Source: Pseudodesulfovibrio sp. (GTDB lineage Bacteria > Desulfobacterota > Desulfovibrionia > Desulfovibrionales > Desulfovibrionaceae). Taken from it: a DNA stretch of 52,078 bases. Shown here one piece after another: positions 1 through 52,078 of this stretch. Under the pieces are notes generated by a model. The model had not been told where the DNA came from. It worked only from the letters and a program-made list of their open reading frames with translations, and did no database searches. How positions within the stretch are numbered: position 1 is the first letter of the stretch; every line of letters begins with the position of its first letter. Both the position numbers and the translations under genes were made by a program. The DNA lies in the NCBI RefSeq assembly GCF_028692895.1, contig NZ_JAQUWN010000024.1, positions 1 through 52,078 on the forward strand. Direction: 5' to 3'.

Positions 1-32
1 AAGGCCCCGCCGGGTGTCGTTGGCGGGGCCTT
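1..32. terminator. Bidirectional hairpin terminator
   Basis: An 11-bp perfect stem (positions 1-11 with 22-32) closes a 10-nt loop and is followed by a short T-rich run (TTTTCTT) on the plus strand. It lies just downstream of the minus-strand EF-hand gene and would also stop a plus-strand gene entering from the left. The left edge of the window cuts off the flanking bases needed to judge the minus-strand U-tract. Confidence 0.7.
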
Positions 33-57
33 TTCTTCGAAGGGAGCTGCGTGGGGC

Positions 58-624
58 CTAGTGGGCCTTCTGCCAGGCTTCCCATTCCTGCTTGGTGAGC
101 TTGCCGTCCTTGTTGGTATCGGCTTCTTTCATGATGCGTTCGGCGTTGAGCGGGTAGTAGTGGGTGATTTCGGCGGTGATGACGGCCTTGTCGCCATCGC
201 GGTCGATCTGCATGAAGCCCGCGGTGAAGTGGACGCGCTCCAGCGCGAAGTGGATGCACTTGTAGGTGGCCCCGTCGGTCACGTAGTAGACGGACATGGT
301 CTGCTTGCCGGTCAGTTGGCCGAAGTTGTAGCCCGCGTCGCCGTCGGCGAAGTAGATTTTCCCGTCCTCGGGGGAAAAGACGCCGACGAAGCCTTCCCTG
401 TGGAGGGCGCCCTTGGGGTCGAACCAGAGTTTGTAACCCTTGAGCAGCGGGCCCTGCTGGGCGTCGATAATGAAGGCGGCCTGGCCTTCGATGAAGCCGC
501 TTTCTTTGGCGATGGAGCATTTTCCTTTCCAGGTGCCGCGCAGTTCCGGTGCGTCGACAGCCAGGGCCGGGATGGCCATCAGCAGGGTCAGGGCCAGGGT
601 GATGAACAGGGTGAGTCGTTTCAT
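58..624 (-). CDS. Exported EF-hand protein
   Basis: 188 residues. An N-terminal signal peptide (about residues 1-22, ending ALA|VD) predicts export. The middle (about 25-155) is a beta-rich domain I do not recognise; it contains ELRGTWKGKC and FDPKGALHREGF and resembles small lipocalin-like or META-type folds only loosely. The C-terminus holds one complete EF-hand calcium loop, DTNKDGKLTKQE (169-180), with D-N-D-K-E at the coordinating positions; a weaker DRDGDK stretch lies at 141-146. The start is fixed by AAGGAG eight bases upstream. It is divergent from the glycosyltransferase, with 195 bp between the two starts. Calcium binding is a fair family inference; the role is unknown. Confidence 0.85.
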   Translation of the reverse strand: MKRLTLFITLALTLLMAIPALAVDAPELRGTWKGKCSIAKESGFIEGQAAFIIDAQQGPLLKGYKLWFDPKGALHREGFVGVFSPEDGKIYFADGDAGYNFGQLTGKQTMSVYYVTDGATYKCIHFALERVHFTAGFMQIDRDGDKAVITAEITHYYPLNAERIMKEADTNKDGKLTKQEWEAWQKAH

Positions 625-819
625 GAATATCGCTCCTTACTGGTTTTTTTGAGGCAACTATACCGAATGGATGGCCGGACGCCAGTATTAAGTTTCAGAC
701 TTGGGCAAATATATGCACAATCGTGTCCCGCGCGCAACGTCGGGGACGGCGGCGGCTTGACGCGCCGGGCCGGGTTACCTAGGATTCCGCGACCTCGAAA
801 CCAGGACGGAGCAAGCATT

Positions 820-1797
820 TTGCAGCACATCGACAAGGAAAGGATTCGCACCATTCTGCTGTTGCGCACGGACCGCATCGGCGACATGTTTTGCACCACA
901 CCGGCCCTGCGGGCCATTCGCCGGGCCTATCCGGGCGCGCGCATCGACCTGGTGGCCGCGCCGGGCAACGCGGCGGTGGTGCGCGGCAATCCGGACGTCG
1001 ATTCCGTGTCCGTGTTTCCCTTGAAGCGGCTCTGGGCGTGGCCGTGGCATTTCCTCAAGTACCGGCTGCGTCGCTATGACATGGTGGTGGCCCTCAACGG
1101 CCAGTCCCGGACTGCGGCGCGGCTGGCGCGGTTCGTGAAGGCCCCGGTTTGCGTGGGCACCTGGTACCGGGCCACGGCGGGCTATTACAAGGAGACCGTG
1201 CGTTGCCGCGAGGGCGAGCACACCATCGAGTTCCTGTTGCGCGTGGCCGAAGAGCTGGGCTGTGCGGACCTGGACCCGGCCATGGTCTTTCCGGTGTCCG
1301 ACGCGGTGCGCGAGCGCATGGCGGAGCGGTTTCCCCGGCGCGGGGGCAAGCGGCGGGTGGCCATGTTCATCGGCAACGCCAAGAAGGTGGACACGCGCTG
1401 GCCCGAGGACCGCTTTGCGGAGCTGGCCCGGCGGCTGGCGGCGCGGGGCGACGTGGAGGTTTACGTGGTGGCGGGTCCGGGCGACGAGGGGCTGCTGCCG
1501 CCTTTTGCCTGGGGCGAGGACTGCCTGCGCTATCCCGGCGGCGCGCTGGAGGAGCTGGGCGCGTTCCTCGGGACCTGCGACCTGTTCGTGACCAGCTCGT
1601 CGGGGCCCATGCACCTGGCCGCGGCCGTGGACGCGCCCATGGTGGCCATCCTGGCCGACTACACCTACCAGTGCTGGCGGCCGCTCTCGCCGATCCATAC
1701 CATCGTCCATTCCCATCAGCCCGACGTTCAGGTGGGCGCGGTCACCGTGGACCAGGTCCAGGAAGCGGTGGAGCACCGGCTGGACGTCATCGAGTAG
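820..1797 (+). CDS. Glycosyltransferase family 9 (heptosyltransferase-like)
   Basis: 325 residues from a TTG start preceded by AGGACGGA at 803-810; no ATG or GTG lies closer to the conserved N-terminus. The N-terminal motif TILLLRTDRIGDMFCTTPALRAIR and the C-terminal SSSGPMHLAAAVDAPMV are hallmarks of the ADP-heptose:LPS heptosyltransferase superfamily (GT9, GT-B fold). Members transfer heptose or related sugars to LPS core on the inner face of the cytoplasmic membrane. The acceptor cannot be deduced here, since no other core genes lie beside it. The open frame extends far upstream, antisense to the EF-hand gene, and that extension is not coding. Confidence 0.85.
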   Translation: MQHIDKERIRTILLLRTDRIGDMFCTTPALRAIRRAYPGARIDLVAAPGNAAVVRGNPDVDSVSVFPLKRLWAWPWHFLKYRLRRYDMVVALNGQSRTAARLARFVKAPVCVGTWYRATAGYYKETVRCREGEHTIEFLLRVAEELGCADLDPAMVFPVSDAVRERMAERFPRRGGKRRVAMFIGNAKKVDTRWPEDRFAELARRLAARGDVEVYVVAGPGDEGLLPPFAWGEDCLRYPGGALEELGAFLGTCDLFVTSSSGPMHLAAAVDAPMVAILADYTYQCWRPLSPIHTIVHSHQPDVQVGAVTVDQVQEAVEHRLDVIE

Positions 1798-1813
1798 GTT
1801 TTCCGCACAAAAA

Positions 1814-1837
1814 AACGCCGCCCCGAAGGGCGGCGTT
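1814..1837. terminator. Bidirectional terminator between GT9 and trmI
   Basis: A 10-bp perfect stem AACGCCGCCC / GGGCGGCGTT with a CGAA loop (TTCG on the minus strand). The minus strand continues into seven T residues, so it is a strong terminator for trmI. On the plus strand it follows the glycosyltransferase stop by 16 bp with only a weak T-run. Confidence 0.88.
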
Positions 1838-1866
1838 CTCGTTTCATTCGATTGCGGGGGGGGCGG

Positions 1867-2736
1867 CTATTCGTCGCCGTCGCCGTCCGTGCTGTCGCCG
1901 AACTCGTCGGCGTCGGGCAGGTCGGCGTCGTCGTCGGCCGGGAGCGGGGCGGCCTCGGGTTCAAGCTCCGCCGGGGGCTCCATGTAGCGGGCGAAGACCA
2001 GGAAACCGGTGTGGGCCACCATGCGGTCGTCCGGGCGCAGCCGGTCGGCCACGGGCTTCCAGCGGCGGACCAGGATTTCCAGGACCTCCACCTCGGCGAA
2101 GGGTCCGGCCTCCAGCCCGCGCAGCAGGTCGGAAACCTGGTTCACCGTGGGCAGCAGAAAGCCGCACATGGCGCCGGGGATGACCGCAGCCGGGATGGCC
2201 CCCAGGTATTCCCACGGGGTCCGGACGTCCAGGAACAGCGCGTCCGCGCCCGAGTGCAGGAAACCGTCCTCGATGTTGCGGTTGACCTGCTCCACGCGGT
2301 CGGCCAGGCCGACGCGCTCCAGGTTCTTGCCCGCCAGCTTGTAGAAATCCGCCCGCCGCTCGTAGGTGATGACCTTGCCCGTGTCGCCCACGAACCAGGC
2401 CAGGGCCGTGGTCAGCCCGCCCGAGCCCGTGCCGGACTCGATGACCGTGGAGCCGGGGCCGATCCCGAGCTTCATCATCAGGTAGCCGATCTCCTTGGGG
2501 TACATGATCTGGGTCTGGCGCTTCACGCCCTTGATGAGGTCGTGCAGCGTGGGCTTGAGGACCAGGTACGACCGGCCCAGGTGCGTGCGCACGTACTGGC
2601 CGAAACCGGCCTCGGCCACTTCGTCCATGAGCAGCTTGCCGTCGTGCGTGTGCACCTCGGCGCCCGGCTCGAACTTGCGCAGGTAGCGCTTGCCCTTGTT
2701 GCTGATGAGTAAAACGAGCTGTCCGGCTTCGATCAT
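1867..2736 (-). CDS. trmI: tRNA (adenine-N1)-methyltransferase TrmI
   Basis: 289 residues. The protein matches the GCD14/TrmI family: an N-terminal beta domain (KGKRYLRKFEPGAEVHTHDG), then a Rossmann-fold SAM site with VIESGTGSGGLTTALAW (about 99-115) and the acidic YERRADF segment, and LFLDVRTPWEY in place of the usual DLPDPW motif. It methylates A58 (and in some members A57) of the tRNA T-loop using SAM. The C-terminal 30 residues are acidic and low-complexity (PEAAPLPADDDAD), an extra tail of unknown value. It appears monocistronic, ending at a strong terminator. Confidence 0.9.
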   Translation of the reverse strand: MIEAGQLVLLISNKGKRYLRKFEPGAEVHTHDGKLLMDEVAEAGFGQYVRTHLGRSYLVLKPTLHDLIKGVKRQTQIMYPKEIGYLMMKLGIGPGSTVIESGTGSGGLTTALAWFVGDTGKVITYERRADFYKLAGKNLERVGLADRVEQVNRNIEDGFLHSGADALFLDVRTPWEYLGAIPAAVIPGAMCGFLLPTVNQVSDLLRGLEAGPFAEVEVLEILVRRWKPVADRLRPDDRMVAHTGFLVFARYMEPPAELEPEAAPLPADDDADLPDADEFGDSTDGDGDE

Positions 2737-3199
2737 GCCGATCCTCCCAGGTTGAAATCTGAGCCTTCGCTACGGGGGCGGGGCCCGGAAGTCAATGAAA
2801 AAGGTCCCGGCGGCCGTGGTCGGCAGAGTTTCATGCGGGGCACGGTGGACCGGATATTGTTGCGGGCAATCGGAATGTGCGATGGCTCCCTTCGGCCATT
2901 GCCATTGGACGCGGAGGCTGCGGGATTTTAAGGAGGAGAAAAGCGCCCGAGGACGGGCGCGGGAGGTTGCGATGACCGGCAAGTCGGGATTTTGCTGGCT
3001 GGATTTGGTGACGCCCGAGGGCGGGCTGGAGCCTGTGTGCACCGGATGGGTCGGCGAGGTCAAGCTGGCGCTGTGGATCTGGATGTCGGTGCTGGCCGGG
3101 ATGGGGATTTCGAGCTTGCAGTAGTCCGCAAGGCACAGGCTATCATTGACGCCGACGCCCGGCAGGCCCTACGTTGCGGTAAACCGGCGAAAGGTGGAC
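2737..3199. other. Gene-poor gap between trmI and the K+ channel
   Basis: 463 bp between divergent genes. It should hold the trmI promoter on the minus strand and the channel promoter on the plus strand; no convincing -35/-10 pair stands out. The only possible gene is the small plus-strand reading frame at 2972-3124. No repeat or terminator is obvious. Confidence 0.5.
2972..3124 (+). CDS. Possible small membrane protein (50 aa)
   Basis: Begins MTGKSGFCWLD and ends in a hydrophobic segment (VKLALWIWMSVLAGMGISSL) that could span or lie in a membrane. The ATG is preceded by GGGAGG at 2961-2966, a well-placed Shine-Dalgarno. It lies 76 bp before the K+ channel on the same strand and might be co-transcribed. 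No family is recognised. In DNA of this GC content a chance frame of this length is common, so confidence is low. Confidence 0.3.
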   Translation: MTGKSGFCWLDLVTPEGGLEPVCTGWVGEVKLALWIWMSVLAGMGISSLQ

Positions 3200-4375
3200 A
3201 TGACGGCCCAGCTCAAGCTCGCGGCGGCCCCGGTGGTCCGGTGGTGCCGCACTCCATTCGGGAAACTGACCCTGCTCATCTCGGGCATGCTCGCCTTCGG
3301 CACGGGCGGGTACTGGTTTTTCGAGTTTCACCCCGAGGGCGACGCCTCGGATCTGTTCGGCTCCCTGTGGTGGACGGTGGTGACGCTGACCACGGTGGGG
3401 TACGGCGACATGGTTCCCTCGACCACGGGCGGCCGGATCATGGGCTTGTTCGTGATGATCTGCGGCATCGGGCTGGTGTCCACCCTGACCGGCAACATGG
3501 CCTCCATGCTGGTGGAGCGCAAGGCCAGAAAACGCAAGGGGCTGCTCAAGGTGAACCTGTCGAACCACGTGGTCATCGTGGGCTGGAACGATTTCGGCCC
3601 GGAGTTGGTGGGGGCGCTGCGCGACAACGGGGTGCTCGGTGTGAGCGCGTCGCAGTTGGTGCTGGTCAACGGACTGGGGGCCGACGAGCGCGAGTCCGTG
3701 GCCTTCCGCCTGGACATGGGCGACCGGCTCCATTTCGTCTGGGGGACCATCACCCAGGAGAGCGTCCTGCAGAAGGCGCGGCCGGACCGGGCCAAGGTGG
3801 TCTACCTGCTCTCCCAGCGCGGGACGCTGGCCCCCAAGGACGCGGACCAGGAGACGCTCTACGCCGCCCTGGCCCTGCGCGAGCTCGCGCCCCGGGTGCC
3901 GCTCTACGGCGAGGCGGCCCAGCCCGAGAACCGCAAGCACCTGCTGCGGGCCGGGGTCAACGAGATCCTGGTGCGCGGCGAGCTGACCAGCCTGGTCCTC
4001 GGGCTGATGGGGGCCAACCCGTCCATGTGGACCTTCCTCCAGGAACTCCTGGGGGTGCGCGGAAGCAACCACCTGCAATTCCACACTCTTTCCGGTGAAG
4101 AGCGGCTGCTCGACTGGGGCGGGCTCATGGCCCGGTTCCGCAGCGACGGGCGGCTGCCCCTGGCTCTGTGCCAGTTGAGCAAGCAGCTTTCCCTGGAGGA
4201 CGTGCTCGATCCGGGCTCGGCCCTGGACCAGTTCATCCTCGAATTGTTCGAGTCCTCGGGCCAGGACACGTCTCTGGGCGACATGGGCCCGCGCGTGCTG
4301 GCCAATCCGCCGGACCAGCAGAAGCTCGAAGGGTATGACGCGGTCCTCTACCTCAAGCCGGGAGAGGCGCGATGA
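3200..4375 (+). CDS. Two-TM potassium channel with TrkA-N (RCK) domain
   Basis: 391 residues. TM1 is about 23-41, followed by a pore helix and the K+ selectivity filter TVGYGD (65-70), then TM2 about 78-97. A cytoplasmic TrkA-N/RCK region follows (NHVVIVGWNDFGPELVG, from about 120), then a C-terminal extension of about 150 residues that I cannot assign. The family conducts K+, gated by ligand binding to the RCK ring. I chose the ATG at 3200 because the pore domain starts directly after it; the ATG 18 codons upstream adds a non-conserved tail. The stop overlaps the next start (ATGA), coupling it to a cyclic-nucleotide-binding protein. Confidence 0.85.
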   Translation: MTAQLKLAAAPVVRWCRTPFGKLTLLISGMLAFGTGGYWFFEFHPEGDASDLFGSLWWTVVTLTTVGYGDMVPSTTGGRIMGLFVMICGIGLVSTLTGNMASMLVERKARKRKGLLKVNLSNHVVIVGWNDFGPELVGALRDNGVLGVSASQLVLVNGLGADERESVAFRLDMGDRLHFVWGTITQESVLQKARPDRAKVVYLLSQRGTLAPKDADQETLYAALALRELAPRVPLYGEAAQPENRKHLLRAGVNEILVRGELTSLVLGLMGANPSMWTFLQELLGVRGSNHLQFHTLSGEERLLDWGGLMARFRSDGRLPLALCQLSKQLSLEDVLDPGSALDQFILELFESSGQDTSLGDMGPRVLANPPDQQKLEGYDAVLYLKPGEAR

Positions 4376-4896
4376 ACCTGGGCGACGTCGGCTGGGAGTC
4401 CATCTCCCTGTTCAAGGATCTGACCCCGGACATGCTGGAGAAGGTGAAACCCCTCTTCGACGTGCGCGGGGTGGAGGCGGGCCGGAACCTGGTGAGCGAG
4501 GGCGAGCCGGGCGACGAGATGTTCATCCTGATCCGGGGCCAGGTGCGCATCACCAAGTCCATGCTGCTGGGGGGCATGAACCTGCCCATCATGGAGGCGG
4601 GCGACCCGCGCAAGGTCCTGGCCACCCTGGACGAGCGCGACTACCCCATCTTCGGCGAGATCGCTCTGGTTGACCGGGACATCCGCTCGGCCACGGTCCA
4701 GGTGCTGAGCGACGCCGAGTTCCTGGTCACGGACCGCGACCGCTTCTTCGCCCTGGTGGAGCGCGAGCCCGGGGTGGGCGCGAGGCTGATCCTGGCCCTG
4801 GCCCGGCGCATGGCCCGGACGGTGCGCCACGGCAACGCCGAGCTGGTCAAGGTCTCGACGGCCCTGGCCCTTGCCCTCTCCCGCCACACCCGCTAG
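4372..4896 (+). CDS. Stand-alone cyclic-nucleotide-binding (cNMP) domain protein
   Basis: 174 residues. A Crp-like cNMP fold spans about 10-150: FKDLTPDMLEKVKPLFDVRGVEAG, the GEPGDEMFILIRGQVRI turn, and the phosphate-binding cassette region FGEIALVDRDIRSATVQ. FGEIAL with R-S-A-T is the typical signature for binding the cyclic phosphate. No DNA-binding helix-turn-helix follows; the last 25 residues are helical. The start overlaps the channel stop by four bases, so the two are translationally coupled. I infer a separate sensory subunit for the channel; which nucleotide binds (cAMP, cGMP, c-di-nucleotide) is not decidable from sequence. Confidence 0.8.
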   Translation: MNLGDVGWESISLFKDLTPDMLEKVKPLFDVRGVEAGRNLVSEGEPGDEMFILIRGQVRITKSMLLGGMNLPIMEAGDPRKVLATLDERDYPIFGEIALVDRDIRSATVQVLSDAEFLVTDRDRFFALVEREPGVGARLILALARRMARTVRHGNAELVKVSTALALALSRHTR

Positions 4897-5022
4897 CAGG
4901 CTGTTCCAAAACGGCGATCTGCTTCGTCGCTGCAAAGGGTTCAAACCCTCGCGTACGGGAAGTACGCTTCGGGCTTGAACCCTTTTTGCTCCTCGCATCT
5001 CACCATTTTGGAACAGCCTGCT
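4895..5022. repeat. Long palindromic intergenic element, copy 1
   Basis: 128-bp element with perfect 17-bp ends (4895-4911 and 5006-5022). An inner stem pairs GCAAAGGGTTCAA with TTGAACCCTTTTTGC, and the tip is GCGTAC-GGGAA-GTACGC. It sits between the convergent cNMP gene and a sensor kinase and includes the last two bases of the cNMP stop codon. A second copy is at 9266-9393. It may act as a transcript-end hairpin for both neighbours. Confidence 0.88.
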
Positions 5023-5141
5023 TCTACGGCGAGGGTTTGGCTTGGACGCGTGGGCGGGCTTGGACGTCGGCTTTGCCTGCGCCCCGCAGGGGTGGGCCTC
5101 GCGGGGCTTTCCCCGCGTTGTTTCGCCGCGTCTTGCCGCGC

Positions 5142-7421
5142 TTAGCGGGGCAGGATGACCGTCACGCCGGTGCTGCCGGGCTGGCTGGCGTCCAGGAGGA
5201 TGTCGCCGCCGTGGGTGCGGGCGATGAGCCGGGCCGAGTAGGTGCCCAGGCCGGTGCCGGAGTTGCGGCCCGCGGTGACGTATTTCCCGAAGAAGGTGTC
5301 GCGGATGGCGTGCGGGACCTCGCCCTGGTTGCGGATGGTGATGGACAGGACCTTGTCCCCGGCCAGGGTGACGGTCACGGTGCCGCCGTCGGGCGAGGCG
5401 ATGAGCGCGTTGCGCATCAGGTTGCCCAGCAGGGAGCGGAAGAGCGGGGGATCGACCCTGGCCGGGAAACGGTCCTTTTCGATTCCCGCGATCTCGATGC
5501 CCAGGCTGACGCCCTTGTCCCGGATCAGGGACAGGGATTCCGCCCGGATTTCCTCCAGCACCGCCAGCACGTCCACGGTTTCGAGCTCCAGCCGGTAGTC
5601 GCCCTGCTCCATTTTGTGCAGGCTGAGCGAGCTGTTGATGTGGCGGAGCATGTCCCGGCCCGCCTTTCCCACGATGTCGAGGAGCCGGTCCTGGTCCGGG
5701 GTGAGGCCGCCCATGCGCCGGATCTCCTCCGGCAGCCCGATGACCGCGCCGAGCGGGGTCTTGAGGTCGTGGCGGGCCATGCGCTCCACATCCTCGCGCA
5801 GGGCTTCGGCCAGCTTGCGGTCGGTGATGTCCCGGCCCACGCCCAGGATGCCGATGACCTGGCCGCCGTCGTTCAGCATGGGGCCCAGCCGGGTCTCCAG
5901 CCACAGGGTCGAGCCGTCGGCGCAGAGGAACTCCAGGTCCAGGATGGCGGAGCGCATTCCCTGGTCCGGCTGTTCGCGCAGCCGCTCCGCCGTGTCCAGG
6001 AAACGGACGCGGGAGGCGGGCTTGAGGGAGTCGGCCAGGGGGCGGCCCAGGACCTCGGTCCGGCGGACCCCGCGCGCCACCTCGTCGGACGGGCTGGCGA
6101 AGGTGTAGCGCAGGTCCGCGTCCAGGCCGAAGATGACGTCCGTGACGTTCTCGGCCAGGAGCCGGTACTGGCGCTCGCGTCGGCGCAGGGCTTCCTCCAT
6201 GAACTTGCGGTCCGTGATGTCCGTGCCCACGGAGAGGATGCCGGCCAGGCGGCCGGAGGCGTCCAGAACCGGCTCGTGGGTCCAGGCGATCCACACCGCC
6301 TCGCCGCTGCGGCGCAGGGTGAGGAACTCCCGGAACGGGATGGCGGACGGGTTTTCCAGCAGCCGGCCCAGGCGGCGGCCCAGGGCCTCGCCCGCCGGGG
6401 AGCCGGGCGGGACCAGGGTCCCCACCAGCGGTCGGCCGGTCAGTTCGCCGGGGCCGTAGCCGTAGAAGGTCTCGGCGTATTCGTTGCAATAGGTGATGGC
6501 CCCTTCGGCGTTGAGGCGCAGGACGATGCTCCGGGCGTGGGCCATGAGGCGGCGGAACTCGTCGCGTTCGCGCAGCCTGCCCGAGAGCTGGCTGAGGGTG
6601 GCGAAGACGAGCCCGGCCACGAGCAGGGCGGCCCCGCCCCCGCCGTAGAGGATGATGGGCCGGTTGGGGGAGAGCCCCCAGCCCCCGGCCGGGACGGCCG
6701 CCGCCTGCCACCCCCCGCCCGGCGCCGGCACGGGCAGCAGCACCGGGCGCTGGTCGAAGACGGATTGGGGGCCGAACAGCTCGCTCCGTTCCCCGGCGGC
6801 GGGGCTCGGGACCCGCAGGGCGATCCGCAGGTCCGGGAGCGGGTTGGTTAGCCCGGCTTCGCGGAACAGGGTGGGGGCGTCGATGACCAGGAGGGCCAGG
6901 CCCCAGTCTCCCCGGCCGCCTTCCAGGAAGACCGGGGCGGCCGCCAGGATGGTCCCGGCGGAGTCCGGGGAGGGCAGGGGCGCGGCCACCCGCAACTGCC
7001 GGGTGCGCTGGACCCTCGCCGCCAGGGCGCGGACGGCCTCCCGCCCGTCGGCGGGCAGCTCGCGGTGCATCCAGCGGGCGGACGCTTCGGGCGGAAAGGT
7101 GTGGCTGACGACGTTCTTGCGGGCCAGGGCGGCCAGCCGGATGCCGTCCACCCCGGCGGTCAGTCCCTCGGCCAGGGTGGCGAAGGACCGGGCGTCCAGG
7201 TCCGGCTTCAGCCGGGCGTAGGTGGTCAGCGCCTTCAGGACGTTCAGCCGGGTGAGCAGGGCGTTCTCCAGCCCGCTCCGGACGGCGGTGAGCCGTCCCA
7301 GGGCGGCTAGCCGGGATTTTTGCTCGAAGTTCTGCTGGTCCACGAACAGGCCCGCCACGAGGCCGGCGGCCAGGATCAGGGCCACGGCGAGGGGGACGAG
7401 CTGGAACTGCTGCTTGGTCAT
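5142..7421 (-). CDS. Membrane-bound PAS sensor histidine kinase
   Basis: 759 residues. TM1 is about 7-27, a periplasmic sensor region (CHASE-like) spans about 28-252, and TM2 is about 256-278. Two cytoplasmic PAS domains follow (about 292-403 and 418-532, both ending in the DITDRK linker). The dimerisation helix has H551 (MARHDLKTPLG). The ATP-binding domain shows the N box NLMRNAL (667-673) and the G box SGTGLGTYSARLI (721-733); the usual DxGxG box is replaced by NQGEVP. No receiver domain is attached. It autophosphorylates H551 and passes phosphate to a regulator not found nearby. The sensed signal is unknown. It converges on the cNMP gene across the palindromic element. Confidence 0.88.
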   Translation of the reverse strand: MTKQQFQLVPLAVALILAAGLVAGLFVDQQNFEQKSRLAALGRLTAVRSGLENALLTRLNVLKALTTYARLKPDLDARSFATLAEGLTAGVDGIRLAALARKNVVSHTFPPEASARWMHRELPADGREAVRALAARVQRTRQLRVAAPLPSPDSAGTILAAAPVFLEGGRGDWGLALLVIDAPTLFREAGLTNPLPDLRIALRVPSPAAGERSELFGPQSVFDQRPVLLPVPAPGGGWQAAAVPAGGWGLSPNRPIILYGGGGAALLVAGLVFATLSQLSGRLRERDEFRRLMAHARSIVLRLNAEGAITYCNEYAETFYGYGPGELTGRPLVGTLVPPGSPAGEALGRRLGRLLENPSAIPFREFLTLRRSGEAVWIAWTHEPVLDASGRLAGILSVGTDITDRKFMEEALRRRERQYRLLAENVTDVIFGLDADLRYTFASPSDEVARGVRRTEVLGRPLADSLKPASRVRFLDTAERLREQPDQGMRSAILDLEFLCADGSTLWLETRLGPMLNDGGQVIGILGVGRDITDRKLAEALREDVERMARHDLKTPLGAVIGLPEEIRRMGGLTPDQDRLLDIVGKAGRDMLRHINSSLSLHKMEQGDYRLELETVDVLAVLEEIRAESLSLIRDKGVSLGIEIAGIEKDRFPARVDPPLFRSLLGNLMRNALIASPDGGTVTVTLAGDKVLSITIRNQGEVPHAIRDTFFGKYVTAGRNSGTGLGTYSARLIARTHGGDILLDASQPGSTGVTVILPR

Positions 7422-7532
7422 GGGCGGCGTCCGGTTGCAGGGGAAAAGGATATCGGATGCCAGCTATAGCATGGCGGAAAGAAGAGGGGAATGATAATGC
7501 CGCCCGGCGAGGGTCTTGGACGTTCCTGCCGG

Positions 7533-8306
7533 TCAGTCGGCCATGCCGCCGCACTCCACCTCGTCGATGAACAGGTCCACCAGGTCCGGGTCCAGTGCGG
7601 TCCCGGCCAGGGCGCCGAGGATGGACAGGGCCTCCTGGGGCGTCTTGCCGCGCTGGTAGGGGCGGTTGGTGGTCATGGCGTCGAAGCAGTCGGCCACGGA
7701 GAGGATGCGCGCGCCCAGCGGAATCTCGTCGCCGCTCAGGCCGCGCGGGTAGCCCCGGCCGTCCATGCGCTCGTGGTGGGCGAAGACGTAGTCCAGGGCC
7801 GGGCCCAGGAAGTCGAGGTTGCGCAGGATGTCGTATCCCCACTGGGGGTGGCTGCGGATCTCCAGCAGCATGTCCTTGTTGAGCCGCGTGTCCTCGTTGG
7901 AGAAGACGTGGTCGGAGAAGCCGATCTTGCCGATGTCGTGCAGGATGCCCGCGATGCGGATGCGCTCCACCTCGTCCGGGGCCAGGCCCAGTCGGAGGGC
8001 CATACGCTCGGCATAGACGCCCACGCGCTCGCCGTGGCCCTCGGTGTAGGCGTCGCGTGCGGCCAGGGCCCCGGCCACGGCCGTGACCGTGTTCAGGGTG
8101 TCGGACTTGATCCGCTCGTTGAGTTGCTCCAGGTGGAATTCCCTGGCCTCGATCCTGACCATCATCAGCCCCACGGCCTCGGCCAGCTCCTGGATTTCCG
8201 GCGGATAGCCGGGGCCGGTCAGCTCCAGGATTTCGTCGGAATACTTCCCCGCCGCGATCTCCTTGATGATGCGGATCAGCTCCACCCGTCCCTCCAGCCA
8301 GGCCAC
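7533..8306 (-). CDS. HD-GYP domain c-di-GMP phosphodiesterase
   Basis: 257 residues from a GTG start with AGGAG nine bases upstream. An N-terminal helical region (1-70) precedes a complete HD-GYP domain: the TEGHGERVGVYAERMA metal-site helix, ILHDIGKIG (HD pair), HHERMDGRGYPRGL (GYP motif) and ARILSVADCFDAMT. This family hydrolyses cyclic di-GMP, lowering the signal that favours surface attachment. It begins 10 bp after the stop of the NmrA-family gene, so the two look co-transcribed, an unusual pairing of a redox enzyme with second-messenger breakdown. It has no receiver or membrane segment. Confidence 0.88.
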   Translation of the reverse strand: MAWLEGRVELIRIIKEIAAGKYSDEILELTGPGYPPEIQELAEAVGLMMVRIEAREFHLEQLNERIKSDTLNTVTAVAGALAARDAYTEGHGERVGVYAERMALRLGLAPDEVERIRIAGILHDIGKIGFSDHVFSNEDTRLNKDMLLEIRSHPQWGYDILRNLDFLGPALDYVFAHHERMDGRGYPRGLSGDEIPLGARILSVADCFDAMTTNRPYQRGKTPQEALSILGALAGTALDPDLVDLFIDEVECGGMAD

Positions 8307-8316
8307 GGGAAGGCTC

Positions 8317-9165
8317 CTATTTCCAGGTTGCGGCGTGCTCGGCCGCGAACTCGGCGAAGGTCCGGGCGGGCGCGCCGGTCAGGTATTCCACGGCCCCGGT
8401 GACGTTGCCCATCATGCCGAGCTTGACCACGCGGGAGAGGCTGACCTCCATGTTGCGCTGCCACTCGGTGTATCCGGCCGCGTCCAGGCCCTCGATGAAC
8501 GGCTCCTCCTCGATGGCCTCGTAGGCCACGGCGCGCCCCAGGGCGTCGGACAGGCGGGCGGCCGCGTCCGCGCCGGTCAGCCCCTCGGGGCCGGTCAGGG
8601 CGTAGAACCGGTTCTCGTGCCCCTCGCTGTCCAGGAGCAGGCGGACCGCGCAGGCGGCCACGTCGCGGGCGTCGAGGTAGCTGACGGGGTGGGACTCCTC
8701 GGGCAGGGGAACCCGGCCGGAGCGAACGGCGTCGGCCAGCAGGCCGGTGAATTTCTGCATGGGGGTGTTGGCCCGCAGCACGGTGAAGGGGATGCCGGAG
8801 TCCTCCACGAACTGCTCGACCATGCCGAACTCGCGGCCCATCCGCCAGTGGGCGTCGGAGGACGCGTCGTAGCGGCTGGCCAGGACGATGTAGGAAACGC
8901 CCGCCTCGCGGGCGGCGGCCACGGCGCGGCTGCCCGCGCGGGCCATGGTCTCGCAAAAGGGCGGGGCCAGGAAGAGGCGGTCGCAGCCCGCCATGGCTGC
9001 GGCCATGGAGGCCTGGTCGTCAAAGTCGAAGGCGCGGACCGCCACGCCCGCCGGGGCGTTGGTTCCGTCGGGCCCGGCCGCCACGGCCGCGCCCTGCTTG
9101 GCGAGGGCGTCGATGACGGCGTCCCGGACCGGACCGGTGAGCCCGGCCACGAATATCATGCTCAT
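8317..9165 (-). CDS. NmrA-family NAD(P)-binding oxidoreductase (QorB-like)
   Basis: 282 residues from the ATG at 9165 (AGGGAGATCC upstream). Atypical short-chain dehydrogenase fold: FVAGLTGPVRDAVIDAL is a degenerate nucleotide loop, followed by CDRLFLAPP, YIVLASRYDAS and the substrate-side FTVLRANTPMQ and VSYLDARDVA motifs. Family members either sense NADP or reduce quinones (E. coli YtfG/QorB). The nearby HxlR regulator echoes the ytfG-ytfH pairing in E. coli, so quinone or electrophile detoxification is a reasonable inference. Co-transcribed with the downstream HD-GYP gene. Confidence 0.78.
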   Translation of the reverse strand: MSMIFVAGLTGPVRDAVIDALAKQGAAVAAGPDGTNAPAGVAVRAFDFDDQASMAAAMAGCDRLFLAPPFCETMARAGSRAVAAAREAGVSYIVLASRYDASSDAHWRMGREFGMVEQFVEDSGIPFTVLRANTPMQKFTGLLADAVRSGRVPLPEESHPVSYLDARDVAACAVRLLLDSEGHENRFYALTGPEGLTGADAAARLSDALGRAVAYEAIEEEPFIEGLDAAGYTEWQRNMEVSLSRVVKLGMMGNVTGAVEYLTGAPARTFAEFAAEHAATWK

Positions 9166-9265
9166 GATGGATCTCCCTGCGTGAAAGCTTGAACGGGGGA
9201 ACGGTACACGAAATGGCGGGAGAAAGGCAAACGGGAGATGGAGGATATCCCGCCCGAGGCGGCCG

Positions 9266-9393
9266 GGCAGACGGTTCAAAAACGGCGATCTGCTGCGTCG
9301 CTGCAAAGAGTTCAAACCCTCGCGTACAGGGAGTACGCTTCGGCCCTGAACTCTTTTTGCTCCTTGCATCTCACCGTTTTTGAACCGTCTGCC
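9266..9393. repeat. Long palindromic intergenic element, copy 2
   Basis: 128-bp element with perfect 20-bp ends (9266-9285 and 9374-9393). The body is nearly identical to copy 1 (shared CGGCGATCTGCT, TTCAAACCCTCGCGTAC, GTACGCTTCGG, TGCATCTCACC-type blocks). The outer arms differ from copy 1 but remain perfectly complementary to each other. It lies between the flavoprotein gene and the NmrA-family gene, both on the minus strand. Confidence 0.88.
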
Positions 9394-9418
9394 TTATCTT
9401 TTTTTGACCAACGGCCTG

Positions 9419-9994
9419 TTAGGCGTGAATCTTTTTCAGGAGCCAGGCCATGTTGTCTCCCAGGACGTCCATGGTCTGCATGGCCTCTTCGTCGGCCAGG
9501 ACCTCGCCTTTTTCGCGGCCCACGCCCAGGTTCCAGTAGCGGGAGCCGGGCACGATCATCTGCTCGATGAAGAAGAAGGCGTTCAGCCCGTCAAAGGCCG
9601 CCTGGGCCCCGCCGCGACGGTTGACCACGATGGCCGCGCCCACCTTGCGGGCGAACATGGAGCCGTTGACCAGCCCGACCATGCCCGCGCGGTCGATGAG
9701 CGCCTTGATCTCGGCGGTGACGTTGGCGAAATAGGTCGGGGAGGCCAGGATGACGGCGTCGGCCTCGTCCATGGCCCTGATGCAGTCGTTGGCGAAGTCG
9801 TTGGTCACGGCGCATCGGCGGTCCTTGTTCTCCGCACACTTGTAGCAGGCCATGCATCCGTGCATCTTCTTGCCCGACAGCTCGATCATCTCGGTTTCGA
9901 TGCCCTCGGCCGTGAGCCGGGCGAAGACGCGCCGGATCATCTCGGCGGTGTTGCCGCCCTTGCGGGCGGAACCGTTGATGGCGACTACTTTCAT
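9419..9994 (-). CDS. Iron-sulfur flavoprotein / NADPH-dependent FMN reductase
   Basis: 191 residues with a flavodoxin-like fold. The N-terminus VVAINGSARKGGNTAEMI is the FMN phosphate loop. CMACYKCAENKDRRC (from about 47) gives the compact C-x2-C-x2-C-x7-C motif typical of Isf-type proteins that hold a 4Fe-4S cluster. ILASPTYFANVTAEIKALIDR is the flavin-contact segment of the family. It would shuttle electrons from NAD(P)H or ferredoxin to small acceptors such as quinones. The start is nine bases after the nitroreductase stop, so the two share an operon; the palindromic element follows its stop. Confidence 0.85.
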   Translation of the reverse strand: MKVVAINGSARKGGNTAEMIRRVFARLTAEGIETEMIELSGKKMHGCMACYKCAENKDRRCAVTNDFANDCIRAMDEADAVILASPTYFANVTAEIKALIDRAGMVGLVNGSMFARKVGAAIVVNRRGGAQAAFDGLNAFFFIEQMIVPGSRYWNLGVGREKGEVLADEEAMQTMDVLGDNMAWLLKKIHA

Positions 9995-10003
9995 GGGATT
10001 CTC

Positions 10004-10513
10004 CTAATAGGTGTTGAAGTGCACGCGGTCCTCGCGGAACCGGCTTTCGGACGCAGGGGCCTGGGCGGGCCAGCCCAGCACCGCGAATCCGAGCGGGATC
10101 ACGGTCTCGGGCAGGCCCAGCAGTTCCCTGAACCCGGCCTCCCGGTCCGCCATGGGGTGGACGCCGGTCCAGACCGCGCCCAGGCCCAGGCCGTGGGCGG
10201 CCAGGAGCAGGTTCTCCATGGCGGCGGAGCAGTCCTGCGCCCAATAGCCGGGGTACTTCTCCAGGCCGAGGTCGCCGCAGACAAGGATGCCGAGCGGGGC
10301 CCGCGCCGCCATTTTCACGTAGGGGTGGATTTCGGACGCGGCGTCGAGGACCTTGCGGTCGTCGACGACCACGAATTGCCAGGGCTGGGCGTTGCCCGCG
10401 CTGGGGGCCATCATGGCCGCCGCAAGCATCTGCCGGACCAGGGCCCTGTCCACGGGCCGGTCTTCGAATTTGCGGATGCTGCGTCTGGTCGTCAGGGCTT
10501 GCATGAGTTCCAT
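10004..10513 (-). CDS. Nitroreductase-family flavoenzyme
   Basis: 169 residues. TTRRSIRKFEDRPVDRALVRQML, APSAGNAQPWQFVVV and GLGAVWTGVHP are the FMN-binding motifs of the minimal nitroreductase fold. The enzyme reduces nitro compounds, quinones or flavins with NAD(P)H as a dimer. I chose the ATG at 10513 because GAGGAGG precedes it and the family starts at about this point; an ATG seven codons upstream is possible but lies before that Shine-Dalgarno. It is divergent from the HxlR regulator and leads the nitroreductase-flavoprotein operon. Confidence 0.85.
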   Translation of the reverse strand: MELMQALTTRRSIRKFEDRPVDRALVRQMLAAAMMAPSAGNAQPWQFVVVDDRKVLDAASEIHPYVKMAARAPLGILVCGDLGLEKYPGYWAQDCSAAMENLLLAAHGLGLGAVWTGVHPMADREAGFRELLGLPETVIPLGFAVLGWPAQAPASESRFREDRVHFNTY

Positions 10514-10583
10514 GGGACCTCCTCGGTCTGCCATTGTTTACGTGCGCCCAGTCTTGTGCTAGAGGTAAAAAAGATCAAGTACG

Positions 10584-10595
10584 CACTTCAAAGTG
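10584..10595. promoter_or_regulatory. Candidate HxlR operator
   Basis: Inverted repeat CACTT-CA-AAGTG in the AT-rich divergent region between the nitroreductase and the HxlR gene. HxlR regulators commonly bind short dyads in such intergenic regions. The site is assigned by position and symmetry only. Confidence 0.4.
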
Positions 10596-10673
10596 GCATA
10601 GTTACCAAAAAGAAACCATAGGCGCGCTCCTTGCCTCCGGCCGGCCGGCCCGCTGGCGCGCCCGGAGAGCGGC

Positions 10674-11051
10674 ATGAGCCATCCCTGCTCCCTCAAGGTC
10701 TGCGGCGACAAGACCTATTACTGCACCGTGGAGCTGACGCTCCAGGTCATCGGCGGCAAGTGGAAGCCGATCATCCTCTACCGGCTGAGCCGGGACGGGG
10801 CCGTGCGCTTCAGCGAGATCAAGCGGTCCATCCCGAACATCACCCAGAAGATGCTCACCCAGCAACTGCGAGAGCTGGAGTCGGACGGCGTGGTGCACCG
10901 CGAGGTCTACCCCCAGGTGCCGCCAAAGGTGGAGTATTCCTTGACGGAAATGGGCCGGAGCATCATGCCGGTCATCGACGCCCTGTGCTGCTGGGGCCGG
11001 GAGTACGAAGCCTGGGCCGAGACCCGGCGGGAGCGCGCCAGGGCCGTCTGA
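10674..11051 (+). CDS. HxlR-family winged-helix regulator
   Basis: 125 residues. The typical HxlR signature is complete: [72 protein letters not shown]. Family members respond to aldehydes, quinones, disulfide stress or hypochlorite through Cys. This one has three early cysteines (C5, C10, C17), C17 lying where redox-sensing members such as HypR carry their reactive Cys. It is divergent from the nitroreductase and probably controls that gene and itself. DNA-binding function is secure; the inducer is not. Confidence 0.88.
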
Positions 11052-11151
11052 CCACGGACCGCGTCATTATTATTTTTGAATTATCCTTGTATTCCGGCTC
11101 GGCGTCCTCCTATTCTTGCGGCAAAGGCCCGACAGGGCGGAAGGGGGCGGT

Positions 11152-13107
11152 GTGCACGAAACCGGGAACGGCGAGGAAAGGCTTCAGGTCCTGCGGCGGT
11201 CCATCCGCGCGCGGCTCGACGTGCTGGAGCGGCAAGGGGTTGCGGAGAGCGGCCCCCTGCGCGAGGTCTTTGGCGACCTGGAGCGCTACCATGACGCCCT
11301 GGCCGCGTCGGAGCCCGCCCGAAACGGGGGCGGCGTCGGCCTGGGAGCCGTGCTGGAGGCCGCGCGCGACGTGGCCTTCCTGGTGATCGAGGTGGAATCC
11401 GGCCGGATCGTCGAGTTCAGCGCCGGGGCCGAGCACATCTTCGGCTGCCCGAGGGCCGAGGTCGTGGGCCGGGGCGTGGAGCTGTTCTGCGCCGACGAGG
11501 AGACCGTCCGGGCCGTGAGCCGGCCCAGGCTGCCGGAGGGCGGGGCGAGGGCCCAGGGCCATATGCGCCGCCGTTCGGGCGACGTCTTTCCGGCCCGCCA
11601 CGCCATGTATCCCCTGGTCAGCTTTCGGGGCGGGCCGCCCGCCCGCCTGCTCATCGTGGCCGACGAGTCCCGCCAGGAGATGGCGGGCCGCCACCTGGCC
11701 GAGGCTCACGAGCGCTACAAGGCCCTGGCCCTGGCCACGCCCGTCTCCATCATCACCTTCGACGCCGAAGGCACGGTCGATTTCGTCAACGACTGGCACC
11801 TGCGGATGCTCGACAAGGGCGGCACCTCGCCCGAGTTCTACCTGGGCAAGAAGGTCTACGAGCTGCCGGGCCTGGTCCGGGCCGGGGTGGCCGACCGCCT
11901 CCGCCCGGTGCTCCAGGGCCGGACCATATCCCTGGAAGACGTGCACATCCCGCCCTTCGGCTCCCGCGAGGAGGCGTGGCAGAACATCCGCGTCGCCCCG
12001 CTCCTGGTCCGGGGCGAGGTGCGCGGCGGCATCCTCATCAGCGAGGACGTCACCCGGCGCAAGCAGACCGAGCGCGACTTCAAGCTGCTCATCGACAGCT
12101 CTCCCATCGCCCTGCTCAAGGTCGAGGACACCGACGCGGGCCGCATCATCCGCTCCCTCAACCCCGAGGCCGTGACCATGCTCGGCCGGGGCGCGCTGAA
12201 CAAGCCGGTGGAGGACTTCATCGCCGAGGTGGAGGGCGGCGAGACCCTGGAGGGCATGCAGGGCGAGCCCTGCGAGGTGCTGACCGCGCACGGCCCGCGC
12301 CGGGCCATCCGCACCGCCCACGAGACCAGCACCTCCATCCGGGTCGTGGCCCTGGTGGACGTCAGCGAGCTGCTCCGCGCCAAGGAGATGGCCGAGGGCG
12401 CCAGCCGCGCCAAGTCCGACTTTCTGGCCAACATCAGCCACGAGATCCGCACCCCGCTCAACGTCCTGCTCGGCATGCTCCAGATCTTCGAGGAGGAGGG
12501 CCTGGACGAGGAGGCCCGCGAGATGCTCGCCCACGCCCTGGGCGCGGCCAAGAGCCTGCTCGCCCTGCTCAACGACATCCTCGACTTCTCCGTGGTGGAG
12601 GCCCATGCCTTGGCGCTGGACGAGCACGAGTTCAACCCCTGGGAGCTGGTGGAGCTGGTGGCCAAGCCCTACGAGGCCGAGGCCGTGGGCAAGGGCGTGG
12701 CGTTCACCTGGCAGGTGGACGACTCCGTGCCCGCCCTGGTCTTCGGCGACGCCCGGCGGCTGCGCCAGGTCCTCTTCCACCTGGTGGGCAACGCCGTGAA
12801 GTTCACGGACGAGGGCGAGGTTTCCGTGCAGGTCGAATACCTGGGCAGAGGCGCGGTGGGCGAGGAGCCCCGGCTGCTGGTCCAGGTCTCGGACACGGGC
12901 ATCGGCATCAGCCAGGAGCAGATGCGCCACATCTTCCTGCCCTTCCGCCAGGGCGACGGCTCGCGCACCCGGCGGCACGGCGGCACGGGCATCGGCCTGA
13001 CGCTGGCCCACGAGTTCGTCACGGCCATGGGCGGCTCGCTCGGGGCCTATTCCGAACCCGGCGTGGGCACCGAGGTCTTCTTCTTCATTCCGCTGGCCGA
13101 GACATAA
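11152..13107 (+). CDS. Soluble PAS sensor histidine kinase
   Basis: 651 residues from a GTG start with GGAAGGGGG just upstream. No signal peptide or membrane segment. A short helical N-terminus is followed by about three PAS domains (roughly 65-165, 185-300 and 310-405; the second ends ISEDVTRRKQ). The dimerisation helix has H430 (FLANISHEIRTPLN). The ATPase domain has NAVKF, DTGIGI and GGTGIGLTL. No receiver or HPt domain is attached. It is followed 43 bp later by a hybrid kinase on the same strand. The signal is likely cytoplasmic (redox, small ligand) but cannot be named. Confidence 0.87.
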   Translation: MHETGNGEERLQVLRRSIRARLDVLERQGVAESGPLREVFGDLERYHDALAASEPARNGGGVGLGAVLEAARDVAFLVIEVESGRIVEFSAGAEHIFGCPRAEVVGRGVELFCADEETVRAVSRPRLPEGGARAQGHMRRRSGDVFPARHAMYPLVSFRGGPPARLLIVADESRQEMAGRHLAEAHERYKALALATPVSIITFDAEGTVDFVNDWHLRMLDKGGTSPEFYLGKKVYELPGLVRAGVADRLRPVLQGRTISLEDVHIPPFGSREEAWQNIRVAPLLVRGEVRGGILISEDVTRRKQTERDFKLLIDSSPIALLKVEDTDAGRIIRSLNPEAVTMLGRGALNKPVEDFIAEVEGGETLEGMQGEPCEVLTAHGPRRAIRTAHETSTSIRVVALVDVSELLRAKEMAEGASRAKSDFLANISHEIRTPLNVLLGMLQIFEEEGLDEEAREMLAHALGAAKSLLALLNDILDFSVVEAHALALDEHEFNPWELVELVAKPYEAEAVGKGVAFTWQVDDSVPALVFGDARRLRQVLFHLVGNAVKFTDEGEVSVQVEYLGRGAVGEEPRLLVQVSDTGIGISQEQMRHIFLPFRQGDGSRTRRHGGTGIGLTLAHEFVTAMGGSLGAYSEPGVGTEVFFFIPLAET

Positions 13108-13150
13108 CACTCGCGCTTTTGCGCCGGGGAAAGTTGTGCTAGGGGAGGAC

Positions 13151-15379
13151 ATGCGACGAAGCCTGCGCGACCGCCTGCCCAAGATCATCCGCCAGCCCGT
13201 GCCCCCCGCCGGGTTCCGGGAGGAGTTCCGGCGCGAGGTCACGTTCTCCAACTCCCGCAGGCTCAAGCCCATCACCTGGCTGCTCCTTTCCGGCCTGGCC
13301 TTTTTCATGGTGGCCGACTACGTGACCATCCGCCGCTCCGGCCTGCCCGAGGCGCGGGAGATGTGGATAGTCATTCTCGGCCTGCGCATCTTCGCCATGG
13401 CCGCCTGCGCCGGGTTCCTCCGCCTCTTCGGCCCCATGCGCTCCGTGGACGACGTCCGCCCCCGCCATCACTGGGTCTGGCAGGCCTACATCTATTTCTT
13501 CCTGGCCTATACCGCGCTCATCGTTGGCTACATGTTCCCGGTCAAGGAGAGCATCGGGCCCATCTACATCTTCCTGCTCGGCCCCTCGGCCTTCATCGCC
13601 ATGACCACCGGGCAGGTCACCCTGCTCCTGGCCATCGGCCTGACCACCGTGGCCGGGGCGCTCCACGCCTTCGTGCCCGGCGCGGCCACGGCCCGCTTCC
13701 ACCTCATCAACGCCTTCATCATCTCCTGGGTCTCCTTCGTGGTCGCCCATGTCACCTACCGCGCCACCTACCGAGACTTCATGAACAGGAAGGTCATCGA
13801 GCGCAAGAACCGGGAGCTCGAGGAGGCCCGCGCCGCGGCCGAGCAGGCCAGCCAGGCCAAGTCCGACTTCCTGGCCGCCATCAGCCACGAGATCCGCACG
13901 CCCATGAACGCCATCCTGGGCATGACCGAGGTCGCCCTGCACTCCCCGCTCTCCGGCGAACAGCGCGACTGCATCGAAACCGCGCGCGAGTCCGGCCTGC
14001 ACCTCCTCGACGTCATCAACGACATCCTCGACTTCTCCAGCATCGAGGCGCGCAAGCTCCGCCTGGCCGCCAGCCACTTCGACCTGCCCGCCGTGATCCA
14101 CTCGGCCATGAAGACCGTCCGCCTCCAGGCCCGGCGGAAAGGCGTGGAGCTGGACATGGAGATCATGGCCGGAACCCCGCGCTTCCTTTTCGGCGACCCC
14201 GGCCGCCTGCGCCAGGTGCTCATCAACCTGCTCGGCAACGCCGCCAAGTTCACGGACCGGGGGGACATCCGCGTCACCGTCGGCCCCTGGCGCGACGCGC
14301 CCGCCGATCCCGACCGCCCCCTGGCCCTCGCCTTTTCGGTCCGGGACACCGGCCCCGGCGTGGACATGGCCCTGGCCGACACCCTCTTCGAACCCTTCAC
14401 CCAGGGCGACAACTCGGCCTCGCGCTCCTACGGCGGCTCCGGCCTGGGGCTGGCCATCTGCAAGAACCTCGTCTCGCTCATGGGCGGGGCCATCCGCGTG
14501 GACTCACGGCCCGGCAAGGGCAGCGAGTTCTCCTTCACCGCCCGCTTCGCCGAGAGCGGCCCGGCCCGGGCGGGGGGGGCCGGGACCCCGGCCGCCGCAC
14601 CGGCCGAAGCCCTGTCCGTCGCCCCGGCGCGCGTGCTGCTCGTGGACGACAACCCCCTCAACGTCAAGGTGGAGAAGATTCTCCTGGACCGCATGGGCAT
14701 GACCACCACCGTGGCCGGGAGCGGGGCCGAGGCCCTCCTCCTGCTTGCGGAACAGGAGTTCGACGTCGTGCTGCTCGACCTGGAGATGCCCGGCATGGAC
14801 GGCCACGAGACCGCCCGGCGCATCCGCAGCGGCGAGGGCGGGGGACGGCCCGTCCGCCAGCCCGGCGTTCCCATCCTGGCCGTCACGGCCCACGCCCTGG
14901 CCGAGGTGCGCCAGCGCTGCGAACGCGGGCGGATGGACGGATTCCTGACCAAGCCGGCCGGGTTCGGCGAACTCGCCGCCGCCCTCCGCCTCATCGTGGG
15001 CGGCCGGTGCGCCGGAGAGCGCCCCGCCCCGCCCCCCGAGCCGGAGGCCGCCGCCGTCCTGGACATGGACGCGGCCGCGCGGACCCTGGGCGTGTCCCGG
15101 GCCGAGGTGCTCCACCTCCTGCCGGGCGCCATGGCCGAGATCGGCCACAAGCTCGCCCTGGCCGAACAGGGCATGGCGGGCGGTCTGCTGCGCGAGGTCA
15201 CCCTTCAGGCCCATACCCTCAAGAGCGTCGCCGCCACCGTGGGCGCCGAGGCCACCCGGCAGGCCGCCATCAGGCTCGAAAACGCCGCGAGAAAGGAAGA
15301 TTCCGCCCGGAGCGGGGAAAGACTGGATCAGTTGCGGCGCGAAGTGCGCCGACTGGAGGAAGCGGCCGGAAAACCCTGA
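13151..15379 (+). CDS. Hybrid sensor kinase with receiver and HPt domains
   Basis: 742 residues. The N-terminus has about five to six hydrophobic segments (41-57, 71-90, 110-130, 136-151, 155-175, 184-202), giving a membrane-embedded sensor. A coiled linker leads to the dimerisation helix (H246, AISHEIRTPMN), the ATPase domain (NAAKF, DTGPGV, GSGLGLAI), a receiver (DD 499-500, phospho-acceptor D543, K601) and a C-terminal HPt with H688 (QAHTLKS). This is a complete internal phosphorelay except for the final regulator. I chose the ATG at 13151 (AGGGG five bases upstream); a GTG at 13136 is the alternative. It probably forms an operon with the kinase just upstream. Confidence 0.88.
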   Translation: MRRSLRDRLPKIIRQPVPPAGFREEFRREVTFSNSRRLKPITWLLLSGLAFFMVADYVTIRRSGLPEAREMWIVILGLRIFAMAACAGFLRLFGPMRSVDDVRPRHHWVWQAYIYFFLAYTALIVGYMFPVKESIGPIYIFLLGPSAFIAMTTGQVTLLLAIGLTTVAGALHAFVPGAATARFHLINAFIISWVSFVVAHVTYRATYRDFMNRKVIERKNRELEEARAAAEQASQAKSDFLAAISHEIRTPMNAILGMTEVALHSPLSGEQRDCIETARESGLHLLDVINDILDFSSIEARKLRLAASHFDLPAVIHSAMKTVRLQARRKGVELDMEIMAGTPRFLFGDPGRLRQVLINLLGNAAKFTDRGDIRVTVGPWRDAPADPDRPLALAFSVRDTGPGVDMALADTLFEPFTQGDNSASRSYGGSGLGLAICKNLVSLMGGAIRVDSRPGKGSEFSFTARFAESGPARAGGAGTPAAAPAEALSVAPARVLLVDDNPLNVKVEKILLDRMGMTTTVAGSGAEALLLLAEQEFDVVLLDLEMPGMDGHETARRIRSGEGGGRPVRQPGVPILAVTAHALAEVRQRCERGRMDGFLTKPAGFGELAAALRLIVGGRCAGERPAPPPEPEAAAVLDMDAAARTLGVSRAEVLHLLPGAMAEIGHKLALAEQGMAGGLLREVTLQAHTLKSVAATVGAEATRQAAIRLENAARKEDSARSGERLDQLRREVRRLEEAAGKP

Positions 15380-15400
15380 GGTCTCCCGGCCGCCCGAAAG

Positions 15401-15883
15401 CTACAGCGCCGCGGCCGCCTTCTCCACCGCGTCCTTGAAACCCGCGCGGGCCTCCCGGATGCGTCCGGCCAGCTCCTCGTCGTGCAGCGCCAGTATCTGC
15501 GCCGCCAGCCAGGCCGCGTTGCGCGCGCCCACCTTGTCCAGCGCCAGGGTGCCCACCGGGAATCCCGGAGGCATCTGCACCGTGGAGAGCAGCGCGTCCA
15601 TGCCGCCCAGGGGCGACCCGGTCAGCGGCACGCCCAGCACCGGACGGACCGTCTTGGCCGCCACCGCGCCGGCCAGGTGCGCCGCCAGCCCGGCCGCGCA
15701 GATGAACACCTGGCAGCCGTCGGCCTCGTACTCGGCCACCAGCTTCGCCGTCCGCTCCGGCGTGCGGTGCGCGCTCGAGATCGTGAACACATGTTCCACG
15801 CCCAGGTCGTTCAGCAGGTTCGAACACTCGCGCATCGTCCCCTCGTCCGACGCGGACCCCATGAAAATAACCACCCTCGGCAT
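15401..15883 (-). CDS. purE: N5-carboxyaminoimidazole ribonucleotide mutase PurE
   Basis: 160 residues, full family length. MGSASDEGTM (phosphate site), SAHRTPER (catalytic His region), FICAAGLAAHLAGAVAAKT and GVPLTGSPLGGMDALLSTVQMPPGFPVGTLA are diagnostic of class I PurE. It converts N5-CAIR to CAIR in purine synthesis, normally with PurK. AGGAG nine bases upstream sets the start. It lies downstream of purD on the same strand, with 231 bp between them. Confidence 0.95.
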   Translation of the reverse strand: MPRVVIFMGSASDEGTMRECSNLLNDLGVEHVFTISSAHRTPERTAKLVAEYEADGCQVFICAAGLAAHLAGAVAAKTVRPVLGVPLTGSPLGGMDALLSTVQMPPGFPVGTLALDKVGARNAAWLAAQILALHDEELAGRIREARAGFKDAVEKAAAAL

Positions 15884-16036
15884 ACGCGCTCCTTTTTTGC
15901 CTCCGGCGGCCGGGGAATGGCCAGCCGGAATGTCTCTCCGAAATCCCTGTGGACAAGGTGAAGTGTCGAAGAAAACGGGGAAGTTTTCAAGTGCGGATTT
16001 GGGGCGGGAGGATTCCGTTTCCGCCGGGGCAAGGCG

Positions 16037-16077
16037 AAGCGCCCCGCTTCGGCCTTGCGGGACGAAGCGGGGCGCTT
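16037..16077 (-). terminator. Hairpin after purD
   Basis: A perfect 15-bp stem AAGCGCCCCGCTTCG / CGAAGCGGGGCGCTT with an 11-nt loop, 37 bp after the purD stop. Neither strand has a clear T-tract, so it may attenuate or stabilise rather than fully terminate transcription running from purD towards purE. Confidence 0.5.
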
Positions 16078-16114
16078 TGGAGACTTGCGGGCGTCGATGG
16101 GCCGGGTCGGCCGC

Positions 16115-17392
16115 TTAGCCGAGCCGTTTCAACCCCTTTTCGGCGATGTCGCGGCGGTAGTAGCTGTTTTCGTAGTGGATCTTCTCCACGGCCTCGTAGG
16201 CCCTCTTCTGGGCGTCGCGCAGGGTGTCGCCCAGGGCGGTGACGCAGAGGATGCGGCCGCCGGAGCTGACGACCCGGCCGTCCTCCAGCCGGGTGCCCGC
16301 CTGGAAGACCTTGACGCCGGGCAGGGCGTCGGCCTGGTCCAGGCCGGTGATGGCCATGCCCTTGGGGTAGGAGCCGGGGTAGCCCTTGGCGGCCATGACC
16401 ACGCCGCAGGCGGTCTGCGGGGTGGAGGTCACCTCGATCTGGTCCAGGGTGCCGTCGATGCAGGCGAGCATGACGTCCACCAGGTCGGTGGTCAGGCGCA
16501 TGAGCAGGGGCTGGCATTCGGGGTCGCCGAAGCGGACGTTGTATTCGAGGACCGAGGGGCCGTTTTCGGTGTACATCAGCCCGGCGTAGAGGATGCCCTT
16601 GAAGGGCTCGCCCTTGGCGGCCAGGTGGCGCAGGATGGGCCTGATGCACATCTCGGCGGTCTCGGCGTATTTCTCCTCGGGCAGGATGGGGGCCGGGGAG
16701 TACGCGCCCATGCCGCCGGTATTGGGGCCGGTGTCGCCCTCGTAGACGGCCTTGTGGTCCTGGCTGGAGGGCAGGAGCGCGTAGTGGGTCCCGTCGCAGA
16801 AGGCGATGAAGGAGGCCTCCTCGCCCTTGAGGGTTTCTTCCACGACCACGCGCTTGCCGGCCGAGCCGAAGGATTTTTTGACCATCATGTCGTGGACGGC
16901 GTCCAGGGCCTCCTCCACGGTGGCGGCGACCACCACGCCCTTGCCCGCGGCCAGGCCGTCGGCCTTGACCACGATGGGCGCGCCCTTCTCCTTGATGAAG
17001 GCGACGGCGGGCTCGTATTCGTCAAAGACGCGGAAGGGGGAGGTGGGCACGCCCGCCTCGGCCATGACGTTCTTGGAGAACGCCTTGGACCCTTCGAGGT
17101 TGGCGGCGTAGGCGGAGGGGCCGAAGCAGGGGATGTGCTCCCCGGCCAGGGCGTTGGCCAGGCCGAGGACCAGCGGCAGCTCGGGCCCGGCGACCACGAG
17201 GTCCACGGCCTCGCGCTTGGCCAGGGCGACCAGTCCGGGGATGTCGTCGTCCTTGACCGGGATGTTCTCGCCGATCTGGGCGGTGCCGCCGTTGCCGGGC
17301 GCGCACAGGATCTTTTCCACCTTGGGGCTCTGGGACAGTTTCCAGCACAGGGCGTGCTCGCGTCCGCCGCCGCCCACGACCAAAATCTTCAT
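16115..17392 (-). CDS. purD: Phosphoribosylamine-glycine ligase PurD
   Basis: 425 residues, normal length. MKILVVGGGGREHALCWKL begins the N-terminal domain; the ATP-grasp core shows PIVVKADGLAAGKGVVVA, EEASFIAFCDG, GPNTGGMGAYSPAP and VLEYNVRFGDPECQPLL. It ligates glycine to phosphoribosylamine, the second step of purine synthesis. GGAGGAAACCTC precedes the ATG. The upstream frame in the same phase, antisense to pabA, is not coding. Confidence 0.96.
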   Translation of the reverse strand: MKILVVGGGGREHALCWKLSQSPKVEKILCAPGNGGTAQIGENIPVKDDDIPGLVALAKREAVDLVVAGPELPLVLGLANALAGEHIPCFGPSAYAANLEGSKAFSKNVMAEAGVPTSPFRVFDEYEPAVAFIKEKGAPIVVKADGLAAGKGVVVAATVEEALDAVHDMMVKKSFGSAGKRVVVEETLKGEEASFIAFCDGTHYALLPSSQDHKAVYEGDTGPNTGGMGAYSPAPILPEEKYAETAEMCIRPILRHLAAKGEPFKGILYAGLMYTENGPSVLEYNVRFGDPECQPLLMRLTTDLVDVMLACIDGTLDQIEVTSTPQTACGVVMAAKGYPGSYPKGMAITGLDQADALPGVKVFQAGTRLEDGRVVSSGGRILCVTALGDTLRDAQKRAYEAVEKIHYENSYYRRDIAEKGLKRLG

Positions 17393-17512
17393 GAGGTTTC
17401 CTCCGTTTGTTCCGCGATGCTCCGGTGTACGGAAATTCGGCGGCTTTATCAAGTTTGGCCGGGCGGGCCCGGCGGCTTGAAAGGGCGGGCCGGGTCCGGT
17501 AAGGGGGGCGGC

Positions 17513-18052
17513 ATGGACGTGCTGCTCATCGACAACAACGACAGCTTCACCCGCAACCTGGAGCACCTGCTGGCCTCGGCCCTGCCGGGAGCGCGGGTGG
17601 CGGTGGAGCCCTATGCGCGGCTTGGCGGCCTGGACCCGGCCGGGTGGGACTTCCTGGTCATCTCGCCGGGCCCCGGTGGGCCGGAGGAGTACCCGGACCA
17701 CGCGCGGGTGCTGGCCTCGGGCCGCCCGGTCCTCGGGGTGTGCCTGGGGATGCAAGTCATCAACGGCCTGTGCGGCGGCCGGACCTCGCCGCTTTGCGGC
17801 TGCGTGCACGGCCGCACGGACGTCATCGATTGGCGGGGGCGGCCGAGGACGGTGGCGCGCTACCACTCCCTGCACGTGAGCGAGGTGGGGCGCGGGCTTT
17901 CCGTGCTGGCGACCAACGCCGCCGGGGTGGTCATGGCCCTGGGCTGCCGGGAGCGGCGGCTCCTCGGCTACCAGTTTCATCCGGAGTCCTTTTTGACGCC
18001 GGACGGGGAGGAGTTCATCCATGACGCGGTCGAGTATCTCGGTATCCGCTAG
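17513..18052 (+). CDS. pabA: Aminodeoxychorismate synthase glutaminase subunit
   Basis: 179 residues. Class I glutamine amidotransferase: LLIDNNDSFTRNLEHLL, VISPGPGGPEEY, catalytic Cys in GVCLGMQ, and the His-Glu pair in YQFHPES. It supplies ammonia to PabB for making 4-amino-4-deoxychorismate. TrpG-type subunits look alike, but the linked pabB and pabC genes favour the folate role. AAGGGGGG precedes the ATG. It overlaps the start of pabB by 32 nt. Confidence 0.9.
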   Translation: MDVLLIDNNDSFTRNLEHLLASALPGARVAVEPYARLGGLDPAGWDFLVISPGPGGPEEYPDHARVLASGRPVLGVCLGMQVINGLCGGRTSPLCGCVHGRTDVIDWRGRPRTVARYHSLHVSEVGRGLSVLATNAAGVVMALGCRERRLLGYQFHPESFLTPDGEEFIHDAVEYLGIR

Positions 18053-19316
18053 CCGCGCCCGGTTCGAGGCGGCGGCCCTGGCCCTGGCCCGCGAGCGTGG
18101 GGCGGACCTGGTCTTTTCCGCGCCGGGCTGTCCGGCCCGGACCGAGCCGGTGGTGGGCGTGGACCCGGTGGCGGAGCTGGTCTTCGACGAGGGGACCACG
18201 CCGGACGACATCCGCGAATTTTGCTTCGGCACCCCTGGCCCGGCGCTGGGGTTCATCAGCTATTCCTACGGGATGCTCCTGCGCGGGGTGGCGTCGGCCA
18301 AGGCGCGGCGGTTTCCGCTCGGGCACCTGAAGAAGTACGCGGCCCGGGTGGAGTTCGACGCGGACGGGGAGCGGGCCCTGGTGTTTTCGGCCGACCCGGC
18401 GCTGCGCGGCGAGCTGGCGGCGCGGATCGAGGCCGCGCCGGAGCACACGGCCGTGGAGCCGGTGCGCGGGCTGCCCCGGCGCGCGCCGGAGAGCTCCCTG
18501 GGCCGGGCGGGGTACGAGGCCGGGGTGCGCGAGACCCTGGCCCGCATCCGGGGGGGCCACACCTACCAGCTCAACCTGTCCACCCGGTTCTCGTGGACCT
18601 GCCCGGACCTCGACCCCCTGGCCCTGTGGGCCTCGCTGTGGCGTCGCCATCCCGCGCCGTTCTACGCCTGGTTTTCCTCGGGCGGCCACCGGGTTCTTTC
18701 CACCTCGCCCGAGCGGTTCCTGCGCGTGGCGGACGGGCGGGTCCTGTCGCAGCCCATCAAGGGGACGCTCCGGTTCGACGCGCCCGCGCCCGGCCTGGCC
18801 GAACGGCTGACGGGCTCGGCCAAGGAGGCGGCCGAGCTGTCCATGATCGTGGACTTGATTCGCAACGACATCTCGGCCCATTGCGCCTACGGGTCGGTCC
18901 GGGTGGAGAACCACAAGTCAGTGTTCGCGGTGGACAACCTGCTCCAGATGTACGCGGACGTGCGCGGGGAGCTGCGGCCGGGGAGCGACTGCCTGGACCT
19001 GTTCCTGGACGCGTTTCCCGGCGGGTCGGTGACGGGGTGCCCCAAGCGGCGCTCCATGGAGATCATCGAGGAGCTGGAGCCCCACGCCAGGGAGCTGTTC
19101 TGCGGCTCCATGGTGGTGGTGCGCGACGAGCGCACCCTGGACTCGTCCATCGCCATCCGCACCGCGCTGTTCGACGCCGCGTCCGGGCGGCTGGACGTCT
19201 ATGCCGGGAGCGGCATCGTCGTGGACTCGGTCCCGGCGAGCGAGTATGAGGAAACTCTGGCCAAGGCGGAAAAGTTTCTCGACGCGGCGAAAATTTTCGA
19301 CACGGAGGCGACATGA
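18021..19316 (+). CDS. pabB: Aminodeoxychorismate synthase component I
   Basis: 431 residues. The chorismate-binding domain occupies the C-terminal two thirds: IRGGHTYQLNLSTRFSW, STSPERFL, PIKGTLRF, AELSMIVDLIRNDI, FPGGSVTGCPKRRSMEIIEELEP, YAGSGIVVDS. PIKGT is the form common in PabB. With PabA it aminates chorismate for p-aminobenzoate and folate synthesis. The Shine-Dalgarno (GGAGGAG) lies inside pabA, seven bases before the ATG, so the long overlap is genuine and implies coupled translation. Confidence 0.92.
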   Translation: MTRSSISVSASRARFEAAALALARERGADLVFSAPGCPARTEPVVGVDPVAELVFDEGTTPDDIREFCFGTPGPALGFISYSYGMLLRGVASAKARRFPLGHLKKYAARVEFDADGERALVFSADPALRGELAARIEAAPEHTAVEPVRGLPRRAPESSLGRAGYEAGVRETLARIRGGHTYQLNLSTRFSWTCPDLDPLALWASLWRRHPAPFYAWFSSGGHRVLSTSPERFLRVADGRVLSQPIKGTLRFDAPAPGLAERLTGSAKEAAELSMIVDLIRNDISAHCAYGSVRVENHKSVFAVDNLLQMYADVRGELRPGSDCLDLFLDAFPGGSVTGCPKRRSMEIIEELEPHARELFCGSMVVVRDERTLDSSIAIRTALFDAASGRLDVYAGSGIVVDSVPASEYEETLAKAEKFLDAAKIFDTEAT

Positions 19317-20077
19317 TCCACTACCGCAACGGCGAACACCACTCAGGCGGCGTGGTCCTGGACCCGGCGCAGCCCGCGTTCCGCTACGGGGCGGGCTTTT
19401 TCGAGACCCTGTACCATGACGGCTCCCGCGCCCTGCACCTCGAAGCGCACCTGGACCGGCTCTTCCACTCCCTGCGCGACTGCGACGTCGCCTACGAGGC
19501 CGTGGACTTCGAGCGGGTCATCGGCCAGGTCGTGGAGCGCAACGGGCTGGCCGGGCGGCCCGCGCGCGTCAATATCTTCTATCCCGTGGAGGGGCCGACG
19601 GCCCGGCCCGTGGTCCTGGCCGCGCCTCACGAGCCCCGGCCGGACCGGATGTACCGGCTCTGCCGCTGCCGGGACCACCACCTCTCCAGCCTCAACGCCA
19701 TGAAGACCACGAGCTACCTGTTCTTCCACCTGGCCCTGAAGCGCGCCCGCGCCCGCGGGTTCGACGACGCGGCCCTGACCGACTTCGACGGCAACCTGCT
19801 GGAGACCACCACCGGCGCGCTGCTCCTGGCCGGGGAGGACGGGTTTGTGGAGATGGACACGCCGTACCGGCTGCCGTCCATCGCCCTGGGGCTGGCCCGG
19901 ACCGTGCTCGACGCCCGGCCCGCCGTGGTCAACGTGGACGACCTGCCCCGCTACAGCCACGCCTACGTCCTCAACTCCCTGGTGGGCATGCGCCCCGTGG
20001 TGGCCATCGGCGAGACCGCCTTCGTGCCCGACGAGTCGGCCTGCCGCCGGGTCACCGGGCTGGTCCTGGGCGGCTGA
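19313..20077 (+). CDS. pabC: Aminodeoxychorismate lyase (class IV aminotransferase)
   Basis: 254 residues. Fold-type IV PLP enzyme: RYGAGFFETL near the N-terminus, the PLP lysine in NAMKTTSYL, DFDGNLLETTTGALLLA and a C-terminal LNSLVGMRPVVAIG. It releases pyruvate from aminodeoxychorismate to give p-aminobenzoate. Branched-chain and D-amino-acid aminotransferases share the fold, but an ATGA overlap with pabB places it in the folate operon. Confidence 0.9.
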   Translation: MIHYRNGEHHSGGVVLDPAQPAFRYGAGFFETLYHDGSRALHLEAHLDRLFHSLRDCDVAYEAVDFERVIGQVVERNGLAGRPARVNIFYPVEGPTARPVVLAAPHEPRPDRMYRLCRCRDHHLSSLNAMKTTSYLFFHLALKRARARGFDDAALTDFDGNLLETTTGALLLAGEDGFVEMDTPYRLPSIALGLARTVLDARPAVVNVDDLPRYSHAYVLNSLVGMRPVVAIGETAFVPDESACRRVTGLVLGG

Positions 20078-20120
20078 TCCGCCCTTTGACATCCGGGCCG
20101 GAGAGGATGATGATGGGCGG

Positions 20121-20525
20121 ATGGACGAATTCCATTCGCACATCATCGCCGAGGAGCGCATCCGCCAGGCCATGGAGGAAGGCAAGTTTGACAACCTGGA
20201 GGGCGCGGGCAAGCCGCTTCGGCCCGACGGGACCGAGAACCTGCCGCCGGAGCTGCGCATGGCCTTCCGCGTGCTCAAGAACGCGGGCTACGTGCCCGCC
20301 GAGATCGCGGAGGAGCGGGAGATCACCAGGGCCATCGAGCTGTTGTCCTCCATGGAGGACGAGCGGGAGCGCTATCGCCAGATGCAAAAGCTCGACGTGA
20401 TGATCCTGAAGATGAACGAGCGGCGCGGCCGCCCCGTGAACCTGGAGGCGGGCGACGACTATTATCGCCGCATCGTGGAGAAGGTGCGCGTGGCCGAGGC
20501 CCGCTTCGGCAGGGGCGGGGAGTAG
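20121..20525 (+). CDS. DUF1992 (DnaJ-C28-like) domain protein
   Basis: 134 residues. FHSHIIAEERIRQAMEEGKFDNLEGAGKPL and LPPELRMAFRVLKNAGYVPAEI are the conserved blocks of DUF1992, a small helical domain found alone in bacteria (YhdN type) and in eukaryotic DNAJC28. No catalytic residues are known. It is highly charged and soluble. It follows pabC by 43 bp and is probably in the same transcript. The Shine-Dalgarno is weak (GGGCGG). Confidence 0.82.
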   Translation: MDEFHSHIIAEERIRQAMEEGKFDNLEGAGKPLRPDGTENLPPELRMAFRVLKNAGYVPAEIAEEREITRAIELLSSMEDERERYRQMQKLDVMILKMNERRGRPVNLEAGDDYYRRIVEKVRVAEARFGRGGE

Positions 20526-20528
20526 CCG

Positions 20529-23500
20529 TCAGGATTCCTGGTCCGGCTTGCGCGCGGGCACGACGTGGGCGATCAGGGTCTCCAGGGCTTCGATGTCCAT
20601 GGGCTTGGACAGGTAGTCGGTCATGCCCGCCTGGATGAATTTTTCCCGGTCGCCCGCCATGGCGTGGGCGGTGAGGGCGATGATGGGGATGGTCCGGGCC
20701 GGAGCGCCCTCGGGCAGGTTGCGGATGGCCTGCGTGGATTGCAGGCCGTCCATGCCCGGCATCTGGATGTCCATGAGCACGCAGTCGTAGGTCTCCTTTC
20801 CGAGCGCGGTGATCGCTTCCGCGCCGTTTTCCACGGCGTGGACCACGTACCCCCTTTTTTCGAGCAGCCTGGTGGCCGCCAGCCGGTTGACGCGGTCGTC
20901 CTCGGCCAGGAGCAGGCGCAGGCCGGGTGAGGGCCGGGTCGTCTCGGCCTCCCGGTCGACCAGCAGGGGCTCGCTGCCCTCGACGCGATGGACCCGGACG
21001 GTGACCAGGAAGGTGGAGCCCTGGCCGTAGACGCTCTCCACGTCCACGCCGCCGTGCATGAGCTGGGCGAACCGGCGGACGATGGACAGGCCGAGCCCCG
21101 CGCCCTGGTAGCGGCGGGAGTAGGAGCCGTCCACCTGCTCGAAGGTCTTGAAGATGGTCCGGATCTTGTCCGAGGGGATGCCGATGCCGGTGTCGCGGAC
21201 CGTGAAGAGCAGGTTGGCGTAGCGTTCGTCCCGGCTTTCGGCGGCCTGGCAGCGCATGTCGATGGACCCGGTTTCCGTGAACTTGAGGGCGTTGCCCACC
21301 AGGTTGAAGAGGATCTGGCGGATGCGGCCCTGGTCGCCCAGGTAGGCCTCGGCCACCCGGTCGTCCACCTCCCAGGTCAGCGAGAGCCCCTTGTCCTCGG
21401 CCTGGAGCCGGAACATGGCTGCCACGGACTCCATCAGCCCGCAGGGGCGGAACAGGGTCTTGACCAAGTCGATCTTGCCCGCCTCGATCTTGGAGAGGTC
21501 CAGGACGTCGTTGATGACCTGGAGCAGGGTGCGGCCCGAGGCGATGGCGGTCTCGACGTATTCGGCCTGCTCGCGGTCCAGGTCGGTCTCCTGGACGAGC
21601 CGCAGCATGCCGAACATGCCGTTGATGGGCGTGCGCAGCTCGTGGCTGACGTTGGCCAGAAATTCGGACTTGGAGCGGCTGGCCGCCTCGGCCGACTCCT
21701 TGGCCCGGATGAGCTCGGACTCGGCCCGCTTGCGGTACACGGCCAGGGCGAAGAGTCCGGCCAGGACCTCGGTCGCGCGCAGGTCCTCGTCGGTGAAGTC
21801 GCGGTCCGGGTTTGCCAGGGCGATCTGGCCCACCAGCTCGCCTTCGTAGCGGCAGGGCGCGGAGAGGAGCTGGCGCACGGGGACGTGGTTCCCGGGCAGG
21901 CCCGTGGACGCGGGATGGCCGGGCGGGTCGTTGGTGTAGAATGGCTGGCCGGTGTTCAGACTGTGGCCCCACAGCGCGGGGTAGCGGTTGCCCCGGATGG
22001 GAAAGACGGTCTGGGGATTGCGCATGGCGCAGCCGTCCTCCTGCATGGCCGTGATGTTGTAGATGTGCAGCGAGTTGTCGGGCGGCTCCACCGAGCCCAC
22101 GTATCCGTATCCCGCGCCGCTGATCCGCTTGGCCCAGTCGTAGACCACGGCGGCCACCTTCTGGATGGTGGCGTCCGGCGCGGTCAGGGCGCGGACGATC
22201 TCGGCCTGGGCCAGGTTGATGCGCGATTCCCGCTTTTTCAGTTCATCGCGGCCCATGCGCGCCGAGATGTCCCTGGCCAGGGTGAGGACGACTTCCTCGT
22301 TGTTGACCCGGATGGTGTCGGTCTTGATCTCCACCGGGAAGGTGGTCCCGTCCTTGCGCCGGTGTCGGGTCTCCAGGGTCGTCGGGCCCTGTTTCCAGAT
22401 GCCCTCGGGGTCGTTGCGCTTGAGGGTCAGGGGATCGATGTCCCAGGCCCGCAGCCGCTCCAGCTCCTCGCGCGTGTAGCCCAGCGAGGTGCAGGCGGCC
22501 TGGTTGACGAACAGGAGCTGGCCCGAGGTGTCGCAGGCGAAGACCGCGTCGCCCGCCTGCTCCAGCAGCCCCCGGAACAGCGCCTCGCTCTTGGTCATGG
22601 CGTCGTGCGCGGCCTTGAGGTCGGTCATGTCCTTGGCGAAGAGGACGCGGGTCTCGTCATTCAGGGAGGCGGCGGCCGCCAGCACGAAGGCACGGGAGCC
22701 GTCCTTGCGGACGATCTCCAGGCTGCGCCGGATCTTTTCGCCAACGTCCAGCCGGAGCAGGGAGTCGGCCGCCTGGAAGCTCAGCTCCGGCGCGATCAGG
22801 TCCTCCGGGATGCGCAGGCCCGGCAGTTCTTCCGGCGCGTGGCCGGTCAGTTCCGAGGCGGCGTCGTTGGCCTCGACGATCACGCCCTCGCGGTCGGTCA
22901 CGATGACCGCGTCCGGGGCGGAATCGATGTAGGCCCGGTATCGCTGCTCGCTCTCGCGCACCCGCCGCTCGGCGGCCGCGCTCCGGCGGGTCAGGTGCAG
23001 CAGGTAGGCCATGATCATGACCAGCGCCAGCAGGAGCCCCCCGCCCTTGAGAAGCATGCCCCGGTGGGCCTCGTGGAACGGCGGGACGTAGTTGAGCAGC
23101 ACCGCGTCCTTGGGCAGGGCGTCCCGCTTGACGCCGAACCGCTGCATGACGTTCCAGTCGAACAGGACCACGTTGGCCTCGCCGCCGCTCACCAGCGGGA
23201 TCAGGCCGGGGTCCTCGCCGCGGATGACGCGCAGGGCCAGCTCGCCCGCCCGGCGGCCCTGCTCGGTGAACGAGATGACCTTTCCGCCCAGCAGTCCCTG
23301 GCCGATGCCGTGGGCCCAGAGGTGGAAGACCGGGCAGGGCGCGTTGTCCAGCACGGCGGCCAGTCCGGCGGCGAAGTCGCGGGTGTCGCCCGACTCGTCG
23401 CGATAGGCGGAGAGCAGGAGCACCCCGTCGCGCGTGTCCAGGGCGCGCAGCCGCTTGGCGAAATCCATCCAGGTCATCCTGGAGAGGTCGAGGACCACCG

Positions 23501-24086
23501 GGGCGGGATCGCCCCGCGCCGAGAGCGCCTCCCGGAGCCGTTGCAGGTCGCCCTGGCCCGAGGGCGTGGCGTCGGTGACGGCCACCAGCCGCCGCAGGCC
23601 AGGCAACGTCCGGCGCATCAGGTCCAGGGTCTCGTTGATGGACACGGTCTCCACCACCCCGGTGACCCGGTCGCGGCGGGCTATGGCCTGGGCGTTGACT
23701 ACGTCGTTGACCGCCATGAAGACCACGGGCAGCCCGGCGAAGAGGTCCTGACGGTGCTGCATGGCGTAGTTCAGCGCGTTGTCGTCGCCGGTCACCAGGA
23801 CGTCGTAGGGCGGCGAATGTCGCAGCTTGTACCCGAGCAGCCGGGTGAAATTGTCGAAGTTGGCCTTGTCGTAGAAGCGCTTGCTGTCCAGGAACTCCAC
23901 ATCCAGCTCGGCCCCGGCGTCGGCCAGGGCCTGCCGGAGTCCGGCCACCTGGTCCGCAAACGAGGGAAAGGCCGGATGGTAGGAGCTGAGGAACAGCACG
24001 CGCGCAGAGGTCCCCGCCGCCGGGGCGGCGGGTGGGAGCAGGAGCACCAGCAGGAGCAGGGCCCAGGCGGCGGCGCGGGTTCGCAT
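20529..24086 (-). CDS. Hybrid kinase with periplasmic ABC-type binding domain
   Basis: 1185 residues. A signal peptide or N-anchor (1-24) is followed by a periplasmic ABC-substrate-binding-like domain (about 27-335; VLFLSSYHPAFPSFADQVAGL, VLVTGDDNAL, FMAVNDVV), then TM 346-364. Cytoplasmic parts: two PAS domains (about 380-490, 500-610), a GAF domain (about 625-785; SGAGYGYVGSVEP), dimerisation helix H815 (FLANVSHELRTPIN), ATPase (NALKF, DTGIGI, GAGLGLSI) and a receiver (EDD, phospho-acceptor D1106 in LMDIQMPGMDG, LSKPM lysine). The ATG at 24086 sits eight bases after AGGAG. The sensor domain resembles proteins that bind small amino-acid-like ligands; the ligand is unknown. Confidence 0.9.
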   Translation of the reverse strand: MRTRAAAWALLLLVLLLPPAAPAAGTSARVLFLSSYHPAFPSFADQVAGLRQALADAGAELDVEFLDSKRFYDKANFDNFTRLLGYKLRHSPPYDVLVTGDDNALNYAMQHRQDLFAGLPVVFMAVNDVVNAQAIARRDRVTGVVETVSINETLDLMRRTLPGLRRLVAVTDATPSGQGDLQRLREALSARGDPAPVVLDLSRMTWMDFAKRLRALDTRDGVLLLSAYRDESGDTRDFAAGLAAVLDNAPCPVFHLWAHGIGQGLLGGKVISFTEQGRRAGELALRVIRGEDPGLIPLVSGGEANVVLFDWNVMQRFGVKRDALPKDAVLLNYVPPFHEAHRGMLLKGGGLLLALVMIMAYLLHLTRRSAAAERRVRESEQRYRAYIDSAPDAVIVTDREGVIVEANDAASELTGHAPEELPGLRIPEDLIAPELSFQAADSLLRLDVGEKIRRSLEIVRKDGSRAFVLAAAASLNDETRVLFAKDMTDLKAAHDAMTKSEALFRGLLEQAGDAVFACDTSGQLLFVNQAACTSLGYTREELERLRAWDIDPLTLKRNDPEGIWKQGPTTLETRHRRKDGTTFPVEIKTDTIRVNNEEVVLTLARDISARMGRDELKKRESRINLAQAEIVRALTAPDATIQKVAAVVYDWAKRISGAGYGYVGSVEPPDNSLHIYNITAMQEDGCAMRNPQTVFPIRGNRYPALWGHSLNTGQPFYTNDPPGHPASTGLPGNHVPVRQLLSAPCRYEGELVGQIALANPDRDFTDEDLRATEVLAGLFALAVYRKRAESELIRAKESAEAASRSKSEFLANVSHELRTPINGMFGMLRLVQETDLDREQAEYVETAIASGRTLLQVINDVLDLSKIEAGKIDLVKTLFRPCGLMESVAAMFRLQAEDKGLSLTWEVDDRVAEAYLGDQGRIRQILFNLVGNALKFTETGSIDMRCQAAESRDERYANLLFTVRDTGIGIPSDKIRTIFKTFEQVDGSYSRRYQGAGLGLSIVRRFAQLMHGGVDVESVYGQGSTFLVTVRVHRVEGSEPLLVDREAETTRPSPGLRLLLAEDDRVNRLAATRLLEKRGYVVHAVENGAEAITALGKETYDCVLMDIQMPGMDGLQSTQAIRNLPEGAPARTIPIIALTAHAMAGDREKFIQAGMTDYLSKPMDIEALETLIAHVVPARKPDQES

Positions 24087-24199
24087 CAACAATACTCCTA
24101 TACACCACGCTGTAAATGGGCCATTATTTTATGCGGCCGCAAGGGCAGCCCGGCCCGGGCCACAGCCCGGACATCACAAGGCGAAAAGGAATCAAGAAT

Positions 24200-25108
24200 A
24201 TGCACAAATTCGGAACGATAGCGCTCATCGGACCGCCCAATGCGGGCAAGAGCACCCTCATGAACCATTATCTGGGGCAGAAGGTGGCCATCGTCTCGCC
24301 CCGGCCGCAGACCACGCGCAACCGCATCAGCGGCATCCTGACCACCGACGACGCCCAGATCGTCTTTCTGGACACCCCCGGCATCCACCAGGTGCGCGGC
24401 CGCATGAACCGGTTCCTGCTCGAATCCGCCTGGAGCGCCCTGGCCGGGGCCGACGGCGTGGTCGTCCTGGTGGACGCCGCCCTCTACGCCGCCAAGCCCG
24501 CCAAGCTGGAAAAGGACCTCCGCCCCCTGGTCAAGCCCGTGGCCGAGTCCGGCCGACCCGTCATCGTGGCCCTGAACAAGATCGACCGCGTCAAGGACAA
24601 GCCCGCCATGCTCCCGGTCCTGGCCGCCCTGGGCGAGCTCTGGCCCGGGGCCGAGCTCATGCCCGTGTCCGCCATGCGCGGCAAGGGCACGGACGAATTG
24701 CTCGCGCGCATCCTCGCCTTCCTGCCCGAAGGCGCGCCCATGTTCCCGGAAGACCAGATATCCACCGCACCGGTGCGTTTCATGGCCGCCGAGATCATCC
24801 GCGAAAAGCTCTTCTACCAGCTCAAGCAGGAACTGCCCTACTCCACGGCCGTGGAAATAGAGGCCTGGGACGAACAGTCCCGGCCCGGCATGGCCGTCAT
24901 CAACGCGGTCATCTATACCGCGCAGAAAAACCACAAGGGCATGATCATCGGCAAACAGGGCGCGACCCTGAAAAAGATCGGCAGCGAGGCGCGGGTGGAA
25001 ATAGCGGAACTGCTGGACTGCAAGGTCCACCTGGAACTGTGGGTCAAGGTGCGGGACAACTGGACCGAGGACCCCGGCTTTCTGCGCGCCATGGGCCTCG
25101 GCGAATAG
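24200..25108 (+). CDS. era: Ribosome-assembly GTPase Era
   Basis: 302 residues, normal length. G1 GPPNAGKS (11-18), G2 region SPRPQTTRNRISGI, G3 DTPG, G4 NKID and G5 VSAM are all present, followed by a C-terminal KH domain with GMIIGKQGATLKKIGSEAR. Era binds the 3' end of 16S rRNA during 30S maturation. The start has AAAAGGA upstream. It converges with the CsoR-family gene. Confidence 0.95.
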   Translation: MHKFGTIALIGPPNAGKSTLMNHYLGQKVAIVSPRPQTTRNRISGILTTDDAQIVFLDTPGIHQVRGRMNRFLLESAWSALAGADGVVVLVDAALYAAKPAKLEKDLRPLVKPVAESGRPVIVALNKIDRVKDKPAMLPVLAALGELWPGAELMPVSAMRGKGTDELLARILAFLPEGAPMFPEDQISTAPVRFMAAEIIREKLFYQLKQELPYSTAVEIEAWDEQSRPGMAVINAVIYTAQKNHKGMIIGKQGATLKKIGSEARVEIAELLDCKVHLELWVKVRDNWTEDPGFLRAMGLGE

Positions 25109-25126
25109 CCGGGCGGCGAAACGGCC

Positions 25127-25148
25127 GGGCCGCGCAACGACGCGGCCC
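25127..25148. terminator. Hairpin between convergent era and CsoR genes
   Basis: GGGCCGCG (25127-25134), loop CAACGA, CGCGGCCC (25141-25148), with additional GGGCGG/CCGCCC complementarity outside. It sits in the 46 bp between two convergent stops. No T-tract follows on either strand, so it is a weak or factor-assisted terminator. Confidence 0.4.
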
Positions 25149-25154
25149 CGCCCG

Positions 25155-25448
25155 TCAGCCCTCCAGAAAACCGGTCAGCAGGCTGATGAACTTCTCCAGG
25201 GACTCGTGGTCGTCCCCGCCGGTCTCCACGGAATCCGCATAGCAGCGCAGCATGTAGCGCTTCAGGATCAGCTTGTTGGCCGACTGCAGCGCCGAACGCA
25301 CCGCCCGCACCTGGACCAGGATGTCCGCGCACTCCTTCCCGTCCTCGATCATGCGCTGAATCCCGCGCACCTGGCCCTCGATGCGCCGCATGCGCGAAAG
25401 CACGTTCTTCTTGATCCGTTCCTGTTCCAGCTCCGTGGAGGTGTTCAT
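25155..25448 (-). CDS. CsoR-family regulator, CstR-like (persulfide) candidate
   Basis: 97 residues, all-helical DUF156 fold: RMRRIEGQVRGIQRMIEDGKECADILVQVRAVRSAL. The ligand set of copper CsoR is Cys-His-Cys; here C40 and C69 are kept but the His position is Tyr (Y65 in RYMLRC). Loss of that His with both Cys kept is the pattern of CstR-type members, which form a di- or polysulfide bridge with persulfides rather than binding Cu(I). The neighbouring rhodaneses and sulfur-type molybdoenzyme fit this. It is divergent from the TorD-like chaperone. Family membership is secure; persulfide sensing is inference. Confidence 0.85.
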   Translation of the reverse strand: MNTSTELEQERIKKNVLSRMRRIEGQVRGIQRMIEDGKECADILVQVRAVRSALQSANKLILKRYMLRCYADSVETGGDDHESLEKFISLLTGFLEG

Positions 25449-25460
25449 TCCTTTCTCCCC

Positions 25461-25480
25461 ACCGGCATGGCCTTGCCGGT
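25461..25480 (-). promoter_or_regulatory. Palindrome in the leader of the CsoR-family gene
   Basis: ACCGGCA and TGCCGGT (7-bp perfect arms, near-palindromic centre TGGCCT), ending 12 bases upstream of the start codon and next to the GGGGAG Shine-Dalgarno. In RNA it would form a hairpin beside the ribosome site; in DNA it could be a regulator site. Confidence 0.4.
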
Positions 25481-25490
25481 CTTCCTGATT

Positions 25491-25510
25491 TACCCTACGC
25501 TGGCAGGGTA
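25491..25510. promoter_or_regulatory. Possible operator between CsoR gene and TorD gene
   Basis: TACCCT-N8-AGGGTA inverted repeat in the divergent region. CsoR-family sites are dyads of TACCC-type half sites around a G/C-rich centre. The spacing here is longer than in the two sites at 32202 and 32818, so it may be a different or weaker site. Confidence 0.4.
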
Positions 25511-25541
25511 TTGATGCATATGGACACAAGGAGGTCGCCCC

Positions 25542-26168
25542 ATGCCCGTTTCCACCGCCGATACCCGCACCCGCATCTTCCTGCTCGATTGCCTGGAATG
25601 CGCCGCCGCCGTCTTTCGCGGACCCGACGCCGACGCCTGGACGCGACTCGCCGGCGCCGGCCTGCCCGATCTCCTGGACCGGGCCCCGGCCATGCTTCCC
25701 CATGCTACGCCCGCCCTGCGAAAACTGCAATCCGCCCTTTCCCCCATGAACCCGGACCTCGCCGCAACTCTCGAAACCGAGTTCGTCCGGCTCTTCGTCG
25801 CCGGGCGCGGCGGCGCCGCCGCACCTCCCTACGAGTCCTGCCACCTGCCGTCCGTCACCCCCCGGACCATGGCCGCGCCCGCCCTGGACATGCAGCGCCG
25901 TCTCGACGCCGCCGGACTCGCCCTCGGCCTCGACTCCAACGAGCCGCCCGACCACCTGGCCATCGAACTCGAACTTCTCTACCACCTGCTCGCTTCCTCC
26001 TGGACCCAAAACCAGCCCGGCCTGGAACCGCAAGCCCGCGCCTTCGCCACCCAAACCCTCGCCGCCTGGCTTCCCCGTTTCATCACGGCCTTGGAAAACG
26101 GCGACGCCCACCCCGCATACACCGCCGCCGCCGAACTCGCGGAGGCGGTGGCCGAAGCGCTGGCATAG
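25542..26168 (+). CDS. TorD/DmsD-family molybdoenzyme chaperone
   Basis: 208 residues with a perfect AAGGAGG Shine-Dalgarno. LETEFVRLFVAGRGGAAAPPYESCHL and EPPDHLAIELELLYHLL are the family signatures (substrate-facing PYES and the EPPDHLxxEL helix). Such chaperones bind the Tat signal of a specific molybdoenzyme, hold it while cofactor is inserted, and release it for export. The obvious client is the Tat-type molybdopterin subunit at 29941-32130, transcribed convergently. No enzymatic activity is expected. Confidence 0.87.
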   Translation: MPVSTADTRTRIFLLDCLECAAAVFRGPDADAWTRLAGAGLPDLLDRAPAMLPHATPALRKLQSALSPMNPDLAATLETEFVRLFVAGRGGAAAPPYESCHLPSVTPRTMAAPALDMQRRLDAAGLALGLDSNEPPDHLAIELELLYHLLASSWTQNQPGLEPQARAFATQTLAAWLPRFITALENGDAHPAYTAAAELAEAVAEALA

Positions 26169-26173
26169 GGGAA

Positions 26174-26189
26174 GCCGGAGGCATTCCCC
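26174..26189. repeat. Short intergenic motif GGGGAATGCCTCCGGC (minus strand)
   Basis: Sixteen bases identical to 52017-52032 in the opposite orientation. The 10-base core TGCCTCCGGC also occurs at 10632-10641 and 15898-15907. All four are in spacers next to gene ends or starts. A GGGGAA/TTCCCC stem (26168-26173 with 26184-26189) forms around this copy. Confidence 0.55.
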
Positions 26190-26220
26190 GGCCCGGCGTC
26201 CGCCCCCGCCCCTGGCCGCA

Positions 26221-27231
26221 TCAGTCCGTGCCTTCGGAGCGGATGACGGTTTGGCGCAGGGTATGGAGGAAGGCTTCGTCGGGGTCGAAGTAGCCGCGTT
26301 TGACGAGTTCGATGATCCAGGAGCCGTCGCCCTTGGCGCGCACGAGGTAGGCGAGGGGGAGTTGGCTTTGGCCCAGGCATTCGAAGATCTGCCCGCTCTT
26401 GTCGGAGAAGAGCGGGTAGGCGACGTCGTAGTGCTTTTTGAACTTCATGACGTTCTGGTTGGAGTCGTAGACGCCCAGGCCGATGATCTTGAGTTGTCCC
26501 GCGAGGACCGGGTCGTTTTCCACGACATGGAAGAAGGCGGAGAGCTTCTTGGTCTCGGTCACGCAGTCGTTGCACAGGGTGTTGTAGAGCTGGATGAGGA
26601 CGAAGCGGGTGGTCAGTTCCGAGAGTTCCAGCCAGCGGGCGGTGGGCGGCAGGCCGAGGTATTGCCGATCCTCGTCCCCGTTGAGTACGGCGACGCGGCA
26701 GGCCGGGAAGACGTCGCCGGGGGCCAGGGCGCGGCGCGAGCCCGGCTGGCCTTCCATCCGGTCGGGGAAGGCGGCCTTCCAGCCGTGGAGCCCGCCGGGG
26801 TAGCGGTGCACGTTCACGTATCCGAGGCGCGCTGCCCAGCGCGCGGCGATGGCCCCGCGCAGTCACCTGAAGCTCCGGCAGTAGATGACGAGGAGGCGCT
26901 TCTTGTCCGGGCCGAGGATGTGGAGCAGGGCGTCGCGCTTGTCCGGGGAGAGGTCGCTGCGGTCGCCGAGGTCGAACTCGAAGTTGACGGCGGTGGGGAT
27001 GTGCCCGGCGGCGAACTCGTAGTCGGCGCGGGCGTCGAGGATGAGGGCGGGCGTCTTGTCGTCGATGAGCCGGGCCAGCTCGTTCGCGCCGATGATTTGG
27101 TAGCCGTCGCGGGCGGCGTCGCGCCGGGCGGACTCCATCCAGATGTCCTCGTCCGAGGCGCGGGCGGCCGGGTGTGAAAAAAGGCACAGGGCGAGGAGCG
27201 TACAGGCGATGATGGAGATATGTCGGTGCAT
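26221..27231 (-). CDS. Periplasmic rhodanese-thioredoxin fusion with in-frame UGA (probable selenoprotein)
   Basis: Reads as 336 residues if the TGA at 26863-26865 (codon 123) encodes selenocysteine. A signal peptide (1-25) is followed by a rhodanese domain (about 43-156) with active-loop Cys118 and U123 (YCRSFRUL), ending in the family hallmark YVNVHRYPGGLHGWKAAF, which lies after the UGA. A thioredoxin-like domain then carries C220-N-D-C223 (VLIQLYNTLCNDC) and a YPLFSDKSGQIFECLG segment. The reading phase is unbroken across the UGA and the downstream half starts mid-domain with no Shine-Dalgarno, so it cannot be a separate gene. Rhodanese repeats in the next gene have Cys exactly where this has UGA. 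The alternative is a nonsense mutation or sequencing error. Confidence 0.75.
26827..26844 (-). promoter_or_regulatory. SECIS-like hairpin after the in-frame UGA
   Basis: On the mRNA, GCGCGCU-GGGC-AGCGCGC gives a 7-bp perfect stem with a GG-starting tetraloop, beginning 18 nt after the UGA; the loop G lies about 25 nt from the UGA. Bacterial SECIS elements sit within roughly 15-40 nt of the UGA and have a G-G in the apical loop. A 2x2 internal loop and further pairing (UCG/CGG) extend the stem. Confidence 0.6.
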
Positions 27232-27298
27232 CGGCGCTCCCCGCCCTGATTGGATGCGCGCGGGGCCGGACGGGCGGCTCCGGCCCCGCGCGGGGTGG

Positions 27299-28393
27299 CT
27301 ACTTGTTCGGGTGGACGGTGTAGGAGTTGTCTTCCCCGAAGGAGTTGGTGGCTTCGAGGTAGAAGACGTTCTTGGCGTCCTTCACCAGGTCCATGTAGAG
27401 GTAATAGGCCTCGCCCGCGCGAGCGCCGGTGGCGCAGGCGAAGACGATGGGCTTGTCGGTCGGGATTTCGGCCGCCTTCTTTTCGATGACGTCCACGGGC
27501 ATGTTGATGGCCGACGGGAAGTGGCCGTTTGCGAACTCGGCGGGATCGCGCACGTCGATGAGCAGGATGGAGGACGGGTTTTCCTTGAGGGCCTTGAGGA
27601 ACCACTCGGTGTCCACGGCGCCCTCGGCGGCACCCGCCTTGACGGCCACGGCCGAGCCGGTGCCGTACATCTCCTTCCAGCCGGGGTATCCGGCCTCGGC
27701 GACCAGGACCTTCTTGTAGCCCAGGGAGCGGGCCATGACGGCCGACTTGTGGGACAGGGCGCAGGCGTAGCCGCCGCAGTAGTAGACCAGGGTGACGTTT
27801 TCCTTGTCCACGGGCAACATGCCGCGCTTGGCCGCGAACTCGCGTTCGGGGATGGCGATGGCGGACGGGATGGCCCCTTCCAGGTACTTCTTGTAGGGGC
27901 GGGAGTCGACGAGCATGTAGGGTTCGCCCTTGGCGAGCATGTCGCTGACGGTCTCCAGGCCAACGGAGGTATAGGCGGCCTTCTTCTTGAAGTCCGGGAA
28001 TCCGGCGGCGTAGACCTTGACGTTGGTGTAGCCCATGGCCTCGGCCTTGAAGGCGGACTTGTGGGACAGCGGGCACTTCAGGCCGCCGCAGTAGAAGACG
28101 AGCAGGGCGTTCTTGTCCTTGGGCAGCTTGTCGGTCATCTTGTCGAACTGGCTGTCCGGGATGGACACGGCGGTGGGGATGTATCCCTCGACGTACGTGG
28201 GCTTGTAAGGCCGCGAGTCGATGATCATGACCCCCTTGGGCTGCGGCATCTTGGCGTACTTGGCCACGAAGCCGTAGTCCACGATGTGGGGATACTTCCG
28301 GAAATCGGCCTGTTCCTGGGCCATGGCCGCCCCGGCCGTCGCCGCGAGGGCGAAGGCGAGCAGCATGGCGGTGGTGGTGATTCTCTTCAGCAT
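27299..28393 (-). CDS. Exported triple-rhodanese sulfurtransferase
   Basis: 364 residues. Signal peptide 1-25 (ends AMA|QEQ). Three rhodanese domains: about 45-135, 145-240 and 258-362. Active loops are YCGGLKC (C102, C107), YCGGYAC (C206, C211) and ACATGARAG (C320). The first two share the unusual CGGxxCxLSHKSA form with a second Cys; only the third is close to the usual CxxGxR loop. Periplasmic rhodaneses move sulfane sulfur, for example from polysulfide to a reductase. AAGGGAGAG upstream sets the start at 28393. It lies 87 bp after the cytochrome b gene and before the rhodanese-thioredoxin fusion, likely in one transcript. Confidence 0.87.
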   Translation of the reverse strand: MLKRITTTAMLLAFALAATAGAAMAQEQADFRKYPHIVDYGFVAKYAKMPQPKGVMIIDSRPYKPTYVEGYIPTAVSIPDSQFDKMTDKLPKDKNALLVFYCGGLKCPLSHKSAFKAEAMGYTNVKVYAAGFPDFKKKAAYTSVGLETVSDMLAKGEPYMLVDSRPYKKYLEGAIPSAIAIPEREFAAKRGMLPVDKENVTLVYYCGGYACALSHKSAVMARSLGYKKVLVAEAGYPGWKEMYGTGSAVAVKAGAAEGAVDTEWFLKALKENPSSILLIDVRDPAEFANGHFPSAINMPVDVIEKKAAEIPTDKPIVFACATGARAGEAYYLYMDLVKDAKNVFYLEATNSFGEDNSYTVHPNK

Positions 28394-28479
28394 GGTGCAC
28401 TCTCCCTTGAAATGGTCTGTTGTTCCGCAGCCCGGCCCGATGCCGTCGGCGGAGCGGTTTTCCCTATCGTGACCGGGGG

Positions 28480-29196
28480 CTATTCTTCCCCGGCGCTGAT
28501 CTTGTTCCACCACAGCCGGTGGTGGTGCTTGGCGTATCCGTCCGGCACGGAGCCGGTGAACATCGACTTGAAGCCGGGCCGCTCCTCGGGCGAGATGGCG
28601 GCCATGTAGACGTGGACCAGGAGCCCGGCGAAGACCAGGCCCACGGCGATGAAGTGCAGGGTCACGGCCCAGGAGATCCAGCCCGAGGCCTCGGCCCCGA
28701 GGGTGCGGTCGGACAGGTACATGACCACGCCGGTGGCGGCGATGACGATGCCGCCGACCACGCTGGCCTGGGCAAAGGCCTTCTGGCCCATGTTGTAGTA
28801 CCCCTGGTCGGGCAGGGACGGGTCCATGCCGAGGAGCTTCAGGGCCTTGGGCCCGAGGGTCATCAGGACCATCTTCTTGAGCATCCAGGCCATGTCGCGG
28901 CCGGGACTGACCGCGAAGACCTCGGCCAGGAAGAAGCGCGCGCCCTTGAAGTTGACCAGCAGGTAGAGGACGAAGCCCGCGATCCAGGCCAGGCCGATCC
29001 CCTCGTGTACGGCCAGGAGGTTGCCCCCGCCGCCGACCAGGTTGCGCAGGGCCTCGGGATAGCCGGAGCCGAAGGGGTCTATGGCCGGGTTTTGGATCAG
29101 CCCCACGCCGGTCAGGAGCAGGAGCAGCCAGCAGGCCGCGTTGAACCAGTGGATGAAGATGTCGGAGCGGTCGTGCCGCTTGTGGAGCCTAGGCAT
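28480..29196 (-). CDS. Cytochrome b subunit (FdnI/PhsC type)
   Basis: 238 residues, four predicted membrane spans (about 14-34, 60-82, 143-162, 174-199). Haem-ligand candidates are H16, H64, H181 and H195 (IHWFNA, VHEGIG, LHFIAVGLVFAGLLVHVYMA), matching the dihaem gamma subunits of formate dehydrogenase-N and thiosulfate reductase. It passes electrons between menaquinol and the FeS subunit. The start overlaps the FeS gene by eight bases. No NrfD-type anchor is present, which argues against a Psr-type complex with a haem-free anchor. Confidence 0.88.
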   Translation of the reverse strand: MPRLHKRHDRSDIFIHWFNAACWLLLLLTGVGLIQNPAIDPFGSGYPEALRNLVGGGGNLLAVHEGIGLAWIAGFVLYLLVNFKGARFFLAEVFAVSPGRDMAWMLKKMVLMTLGPKALKLLGMDPSLPDQGYYNMGQKAFAQASVVGGIVIAATGVVMYLSDRTLGAEASGWISWAVTLHFIAVGLVFAGLLVHVYMAAISPEERPGFKSMFTGSVPDGYAKHHHRLWWNKISAGEE

Positions 29197-29941
29197 CGGA
29201 GTCCTCCTTGTGGTCGCCTTCGCCGGAGTCGCCCGCGAAGAGCTGTCGGCCGAGCATGGCCAGCACGCCCAGGCCGGAGAGGCCGACCAGGGCCTTGATG
29301 ACCGGGGCGGACCGCTTCATGGCCACCATGGAGGCGGGGACCACGGCCTCGCGGCCCCAGTCGCCGGGGCCGGGATCGCCCAGGTAGTACATGTTGGGCC
29401 TGGTGTCGGTCTTGGCGGCCACGCGGGTCAGGCGGGCCTGGTTCCTGAGGTAGAGCGCGCCCGCGTCGGAGCCCGGGTCATTGATGTCGCCGAAGACGCG
29501 GGCCTTGGTCGGACAGGTGTCCACGCAGGCCGGGGCGAGCCCCGCGGCGCGCCGTTCGGGACAGTAGTTGCACTTGTCCGCCTTGCGGGTCAGCTCATTG
29601 CGGAAGCGCGCGTCGTAGGGACAGGCCGGGATGCAGTTGCCGCAGCCGATGCACAGGGTCTCGTCGATGACGACCTCGCCGGTCGCCGGGTCCTTGTAGG
29701 TCGCCCCGGTGGGGCAGGCCTCGACGCAGGTGGGCTTTTCGCAGTGCATGCACGCGCCGGGCTGGAACCGGGCCTTGGCGCGCGGGGCCGGGCCGGGGGC
29801 CGGAGCCGCGTCGGCGGGCTTGATCCAGTTGCGCCACTGCCCGTCGGGCACCTCGTTGGCCACCTTGCAGGCCAGGACGCACGCCTTGCAGTCGATGCAC
29901 TTGGCGGCATCGATGAGCATTGCCAGTTGCTGCTTCGCCAT
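29189..29941 (-). CDS. Four-cluster FeS subunit with C-terminal membrane anchor
   Basis: 250 residues. Four Cys clusters: CIDCKACVLACK, CMHCEKPTCVEACP, CIGCGNCIPACP, and CNYC...CVDTCP, giving four 4Fe-4S centres as in FdnH, PhsB and DmsB. The C-terminus carries one hydrophobic helix (about 217-236; IKALVGLSGLGVLAMLG) that would anchor it on the periplasmic face, as in FdnH and HybA. Its start shares a base with the molybdoenzyme stop (TAATG), and its end overlaps the cytochrome b start. It relays electrons between cytochrome b and the catalytic subunit. Confidence 0.9.
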   Translation of the reverse strand: MAKQQLAMLIDAAKCIDCKACVLACKVANEVPDGQWRNWIKPADAAPAPGPAPRAKARFQPGACMHCEKPTCVEACPTGATYKDPATGEVVIDETLCIGCGNCIPACPYDARFRNELTRKADKCNYCPERRAAGLAPACVDTCPTKARVFGDINDPGSDAGALYLRNQARLTRVAAKTDTRPNMYYLGDPGPGDWGREAVVPASMVAMKRSAPVIKALVGLSGLGVLAMLGRQLFAGDSGEGDHKEDSDA

Positions 29942-32130
29942 TACGCCACCTTCCTTGTTACGGACACGAAGGTCGTGTGCATGGACGCGTTGCCGGTGAT
30001 CGCGTCGTAGTCGTCTTCCAGGATGTCGTTGATGGACGCGCCGTTGCCGTGGGACAGGTGCTGCATGGTCGAGAGGGTGTTGAAGCCCGAGAGCATGTAT
30101 ACCGTGTCGGACCGGATGCGGTCCGTGACCTCGGCCCTCAGCTCCTGGCTGCCCGCGCCGCTGGCCACCTGGACCAGGTCGCCGTCGGCGATGCCGAGGG
30201 ACCTTGCGGAATCCGGGTTGATCCACAGGGTGTTGGTGGGCACCAGTTGGTGCAGCAGCGGGTTGTTGGCCGTGGAGGTCTGGGTGACCAGGGCGTTGCG
30301 GCCGATGATGAGGCGGAACCGGCTCTTGTCCGGCCGCGTCGGCGCGGTGTACCTGGGCAGCGGATCGAGGCCCATCTGCTCGTAGCGCTGGTTGTAGAGC
30401 TCGATCTTCTGGGACAGGGTCTTGTAGATCTTGCCGTCGTAGATGCCGTAGACCTTGGAGGGGTTGTAGTAGACCCCGTCGCGGTCCATGACCTTGAGGG
30501 CCTCGGGGATGTCGCGGGTCTGCTTTTGCCGGTATTCGTCGATGGTGAAGTCGAAGTATTCGCCGAGCTCCAGCCGGTTCGCCAGCCCCTTCATGATGTC
30601 GAAGCAGGAGCGGGACTCGTAGAGCGGCGCGATGACCGGGTCGCGCTTGACCACGCAGGCGCAGGCCACCGAGCCCTGGAGGCCGGAGCACGGGTCCTCG
30701 CGCTCCAGGTAGGACTGGGAGGGGAGGACCAGGTCCGCGAACCAGGCTGTGTCGGACATGGCGATGTCGATGACGGTCACGAAGTCCATCTTGTGCATCA
30801 TTTCGATGGTCTTCTTGCGGTTGGGGGCCGTGCCCATGGGGTTGGTCTTGTACACGAGCCAGCCCTTGATGGGGTACGGGTCCTCGGCCAGCACGCAGTC
30901 GCGCGTGACCAGGAAGGAGCCCTCGTGCTCGAACATCATCGGCACCTTGCCCGCGTCGATGCGGTCTTCGTGGTTCTCGTCGTACCACGGGGCGTCGAAG
31001 GGCACGCCCTTGAGGCCCACGGCGCGGGCGGCGAGCAGGCCGCCGGGCCGGTCCCAGTTCCCGAGCAGCGCGTTGACGATGGCGAAGGCGCGGCGGATCT
31101 GGGTGGAGTCCTCGTAGTCCGAGCTGCGCCGGCCGGGATAGATCATGGACGCCGGGGCGGCGGCCGCCAGCTCGCGCGCGATGCGGGCGATGTCTCCGGC
31201 CGGGATGCCGCACTCGTCCGCCGCGAACTCGGGGGTGTACGGCTTCACGTGCTCGGCGAGCTGCTCGATGCCGTATGTCTTTTGCTCGATCCACTCGGGG
31301 TCATAGAGCTTTTCCGTGATGATGACGTGGGCCAGGGCGAGCATGAAGGCCATGTCCGTGCCCGGCCGGACCGGGTGCCACTCGTCGGCCAGGGCGGCGG
31401 TCTTGGTGTAGCGCGGGTCGAGGACGACCAGCTTGCAGCCGTTTTCGCGCATGGCGGTCATCAGGTCCATGGAGTCTGGCGTGACCAGGGCCTCGAACCG
31501 GTTGGCCCCGGCCATGACGATGTACTTGGAGTTGAGCACGTCGGCGAAGGGGACCTCGCCGTAGGTGTCGAGAAATGCGCGGTTGTTGGAGACCAGGCAG
31601 AGCGACTCGTGGGAGGTCACGTTGAACGAGCCGTAGACCTCGGCGAACCGGCCCACGAACTGGGAGTGCAGGTCCGTCCCGGCCGAAAAGAGGTGGCCGC
31701 AGGGCAGGTACTTCTCGCGCACTTCCTTCATCTTTTGGGCGGCCATGTCCAGGGCCTCGTCCCAGGGGATGCGCTTCCACTTGCCCTCGCCGCGCCCGCC
31801 CGCCCGGAGCAGGGGGTACTTGAGCCGGTCGGGGTCGTAGACCTGGGCCACGCCCGCGTTGCCGCGCGCGCAGAGCATCCCGCGCGACTTGAGGAACTTG
31901 GGGTTGGGGTCGAGCTTCTTCACCACCCCGTCCTCGACGCGGGCGATGAGGCCGCACTTGTTGAAGCACATGTCGCAGGCCGAAAACTTCGATTCCCACT
32001 GGGGAGCCGGGGCCGCCTGCGCCCTGCGCAGGCCGCCCAGCAGGGCCGCGCCGCCCGCCGCTCCTGCGGCGAACAGCCCGGAGGCCTTGAAGAAATCCCG
32101 GCGGGAAAGGGTGTGTCTGGTGTCGGGCAT
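29941..32130 (-). CDS. Tat-exported molybdopterin oxidoreductase (PhsA/PsrA-like)
   Basis: 729 residues. Twin-arginine signal SRRDFF (R10-R11) and a hydrophobic stretch to about residue 40. An N-terminal 4Fe-4S site at C52, C55, C59 and C87 (CDMCFNKCG, CARG). The probable Mo ligand is C178 in SHESLC. MGD-binding motifs include VVLDPRYTKTA, YKTNPMGTAPN and the C-terminal molydopterin dinucleotide domain (TLWINPDSARSLGIADGDLV). Cys ligation and size fit thiosulfate, polysulfide or tetrathionate reductases; arsenate reductases are a more distant option. CGGAGTAACC precedes the ATG at 32130. The linked rhodaneses favour a sulfur substrate. Substrate remains inferred. Confidence 0.87.
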   Translation of the reverse strand: MPDTRHTLSRRDFFKASGLFAAGAAGGAALLGGLRRAQAAPAPQWESKFSACDMCFNKCGLIARVEDGVVKKLDPNPKFLKSRGMLCARGNAGVAQVYDPDRLKYPLLRAGGRGEGKWKRIPWDEALDMAAQKMKEVREKYLPCGHLFSAGTDLHSQFVGRFAEVYGSFNVTSHESLCLVSNNRAFLDTYGEVPFADVLNSKYIVMAGANRFEALVTPDSMDLMTAMRENGCKLVVLDPRYTKTAALADEWHPVRPGTDMAFMLALAHVIITEKLYDPEWIEQKTYGIEQLAEHVKPYTPEFAADECGIPAGDIARIARELAAAAPASMIYPGRRSSDYEDSTQIRRAFAIVNALLGNWDRPGGLLAARAVGLKGVPFDAPWYDENHEDRIDAGKVPMMFEHEGSFLVTRDCVLAEDPYPIKGWLVYKTNPMGTAPNRKKTIEMMHKMDFVTVIDIAMSDTAWFADLVLPSQSYLEREDPCSGLQGSVACACVVKRDPVIAPLYESRSCFDIMKGLANRLELGEYFDFTIDEYRQKQTRDIPEALKVMDRDGVYYNPSKVYGIYDGKIYKTLSQKIELYNQRYEQMGLDPLPRYTAPTRPDKSRFRLIIGRNALVTQTSTANNPLLHQLVPTNTLWINPDSARSLGIADGDLVQVASGAGSQELRAEVTDRIRSDTVYMLSGFNTLSTMQHLSHGNGASINDILEDDYDAITGNASMHTTFVSVTRKVA

Positions 32131-32141
32131 GGTTACTCCGT

Positions 32142-32201
32142 TTTTCCCTCGCGTTGTCCCTCGCGCCATCCGGCGCGCTATCGGGCGCGTCATCGGGGCA
32201 T
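32142..32201. repeat. Five degenerate 12-bp tandem units in the molybdoenzyme leader
   Basis: Units at 32142-53, 54-65, 66-77, 78-89 and 90-201; minus-strand forms include CGCGCCCGATAG, CGCGCCGGATGG, CGCGAGGGACAA and CGCGAGGGAAAA. They fill the space between the putative operator and the Shine-Dalgarno. Confidence 0.6.
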
Positions 32202-32216
32202 ATACCCCTGGGGGGT
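32202..32216. promoter_or_regulatory. CsoR/CstR-type operator upstream of the molybdoenzyme
   Basis: ATACCC-N4-GGGGT (ATACCCCTGGGGGGT), 72 bp before the start codon. The same half sites and spacing occur at 32818-32832, upstream of the cytochrome c gene. G/C-tract dyads flanked by AT are typical of CsoR-family sites. Confidence 0.6.
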
Positions 32217-32385
32217 GATTGGCGGGCCGGCCGTGAGGAGGCCGGACGGCCCGCCCGCCGTCAATGTGACTGTTCGTCGGTTCATGTCCGGTCCGGAAGC
32301 AATCCGGCCGGGAATGGGGTCGCCCAAACCTCCGGGCCCATTCCCCCGGAAACGGCCGCCCGGGTGGTCCGGACGGCGCGCGGCG

Positions 32386-32706
32386 CTACGAGCACTTGGC
32401 CGGAGAAGGAGAATCCTTGGCGTAGTCGTGCAGGTAGGAGAAGATGTCGTTGAGCTCCTGGTCCGTCACGGTCCACTCGCCGGAACACTTGATCTTGGAC
32501 TTGTCGGAGAAGGTGGCGGTCCATTCGGCCTGGGTCTTGGAAGCCGGGCTCAGGTCGCTGGCAGTGGCGCCGTGGCAGGAACGGCAGTTCTTGCGGTAGA
32601 GAAACTTGCCCTTGCGGGCGTTGCCCCCACCCATGGCGAACGCCATGGAAACGGTGAAGACGGCCATGAGAATCGTGGCGACAATCAGGGTCAGCTTGCG
32701 GTGCAT
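32386..32706 (-). CDS. Small periplasmic monohaem cytochrome c
   Basis: 106 residues. Signal peptide 1-24 (ends AFA|MGG). One haem site CRSCH (C41, C44, H45). No Met follows the haem motif, so the distal ligand is not the usual Met; H93 in the LHDY helix or a Lys is possible, or the iron is five-coordinate. Two further Cys (C74 and C105) could form a disulfide. GGAGG lies five bases before the chosen ATG; the ATG one codon earlier is equally possible. It is upstream of the molybdoenzyme with a separate promoter, and probably carries electrons to or from that complex. Confidence 0.82.
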   Translation of the reverse strand: MHRKLTLIVATILMAVFTVSMAFAMGGGNARKGKFLYRKNCRSCHGATASDLSPASKTQAEWTATFSDKSKIKCSGEWTVTDQELNDIFSYLHDYAKDSPSPAKCS

Positions 32707-32814
32707 CATATCCTCCATGTTGTTTTTTCTGGTCCTGCGAGGGGAGTCCAGCATCAGCTATAGGAATGGCCCCTCAAAATTGCCATTATAAATTGATAAC
32801 AACCTTTCAAGACC

Positions 32815-32843
32815 CAAATACCCATACGGGGTATAGGTGTCAA
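32815..32843 (-). promoter_or_regulatory. Promoter with embedded CsoR/CstR-type operator
   Basis: On the minus strand TTGACA (32843-32838), a 17-bp spacer, then TATTTG (32820-32815). The dyad ATACCC-ATACG-GGGTAT (32818-32834) fills the spacer, so a bound repressor would block RNA polymerase. A second -10-like TATAAT is at 32790-32785. The cytochrome c start is about 110 bp downstream. Confidence 0.62.
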
Positions 32844-32931
32844 GTATATTCGGCAAAATTAAATAGTCCAGAGGTATGGAAATAAATCCTTAGATTCCAG
32901 GTAAAAGATGGAAAACGGCCTGAATCGGTCG

Positions 32932-32968
32932 AAAAAAAGACTGCGCCGTCGCCCGGACAGGGGCGACG
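32932..32968 (-). terminator. Terminator of the phosphoesterase gene
   Basis: CGTCGCCC / GGGCGACG stem (32947-32954 with 32961-32968), six-base loop, followed on the minus strand by a run of seven T within 15 bases. It lies 15 bp after the phosphoesterase stop. Confidence 0.75.
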
Positions 32969-32982
32969 AAAGCGGGGTTTTG

Positions 32983-33711
32983 CTACCAGAGGCGGTCGGC
33001 GAAAGAGGAGTGCAGGCCGCGGGCGCGGATGAGGTCCGCGGTCTTTTTTATATCATAGGTAATGAAGCGCATGGTCAGGACGCGGCTCTCCGTGTCGAAC
33101 AGTCCGTACTTGGCCCGGTTGTCGCCGTCGCGCGGCTGGCCGACCGCGCCGATATTGACGATATGCCGTTTGTCGGGGTCCAGCACGGTTTCGCCCTCGG
33201 GCAGCGCCAACCGGCGCGACACCCCCTCCGGCCCCTCCGTGAAACGCATCCGGTCATGGGTGTGGCCCACAAAGCAGACCCGCTCCCCGAATCGCGCGAA
33301 CAGTTCGCCCACGCTGTCCTCGTACTTCCACAGATACCCCTTCACATCGTCCGGCGGCACCCCGTGGACGAACCGGCAGTCGTCCAATACCGCACTCCGG
33401 GGGTGGGAAATAAGCCACTCGAACGTGCCGTCGTCGATCATCTCGCGCGTGCGCCGGAGCGAGTCCTTGGCCAACTGGTTGAACCAGGCCAACTGATGGA
33501 TATTAATCAACCCCTGCTCATGGTTGCCCTGCACGACGACCGCGTCCCGCTCCCTGAGCAGGTCGCAGCACTCCTGCGGTTGCGGCCCATACCCCACCAC
33601 GTCGCCCAGGCAGACCTCCGCATCGTGCGCCCGCCCGTCCAAATCGCGCAAGACCTCGCGGAGCGCCTCCAGATTGGCGTGCACATCGGAATAAACGGCT
33701 ATGATCGACAT
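32983..33711 (-). CDS. Calcineurin-like metallophosphoesterase (YfcE/MJ0936 type)
   Basis: 242 residues. Metal-site motifs in order: YSDVHANLEAL, LGDVVGYGPQP, GNHE, FVHGVPP, FVGHTHDRM and VNIGAVGQPRDGD. This subgroup cleaves phosphodiesters in vitro, sometimes diadenosine or cyclic nucleotides; the biological substrate is unknown. The start at 33711 fits the family N-terminus (MSIIAVYSDVH). The frame runs far upstream over the terminator and IHF gene, which is not coding. A second, shorter relative is at 47935-48684. Confidence 0.87.
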   Translation of the reverse strand: MSIIAVYSDVHANLEALREVLRDLDGRAHDAEVCLGDVVGYGPQPQECCDLLRERDAVVVQGNHEQGLINIHQLAWFNQLAKDSLRRTREMIDDGTFEWLISHPRSAVLDDCRFVHGVPPDDVKGYLWKYEDSVGELFARFGERVCFVGHTHDRMRFTEGPEGVSRRLALPEGETVLDPDKRHIVNIGAVGQPRDGDNRAKYGLFDTESRVLTMRFITYDIKKTADLIRARGLHSSFADRLW

Positions 33712-33813
33712 GCCCGTACAATAACGCGTTGGCCGGTACAGGGCAACAAGGATGCCCCCGCGGGCCTTCGGGGTTCCCTGCGCGCCGCAGGGCCGGGCGT
33801 GCGGCGGGGCGCG

Positions 33814-33862
33814 AAAAAAGGTCAAGCCCCACGCGTGGAGTGCACGGGCGGGGTTTGACCTT
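33814..33862 (-). terminator. Terminator of the IHF/HU gene
   Basis: AAGGTCAAGCCCC (33818-33830) pairs with GGGGTTTGACCTT (33850-33862) with one G-T wobble and a 19-nt loop. The minus strand continues as a T6 run. It lies 76 bp after the IHF/HU stop. Confidence 0.8.
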
Positions 33863-33938
33863 CTGGCGTTGCGAAGCGTCGCTGCGGCCCCGGCGGAGGG
33901 ACGCGGCGGCGCGGGCCGGCCTGGGGAGGCAGGTCGGC

Positions 33939-34223
33939 TTAGGGGTTCAGTTCCGAGCGGAACTTGCGGGACAGCCGGAAGACGACGACCTTGCGCGGGG
34001 GCAGGGTGATGGTCTGGCTGGTCTGGGGGTTCCGTCCCTTGCGCGCCCGTTTGTCGTAGGCTTCGAACTTGCCGAAACCGGAGATGAGGAGGGCGTGATC
34101 CTTTTTCACGGCGCTCTTCATGATGTCGAGGATGACCTCGACCAGGTCCTTGATTTCGGCCCGGTTCTTGTCCGTGCGCTCGTAGATGTAGTCCACGATT
34201 CCGGCTTTGGTGAGGGTGCTCAT
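33939..34223 (-). CDS. IHF/HU-family nucleoid protein
   Basis: 94 residues, the normal size. Helical dimer core TKAGIVDYIYERTDKNRAEIKDLVEVILDIMKSA, then the signature LISGFGKFEAYDKRARKGRNPQTSQTITLPPRKVVVFRLSRKFRSELN with the DNA-intercalating Pro in GRNP. The FEAYDKRARKGRNPQT form is closer to IHF alpha than to HU. It bends DNA and shapes promoters and the chromosome. It lies 33 bp downstream of the HIT gene on the same strand, ending at a strong terminator. Confidence 0.9.
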   Translation of the reverse strand: MSTLTKAGIVDYIYERTDKNRAEIKDLVEVILDIMKSAVKKDHALLISGFGKFEAYDKRARKGRNPQTSQTITLPPRKVVVFRLSRKFRSELNP

Positions 34224-34256
34224 TGGTGGCCTCCAAAAAAAAGGTTCACTGACAGA

Positions 34257-34685
34257 CTATTTCAAGAGGTCGGCCATTTTTTTCGCCAACCTTTGCATCT
34301 CGTCCGGGTCGTCGTAGGAGGACTGGGTCCAGAGCCGCAGTCCGTCGCCCGAGAATCGCGGCACGAGATGAAAATGCGCGTGGTGCACCAATTGTCCGGC
34401 GGCCTCGTAGTTGTTCTGGAACAGGTTGAGGCCTTCCGCCCCGGTGGCTTCCATGACCGCCCGTCCGACCTTGCCCAGGGCTTCGAGCAGGTCGCCGCCC
34501 AGAGAGGCCGGAACATCCATGAGCGTGGGATGGTGGTCCTTGGGCAACACCAGCGCGTGTCCAGCGCTCACGGGCGCGATATCCAGAAAGGCCAGGCAGG
34601 TCCCGGTCTCGTAAACTTTTGCGCAGGGGATCTCTCCCGCCACGATTTTGCAGAAAATGCAATCCGGGTCCCTGGTCGTCATCAT
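34257..34685 (-). CDS. HIT-family nucleotide hydrolase
   Basis: 142 residues. CIFCKIVAGEIPCAKVYE with a zinc-type CxxC, DIAPVSAGHALVLPKDH and the histidine triad HHAHFHLVP. HINT/HIT proteins cleave AMP from lysyl, amide or dinucleotide substrates. I chose the ATG at 34685, two bases after GGGAG; the ATG one codon later is as likely, and an upstream start would add a non-conserved tail. Co-transcribed with the IHF/HU gene. Confidence 0.87.
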   Translation of the reverse strand: MMTTRDPDCIFCKIVAGEIPCAKVYETGTCLAFLDIAPVSAGHALVLPKDHHPTLMDVPASLGGDLLEALGKVGRAVMEATGAEGLNLFQNNYEAAGQLVHHAHFHLVPRFSGDGLRLWTQSSYDDPDEMQRLAKKMADLLK

Positions 34686-34783
34686 GTCTCCCGCTCCGCC
34701 GCAAAACCGCGCCCGACGGGCCGGAACCCCCGGCCGCCCGCGCTCTTTGGCGAAGACCTTTTCGTACTTAGCCACATTCTTAA

Positions 34784-34900
34784 CCGGGAAATTCAGTTAA
34801 ATCAAGTCTGTCGATTTGATTTTCTCGTAAATTCCCGTTTCCCGGCCGTGCGGGAAGTCTAGAAAAGTTCTTGAAATACGGCAAGTTGCCGTATTTTTTT
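34784..34900 (+). ncRNA. Candidate small RNA in AT-rich spacer
   Basis: On the plus strand two nested stems, CCGGGAAA (34784-34791) with TTTCCCGG (34838-34845) and, inside, AAATCAA (34799-34805) with TTGATTT (34816-34822), are followed by a strong terminator hairpin (34874-34896) and T-run. No plus-strand gene ends here, so the terminator otherwise has no purpose. The region is markedly AT-rich compared with its surroundings. No family is recognised. It could instead be the 5' region of the minus-strand HIT gene. Confidence 0.42.
34874..34900 (+). terminator. Orphan plus-strand terminator
   Basis: AAATACGGCA, loop AGT, TGCCGTATTT, then further T residues (seven in all to 34900). Perfect 10-bp stem. 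No T-tract on the minus strand. It is oriented away from every annotated gene end nearby. Confidence 0.7.
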
Positions 34901-35195
34901 GATTGCCGTAAAAATCACTTGTGAAAAAAATAATTTATTACGGTCGGTTAAGCGGGTGGTTGCCGGCCTGATCAGGTGGGACGCGGGTTCCCGGCCCCCG
35001 GGGGCGGGGCGGGAAATTCCGGCCCGGTCTCGACGGCGCAGGGAGTGTGGAAGAGGCGGAAAAGGTGCGGGACGGGCCTGGGGCGCGGGGGAATCGATGC
35101 GGGCGAACGGCGGCGCCGCGCCCGACGGGTTGAGCCGGCGCGAGGGGGCCGGGCCTCGGGTGACGGCTTGCGCGGCCGGTGTTGCGTGGCGGGGG
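34901..35195. other. Spacer between orphan terminator and sugar operon end
   Basis: The left part is AT-rich and holds CCGTAA (34915-34920) and TTACGG (34939-34944) as an inverted pair, echoing the TTGCCGTA of the preceding terminator. The right part is GC-rich with a CCTGATCAGG palindrome (34967-34976) and a GC hairpin near 34988-35013. No gene is supported. The minus-strand sugar operon ends at 35196 without an obvious T-tract terminator. Confidence 0.5.
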
Positions 35196-37055
35196 CTATT
35201 CGCCCGGCCGGTATTCCGGCACCAGGCGGCGCAGGATGGCGCGGATGGCCTCGCCGTCCCAGGCGTCGGCGGCCCGGGCGAGTTCTGCGATGGCCCGCTC
35301 CAGCTCGGCGGGGTCGGGCGGGGAGTCGCTGCCCAGGACCAGGATCTTGTCGTGCTCGGTGCGCACGATGTCCTCGCCCTCGGTGATGAGCTCCTCGTAG
35401 AGTTTTTCGCCTTCGCGCAGGCCGGTGTAGACGATGGGGACGTCCACGTCCGGCTCCTTGCCGGAGAGGCGGATGAGGTCGCGGGCCATGTCCGCGATCT
35501 TCACGGGCACGCCCATGTCCAGGACGAAGACCTCGCCGCCGGTGCCCTTTTCGCCCATGCTGCCCGCCTGGAGGATGAGCTGGGAGGCCTCGGCGATGGA
35601 CATGAAGTAGCGGGTCACCTCGGGGTGGGTGACGGTGACCGGGCCGCCCGCCTCGATCTGCCGCCGGAAGAGCGGGACCACCGAGCCGCTGGACCCGACC
35701 ACGTTGCCGAAGCGCACGGCCATGAACCGGGTGCCGCGGCCGTTCAGGGACTGCATGAGCAGTTCGGTGACGCGTTTGGACGCGCCCATGACGTTGGTGG
35801 GCCGGACGGCCTTGTCCGTGCTGACCACCACGAACCGCTCCACCCCGGCCTCCACGGCCGTCTCCATGAGGGTGCGCGAGCCAAGGATGTTGTTGCGCAC
35901 GGCCTGCCAGGGGTTGCGCTCCAGCATGGGCACGTGCTTGTAGGCCGCGGCGTGGAAGACCACGGCGGGCCGGTGCTCGTGAAAGACGCGGGCCATGAGG
36001 TCGCGGTCGGCGACGGAGCCGAGCACCGTGGTGTAGCCGGTGAACCCGAGGCCGTGGTGCAGCTCCATCTGGATTTCGTAGAGATTGTATTCGCTCGAAT
36101 CCACCAGGACCACGTGGCCGGGGGCGAAGCGCACGATCTGGCGGCAGAGCTCCGAGCCGATGGACCCGCCGCAGCCGGTGACCAGGACGGTCCGGCCCGA
36201 GAGGTAGCTCTTGATGCGCCCGGCGTCCAGGAGGACCGGGGAGCGGCCGAGCAGGTCGAGGTAGTCGATGTCGCGCAGGGTGGCGATGTCCACCTTGCCG
36301 TCCATGATCTCGGTCATGGCGGGGAGGATTTTGTAGGGGAAGGGGGACGCCTTGCAGGTCTCCACGATGCGGCGCATCTGCCCGGCCGAGGCCTCGGCCA
36401 CGGCGATGAAGACCTCGTCCACGCCCTCGCGCTCGCCCACGGCGGGCAGGTCCTCCACCCGGCCGAGCACGGGGCGGCCGTGGATGGTCCGGCCGCGCTT
36501 GGCCCGGTCGTCGTCCAGGAAGCCAGCGAGGCGGTACTGGGCCGGGTTGGCGGTCAGCTCGCGGCTGATCTTCTCGGCCAGGCTGCCCGCGCCGACCACG
36601 AGCACGGTCTTGCGGTCCGCCAGGGGCGCGAGGTGCGTCTCCGAGCGGGCGAAGAAGGCGCGGATGGAGAGCCTGAGCCCCGAGCACAGGACCAGGGTCA
36701 GCACCCAGTCGAAGACGAAGATGGAGCGCGGGACGCCGAGGAAGGAAAAGCGGAAGAGGACGAAGGAGACGAGGATCAGGCTCTGCAGGGCCGTGACCCG
36801 GAGCAGCTTCCAGTAGTCGTCCAGGCTGGTGTAGCGCCACATGCCCCGGTACAGGCCGAAGGACACGAAGATCACGGACTTGAAGACCAGGACGTACTTG
36901 AGCAGCCCCTTGTACTGGGTGAAGTAGGTGGCCGGGATGTTGAAGTCGAAGCGGAAGGAATAGGCGGCCAGCAGGGCCAGCGCGAAGATCGCCAGGTCCG
37001 CGAGGAACATGACGTAGAAGTTGGTGTTGCGGAAATTGGGCAGGCTCGGCTTCAT
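35196..37055 (-). CDS. Membrane UDP-sugar 4,6-dehydratase (PglF/WbpM/CapD type)
   Basis: 619 residues. Four N-terminal membrane helices (about 14-32, 46-66, 80-100, 108-126), a first Rossmann-like domain (VLVVGAGSLAEKISREL), then the SDR catalytic domain with VLVTGCGGSIGSELCRQI, VVFHAAAYKHVPMLE and STDKAVRPTNVMGASKR. The S-T-D-K in place of the usual catalytic Tyr is the mark of inverting-free 4,6-dehydratases acting on UDP-GlcNAc. It makes the 4-keto-6-deoxy sugar used by the aminotransferase encoded just upstream. ATGA overlap with that gene. Confidence 0.9.
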   Translation of the reverse strand: MKPSLPNFRNTNFYVMFLADLAIFALALLAAYSFRFDFNIPATYFTQYKGLLKYVLVFKSVIFVSFGLYRGMWRYTSLDDYWKLLRVTALQSLILVSFVLFRFSFLGVPRSIFVFDWVLTLVLCSGLRLSIRAFFARSETHLAPLADRKTVLVVGAGSLAEKISRELTANPAQYRLAGFLDDDRAKRGRTIHGRPVLGRVEDLPAVGEREGVDEVFIAVAEASAGQMRRIVETCKASPFPYKILPAMTEIMDGKVDIATLRDIDYLDLLGRSPVLLDAGRIKSYLSGRTVLVTGCGGSIGSELCRQIVRFAPGHVVLVDSSEYNLYEIQMELHHGLGFTGYTTVLGSVADRDLMARVFHEHRPAVVFHAAAYKHVPMLERNPWQAVRNNILGSRTLMETAVEAGVERFVVVSTDKAVRPTNVMGASKRVTELLMQSLNGRGTRFMAVRFGNVVGSSGSVVPLFRRQIEAGGPVTVTHPEVTRYFMSIAEASQLILQAGSMGEKGTGGEVFVLDMGVPVKIADMARDLIRLSGKEPDVDVPIVYTGLREGEKLYEELITEGEDIVRTEHDKILVLGSDSPPDPAELERAIAELARAADAWDGEAIRAILRRLVPEYRPGE

Positions 37056-38176
37056 GCGGCCACGCTCCTGGCCACGGCCGCGATGCGTTCGAGGTCCTCC
37101 CCGGTCAGGGCCGTGCCCGAGGGCAGGCAGATCCCGCGCGCGAAGAGGTCCTCGCCCACCGCGCCGCCGGTGACCGGCACGCCCGCGAACACGGGCTGGA
37201 GGTGCATGGGCTTCCAGACCGGGCGGGACTCGATGTTCTCCGCCTCCAGGGCCAGGCGCAGGTCCTCGGGGGTCGCTCCGAAGGCCGGGTCCAGGAGCAT
37301 GACCGTGAGCCAGCGGTTGGACCGGCCGTAGGCGGCCTCGGGCATGAAGGACACGGGCAGGTCCGCGAGGGCCGCCTCGTACCAGGCCGAAATCTCCCGC
37401 CGCCGGGCCACGAAGCCGTCGAGCATCTCCAATTGGCCCAGGCCGATGGCGGCCGAGACGTTGGACATGCGGTAGTTGTAGCCGAGGGTGGTGTGCTCGT
37501 AGTGGGGGGCGGGGTCGCGCGCCTGCTGGGAGAGCCGCCGGGCCTCCTGGATGAACGCGCCGTCGTCCCCGGCCAGCATGCCGCCGCCGCTGGTGGTGAT
37601 GATCTTGTTGCCGTTGAAGGAATAAACGGCCGCGTCGCCCCCGCGCCCGGCCGGGCGGCCCTTGTAGGTCGCGCCCACGGCCTCGGCCGCGTCGATGACC
37701 AGGGGGATGCCGCGCGGCTCGCACACGCTTCGGATGGCGTCGTAGTCCGAGCACTGGCCGTACAGGTCGGTGGGGATGACGGCGGCCACGCGGCGGCCCG
37801 CCGCCTCCTCGGCGTCGATGGCCTCGGCCAGGAGCCGGGGGTCCATGTTCCAGGAGGCGCGGTCGCTGTCCACGAAGTGGAGGTCCGCGCCCAGGAAGGT
37901 CACGGGCGTGACCGAGCCGATGAAGGTCAGTGTGGAGGCCATGACCACGTCGCCCGGTCCCACGCCGAGCAGCCGGAGCGCCAGGTGCATGGCCGCCGTG
38001 CCGCTGGACACGGCCAGGCAGTGGGCGAACCCGGTCAGCTCGCGGAAGGCCTGCTCGAAGGCCGCGAGCTGCGGCCCGGCGGGCGCGATGAAGTTGGCGG
38101 CGAAGGCCGCGTGGACGTATTCGAGCTCCCGGCCCCCCATGTGGGGAGGGGAAAGAAAGATGCGATCCCTGGTCAC
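37052..38176 (-). CDS. DegT/DnrJ/EryC1 sugar aminotransferase (PglE-like)
   Basis: 374 residues from a GTG start with AGGAG eight bases upstream. PLP fold-type I: SSGTAAMHLALRLLGVGPGD, DAAEAVGATYKG, the PLP lysine in SFNGNKIITTSGGG, and GYNYRMSNVSAAIGL. It would aminate the 4-keto sugar nucleotide from the dehydratase using glutamate. The GTG directly abuts the acetyltransferase stop and its stop overlaps the dehydratase start, so all three are one tightly coupled operon. Confidence 0.9.
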   Translation of the reverse strand: MTRDRIFLSPPHMGGRELEYVHAAFAANFIAPAGPQLAAFEQAFRELTGFAHCLAVSSGTAAMHLALRLLGVGPGDVVMASTLTFIGSVTPVTFLGADLHFVDSDRASWNMDPRLLAEAIDAEEAAGRRVAAVIPTDLYGQCSDYDAIRSVCEPRGIPLVIDAAEAVGATYKGRPAGRGGDAAVYSFNGNKIITTSGGGMLAGDDGAFIQEARRLSQQARDPAPHYEHTTLGYNYRMSNVSAAIGLGQLEMLDGFVARRREISAWYEAALADLPVSFMPEAAYGRSNRWLTVMLLDPAFGATPEDLRLALEAENIESRPVWKPMHLQPVFAGVPVTGGAVGEDLFARGICLPSGTALTGEDLERIAAVARSVAA

Positions 38177-38794
38177 CTAGGACTCCTGCAGTTCTCTGGC
38201 CGGAACGCCGACCACGACGGCTCCCGGCCGCACGTTGCGGACCACGGCCGCTCCGGCGCCCGCCGTGGCCCAGTCGCCGATGGTGCGGCCCTGGATCACG
38301 CACGCGCCGATGCCGATGAAGGCCCCGGTTCCGAGGGTCACGGCCCCGGCCAGGCGCGCGCCCGGGGCCACATGGCAGCACGCGCCGACCACGCAGTCGT
38401 GGTCCACGGAGCAGCCGGTGTTGAGGATGGCGTGCGCGCCGATGCGCGCCCCGGCGCCGACCACCGCGCCCGCGCAGATAACGCAGCCGGGCCCGAGTTC
38501 GGCGTCCGGCGCGACGATGGCGGACGGGTGCACGGCCGGGACGAAGGCGACGCCCCGGCGGGCGTAGTCCTCGGCCAGCGCGGCCCGGGCCCGGTTGTCG
38601 CCCACGGCCAGGACCACGCCGTCGTGGCCGGTCACGTCCGCGGGGTCGCGGCCCAGGACGGCCAGTCCCCGGAACGGTTCGCCCGCTCCGGTCCCGGGAG
38701 CGAGGAAGCCCATCGGGTCCACGCCGGGGGCGGCCAGCAGGATGTCGGCCACGACACGCGCGTGCCCGCCGCTTCCAACGATCAATACCTTCAC
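38177..38794 (-). CDS. PglD/NeuD-type sugar N-acetyltransferase
   Basis: 205 residues from a GTG start (AGGAAGG upstream). An N-terminal Rossmann-like nucleotide-sugar domain (VLIVGSGGHARVVADIL) precedes a left-handed beta-helix with ILNTGCSVDHDCVVGACCHVAPGARLAG; H132 aligns with the catalytic base of Campylobacter PglD. It would acetylate the 4-amino sugar with acetyl-CoA, giving UDP-N,N'-diacetylbacillosamine or similar. First gene of the acetyltransferase-aminotransferase-dehydratase operon, divergent from the E1-lipoyl pair. Confidence 0.9.
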   Translation of the reverse strand: MKVLIVGSGGHARVVADILLAAPGVDPMGFLAPGTGAGEPFRGLAVLGRDPADVTGHDGVVLAVGDNRARAALAEDYARRGVAFVPAVHPSAIVAPDAELGPGCVICAGAVVGAGARIGAHAILNTGCSVDHDCVVGACCHVAPGARLAGAVTLGTGAFIGIGACVIQGRTIGDWATAGAGAAVVRNVRPGAVVVGVPARELQES

Positions 38795-38954
38795 TCGCGC
38801 CTTCCTGTCAGGTCCCGGTTGAAACGCTTTGATTCCGGCCGCTCCGCAACCAGTCACTCCCTACCCCGTTGTGAATTTTACTGTCAACCGGCGCGTGCGC
38901 GGCCGGGCGCGCTTGACGCGGTTCGCCGCCACGGGATATTCCCAGCGCAGCATC

Positions 38955-40880
38955 ATGAAACGCGAATGGATCACAGACGCCCTGCGCATCCGGCGGGTGG
39001 AGGAAACCTTCCTCCGCCTCTTCGCCGAGGGCAGGCTCAACGGGACCGTGCACACCTGCATCGGGCAGGAGTTCTCGGCCCTGGCCTTTGCGGGCGGCCT
39101 CAGGCCGGGCGACGCCGTGGTCTCCAACCACCGCTGCCACGGCCACTACCTGGCCTTCACCGGCGACCTCGCCGGGCTTGTGGCCGAGCTGACGGGCAAG
39201 GCGGCGGGCGTCTGCGGCGGGATCGGCTCCAGCCAGCACCTTTGCCGCGACGGCTTTTTCTCCAACGGCATCCAGGGCGGCACCGCGCCCGTGGCCGCCG
39301 GGCTGGCCATGGCCCGCAAGCTGCGGGGCGGCGGCGACATCGCCGTGGTCTTCCTGGGCGACGGCACCCTGGGCGAGGGCGTGGTCTACGAGGTCCTGAA
39401 CATGGCCTCCAAGTGGGAGCTGCCCCTGCTCCTGGTCTGCGAGCGCAACCGCTACGCCCAGTCCACGCCCACGGAACGGACCATCGCCGGGGACATCCTC
39501 GCCCGGGCCGAGGCCTTCGCCATCCCGACTTTCCACTCCGCCACGGCCGACCCGGACGCGCTCATGGCCGACGCGGCCCGCTCCATCCGGCAGGTGCGCG
39601 AGACCGGCCGCCCGGCCTTCCACCTGGTGGAGACCAACCGGCTGGCCCCGCACTCCAAGGGCGACGACGACCGCGATCCGGCCGAGCTGGCCGCCTGCCG
39701 GGCCCAGGACCCGCTCTGCCGCCTGGAAGCGGCCGAGCCCGACACCTTTTCCGCCCTGGCCGAGGCGGCGGACCGCGAGATCCGCGCCGTGCTCGACGGC
39801 CTGGAGGGCGCGCCCGCCCTGGCCCCGGCCGAGTACGCCCGGGTGGCCGACCCGGACCCGGCCCCGCGCTGGGTCCCGGCCGAGCCGTCGGAGCGGCGGC
39901 AGGCCGACCTGCTCCACGCCTGCCTGGCCGAGCGGATGGCCGCAAATCCCGAGACCCTGCTCCTGGGCGAGGACATCGCCGCGCCCTACGGCGGGGCCTT
40001 CAAGATCACCCGCGACCTCTCGGACCGCTTTCCCGGCCGGGTCGTCTCCACTCCCATCAGCGAAGCGGGCTTCACCGGCATCGGTTGCGGCCTGGCCCTC
40101 GGCGGGTTCCGGCCGGTGGTGGAGATCATGTTCGGCGACTTCGTGCTCCTGGCCCTGGACCAGTTGGTCAACCACGCCTCCAAATTCCATCACATGTACA
40201 ATGGCCGGGCGACCTGCCCGCTCATTCTGCGCACGCCCATGGGCGGCGGCCGGGGATACGGCCCCACCCACTCCCAGTCCCTGGAGAAATTTCTGGCGGG
40301 CATCGACAACGTCGTCCTGTGCGCCCTGAACTCCCTGGTGGACCCGGCCCTTATCTATAAAAAAGTGTTCGAGCGCGAACACCCCACCGTGGTCGTCGAG
40401 CACAAGCTGGACTACGGGCGGCGCATCGCGGCCCGGACCGCGCCCGGCTACGTCGCCGAGCGCACCGCCGGGGGCTGGCCCTGGGCGCGGGTCCGGCCCC
40501 GGTCCTCGCGGCCGGACGTGACCCTGGTTACCCATGGCGGCATGGCCGACGCGGCCGTGGCCGCCCTGGCCCCCCTGTTCCGGGACCACGGCGTCAAGGC
40601 CGAGCTGCTGGTCCCCAGCCGCCTCTGCCCCCTGGACGCCCGGCCCATCCTCGATTCCACGGCCGTGACCGGCCGCCTGGTGACCATCGAGGAGGGGTCC
40701 GGCTTCGCGGGCATCGGCGCGGAGGTGGCGGCCGTGGTGGCCGAGCGCTCGGCCCGTCCGGTGCGCGTCCGGCGCATCGCGGCCGAGCCGCTGCCCATCC
40801 CGTCCGTGCGTGAACTGGAGGACCGGGTCCTGCCGACCACCCGGTCCATCATCCGAACCGTGAGCGAGTTCCTGTCATGA
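38955..40880 (+). CDS. Fused alpha-beta E1 of a 2-oxoacid dehydrogenase
   Basis: 641 residues. The alpha half (1-~290) has RRVEETFL, NHRCHGHYLAFTGD and the thiamine-diphosphate motif GDGTLGEG...N (136-138 onward, ERNRYAQST). The beta half (from ~315) has LLLGEDIAAPYGGAFKIT, STPISEAGFTGIGCGLALGG, DFVLLALDQLVNHASKFHHMYNG and the C-terminal VTHGGMADAAVAAL domain. It decarboxylates a 2-oxoacid and transfers the acyl group to a lipoyl lysine. Its stop overlaps the next start by four bases, and that gene supplies the lipoyl domain. No strong Shine-Dalgarno precedes the ATG. No E3 gene is in the window. Substrate could be pyruvate or another 2-oxoacid. Confidence 0.87.
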   Translation: MKREWITDALRIRRVEETFLRLFAEGRLNGTVHTCIGQEFSALAFAGGLRPGDAVVSNHRCHGHYLAFTGDLAGLVAELTGKAAGVCGGIGSSQHLCRDGFFSNGIQGGTAPVAAGLAMARKLRGGGDIAVVFLGDGTLGEGVVYEVLNMASKWELPLLLVCERNRYAQSTPTERTIAGDILARAEAFAIPTFHSATADPDALMADAARSIRQVRETGRPAFHLVETNRLAPHSKGDDDRDPAELAACRAQDPLCRLEAAEPDTFSALAEAADREIRAVLDGLEGAPALAPAEYARVADPDPAPRWVPAEPSERRQADLLHACLAERMAANPETLLLGEDIAAPYGGAFKITRDLSDRFPGRVVSTPISEAGFTGIGCGLALGGFRPVVEIMFGDFVLLALDQLVNHASKFHHMYNGRATCPLILRTPMGGGRGYGPTHSQSLEKFLAGIDNVVLCALNSLVDPALIYKKVFEREHPTVVVEHKLDYGRRIAARTAPGYVAERTAGGWPWARVRPRSSRPDVTLVTHGGMADAAVAALAPLFRDHGVKAELLVPSRLCPLDARPILDSTAVTGRLVTIEEGSGFAGIGAEVAAVVAERSARPVRVRRIAAEPLPIPSVRELEDRVLPTTRSIIRTVSEFLS

Positions 40881-41938
40881 ACAGCCTGATCGAGATCTGC
40901 ATTCCCAAGGACACGGTCAACGACGACGAGGTCCTGATCGCCGACCTGCTTTTTGCCGACGGCGACGCCGTGGCCGAGGGCGAGGCCATCCTGGTCTACG
41001 AGACATCCAAGGCCACGGTGGAAGTGGCGGCCCCGGCCGACGGGCGCGTGGCCTACCGCTGCGCGCCGGGCGACTACGTCCCGGTGGGCGGCGTGGCGGC
41101 GGTCATCGCGGACGGACCGGCCGAGGCGGCGCCCGCGCCCGGACCGGACCTCGCCGCGCCGGGCGTCGCCGATCCCTCGGAGCCGGGCCTGCCGGTCTTC
41201 TCCGAAGCGGCCGAGCGCTACCTGCGCGCAAAGGACATCGACCCCGCCCTGTTCGCCGGGCGAGACATGGTGGGGCTCGCCGACGTCCTGGCCCTGGAGG
41301 CCGGGGAGGACCCGGACGGCCGCATCCCGCTGGTCATCCTGGGCGGCGGCGGACACGGCCTGGTGGTGGGCGACCTGGTGGCGGGCAACCCGTCCTTCCG
41401 GCTCCTGGGCTACCTGGACGACAACAAGCCGCGCGGGGCCACGGTGGACGGCCGCCCCGTGCTGGGCAGGATTTCCGACCTGGACCGGCTCTGCCGGGAG
41501 CACCCCCTGGCCGTGTGCAACGCCGTGGGCTTCGTCAGCCCGGACCCGGCCCTGCGCGTCCGGCTCTTCGACCGGGCCGCCGAGGCCGGGGCCCTGCTGC
41601 CGCCCTTTGTCCATCCCTCGGCCACGGTGGACCCGCGCGCCGTGCTCGGCCGGGGCGTGCAGGTCCACGCCGGGGCCGTGGTCGGCCCGGAGGCCGTGCT
41701 GGAGGACGGGGCCATGATAAACACCAAGGCCGTGATCTCCCACCACTGCCGGGTGGGCCGCCACACCCACGTGGCCCCCGGCGCGGTGCTGGCGGGCGCG
41801 GTCAAGGTGGGCGAGGGGTGCCTGATCGGCATGGGCGTCACCGCCTATCTCGGCATCGCCATCGGCGCGCGTTGCGTCATCGAAAACGGCGCGGCCCTGT
41901 TCCGGTCCGTGCCCGAGGGAACGCGCGTCGCCCGCTGA
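40877..41938 (+). CDS. Lipoyl domain - subunit-binding domain - PglD/NeuD acyltransferase fusion
   Basis: 353 residues. 1-78: lipoyl domain, lysine K45 in ETSKATVEVAAPADG (biotin domains have AMKM instead). 80-104: Ala/Pro linker. 105-140: E1/E3-binding-domain-like segment FSEAAERYLRAKDIDPALFAG. 150-353: sugar acyltransferase of the PglD/NeuD type with VILGGGGHGLVVGDL and the beta-helix motif INTKAVISHHCRVGRHTHVAPGAVLAG; H289 is at the catalytic position. The usual E2 catalytic domain (HxxxDG) is absent. So the acyl group on lipoate is probably handed to a sugar amine rather than to CoA. ATGA-coupled to the E1 gene. I do not know a described equivalent. Confidence 0.87.
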   Translation: MNSLIEICIPKDTVNDDEVLIADLLFADGDAVAEGEAILVYETSKATVEVAAPADGRVAYRCAPGDYVPVGGVAAVIADGPAEAAPAPGPDLAAPGVADPSEPGLPVFSEAAERYLRAKDIDPALFAGRDMVGLADVLALEAGEDPDGRIPLVILGGGGHGLVVGDLVAGNPSFRLLGYLDDNKPRGATVDGRPVLGRISDLDRLCREHPLAVCNAVGFVSPDPALRVRLFDRAAEAGALLPPFVHPSATVDPRAVLGRGVQVHAGAVVGPEAVLEDGAMINTKAVISHHCRVGRHTHVAPGAVLAGAVKVGEGCLIGMGVTAYLGIAIGARCVIENGAALFRSVPEGTRVAR

Positions 41939-42007
41939 CGCGTCCCTGCACACAGTTGCGCGCGGCCGGGGAACCGGCTATGCGCCACCCATCCAAGGAG
42001 ACGACCA

Positions 42008-42934
42008 ATGACCATGACAGCGATACTTTTCCCGGGACAGGGGTCCCAGGAGCAGGGCATGGGCCGGGACGCGGCCGAGAGCCGCGCCGAGGCCCTGGAA
42101 CTGTGGAAGCTGGCCGAGACCGAATCCGGCCTGCCCCTGCGCGAAATCTACTGGGACGGCGAGGCGGGCGACATGGCCGACACCCGCGCCCTCCAGCCCG
42201 CCCTGACCGTGACCAACCTGACCCTGTGGCTGGCGGCGAAGGACAAACTCTCCCCCTCGGCCACGGCCGGGCATTCCCTGGGCGAGTTCGCCTCCCTGGC
42301 GGCCGCCGGGGTCCTCTCGCCCGAGGACGCGGTGCGCGCCGTGGTCCTGCGCGGCCGCCTCATGGCCGAGGCGGGCGGCGAGGGGCACGGCATGGCCGCA
42401 GTGGTCAAGCTGCCCCAGGCCGCCGTGGAGTCCATCGTGGCCGACGCGGCCGCGGCCACCGGCAGGGAGCTGCGCATCGCCAACTACAACTCCCCGGCCC
42501 AGTTCGTCATCAGCGGCGAAAAGGAGGCCCTGGACCACGCGTCCGAGGCCGTCAAGGCGGCCAAGGGCCGGGCCATCGCCCTGGCCGTGTCCGGCGCGTT
42601 CCACAGCCCGCTCATCCAGGAGGCGGCCGACGAGTTCGCCGCGTTCCTGGGCGCCCTGCGCTGGAACGCCCCCGCCTTTCCCGTGTATCACAACGCCACG
42701 GCCCTGCCCGAGCCGGACCCGGCGAGCATCCTGGGCGTCATGCAGCGCCAGATGACCTCGTCCGTGCTCTGGATACAGACCCTCCAGGCCCTGTACGGGG
42801 CCGGGGTGCGCCGCTTCGTCGAGGTTGGGCCCAAGGGCGTGCTGGCCAAGCTCCTCTCCCCGAACCTCAAGGACTCGGGCGAAGACTGGACCGGCCAGGG
42901 CGCGGGCTCCCTGGAACAGATCGAAGCCCTGTAG
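42008..42934 (+). CDS. fabD: Malonyl-CoA:ACP transacylase
   Basis: 308 residues. ILFPGQGSQEQGMG, catalytic Ser in GHSLGEFASL, QPALTVTNLTLW, and the C-terminal AFHSPLIQEAADEF and EVGPKGVLAKLL are diagnostic. It loads malonate on acyl carrier protein for fatty-acid synthesis. AAGGAG is seven bases before the ATG at 42008. It starts 69 bp after the lipoyl-acyltransferase gene on the same strand and 12 bp before aroE, so it may share a transcript with either. Confidence 0.92.
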   Translation: MTMTAILFPGQGSQEQGMGRDAAESRAEALELWKLAETESGLPLREIYWDGEAGDMADTRALQPALTVTNLTLWLAAKDKLSPSATAGHSLGEFASLAAAGVLSPEDAVRAVVLRGRLMAEAGGEGHGMAAVVKLPQAAVESIVADAAAATGRELRIANYNSPAQFVISGEKEALDHASEAVKAAKGRAIALAVSGAFHSPLIQEAADEFAAFLGALRWNAPAFPVYHNATALPEPDPASILGVMQRQMTSSVLWIQTLQALYGAGVRRFVEVGPKGVLAKLLSPNLKDSGEDWTGQGAGSLEQIEAL

Positions 42935-42946
42935 CCGGAGCCGGAC

Positions 42947-43768
42947 ATGACCGCGCGCTACGGCATCATCGGCTGGCCGCTGGGCCACACCCTGAGCCCC
43001 GCCCTGCACAACTGGGGGTTCGGGCGGCTCGGCGTCGACGCCCGCTACGACGCCTTCCCCCTGGAGCCCGGGGGACTGCCCGCCTTCCTGGACCGGGTCC
43101 GCACCGGCGAAATCCTGGGCTTGAGCGTGACCATCCCGCACAAGCGGGCGGTCATGCCCCTGCTCGACCGGATCACGGACCGGGCCCGGCGCGTGGGCGC
43201 GGTGAACACCCTGTTCCGGGACGGGGACGCGCTGTGCGGCGAGAACACCGACGTCATCGGCGTGGTCGCGCCCCTGCGCAGGCTGGCCTCCCTGCCCGCC
43301 TCCGCCCTGGTGCTGGGCGCGGGCGGGGCGGCGAGGGCGGCCGTGGCCGGGCTGCTGGAGCTGGGCGTGGCCGACGTGGCCGTGGCCAACCGCACCCCGG
43401 ACAAGGCGGCGGCCCTGGCCGTGGACTTCGGCGTCCGGGCCGTGGCCTGGGAGGCGCGCATGGACGAGCCCTTCGGCCTGATATGCAACACCACGCCGCT
43501 CGGCATGGCCGGGGCCCTGGAGGGCCGCAGCCCGTGGGACGCGGACCGCTTCCCCGAGGGGTGCGTGGCCTACGACATCGTCTACAATCCGCTTGAGACC
43601 CGCTTTTTGCGCGAGGCGGCCGCAGCCGGATGCGCCGCCGTCTCCGGGCTGGAGATGTTCCTGCACCAGGGGCTGGCCCAGTTCCGGCTCTGGACCGGCC
43701 GGGACATGGACGAGGACGGGGCGCGCCGTCTGCTGCTCGACGCCCTGGCGGCCCGGCCAGCGGCTTGA
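42947..43768 (+). CDS. aroE: Shikimate dehydrogenase
   Basis: 273 residues. GWPLGHTLSPALHN (shikimate site), SVTIPHKRAVMPLLD with catalytic Lys, GAVNTL, GENTDVIGV, and the NADP loop VLGAGGAARAAVAGL followed by NRTPDKA. It reduces 3-dehydroshikimate in the chorismate pathway, which also feeds the pabABC operon elsewhere in this window. It follows fabD closely. Confidence 0.94.
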   Translation: MTARYGIIGWPLGHTLSPALHNWGFGRLGVDARYDAFPLEPGGLPAFLDRVRTGEILGLSVTIPHKRAVMPLLDRITDRARRVGAVNTLFRDGDALCGENTDVIGVVAPLRRLASLPASALVLGAGGAARAAVAGLLELGVADVAVANRTPDKAAALAVDFGVRAVAWEARMDEPFGLICNTTPLGMAGALEGRSPWDADRFPEGCVAYDIVYNPLETRFLREAAAAGCAAVSGLEMFLHQGLAQFRLWTGRDMDEDGARRLLLDALAARPAA

Positions 43769-43824
43769 AACGGGCGAAATTTTTTCCTATCATCGACCGA
43801 TCAAACCATACGAAGGTGATGAAC

Positions 43825-44523
43825 ATGCTCAAACTGCGAAAAATCCTCATGCTCCTGGCCCTGGCCGGGGCCCTGCTCCTCGGGCCGGGGAACGCGCCGT
43901 CCGCCCTGGCGGGCGCCCAGCCCAATCCGGCGGTGGTCATCGAGACCTCCATGGGACGGATCATCGTCATGCTCTATCCGGACGTCGCCCCGATCACGGT
44001 GGCCAACTTCCTGCGCTACGTGGACAGCAACTTCTACAACGGCACCATCTTCCACCGCATCGTGAAGATGGAAGTCCAGGAACTGTCCAAGAAGGACATG
44101 CAGCAGTCCATCAACATCGTCCAGGGCGGCGGCTACATCTATCCCCTGGAGCGCAAGCAGCCGACCTGGGGGCCCATCCGCAACGAGGGCGGCGCAGGCC
44201 TGCTCAACGAGCGGGGCACCATCGCCATGGCCAGGTCGAGCAACCCCGACTCGGCACAGGCCGAATTCTTCTTCAACGTCCAGGACAACCCGGGCCTGAA
44301 CGCCATCGTCGTCAACCGCCCTGACTGGGAGATCGCCGCCGACCCCAAGGGCAAGGAGAACAACGTCAGGAGCGTCAGGCAGGGCTACTGCCCCTTCGGC
44401 AGGGTCATCCGGGGCATGGACGTGGTGGACAAGATGCTCGACGTGAAGACCACGCGCATGGGCCAGTTCCAGGACGTGCCAGCCCAGCCCATCTTCATCA
44501 AGCGCATGTACCGGGCCCAGTAG
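43825..44523 (+). CDS. Exported cyclophilin-type peptidyl-prolyl isomerase
   Basis: 232 residues. Signal peptide 1-28 (ends ALA|GAQ). Cyclophilin core: VVIETSMGRIIVMLYPDVAPITVANFL, FHRI, QGGGY, GTIAMARSSNPDSAQAEFFFNV and FGRVIRGMDVVDKM. Compared with common family members there is an insertion of about 13 charged residues between FHR and QGGG, and a longer segment before GTIAMA. It would help fold periplasmic proteins. AAGG eight bases upstream supports the ATG at 43825; an ATG two codons earlier is possible. Confidence 0.87.
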   Translation: MLKLRKILMLLALAGALLLGPGNAPSALAGAQPNPAVVIETSMGRIIVMLYPDVAPITVANFLRYVDSNFYNGTIFHRIVKMEVQELSKKDMQQSINIVQGGGYIYPLERKQPTWGPIRNEGGAGLLNERGTIAMARSSNPDSAQAEFFFNVQDNPGLNAIVVNRPDWEIAADPKGKENNVRSVRQGYCPFGRVIRGMDVVDKMLDVKTTRMGQFQDVPAQPIFIKRMYRAQ

Positions 44524-44550
44524 GCCGGGCACGCAACGCCAGCGCGACAG

Positions 44551-44579
44551 GGCGGGCTCTCCGGAGCCCGCCTTTTTTT
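44551..44579 (+). terminator. Terminator of the cyclophilin gene
   Basis: GGCGGGCTC, loop TCCG, GAGCCCGCC, then seven T. A textbook intrinsic terminator, overlapping the last codons of the convergent HDOD gene by two bases. Confidence 0.92.
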
Positions 44580-45444
44580 ACAGCGGGCTCGCCTCGCCCG
44601 CGCATTCCAGGAACAGGTCCCAGACCGCGCGCAGGTCCACCACCACGTTGGCCGAGACCTCGTCCAGGATCTCCGGAGTCAGCTTCAGGCGCTGGGCCGC
44701 CTCGCGGGACGGCTCGTAGTTGAGGCCGTCCAGCCCCAGGCCGACGCCGATCATCTTGGCCAGGACGTTGCCGATGTGCACCAGGTCCAGGACCAGGTCC
44801 GGCTCCGGGGCCTCCTCGGGCCGCAGGTGGTGGCGGACCACGTTGACCAGGGGCTGCGGCAGTTTCCATTTCTCCAGCAGCAGCGCGCCCACCTCGGCGT
44901 GGTTCACGCCCAGGACCTCGTCCTCGGCCCGGTCGAAGGCCATGCCCCGGTCCACCAGGTCCAGGATGGGCCGGACGTCCACCTCCACGTAGGCCCCGAG
45001 CAGGATCTTGCCCACCCCGGAGAGCAGCCCGGCCGTGAAGACGTGGTCCGGCGCGTCGAGCCCCAGGACCGCGCCCAGCTCGCGGGCCGCCAGGGCCACG
45101 GTCACCGAGTGCTGGAGGTGCATGTTGGGGGCCAGGTCGTATCCCTCCACCTTGCAGACGAAGGTTGGGGCCACGCCGGTGGAGACGACGAACCGGAGCA
45201 TCTGGGCCGAGCCCAGCCGGTCGATGGCGTCCCGGGCCGTGAGCAGGGGGTTGCGCCCGCTGAAAAAGGAGGCGTTGACGATCTTGAGCAGGTTGGCCGT
45301 GAGGCCGGGATCGTACTCGATGATGCGGGCGAGCTGGACCAGGTCAGAGTCGGGATCGTTCAACAGGACGGCCGCCTTGGGGGCGAACGACGGGATCGCC
45401 ACCACCTCGGCCACCTTGGAGAGAATCGCTTCGCGCCGGGTCAT
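44578..45444 (-). CDS. HDOD-domain protein
   Basis: 288 residues. The HDOD domain (HD-related output domain lacking the metal pair) spans about 8-210: IPSFAPKAAVLLNDPDSDLVQLARIIEYDPGLTANLLKIVNASFF, LGSAQMLRFV, FTAGLLSGVGKILL. The LL-SGVG motif stands where true HD enzymes have HDIG, so it is probably a non-enzymatic signalling module. These often accompany chemotaxis and c-di-GMP genes. AAGGAG precedes the ATG; the start overlaps the cheD stop (ATGA). Confidence 0.85.
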   Translation of the reverse strand: MTRREAILSKVAEVVAIPSFAPKAAVLLNDPDSDLVQLARIIEYDPGLTANLLKIVNASFFSGRNPLLTARDAIDRLGSAQMLRFVVSTGVAPTFVCKVEGYDLAPNMHLQHSVTVALAARELGAVLGLDAPDHVFTAGLLSGVGKILLGAYVEVDVRPILDLVDRGMAFDRAEDEVLGVNHAEVGALLLEKWKLPQPLVNVVRHHLRPEEAPEPDLVLDLVHIGNVLAKMIGVGLGLDGLNYEPSREAAQRLKLTPEILDEVSANVVVDLRAVWDLFLECAGEASPL

Positions 45445-45917
45445 AACTCCTTCTCCTTTCCCAGGGATCGCACCACCACGCGGCCGGTGTCCAGGTGCAG
45501 GAACATCGTGCGCGGGATGGTCCCGCCCACGTCCTCGCCGGACAGGGAGACCCTGTTCACCTCCATGAGCTTGCACAGGGCCTCGTGGTTGCGCAGGCCG
45601 GTGTTGAACAGGGAATCGCCGCGCATGTTCGCCCCGCCTGCGGCCTTGAAGATCAGCCGGTCCCGGTCGGCTCCGTGCTCCACCAGCGCGCGGACCATCC
45701 GGGCCACGCCGGTGTTGACGAACATGAAGGGCTTGTCCTCGGCCCGATGGCGGGAGTTGAAGGCCGTGGGGAGCAGGCAGTGGACCAGGCCGCCCATGCG
45801 GGTCCCGGGGTCGTAGGCCGTGACCCCGATACAGGAACCCAGGGAGTAGGTGACGATGACGTCCTCGCGCCGACGCGAGAACTTCATGTCCGATATGGAG
45901 ACGACGAGCAGGCCCAT
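45441..45917 (-). CDS. cheD: Chemoreceptor glutamine deamidase CheD
   Basis: 158 residues. VTYSLGSCIGVTAYDPGTRMGGLVHCLLP contains the catalytic Cys (GSC) and His (GLVH) of CheD; FKAAGGANM and IGxxN-like NTGLRNHEAL follow. CheD deamidates Gln residues of chemoreceptors and binds CheC. No other chemotaxis genes are nearby except the coupled HDOD gene, so it acts on receptors encoded elsewhere. Confidence 0.9.
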   Translation of the reverse strand: MGLLVVSISDMKFSRRREDVIVTYSLGSCIGVTAYDPGTRMGGLVHCLLPTAFNSRHRAEDKPFMFVNTGVARMVRALVEHGADRDRLIFKAAGGANMRGDSLFNTGLRNHEALCKLMEVNRVSLSGEDVGGTIPRTMFLHLDTGRVVVRSLGKEKEL

Positions 45918-46006
45918 GTCCGGTCCTGCCGCGCGCGGGCGCGGCGGTCAGAGGTGGTGGCTGCGCCTACCGTTACACCACCCCGGCGAAAGACGCCACC
46001 GGGTTG

Positions 46007-47815
46007 TCAAGGGTTGGGGCAGGTAGGGGCCGCCGGGGCGGGTTCCGCAGGCTGGACCGCGTCCTCGAACTGCATCTGGTAGAGGCGTTCGTAGAGCGGG
46101 CAGGAGGCCAGGAGCTCCGCATGGGTGCCCGAATCCACCACGCGTCCCTTCTCCATGACCACGATGCGGTCGGCCGTCAGGATGGTGGAGAGCCGGTGGG
46201 CGATGACGATGGAGGTGCGGCCCTGCATCAGGTTCTCCAGCGCCTGCTGGACCACGCGCTCGGACTCGGTGTCCAGGGCGCTGGTGGCCTCGTCCAGGAT
46301 GAGCAGGGGCGGGTTCTTCATGATCGCCCGGGCGATGGTGAGGCGCTGCTTCTGGCCGCCGGAAATCTTGACGCCGCCCTCGCCGACCATGGTCTCGTAG
46401 CCCTCCGGCATCTCCAGGATGAACTCGTGGGCGTAGGCCGCGCGCGCCGCCTCCTCCACCTCGGTCCGGTCGAAGGAGTCGCGGGCGTAGGCGATGTTGT
46501 CGGCCACGGTTTCGTTGAAGAGGAAGGTGTCCTGGGAGACCAGGCCCAGCTTCAGCCGCAGGCTGGCCAGCCGGTAGTCCGTGAGCGGAAGGCCGTTGAG
46601 CCGGATCGAGCCCTCCTGGGGATCGTAGAAGCGGGGGATGAGGTTGACCAGGGTGGTCTTGCCCGAGCCGCTGGGGCCGACGATGGCCAGCCTCTGGCCC
46701 GCCCGGATGGTCAGGGACACGCCGCGCAGCGCCGGGACCGGGCAGCCGGGATAGGTGAAGCGCACGTCGTCGAAGACCATCTCGTCGAACGCGCCGTCGA
46801 ACTCCACGTCGCCGTCGTCCTCCATCCGGACCTCCGGGGAGTCCAGGATGTCGAACACGCGCTCGGCCCCAGCCAGCCCCTGCTGGATCTGGTTGTTGGA
46901 CATGTTGATCTTCTTGATGGGCTCGTAGAGCTGGACCAGGCAGATGAGGAACGCGGTCAGGTCGCCGGGGGTCAGGTCCCCCTGGATGACGCGCGAGCCG
47001 CCGATCCAGAGCACCGTCGCGCCCGCGGCCGCGGACACGAAGTCCATGACCCGCGACGAGACCTCGCTGTAGAATATCTGGCGGATGATGACCTTGGACA
47101 GGCTCTCGTTTTCGGCCTTGAAGCGCAGGTCCTCGCGCAGCTCGTTGGCGAAGGCCTTGATGACCTTGATGCCGGAGAACGACTCCTCCAGGACCACGTT
47201 GACCCCGGAGAGCTCGGACTGCATCTTGCGGCCGTACTTGCGCACCTTCTTGCCGAACCAGATGATCGGGTAGAGGGCGACGGGCATGACCACCAGGGAC
47301 CAGAAGGCGAGGTAGGCGTCCAGGTAGATGACCGTGCCGATGAGCCCGATGAGAGTGAATATCTGGCGCACGAACATGATGACGCTCGGCAGGCACTGGC
47401 GCACGGCCACCACGTCGTTGACGATCCGGCTCATGAGCATGCCCACCTCGCTCTCGGCGAAGAAGGGCATGGGCAGCCGGATGATCTTGCGGAACAGGTC
47501 GCGGCGCATGTCGCGCAGGACCAGGATGCCCGTGGCGTTCATGACGTAGACCTGCATGAACTGGAACACGCCCTTGAGCACGATGAGCGCGGCCAGCCCG
47601 ATGATGCACAGCTTGAGGGCGGGCATGTCGCGGGCCATCAGGACCTGGTCGGTGACGTACTTGGTCAGCCAGGCCAGGGCCGGGGCGATGGGGGCGTAGA
47701 GCAGCATGGCGACGATGGCGATGGCCACGCGCAGCTTGTAGGGCGAGAAATAGCTGATGCTCCGCCGGAGCATGTAGCGGTTTCCCATGTAGTGCAGTTT
47801 GGTGTCGCGGGCCAA
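46007..47815 (-). CDS. MsbA-type lipid/drug ABC exporter
   Basis: 602 residues. Six-helix ABC transmembrane domain (about 15-320), then a nucleotide-binding domain with Walker A VGPSGSGKTTL, Q-loop SQDTFLFNETV, signature ISGGQKQRLTIARA, Walker B LLILDEATSALD and H-loop AHRLST. It functions as a homodimer flipping lipid A-core or other amphiphiles. The start is a TTG at 47815 with AAGGAG five bases before it; internal ATGs would truncate the conserved N-terminus only slightly. It is divergent from the small phosphoesterase. Confidence 0.88.
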   Translation of the reverse strand: MARDTKLHYMGNRYMLRRSISYFSPYKLRVAIAIVAMLLYAPIAPALAWLTKYVTDQVLMARDMPALKLCIIGLAALIVLKGVFQFMQVYVMNATGILVLRDMRRDLFRKIIRLPMPFFAESEVGMLMSRIVNDVVAVRQCLPSVIMFVRQIFTLIGLIGTVIYLDAYLAFWSLVVMPVALYPIIWFGKKVRKYGRKMQSELSGVNVVLEESFSGIKVIKAFANELREDLRFKAENESLSKVIIRQIFYSEVSSRVMDFVSAAAGATVLWIGGSRVIQGDLTPGDLTAFLICLVQLYEPIKKINMSNNQIQQGLAGAERVFDILDSPEVRMEDDGDVEFDGAFDEMVFDDVRFTYPGCPVPALRGVSLTIRAGQRLAIVGPSGSGKTTLVNLIPRFYDPQEGSIRLNGLPLTDYRLASLRLKLGLVSQDTFLFNETVADNIAYARDSFDRTEVEEAARAAYAHEFILEMPEGYETMVGEGGVKISGGQKQRLTIARAIMKNPPLLILDEATSALDTESERVVQQALENLMQGRTSIVIAHRLSTILTADRIVVMEKGRVVDSGTHAELLASCPLYERLYQMQFEDAVQPAEPAPAAPTCPNP

Positions 47816-47934
47816 GTCGTCTCCTTGTCGGGCGGCCGGGCCGAACGCGCCGCCAAGCACTGTGTAAATGGTCGGAGCGGTTTCGTAAAGCCAAAGGACT
47901 TGCTTTTCACCCCGTTTTCACCAAGGCTCGGACC

Positions 47935-48684
47935 ATGCCGATCCAACTCCCCCTGGCCGTGCTGGCCGACATCCACGGCAACGCCGCCGCGCTCCGGGCC
48001 GTCCTGGCCGATGCCAAGGCGCGCGGCGTGACCCGCTTCGCCAACCTGGGCGACACCTTTTACGGCCCCCTGGACCCGGCCGCGACCTGGGCGATCCTGC
48101 GCGGGCTCGCCATGCCCGCCGTGCTCGGCAACCAGGACCGCATCCTGCTCGAAGGGGGTCCGGCGCGGGAGGCCGCCCCGGCCCTCCGGGCCGCGCGGGA
48201 CGGCATCGGGCCCGACGGCCTGGCCTGGCTCAGATCGCTGCCCGCCACCCTGCGCCTGGACGGCGACGTCCTGCTCTGCCACGGCACGCCGAGGGACGAC
48301 GCCGCCTACCTGCTGGAGGACGTCTCCTCGGGCCGTCCGGCAATGCGGCCGTGCTCGGCCGTGCTCGCGGACCTGTCCCCCGAGGCGGACGGCTGCACCC
48401 TGGTCCTGGCCGGGCACAGCCACTTCCCCGGCCGCCTGGATTGCGGCCCGGCCACGGTGGTCAACCCCGGCTCCGTCGGCCTGCCCGCCTACGACGACGA
48501 CCTGCCGCCCCACGCCATGGCCTCGGGCTCGCCCCACGCGCGCTACGCCATCGTCGAGCGCACCCCCTCGGGCTGGGACGCGACCTTCGTGGCCGTGGCC
48601 TACGACTGGGACGCGGCCGCCGCCCTGGCCGGGCGCAACGGCCGGGCCGACTGGGCCCGCTGGCTGGCCTCCGGCCTGGCCTGA
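47935..48684 (+). CDS. Metallophosphoesterase (YfcE/PE-like)
   Basis: 249 residues. LADIHGNAAALRAVL, NLGDTFYGPLDP, VLGNQDR (the usual GNHD with Q in place of H), LLCHGTPRDD, LAGHSHFPG and VNPGSVGLPAYDDD. The Asn-Gln change at the GNH[D/E] motif may alter transition-state contact. The substrate is unknown. It is a distant paralogue of the enzyme at 32983-33711. Confidence 0.85.
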   Translation: MPIQLPLAVLADIHGNAAALRAVLADAKARGVTRFANLGDTFYGPLDPAATWAILRGLAMPAVLGNQDRILLEGGPAREAAPALRAARDGIGPDGLAWLRSLPATLRLDGDVLLCHGTPRDDAAYLLEDVSSGRPAMRPCSAVLADLSPEADGCTLVLAGHSHFPGRLDCGPATVVNPGSVGLPAYDDDLPPHAMASGSPHARYAIVERTPSGWDATFVAVAYDWDAAAALAGRNGRADWARWLASGLA

Positions 48685-48874
48685 CCGGGCCCGCCGCCCC
48701 CCCCTCACGGCCCTCCGGCGCGGACGCCGAGACGACCCTTTCCACAAGGTCGCGATTCTTCTCTGGACTTTTTTTAGATTTTTCCCCACAATACCGTCAA
48801 ACTTACCATTCCCGATATGCTCCCGGCGTGGGGGAACGCACCGGGAAAAACCGCACGACCCGACCTTGCATGGC

Positions 48875-50731
48875 ATGAAAGCGCAACGCCGCACCGCACT
48901 CCTCCCGTTTCCGGCCCTGGCCCTCGCGGCCGTGCTGGCCCTGTTGCTGTGCGCCCTCCCGGCCCCGGCCGCCTCGCCCCAGGCCGCGTTCACCAAGGGC
49001 TACAACGAGTTCCACGCCCTGCTCAAGAACCGCAACAAGGCCAAGCTCCGCTCCAACTGGGACGGCGCGGCCAGGCGGTTCTCCGATTGCCTGAAACAGG
49101 ACCCGGACGGGCCCTTTGCGCCCAAGGCTCTCTACTACCTGGGCCGGGTGCAGGAGGAACTCGGGCTGCGCAGCGGCCTCAAGTCCGACTTCCGCCGGGC
49201 CGAGGACTATTTCGGCCGGGTCATCGCCCGCTACCCGCGCCACGGCTGGGCCGACGACTGCCTGTACCGCCGGGCGCAGATCCGCGTGGCCCGGCTGGCG
49301 GAATACGACGCCGCCCGGCTGGACCTGGCCCGGATCATCGTGGAATACCCCCGGTCCGACATGCGCGCCAAGGCCGACCAGGCCCTGCGCAAGCTCGGCA
49401 AGTACAAGTGGGCCGTTGCCGAAATCACCGCCCATCCCTCGGGCCAGCCCGACAGCGGCCTGGACGCCGTGGTGGCCGAGGCCGAGGCCAAGACGGGCGC
49501 GCCGCCCATCGCCAAGCCCGCCGAGACCGCCGAGCGCGCCAAGGACCCCTCGGGCCTGGCCCACCTGGACACCGTGCGCTACAAGTCGAGCGACGAATAC
49601 ACCCGCGTGGTCCTGGAGCTGGACGACCAGGTCAAGTACCGCTACCAGGTGCTCAAGCCCGACGCATCGGTGAACCGGCCCCACCGGCTCTACGTCGACA
49701 TCCAGGGCTCCCGCCTGGGCCACGACGTCAAGGCCTCGACCACTGTCTCGGACGGCATCCTGCGCTCCATCCGCACCGGCCAGTACGACAAGGACACCAC
49801 CCGCGTGGTCCTCGATTTCCTGTCCATGCAGGACTACAAGATCTTTCCGCTGAACAACCCCTTCCGCATCGTCATCGACGTCTATTCGCCCGAGGGCGGA
49901 TCGGACCAGCCCCGGGCCGGGGCCCAAGCTCCCGCCAAGGCCGCGTCCTCGTCCCGGCGGGAAGAACCGCACCACACCACGGCGGACGGCAAATACCGTC
50001 CGCCCAAGGGCAGCAAGCAGCACGCTGGCGACCTGCTGGAGCAGCTCGGCCTGACCGTGCGCACCATCATGATCGACGCGGGCCACGGCGGGAAGGACCC
50101 CGGCGCGGTGGCCAACGGGCTCAGGGAAAAGGACGTCAACCTGCGTTTCGCCCTGCTCCTGGGCGACAAGCTGGCCCACAAGGGCTTCCACGTCCTCTAC
50201 ACGCGGACCACGGACGTGTTCATCCCGCTGGAGCAGCGCACGGCCATGGCCAACGTCAAGAAGGCGGACCTGTTCATCTCCATCCACTGCAACGCCAGCA
50301 CGAGCCGCTCGGCCCACGGGCTTGAGACCTACAGCCTGAACCTGGCCAAGTCCAAAGACGCCGTGCGCATCGCCGCGCGGGAAAACGCGGTGGACCCGCG
50401 CTCCATCTCGGACCTCCAGTTCATCCTGACCGACCTGATGGTCAACTCCAAGATCAAGGAGAGCCGGGACCTGGCCCAGGACGTCCAGACCAACACCCTG
50501 ACCCGGGTGCGCCGCAAGTGGCAGCTCAACAACAAGGGCACGCGCGAGGCCCCGTTCTATGTGCTGATGGGCGCCAAGATGCCCTCGGTCCTGGTGGAGC
50601 TCGGCTACATCACCAACCGCACCGAGGCCCAGCGCCTCAGCTCCGCCGCCTACCAGGACTACCTGGCCCAGGGCATCGTGGACGGCGTCCTGGCCTACAA
50701 GGGCAAGATCGAGCGCTACGCCATGAAGTAG
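48875..50731 (+). CDS. AMIN-domain N-acetylmuramoyl-L-alanine amidase
   Basis: 618 residues. Signal peptide about 1-32. Residues 35-190 are tetratricopeptide-like helical repeats (KALYYLGRVQEELG, CLYRRAQIRVARLAEYDAARLDLARIIVEYP). An AMIN domain (about 228-345; TRVVLELDDQVKYRYQVL) targets peptidoglycan or outer-membrane structures. The C-terminal amidase_3 domain has zinc ligands in IDAGHGGKDPGA, GLREKDVNL, ISIHCNA and LVELGYITN. It splits septal peptidoglycan during division. An N-terminal TPR region is an uncommon addition. The ATG at 48875 leads straight into the signal peptide; a TTG three codons earlier is possible. Confidence 0.9.
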   Translation: MKAQRRTALLPFPALALAAVLALLLCALPAPAASPQAAFTKGYNEFHALLKNRNKAKLRSNWDGAARRFSDCLKQDPDGPFAPKALYYLGRVQEELGLRSGLKSDFRRAEDYFGRVIARYPRHGWADDCLYRRAQIRVARLAEYDAARLDLARIIVEYPRSDMRAKADQALRKLGKYKWAVAEITAHPSGQPDSGLDAVVAEAEAKTGAPPIAKPAETAERAKDPSGLAHLDTVRYKSSDEYTRVVLELDDQVKYRYQVLKPDASVNRPHRLYVDIQGSRLGHDVKASTTVSDGILRSIRTGQYDKDTTRVVLDFLSMQDYKIFPLNNPFRIVIDVYSPEGGSDQPRAGAQAPAKAASSSRREEPHHTTADGKYRPPKGSKQHAGDLLEQLGLTVRTIMIDAGHGGKDPGAVANGLREKDVNLRFALLLGDKLAHKGFHVLYTRTTDVFIPLEQRTAMANVKKADLFISIHCNASTSRSAHGLETYSLNLAKSKDAVRIAARENAVDPRSISDLQFILTDLMVNSKIKESRDLAQDVQTNTLTRVRRKWQLNNKGTREAPFYVLMGAKMPSVLVELGYITNRTEAQRLSSAAYQDYLAQGIVDGVLAYKGKIERYAMK

Positions 50732-50774
50732 GCGAATGCTCCGGCCGGCCCCGGCCGAGCAAACGTTGCTTGGG

Positions 50775-50889
50775 AAAAAAGGAAGAGCCGCCGCATCCCG
50801 ACAGACCAGTCTTGAAGGTCTGCCGGATACCAGCATGGGAACCTCGACCCGGCCGCTGAAAGCGTTTTATCCCAAGGGGCGACGGCTCC
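50775..50889 (-). ncRNA. Candidate 115-nt structured RNA
   Basis: On the minus strand the 5' end GAGCCGUCGC (50888-50879) pairs with the 3' GCGGCGGCUC (50794-50785) over 10 bp including one U-G wobble, which would be a C-A mismatch on the other strand. Inside, UGGGA/UCCCA encloses the hairpin CGCU-UUC-AGCG, and a long hairpin pairs GUAUCC with GGAUGC around CAGACC/GGUCUG. The RNA ends UUCCUUUUUU, a terminator tail. A TTGACA promoter element lies upstream. It lacks the GGAAGGAAGCAG motif of SRP RNA and does not fold as tRNA. No family recognised. Confidence 0.55.
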
Positions 50890-50892
50890 ATC

Positions 50893-50923
50893 ATTAATTG
50901 AAGCGCCCGGCTCCCTTTGTCAA
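50893..50923 (-). promoter_or_regulatory. Promoter of the minus-strand RNA candidate
   Basis: Perfect -35 TTGACA (50923-50918) and ATTAAT as the best -10 (50898-50893), separated by 19 bp. Predicted start near 50889-50886, at the GGAGCC that opens the closing stem. Confidence 0.5.
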
Positions 50924-51034
50924 CGGTCATCGGGCGGCCCCAAGCCCGACGCAGGCCACGCCCCTTTCTTCAGGAACGGCGGCATTCCGTTTTGGCCCTT
51001 TTGAGCCCGCAACTGCCGCCATGCCCCCCCACCC

Positions 51035-51095
51035 TTGACAGGTCGTCCTCTTTGGGTGCATACATCAATTTATCCGTATATTGAGATTAATTGAT
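51035..51095 (+). promoter_or_regulatory. metF promoter region with inverted repeat
   Basis: TTGACA at 51035-51040 with weak -10 candidates near 51059-51066 (CATACA/TACATC), and a TATATT at 51077-51082. ATCAATT (51064-51070) and AATTGAT (51089-51095) form a 7-bp inverted repeat with an 18-bp spacer, a plausible regulator site. No known SAM, SAH or cobalamin riboswitch motif is visible. Confidence 0.45.
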
Positions 51096-51123
51096 TTAGC
51101 CATAAATAAAGAGGATTGCGACC

Positions 51124-51990
51124 ATGCGTATACCGGATTTGCTCAGGGGATTGGACCGGCCGTTCGTTTCGGTGGAGCTGCTGCCGCCGCGCCGGGAGGC
51201 CGAACAGGACGCCTTCTGGCGGGCCGTCGAAAACATCAAGCGCATGAAACCGCTCTTCGCCGCCGTCACCTGCGGCGCGGGCGGCAAGGGCAGCGTCGGC
51301 ACCCTCTCCGTGGCCCGCGACCTGGCCGAAAGCCACGGCTTCACCGTCATGCCGCACATCACCTGCGTCCATACCGCGCAAACCGGACTCGAACCCCAAC
51401 TCGACACCATCCGCGCCTGCGGCATCCGCAACGCCCTGGCCGTGCGCGGCGACTTTCCCGAAGACGCCCCCCGCCCCCCGCGCGCCCTCGCCCACGCCTC
51501 CGACCTCGTGGAACGCATCCTCGAACTCGCCCCGGACCTCGCCGTGGGCGTCGCCGCCTACCCCGACGGACACCCCCAGTCCGCCTCCCTCGCCGAAGAC
51601 ATCGGGTTCCTCAAATTCAAGCTCGACTCCGGCGCGGCCTTCGCCGTCACCCAACTCTTCTTCGACAACCGCCGCTACTTCGACATGATCGACCGCCTCG
51701 CCTCCCTCGGCACCCACAAACCCGTCCTCCCCTCCGTCCTCCCCATCCGCACCATGGGCCAGATCAAACGCGTCACCTCCCTCTGCGACGCCCCCGTGCC
51801 CGGCAAAATCCTCGCCGCCGTCGAAAACGCCTACGACAAGGGCGGCGACCCCGCCGTGCGCCAATACGGCGTTTCCCTCGCCGCCCGACAAGTCGCCGAC
51901 CTCCTCGAAAACGGCGCGCCCGGCGTCCACCTCTATCCCTTCAACCAGCCCGACATGTGCGCCGAAATACTGGAACGCGCCGGATTGTAG
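51124..51990 (+). CDS. metF: Methylenetetrahydrofolate reductase
   Basis: 288 residues. FVSVELLPPRRE (N-terminal EFFPPK equivalent), VTCGAGGKGSVGTLSVA, PHITCVHT, NALAVRGDFP (FAD/folate site), GVAAYPDGHPQSAS and AFAVTQLFFDN are diagnostic of the TIM-barrel MetF family. It reduces 5,10-methylene-THF to 5-methyl-THF for methionine synthesis. AGAGG lies nine bases before the ATG. Confidence 0.93.
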   Translation: MRIPDLLRGLDRPFVSVELLPPRREAEQDAFWRAVENIKRMKPLFAAVTCGAGGKGSVGTLSVARDLAESHGFTVMPHITCVHTAQTGLEPQLDTIRACGIRNALAVRGDFPEDAPRPPRALAHASDLVERILELAPDLAVGVAAYPDGHPQSASLAEDIGFLKFKLDSGAAFAVTQLFFDNRRYFDMIDRLASLGTHKPVLPSVLPIRTMGQIKRVTSLCDAPVPGKILAAVENAYDKGGDPAVRQYGVSLAARQVADLLENGAPGVHLYPFNQPDMCAEILERAGL

Positions 51991-52016
51991 GACGGCGACA
52001 AGGCGCGAGATGGAAC

Positions 52017-52078
52017 GGGGAATGCCTCCGGCGGCCCCTCCGGGGAGGCCAGGGCGCTGCCCTGGACCCGCCAAAGGC
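52017..52078. repeat. Intergenic motif after metF, cut by window end
   Basis: GGGGAATGCCTCCGGC (52017-52032) repeats the motif at 26174-26189 in the opposite orientation, followed by GGGGAGGCCAGGGCG and a GC-rich tail truncated by the window edge. The full extent cannot be seen. Confidence 0.5.

Follow-up and report, generated by a model that had tools for sequence, protein, structure and literature searches.

A glycolyl-unit-type E1 and a lipoyl-NeuD fusion in Pseudodesulfovibrio: a proposed route for CoA-free acylation of an amino sugar

The window, a stretch of 52,078 nucleotides from a Pseudodesulfovibrio sp. contig, encodes a fused E1 α-β protein (P0001) and a partner (P0002) in which a lipoyl domain and a PSBD-like domain are followed by a NeuD/PglD hexapeptide sugar N-acyltransferase (Table 1). 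The two genes are coupled by ATGA, the overlap of the E1 stop codon with the P0002 start codon. We propose that they probably form a minimal acyl-transfer machine, in which an acyl group would pass from E1 to the lipoyl domain, on to the NeuD domain and from there to a sugar. Five observations carry this proposal: the order of the genes, the domains of their products, the phylogeny of both proteins, the recurrence of E1s with lipoyl-acyltransferase fusions, and the loss of a C-terminal segment from the acyltransferase.

Table 1. Features of the locus (positions in the window; aa, residues of the named protein)
Feature	Position	Strand	Basis and remarks
Long PglF/FlaA1-type NDP-sugar 4,6-dehydratase	35196..37055	-	Polysacc_synt_2 3.9e-115; start inferred from ORF
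DegT-family sugar aminotransferase, LegC-like	37052..38176	-	332.5 bits against a cut-off of 420
Ordinary NeuD (P0003), keeps GVPAR	38177..38857	-	Listed ORF; real start possibly further in
Fused E1 α-β (P0001), ThDP-dependent, RenH/SclQ-like glycolyl-unit type	38955..40880	+	641 aa; Pfam, tree, motifs
Lipoyl - PSBD-like - NeuD/PglD hexapeptide sugar N-acyltransferase fusion (P0002)	40877..41938	+	353 aa; Pfam, NCBIfam, homologues L007, L114, L149 and L162
Lipoyl domain of P0002, about aa 5-79	40889..41113	+	Pfam Biotin_lipoyl, hhalign, lysine conservation
Predicted lipoyl-lysine K45 codon, in ETSKA	41009-41011	+	Sequence only
PSBD-like domain of P0002, about aa 106-142	41192..41302	+	Alignment, hhalign
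NeuD/PglD domain of P0002, aa 150-353	41324..41935	+	NCBIfam, alignment, tree
Catalytic-type His H289 codon of P0002	41741-41743	+	Alignment with relatives
fabD, right flank of insertion	42008..42934	+	Name by reading ORF

The pair is a two-gene insertion adjoining a UDP-4-amino-sugar pathway. It is flanked by the NeuD gene on one side and, after a gap of 69 bp, by fabD on the other; in the three genomes of the genus that were examined and have no such pair, the starts of the NeuD and FabD matches lie 231-242 bp from each other. P0003 scores 212.5 bits against NCBIfam TIGR03570. The pair also occurs in another species (L007), where the partner is 60% identical, the E1 is 67% identical and the neighbours are alike, which argues that the fusion is not a product of chance. 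Repeat and composition scans over P0001-P0002 gave nothing notable.

Pfam detects Biotin_lipoyl (residues 18-76, E = 5e-08), PglD_N (152-232, 4.1e-09) and Hexapep (3.4e-16) in P0002, and the protein reaches 170.8 bits against NeuD_NnaD TIGR03570, above the cut-off of 160.8. These matches bear out the preliminary description, which had paired an E1 with an ATGA-coupled lipoyl-PglD partner. Its residue assignments are also correct: ETSKA begins at residue 42, so the lysine is Lys45, and SHHC begins at 288, which makes the histidine His289. By sequence, P0002 has a lipoyl domain with a modifiable lysine, invariant in the four aligned lipoyl-NeuD proteins and kept in all five known to us. A biotin domain is ruled out by the ETSKA motif and by the best family matches, which are lipoyl domains of E2s; biotinyl motifs are of the EAMKM type. 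As had been claimed, the hexapeptide acyltransferase replaces the E2 catalytic domain, since Pfam finds no PF00198 domain with DHRxxDG in P0002 at E values up to 1.

The region between the two domains has no match to Pfam E3_binding. A profile of P0002 and L007 over residues 6-146 aligns along its whole length with four E2s that belong to this E1 type (G209, RenI, a Streptomyces protein and L148; pairwise hhalign E = 7.5e-25), and the PSBD-like part alone matches these four at 8.2e-09. Against eight ordinary E2s the E value of this part is an unconvincing 0.14, which becomes 0.0008 once the same-type E2s join the profile. In the alignment, the domain shares a three-residue loop deletion with RenI-type E2s. 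Judged by these alignments, the subunit-binding-like domain noted earlier is real but derived, and the lipoyl and PSBD-like part is the N-terminus of a glycolyl-type E2 with a sugar acyltransferase in place of the catalytic domain. The AlphaFold model of residues 1-146 has pLDDT below 50 and is unusable. Genes for a lipoate ligase (403 bits, against a cut-off of 280) and for LipA (376 bits, against 310) are present in the genome. The best E3 candidate lies on contig 21, unlinked to the pair, and scores 382.2 bits against TIGR01350, below the curated cut-off of 408.8. The preliminary description had held that an E2 elsewhere accounting for this E1 would speak against its reading; a separate E2 is indeed present on contig 55, but it adjoins its own separate E1 α and β genes, and the objection does not cleanly apply.

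Residues 149-352 of P0002 match the acetyltransferase domain of Neisseria gonorrhoeae PglB (6.7e-29) and PerB (1.8e-23), and these two proteins are also the best Foldseek matches of the AlphaFold model, for the NeuD part only and with low TM-scores. Three of the five lipoyl-NeuDs (P0002, L149 and L162) pass the TIGR03570 cut-off; L007 (152.9) and L114 (143.3) fall under it, though NeuD is their best family. His289 aligns with the histidine kept in relatives, and LDDN from residue 180 is likely the UDP-binding Asp pair of these enzymes, with residue functions taken from one study (PMC8040287). His290 is not a special residue, as HH occurs in ordinary NeuDs as well. The fused domain is not a copy of the neighbouring P0003, because the two group separately in the NeuD tree: the former joins the domains of L007 and L114 (99/96) and the latter the NeuDs of the genus.

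P0002 lacks the C-terminal segment of GVPA[KR] type. This PA segment is absent from four of the five lipoyl-NeuDs and present in 37 of 38 ordinary NeuD rows (36 distinct). Ten of 41 NeuD loci were left out of the alignment for want of an ORF match over 150 residues, and the segment ends all ten of the ordinary NeuD loci so omitted. In a relative, according to PMC8040287, a conserved proline in the PA region switches from trans to cis upon CoA binding. Not every lipoyl-NeuD has lost the CoA segment: L162 retains a C-terminal NPAK, and the E1 of this locus is without the subfamily motifs described below. GVPAT is retained in both fusions of a lipoyl domain to another hexapeptide acyltransferase. 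The lipoyl-NeuDs vary in other respects, L114 having no recognisable PSBD and L149 missing H298.

P0001 contains both the α and β domains of the E1 of 2-oxoacid dehydrogenase complexes (E1_dh, residues 11-258, 1.1e-39; Transket_pyr, 319-487; Transketolase_C, 515-632). Its motifs are SNHRCHGH (residue 57), GSSQH (91), GDGTLGEG (135), HSKGDD (233), PYGGAFK (344) and GPTHSQ (436); with L112, one of two near-identical Streptomyces rows, left out, these motifs occur in 10 of 11 E1s of the lipoyl-fusion type and in 0-1 of 38 others. In the E1 tree, the window E1, L007, RenH, G209 and the two Streptomyces rows form a six-row clade (100/100) on an internal branch of 1.44, and the window E1 groups with RenH at 96/96. 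Thirty-one positions are invariant in all six and found in at most 15% of the 38 others. An enlarged tree, built without two long-branch rows of the first (Parabact_ab and Rhodov_ab), extends the clade to 11 rows at 100/100, with G154 joining at 100/99. Apart from the window pair, the E1 closest in the tree is that of L148, whose partner is of the E2-catalytic type.

These relatives point to the reaction. The Streptomyces member is the E1 of an NRPS cluster whose gene order, ACP-E1a-E1b-E2 (L103), matches that of the scleric acid glycolyl genes. By its place in the tree, the window E1 differs from the ordinary pyruvate/acetoin enzymes and falls into the glycolyl-unit type, an assignment based on RenH, the Streptomyces cluster and statements in papers, with QncN, QncL, NapB, NapD and SclQ entering by description. 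For glycolyl-unit E1s, ketose phosphates are given as the source of the C2 unit in PMC6335953. The preliminary description had called P0001 a 2-oxoacid E1; the E1 fold stands, but its grouping with ketose-phosphate glycolyl-unit E1s rather than with the ordinary 2-oxoacid E1s compared makes the word "2-oxoacid" doubtful. The genome's own transketolase matches the subfamily profile (E = 1.3e-06, probability 90.6) better than the ordinary E1 profile (5.5e-04, 29.9) and has GPTH in common with the subfamily, which hints at a ketose phosphate as the donor.

A search for the lipoyl-NeuD architecture and its context, proposed in the preliminary description, finds it, beside E1 genes or one gene away from them, four times in the order and once in another family. 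The E1 scan of the order matched 44 genomes, of which seven, with about 42% identity or more, define the subfamily (7/348 genomes of the order); the other 37, with identity up to 37%, were left out of the tree. All seven have a lipoyl fusion near the E1, directly beside it in six and one gene away in G683. Four of these fusions are lipoyl-NeuDs, two join the lipoyl domain to another hexapeptide acyltransferase and one is a lipoyl-E2, so that an LbH acyltransferase is the C-terminal part in six of seven. The fifth lipoyl-NeuD, in the other family, was found with a lipoyl-NeuD profile, independently of E1, and it too lies beside E1 genes; for all five, E1 genes are adjacent or one gene off. The distribution counts apply to the phylum of the window and are lower bounds, because a search at E = 1e-30 overlooked G718, which the E1 scan recovered. 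Across the phylum, 60 of 395 genomes match E1 at 1e-55, and only G000, G209, G154 (β part) and G091 (45%, β part only) exceed 40% identity. A contig scan that used short exact patterns from a single protein yielded L007 as its one full-length relative. Among the 48 plasmid and four phage records matched, none has a match covering 80% of lipoyl-NeuD, and the E1 scan of viral contigs returned no relative, which speaks against a plasmid or phage origin. The lipoyl-NeuD label changes four times on the E1 tree and twice on the NeuD tree, where long branches leave the placement of L149 and L162 unsure. The trees do not show that all lipoyl-NeuD pairs go back to one origin, although the NeuD tree would still accommodate this, and there may have been reshuffling of E1s and fusions.

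Several known systems resemble the pair in part. In the quinocarcin (QncN/QncL/QncM), naphthyridinomycin (NapB/NapD) and scleric acid (SclQ1-4) pathways, a ketose unit becomes glycolyl-lipoyl and is then passed to an ACP, according to PMC6335953 and PMC7570522. Compared by description, these systems appear to share the E1 type, a lipoyl partner and a non-CoA acyl acceptor with the window; their lipoyl protein has retained an E2-type acyltransferase domain and the acyl group goes to an ACP, whereas the window has a NeuD domain, and the ORF lists contain no carrier protein within or beside the pair. RenH from the renieramycin cluster (MK748464.1) is 42% identical to P0001 over its full length. 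RenI resembles P0002 in its lipoyl motif (FETSK) and PSBD-like loop deletion, but its C-terminal part is an E2 catalytic domain (PF00198, 9.5e-37) with DHRVLTG replacing DHRxxDG. The sugar N-acetyltransferases PglD, NeuD, PerB and VioB share the catalytic-type His with P0002; they use CoA and have no lipoyl domain, in contrast to P0002 with its lipoyl domain and missing PA segment. LpxA and LpxD are LbH acyltransferases that take acyl groups from a protein-borne arm, ACP, which acts in trans rather than as a lipoyl domain in cis. Plu2796 of the pepteridine pathway is likewise an E2-like protein fused to extra domains; its acyl group is proposed to reach an amine by way of a carrier domain and its E3 is borrowed, but T and condensation domains are proposed for the transfer instead of an LbH sugar acyltransferase (PMC5384830). 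That no pathway of this design had been described therefore needs qualification: in a few natural-product pathways lipoate carries acyl groups to carrier proteins, as PMC5384830 and PMC6335953 relate, while no description of sugar transfer by a fused LbH domain was found in the literature searched, which is thin in subscription journals. "Lipoylate" in "Flashy flagella" (PMC4875605) refers to fatty-acid genes, not lipoate.

In the proposed mechanism, E1 would take a C2 ketol unit on thiamine diphosphate, with a ketose phosphate as its likeliest source in line with the proposal for related glycolyl-unit E1s, and would reductively acylate lipoyl-Lys45 to give glycolyl-dihydrolipoyl. The loaded arm would swing into the NeuD domain. 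There, with His289 as the base, an NDP-4-amino sugar supplied by the adjacent dehydratase and aminotransferase would attack the thioester through its 4-amino group. An N-glycolyl amino sugar would thus form directly, with neither CoA nor ACP, and the dihydrolipoate would be reoxidised by a general E3 coded elsewhere in the genome. We infer these steps, from lipoylation of Lys45 to the E3 reaction, with unequal confidence. Direct lipoyl-to-sugar transfer is likely, and the earlier suggestion that it proceeds without E2 catalysis gains from the comparison of loci, in that LbH fusions accompany E1s and most lipoyl-NeuDs lack the PA segment. An acceptor from the adjacent pathway is a reasonable expectation. 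Glycolyl as the acyl group would be a tentative choice, slightly short of even, and this identity is the weakest step of the explanation.

The alternatives differ in donor or in acceptor. An ordinary 2-oxoacid (pyruvate, 2-oxobutyrate or a branched-chain acid) or acetoin could load the lipoyl arm, and an acetyl, propionyl or branched acyl group would then move from lipoate to the sugar. P0001 does belong to the PDH-type E1 fold family, the E1/E2-like pair for pepteridine in Photorhabdus was proposed to use α-keto acids (PMC5384830), and the L162 E1 without the subfamily motifs would suit such a donor. The long branch that sets the window E1 far from the ordinary E1s compared, the grouping with RenH and the transketolase-like GPTH make this donor unlikely, and acetyl would hardly need such a machine with the ordinary NeuD P0003 next door.

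It is less probable still that the NeuD domain works on acyl-CoA, the loaded arm passing its acyl group to CoA through another E2 or being regulatory or vestigial. Characterised relatives use acetyl-CoA, as stated in PMC8040287, a separate E2 exists on contig 55 and L162 keeps the PA segment; yet four of five lipoyl-NeuDs have lost that segment while all five keep the lysine, E1 genes accompany every one of them, and a second LbH type recurs beside E1s of the type. Least probable, and very much so, is delivery to an acyl carrier protein or other small acceptor in the manner of SclQ, with NeuD as a mere docking module. Near kin of the E1 do share an NRPS cluster with an ACP, and fabD lies downstream of the pair, but fabD neighbours the locus in genomes without the pair too, the ORF lists show no carrier protein in or beside the pair, and His289 and LDDN are retained.

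The familiar role of lipoate is to carry acyl groups to CoA, and the best-known route to N-glycolyl sugars, as in Neu5Gc and N-glycolylmuramate, is the hydroxylation of an N-acetyl group. We tentatively suggest that the direct transfer proposed here belongs to a CoA-free and ACP-free family of bacterial glycan acylation, in which transketolase-like E1s would load a glycolyl unit from ketose phosphates onto lipoyl domains, the E2 catalytic domain would be replaced by at least two kinds of LbH acyltransferase, and lipoate would be the direct donor, so that N-glycolyl groups would be transferred as such instead of being formed by hydroxylation of N-acetyl. The NeuD type would act beside bacillosamine-like pathways and the other hexapeptide type in nonulosonic-acid clusters. 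If true, handing acyl groups directly to a sugar would add a new function for the lipoate cofactor and would explain how acyl groups without a common CoA ester, such as glycolyl, are installed. It would also provide a modular rule readable from genomes, with the E1 selecting the acyl group and the fused domain selecting the sugar.

The observation that the window encodes an E1 beside a fusion of lipoyl, PSBD-like and NeuD/PglD domains (P0002; see table) stands as given in the preliminary description. Its residue positions also proved correct when rechecked in P0002 (Lys45 within ETSKA, and His289), and the partner contains no E2 catalytic domain. The genome measures 3.69 Mb, and the window is its contig 49. 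Judged by family, the neighboring dehydratase, aminotransferase and ordinary NeuD would carry out the three reactions leading to an acylated UDP-4-amino sugar. On reading, LDDN is retained in the fused NeuD, whereas the uridine-binding Asp-Asp pair of relatives is missing from the ordinary one; the two proteins may use different nucleotide sugars.

Coordinates of the gene pair, its neighbors and features of related loci
Locus	Feature	Position	Strand	Remark
Window	Molybdopterin oxidoreductase with twin-arginine-like leader, then 4Fe-4S protein	29189-32193	-	ORF reading
Window	Long NDP-sugar 4,6-dehydratase	35196-37055	opposite to pair	
Window	DegT aminotransferase	37052-38176	opposite to pair	
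Window	Ordinary NeuD	38177-38857	opposite to pair	Back to back with pair
Window	Fused E1 alpha-beta	38955-40880	+	
Window	Lipoyl + PSBD-like + NeuD/PglD protein (P0002)	40877-41938	+	353 aa; joined to E1 by ATGA overlap
L007	E1	3946-5865		In-frame TAG slightly upstream of the end predicted from the window E1
L148	E1 and lipoyl partner	4229-7352		E1 closest to window pair (52%); partner keeps E2 catalytic domain (DHRVTEG)
L150	Lipoyl-hexapeptide (non-NeuD) fusion	10298-11797		About 500 aa; same E1 type; NeuB/PseF-like cluster
L151	Lipoyl-hexapeptide (non-NeuD) fusion	10816-12318		About 500 aa; same E1 type; NeuB/PseF-like cluster; window's own genus
L162	Lipoyl-PSBD-NeuD and E1 alpha/beta	7828-10906		E1 without subfamily motifs
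G091:C1	E1 beta-only match	470826-471788		45% identity; open frame of 829 aa; another family of the phylum

The pair is an insertion. NeuD and fabD match starts lie 231-242 bp apart in all three pair-free genomes of the genus examined (L116, L117, L118); in both the window and L007, this gap holds the E1 and lipoyl-NeuD genes. L007 (Pseudodesulfovibrio MAG6, on a contig identical to that of G022) is the only named full-length relative found, with 67% identity for E1, 60% for lipoyl-NeuD and the same neighbors. The premature TAG in its E1 may be a genuine truncation or an assembly error. Counting the genome itself, full-length lipoyl-NeuD matches occur in 2 of 36 genus genomes, 2 of 348 order genomes (E 1e-30) and 1 of 395 phylum genomes (1e-28), sets that share members. 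A four-row lipoyl-NeuD profile at 1e-40 finds 2 of the 395 phylum genomes, this one and G154.

Over its full length the window E1 is 42% identical to RenH from the renieramycin cluster, and further matches are split E1s carried by Streptomyces plasmids. A 44-row E1 tree places the window in one clade (100/100, branch 1.44) with L007, RenH, G209 and two near-identical Streptomyces rows, and the window and L007 group with RenH at 96/96. A larger tree of 48 rows returns an 11-row clade at 100/100, with the G154 E1 attaching at 100/99. Thirty-one positions are invariant in six clade E1s yet rare among 38 others. The motifs SNHR.HGH, G[GS]SQH, GDGT.G.G, HS[KR].DD, PYGGAFK and GPTHSQ occur in 10 of 11 lipoyl-fusion-type E1s (all except that of G154) versus 0-1 of the 38 others. 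The genome's transketolase scores a pairwise E of 1.3e-06 against the subfamily profile versus 5.5e-04 against the ordinary E1 profile, and carries GPTH at the position aligned with the E1 GPTH. The G091 match may be an additional member or a different type. A second E1 alpha/beta pair in the genome (contig 55, L078), 33% identical to the window E1, has its own E2 and lies close to genes for a sigma-54 regulator and a lipoate ligase. From its gene order this operon looks acetoin-type; its AcoX-like gene has no NCBIfam match at 1e-20, and its E2 reads NHMTTDG at the site of DHRxxDG elsewhere.

When 348 order genomes were scanned with the window E1 (E 1e-60), 44 matched; in seven of these the E1 is of this type, at about 42% identity or above. 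Each of the seven E1s is accompanied by a lipoyl fusion, directly adjoining in six and one gene away in G683. The fusion is a lipoyl-NeuD in G000 (this genome), G022, G683 (L114) and G718 (L149), carries another hexapeptide domain closest to WcaF/WbbJ-like acetyltransferases in G520 (L150) and G016 (L151), and has an E2 domain in G614 (L148). L114 also encodes a glycosyltransferase, dehydratase, aminotransferase and ordinary NeuD; the L148 cluster has an aminotransferase and a Gfo/Idh oxidoreductase. L149, L150 and L151 contain NeuB-like and PseF-like genes and are therefore nonulosonic-acid clusters by gene content, NeuB exceeding its family cut-off in L149 only. L162 (G154, another family of the phylum) is ordered Gfo/Idh oxidoreductase, lipoyl-NeuD, E1 alpha, E1 beta, aminotransferase. 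NeuD_NnaD is the top NCBIfam family for the sugar half of all five lipoyl-NeuDs, above cut-off in P0002, L149 and L162 and below it in L007 and L114. Because the E1 and NeuD trees conflict in places, E1s and fusion partners appear to have been reshuffled.

Residues 6-146 of a P0002 and L007 profile align throughout to four E2s of this E1 type (E 7.5e-25), whereas alignment to eight ordinary E2s is confined to the lipoyl domain (E 2e-14). P0002, L007 and the same-type E2s agree in the ETSK motif (which reads ESSK in L007), in an N-x-D stretch close to the N-terminus, in a single-residue gap within the lipoyl domain and in a PSBD loop shorter by three residues. Given this alignment and these common traits, P0002 looks like an E2 of that type whose catalytic half was replaced by a sugar acyltransferase. 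The same-type E2s themselves have DHRV(A/L/I/T)(N/T/E)G for DHRxxDG, the Asp being missing in all four distinct sequences and retained in 9/9 ordinary E2s (one as NHMTTDG).

In the characterized relative Pcryo_0637, CoA binding switches a conserved proline close to the C-terminus from trans to cis, and the next coil folds back (PMC8040287). A GVPA[RK]-type segment, which we read from its position as the site of this proline, is present in 37 of 38 ordinary NeuD rows (36 distinct sequences) and in the NeuDs of 10/10 further loci. It is absent from four of the five lipoyl-NeuDs, which also have Ser in the position preceding the catalytic His, and Asn at 337. The L162 NeuD retains it (C-terminal NPAK), and both lipoyl-other-hexapeptide proteins have GVPAT; the good evidence against CoA use thus applies to P0002 and its close relatives, not generally. 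The genome has genes for lipoate ligase (TIGR00545, 403 bits) and lipoyl synthase (TIGR00510, 376 bits), and for an E3-like protein that scores slightly under its family cut-off. The initial proposal that the acyl group would pass from lipoate directly to the sugar is well supported by comparison, through the recurrence of the fusions and the loss of the C-terminal segment.

An ordinary 2-oxoacid had been suggested as the acyl source. The E1 fold agrees with this, but the enzyme's grouping with the RenH/Streptomyces clade speaks against it. Our best guess is a glycolyl unit, because the window E1 is kin to E1s that papers tie to glycolyl units said to come from ketose phosphates (PMC6335953), and by this analogy it is more likely than a standard 2-oxoacid product. 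DinU and DinS, homologs of NapB and NapD from the naphthyridinomycin system, are given a like account in PMC7570522, and Streptomyces locus L103 matches the glycolyl genes of scleric acid in gene order (ACP, E1 alpha, E1 beta, E2), adjoining NRPS/PKS genes. The literature searches turned up no description of an E2 domain replaced by an LbH sugar acyltransferase. The nearest described systems hand a lipoyl-bound intermediate of the same kind on to carrier proteins, whereas in the window the predicted handover is to a sugar.
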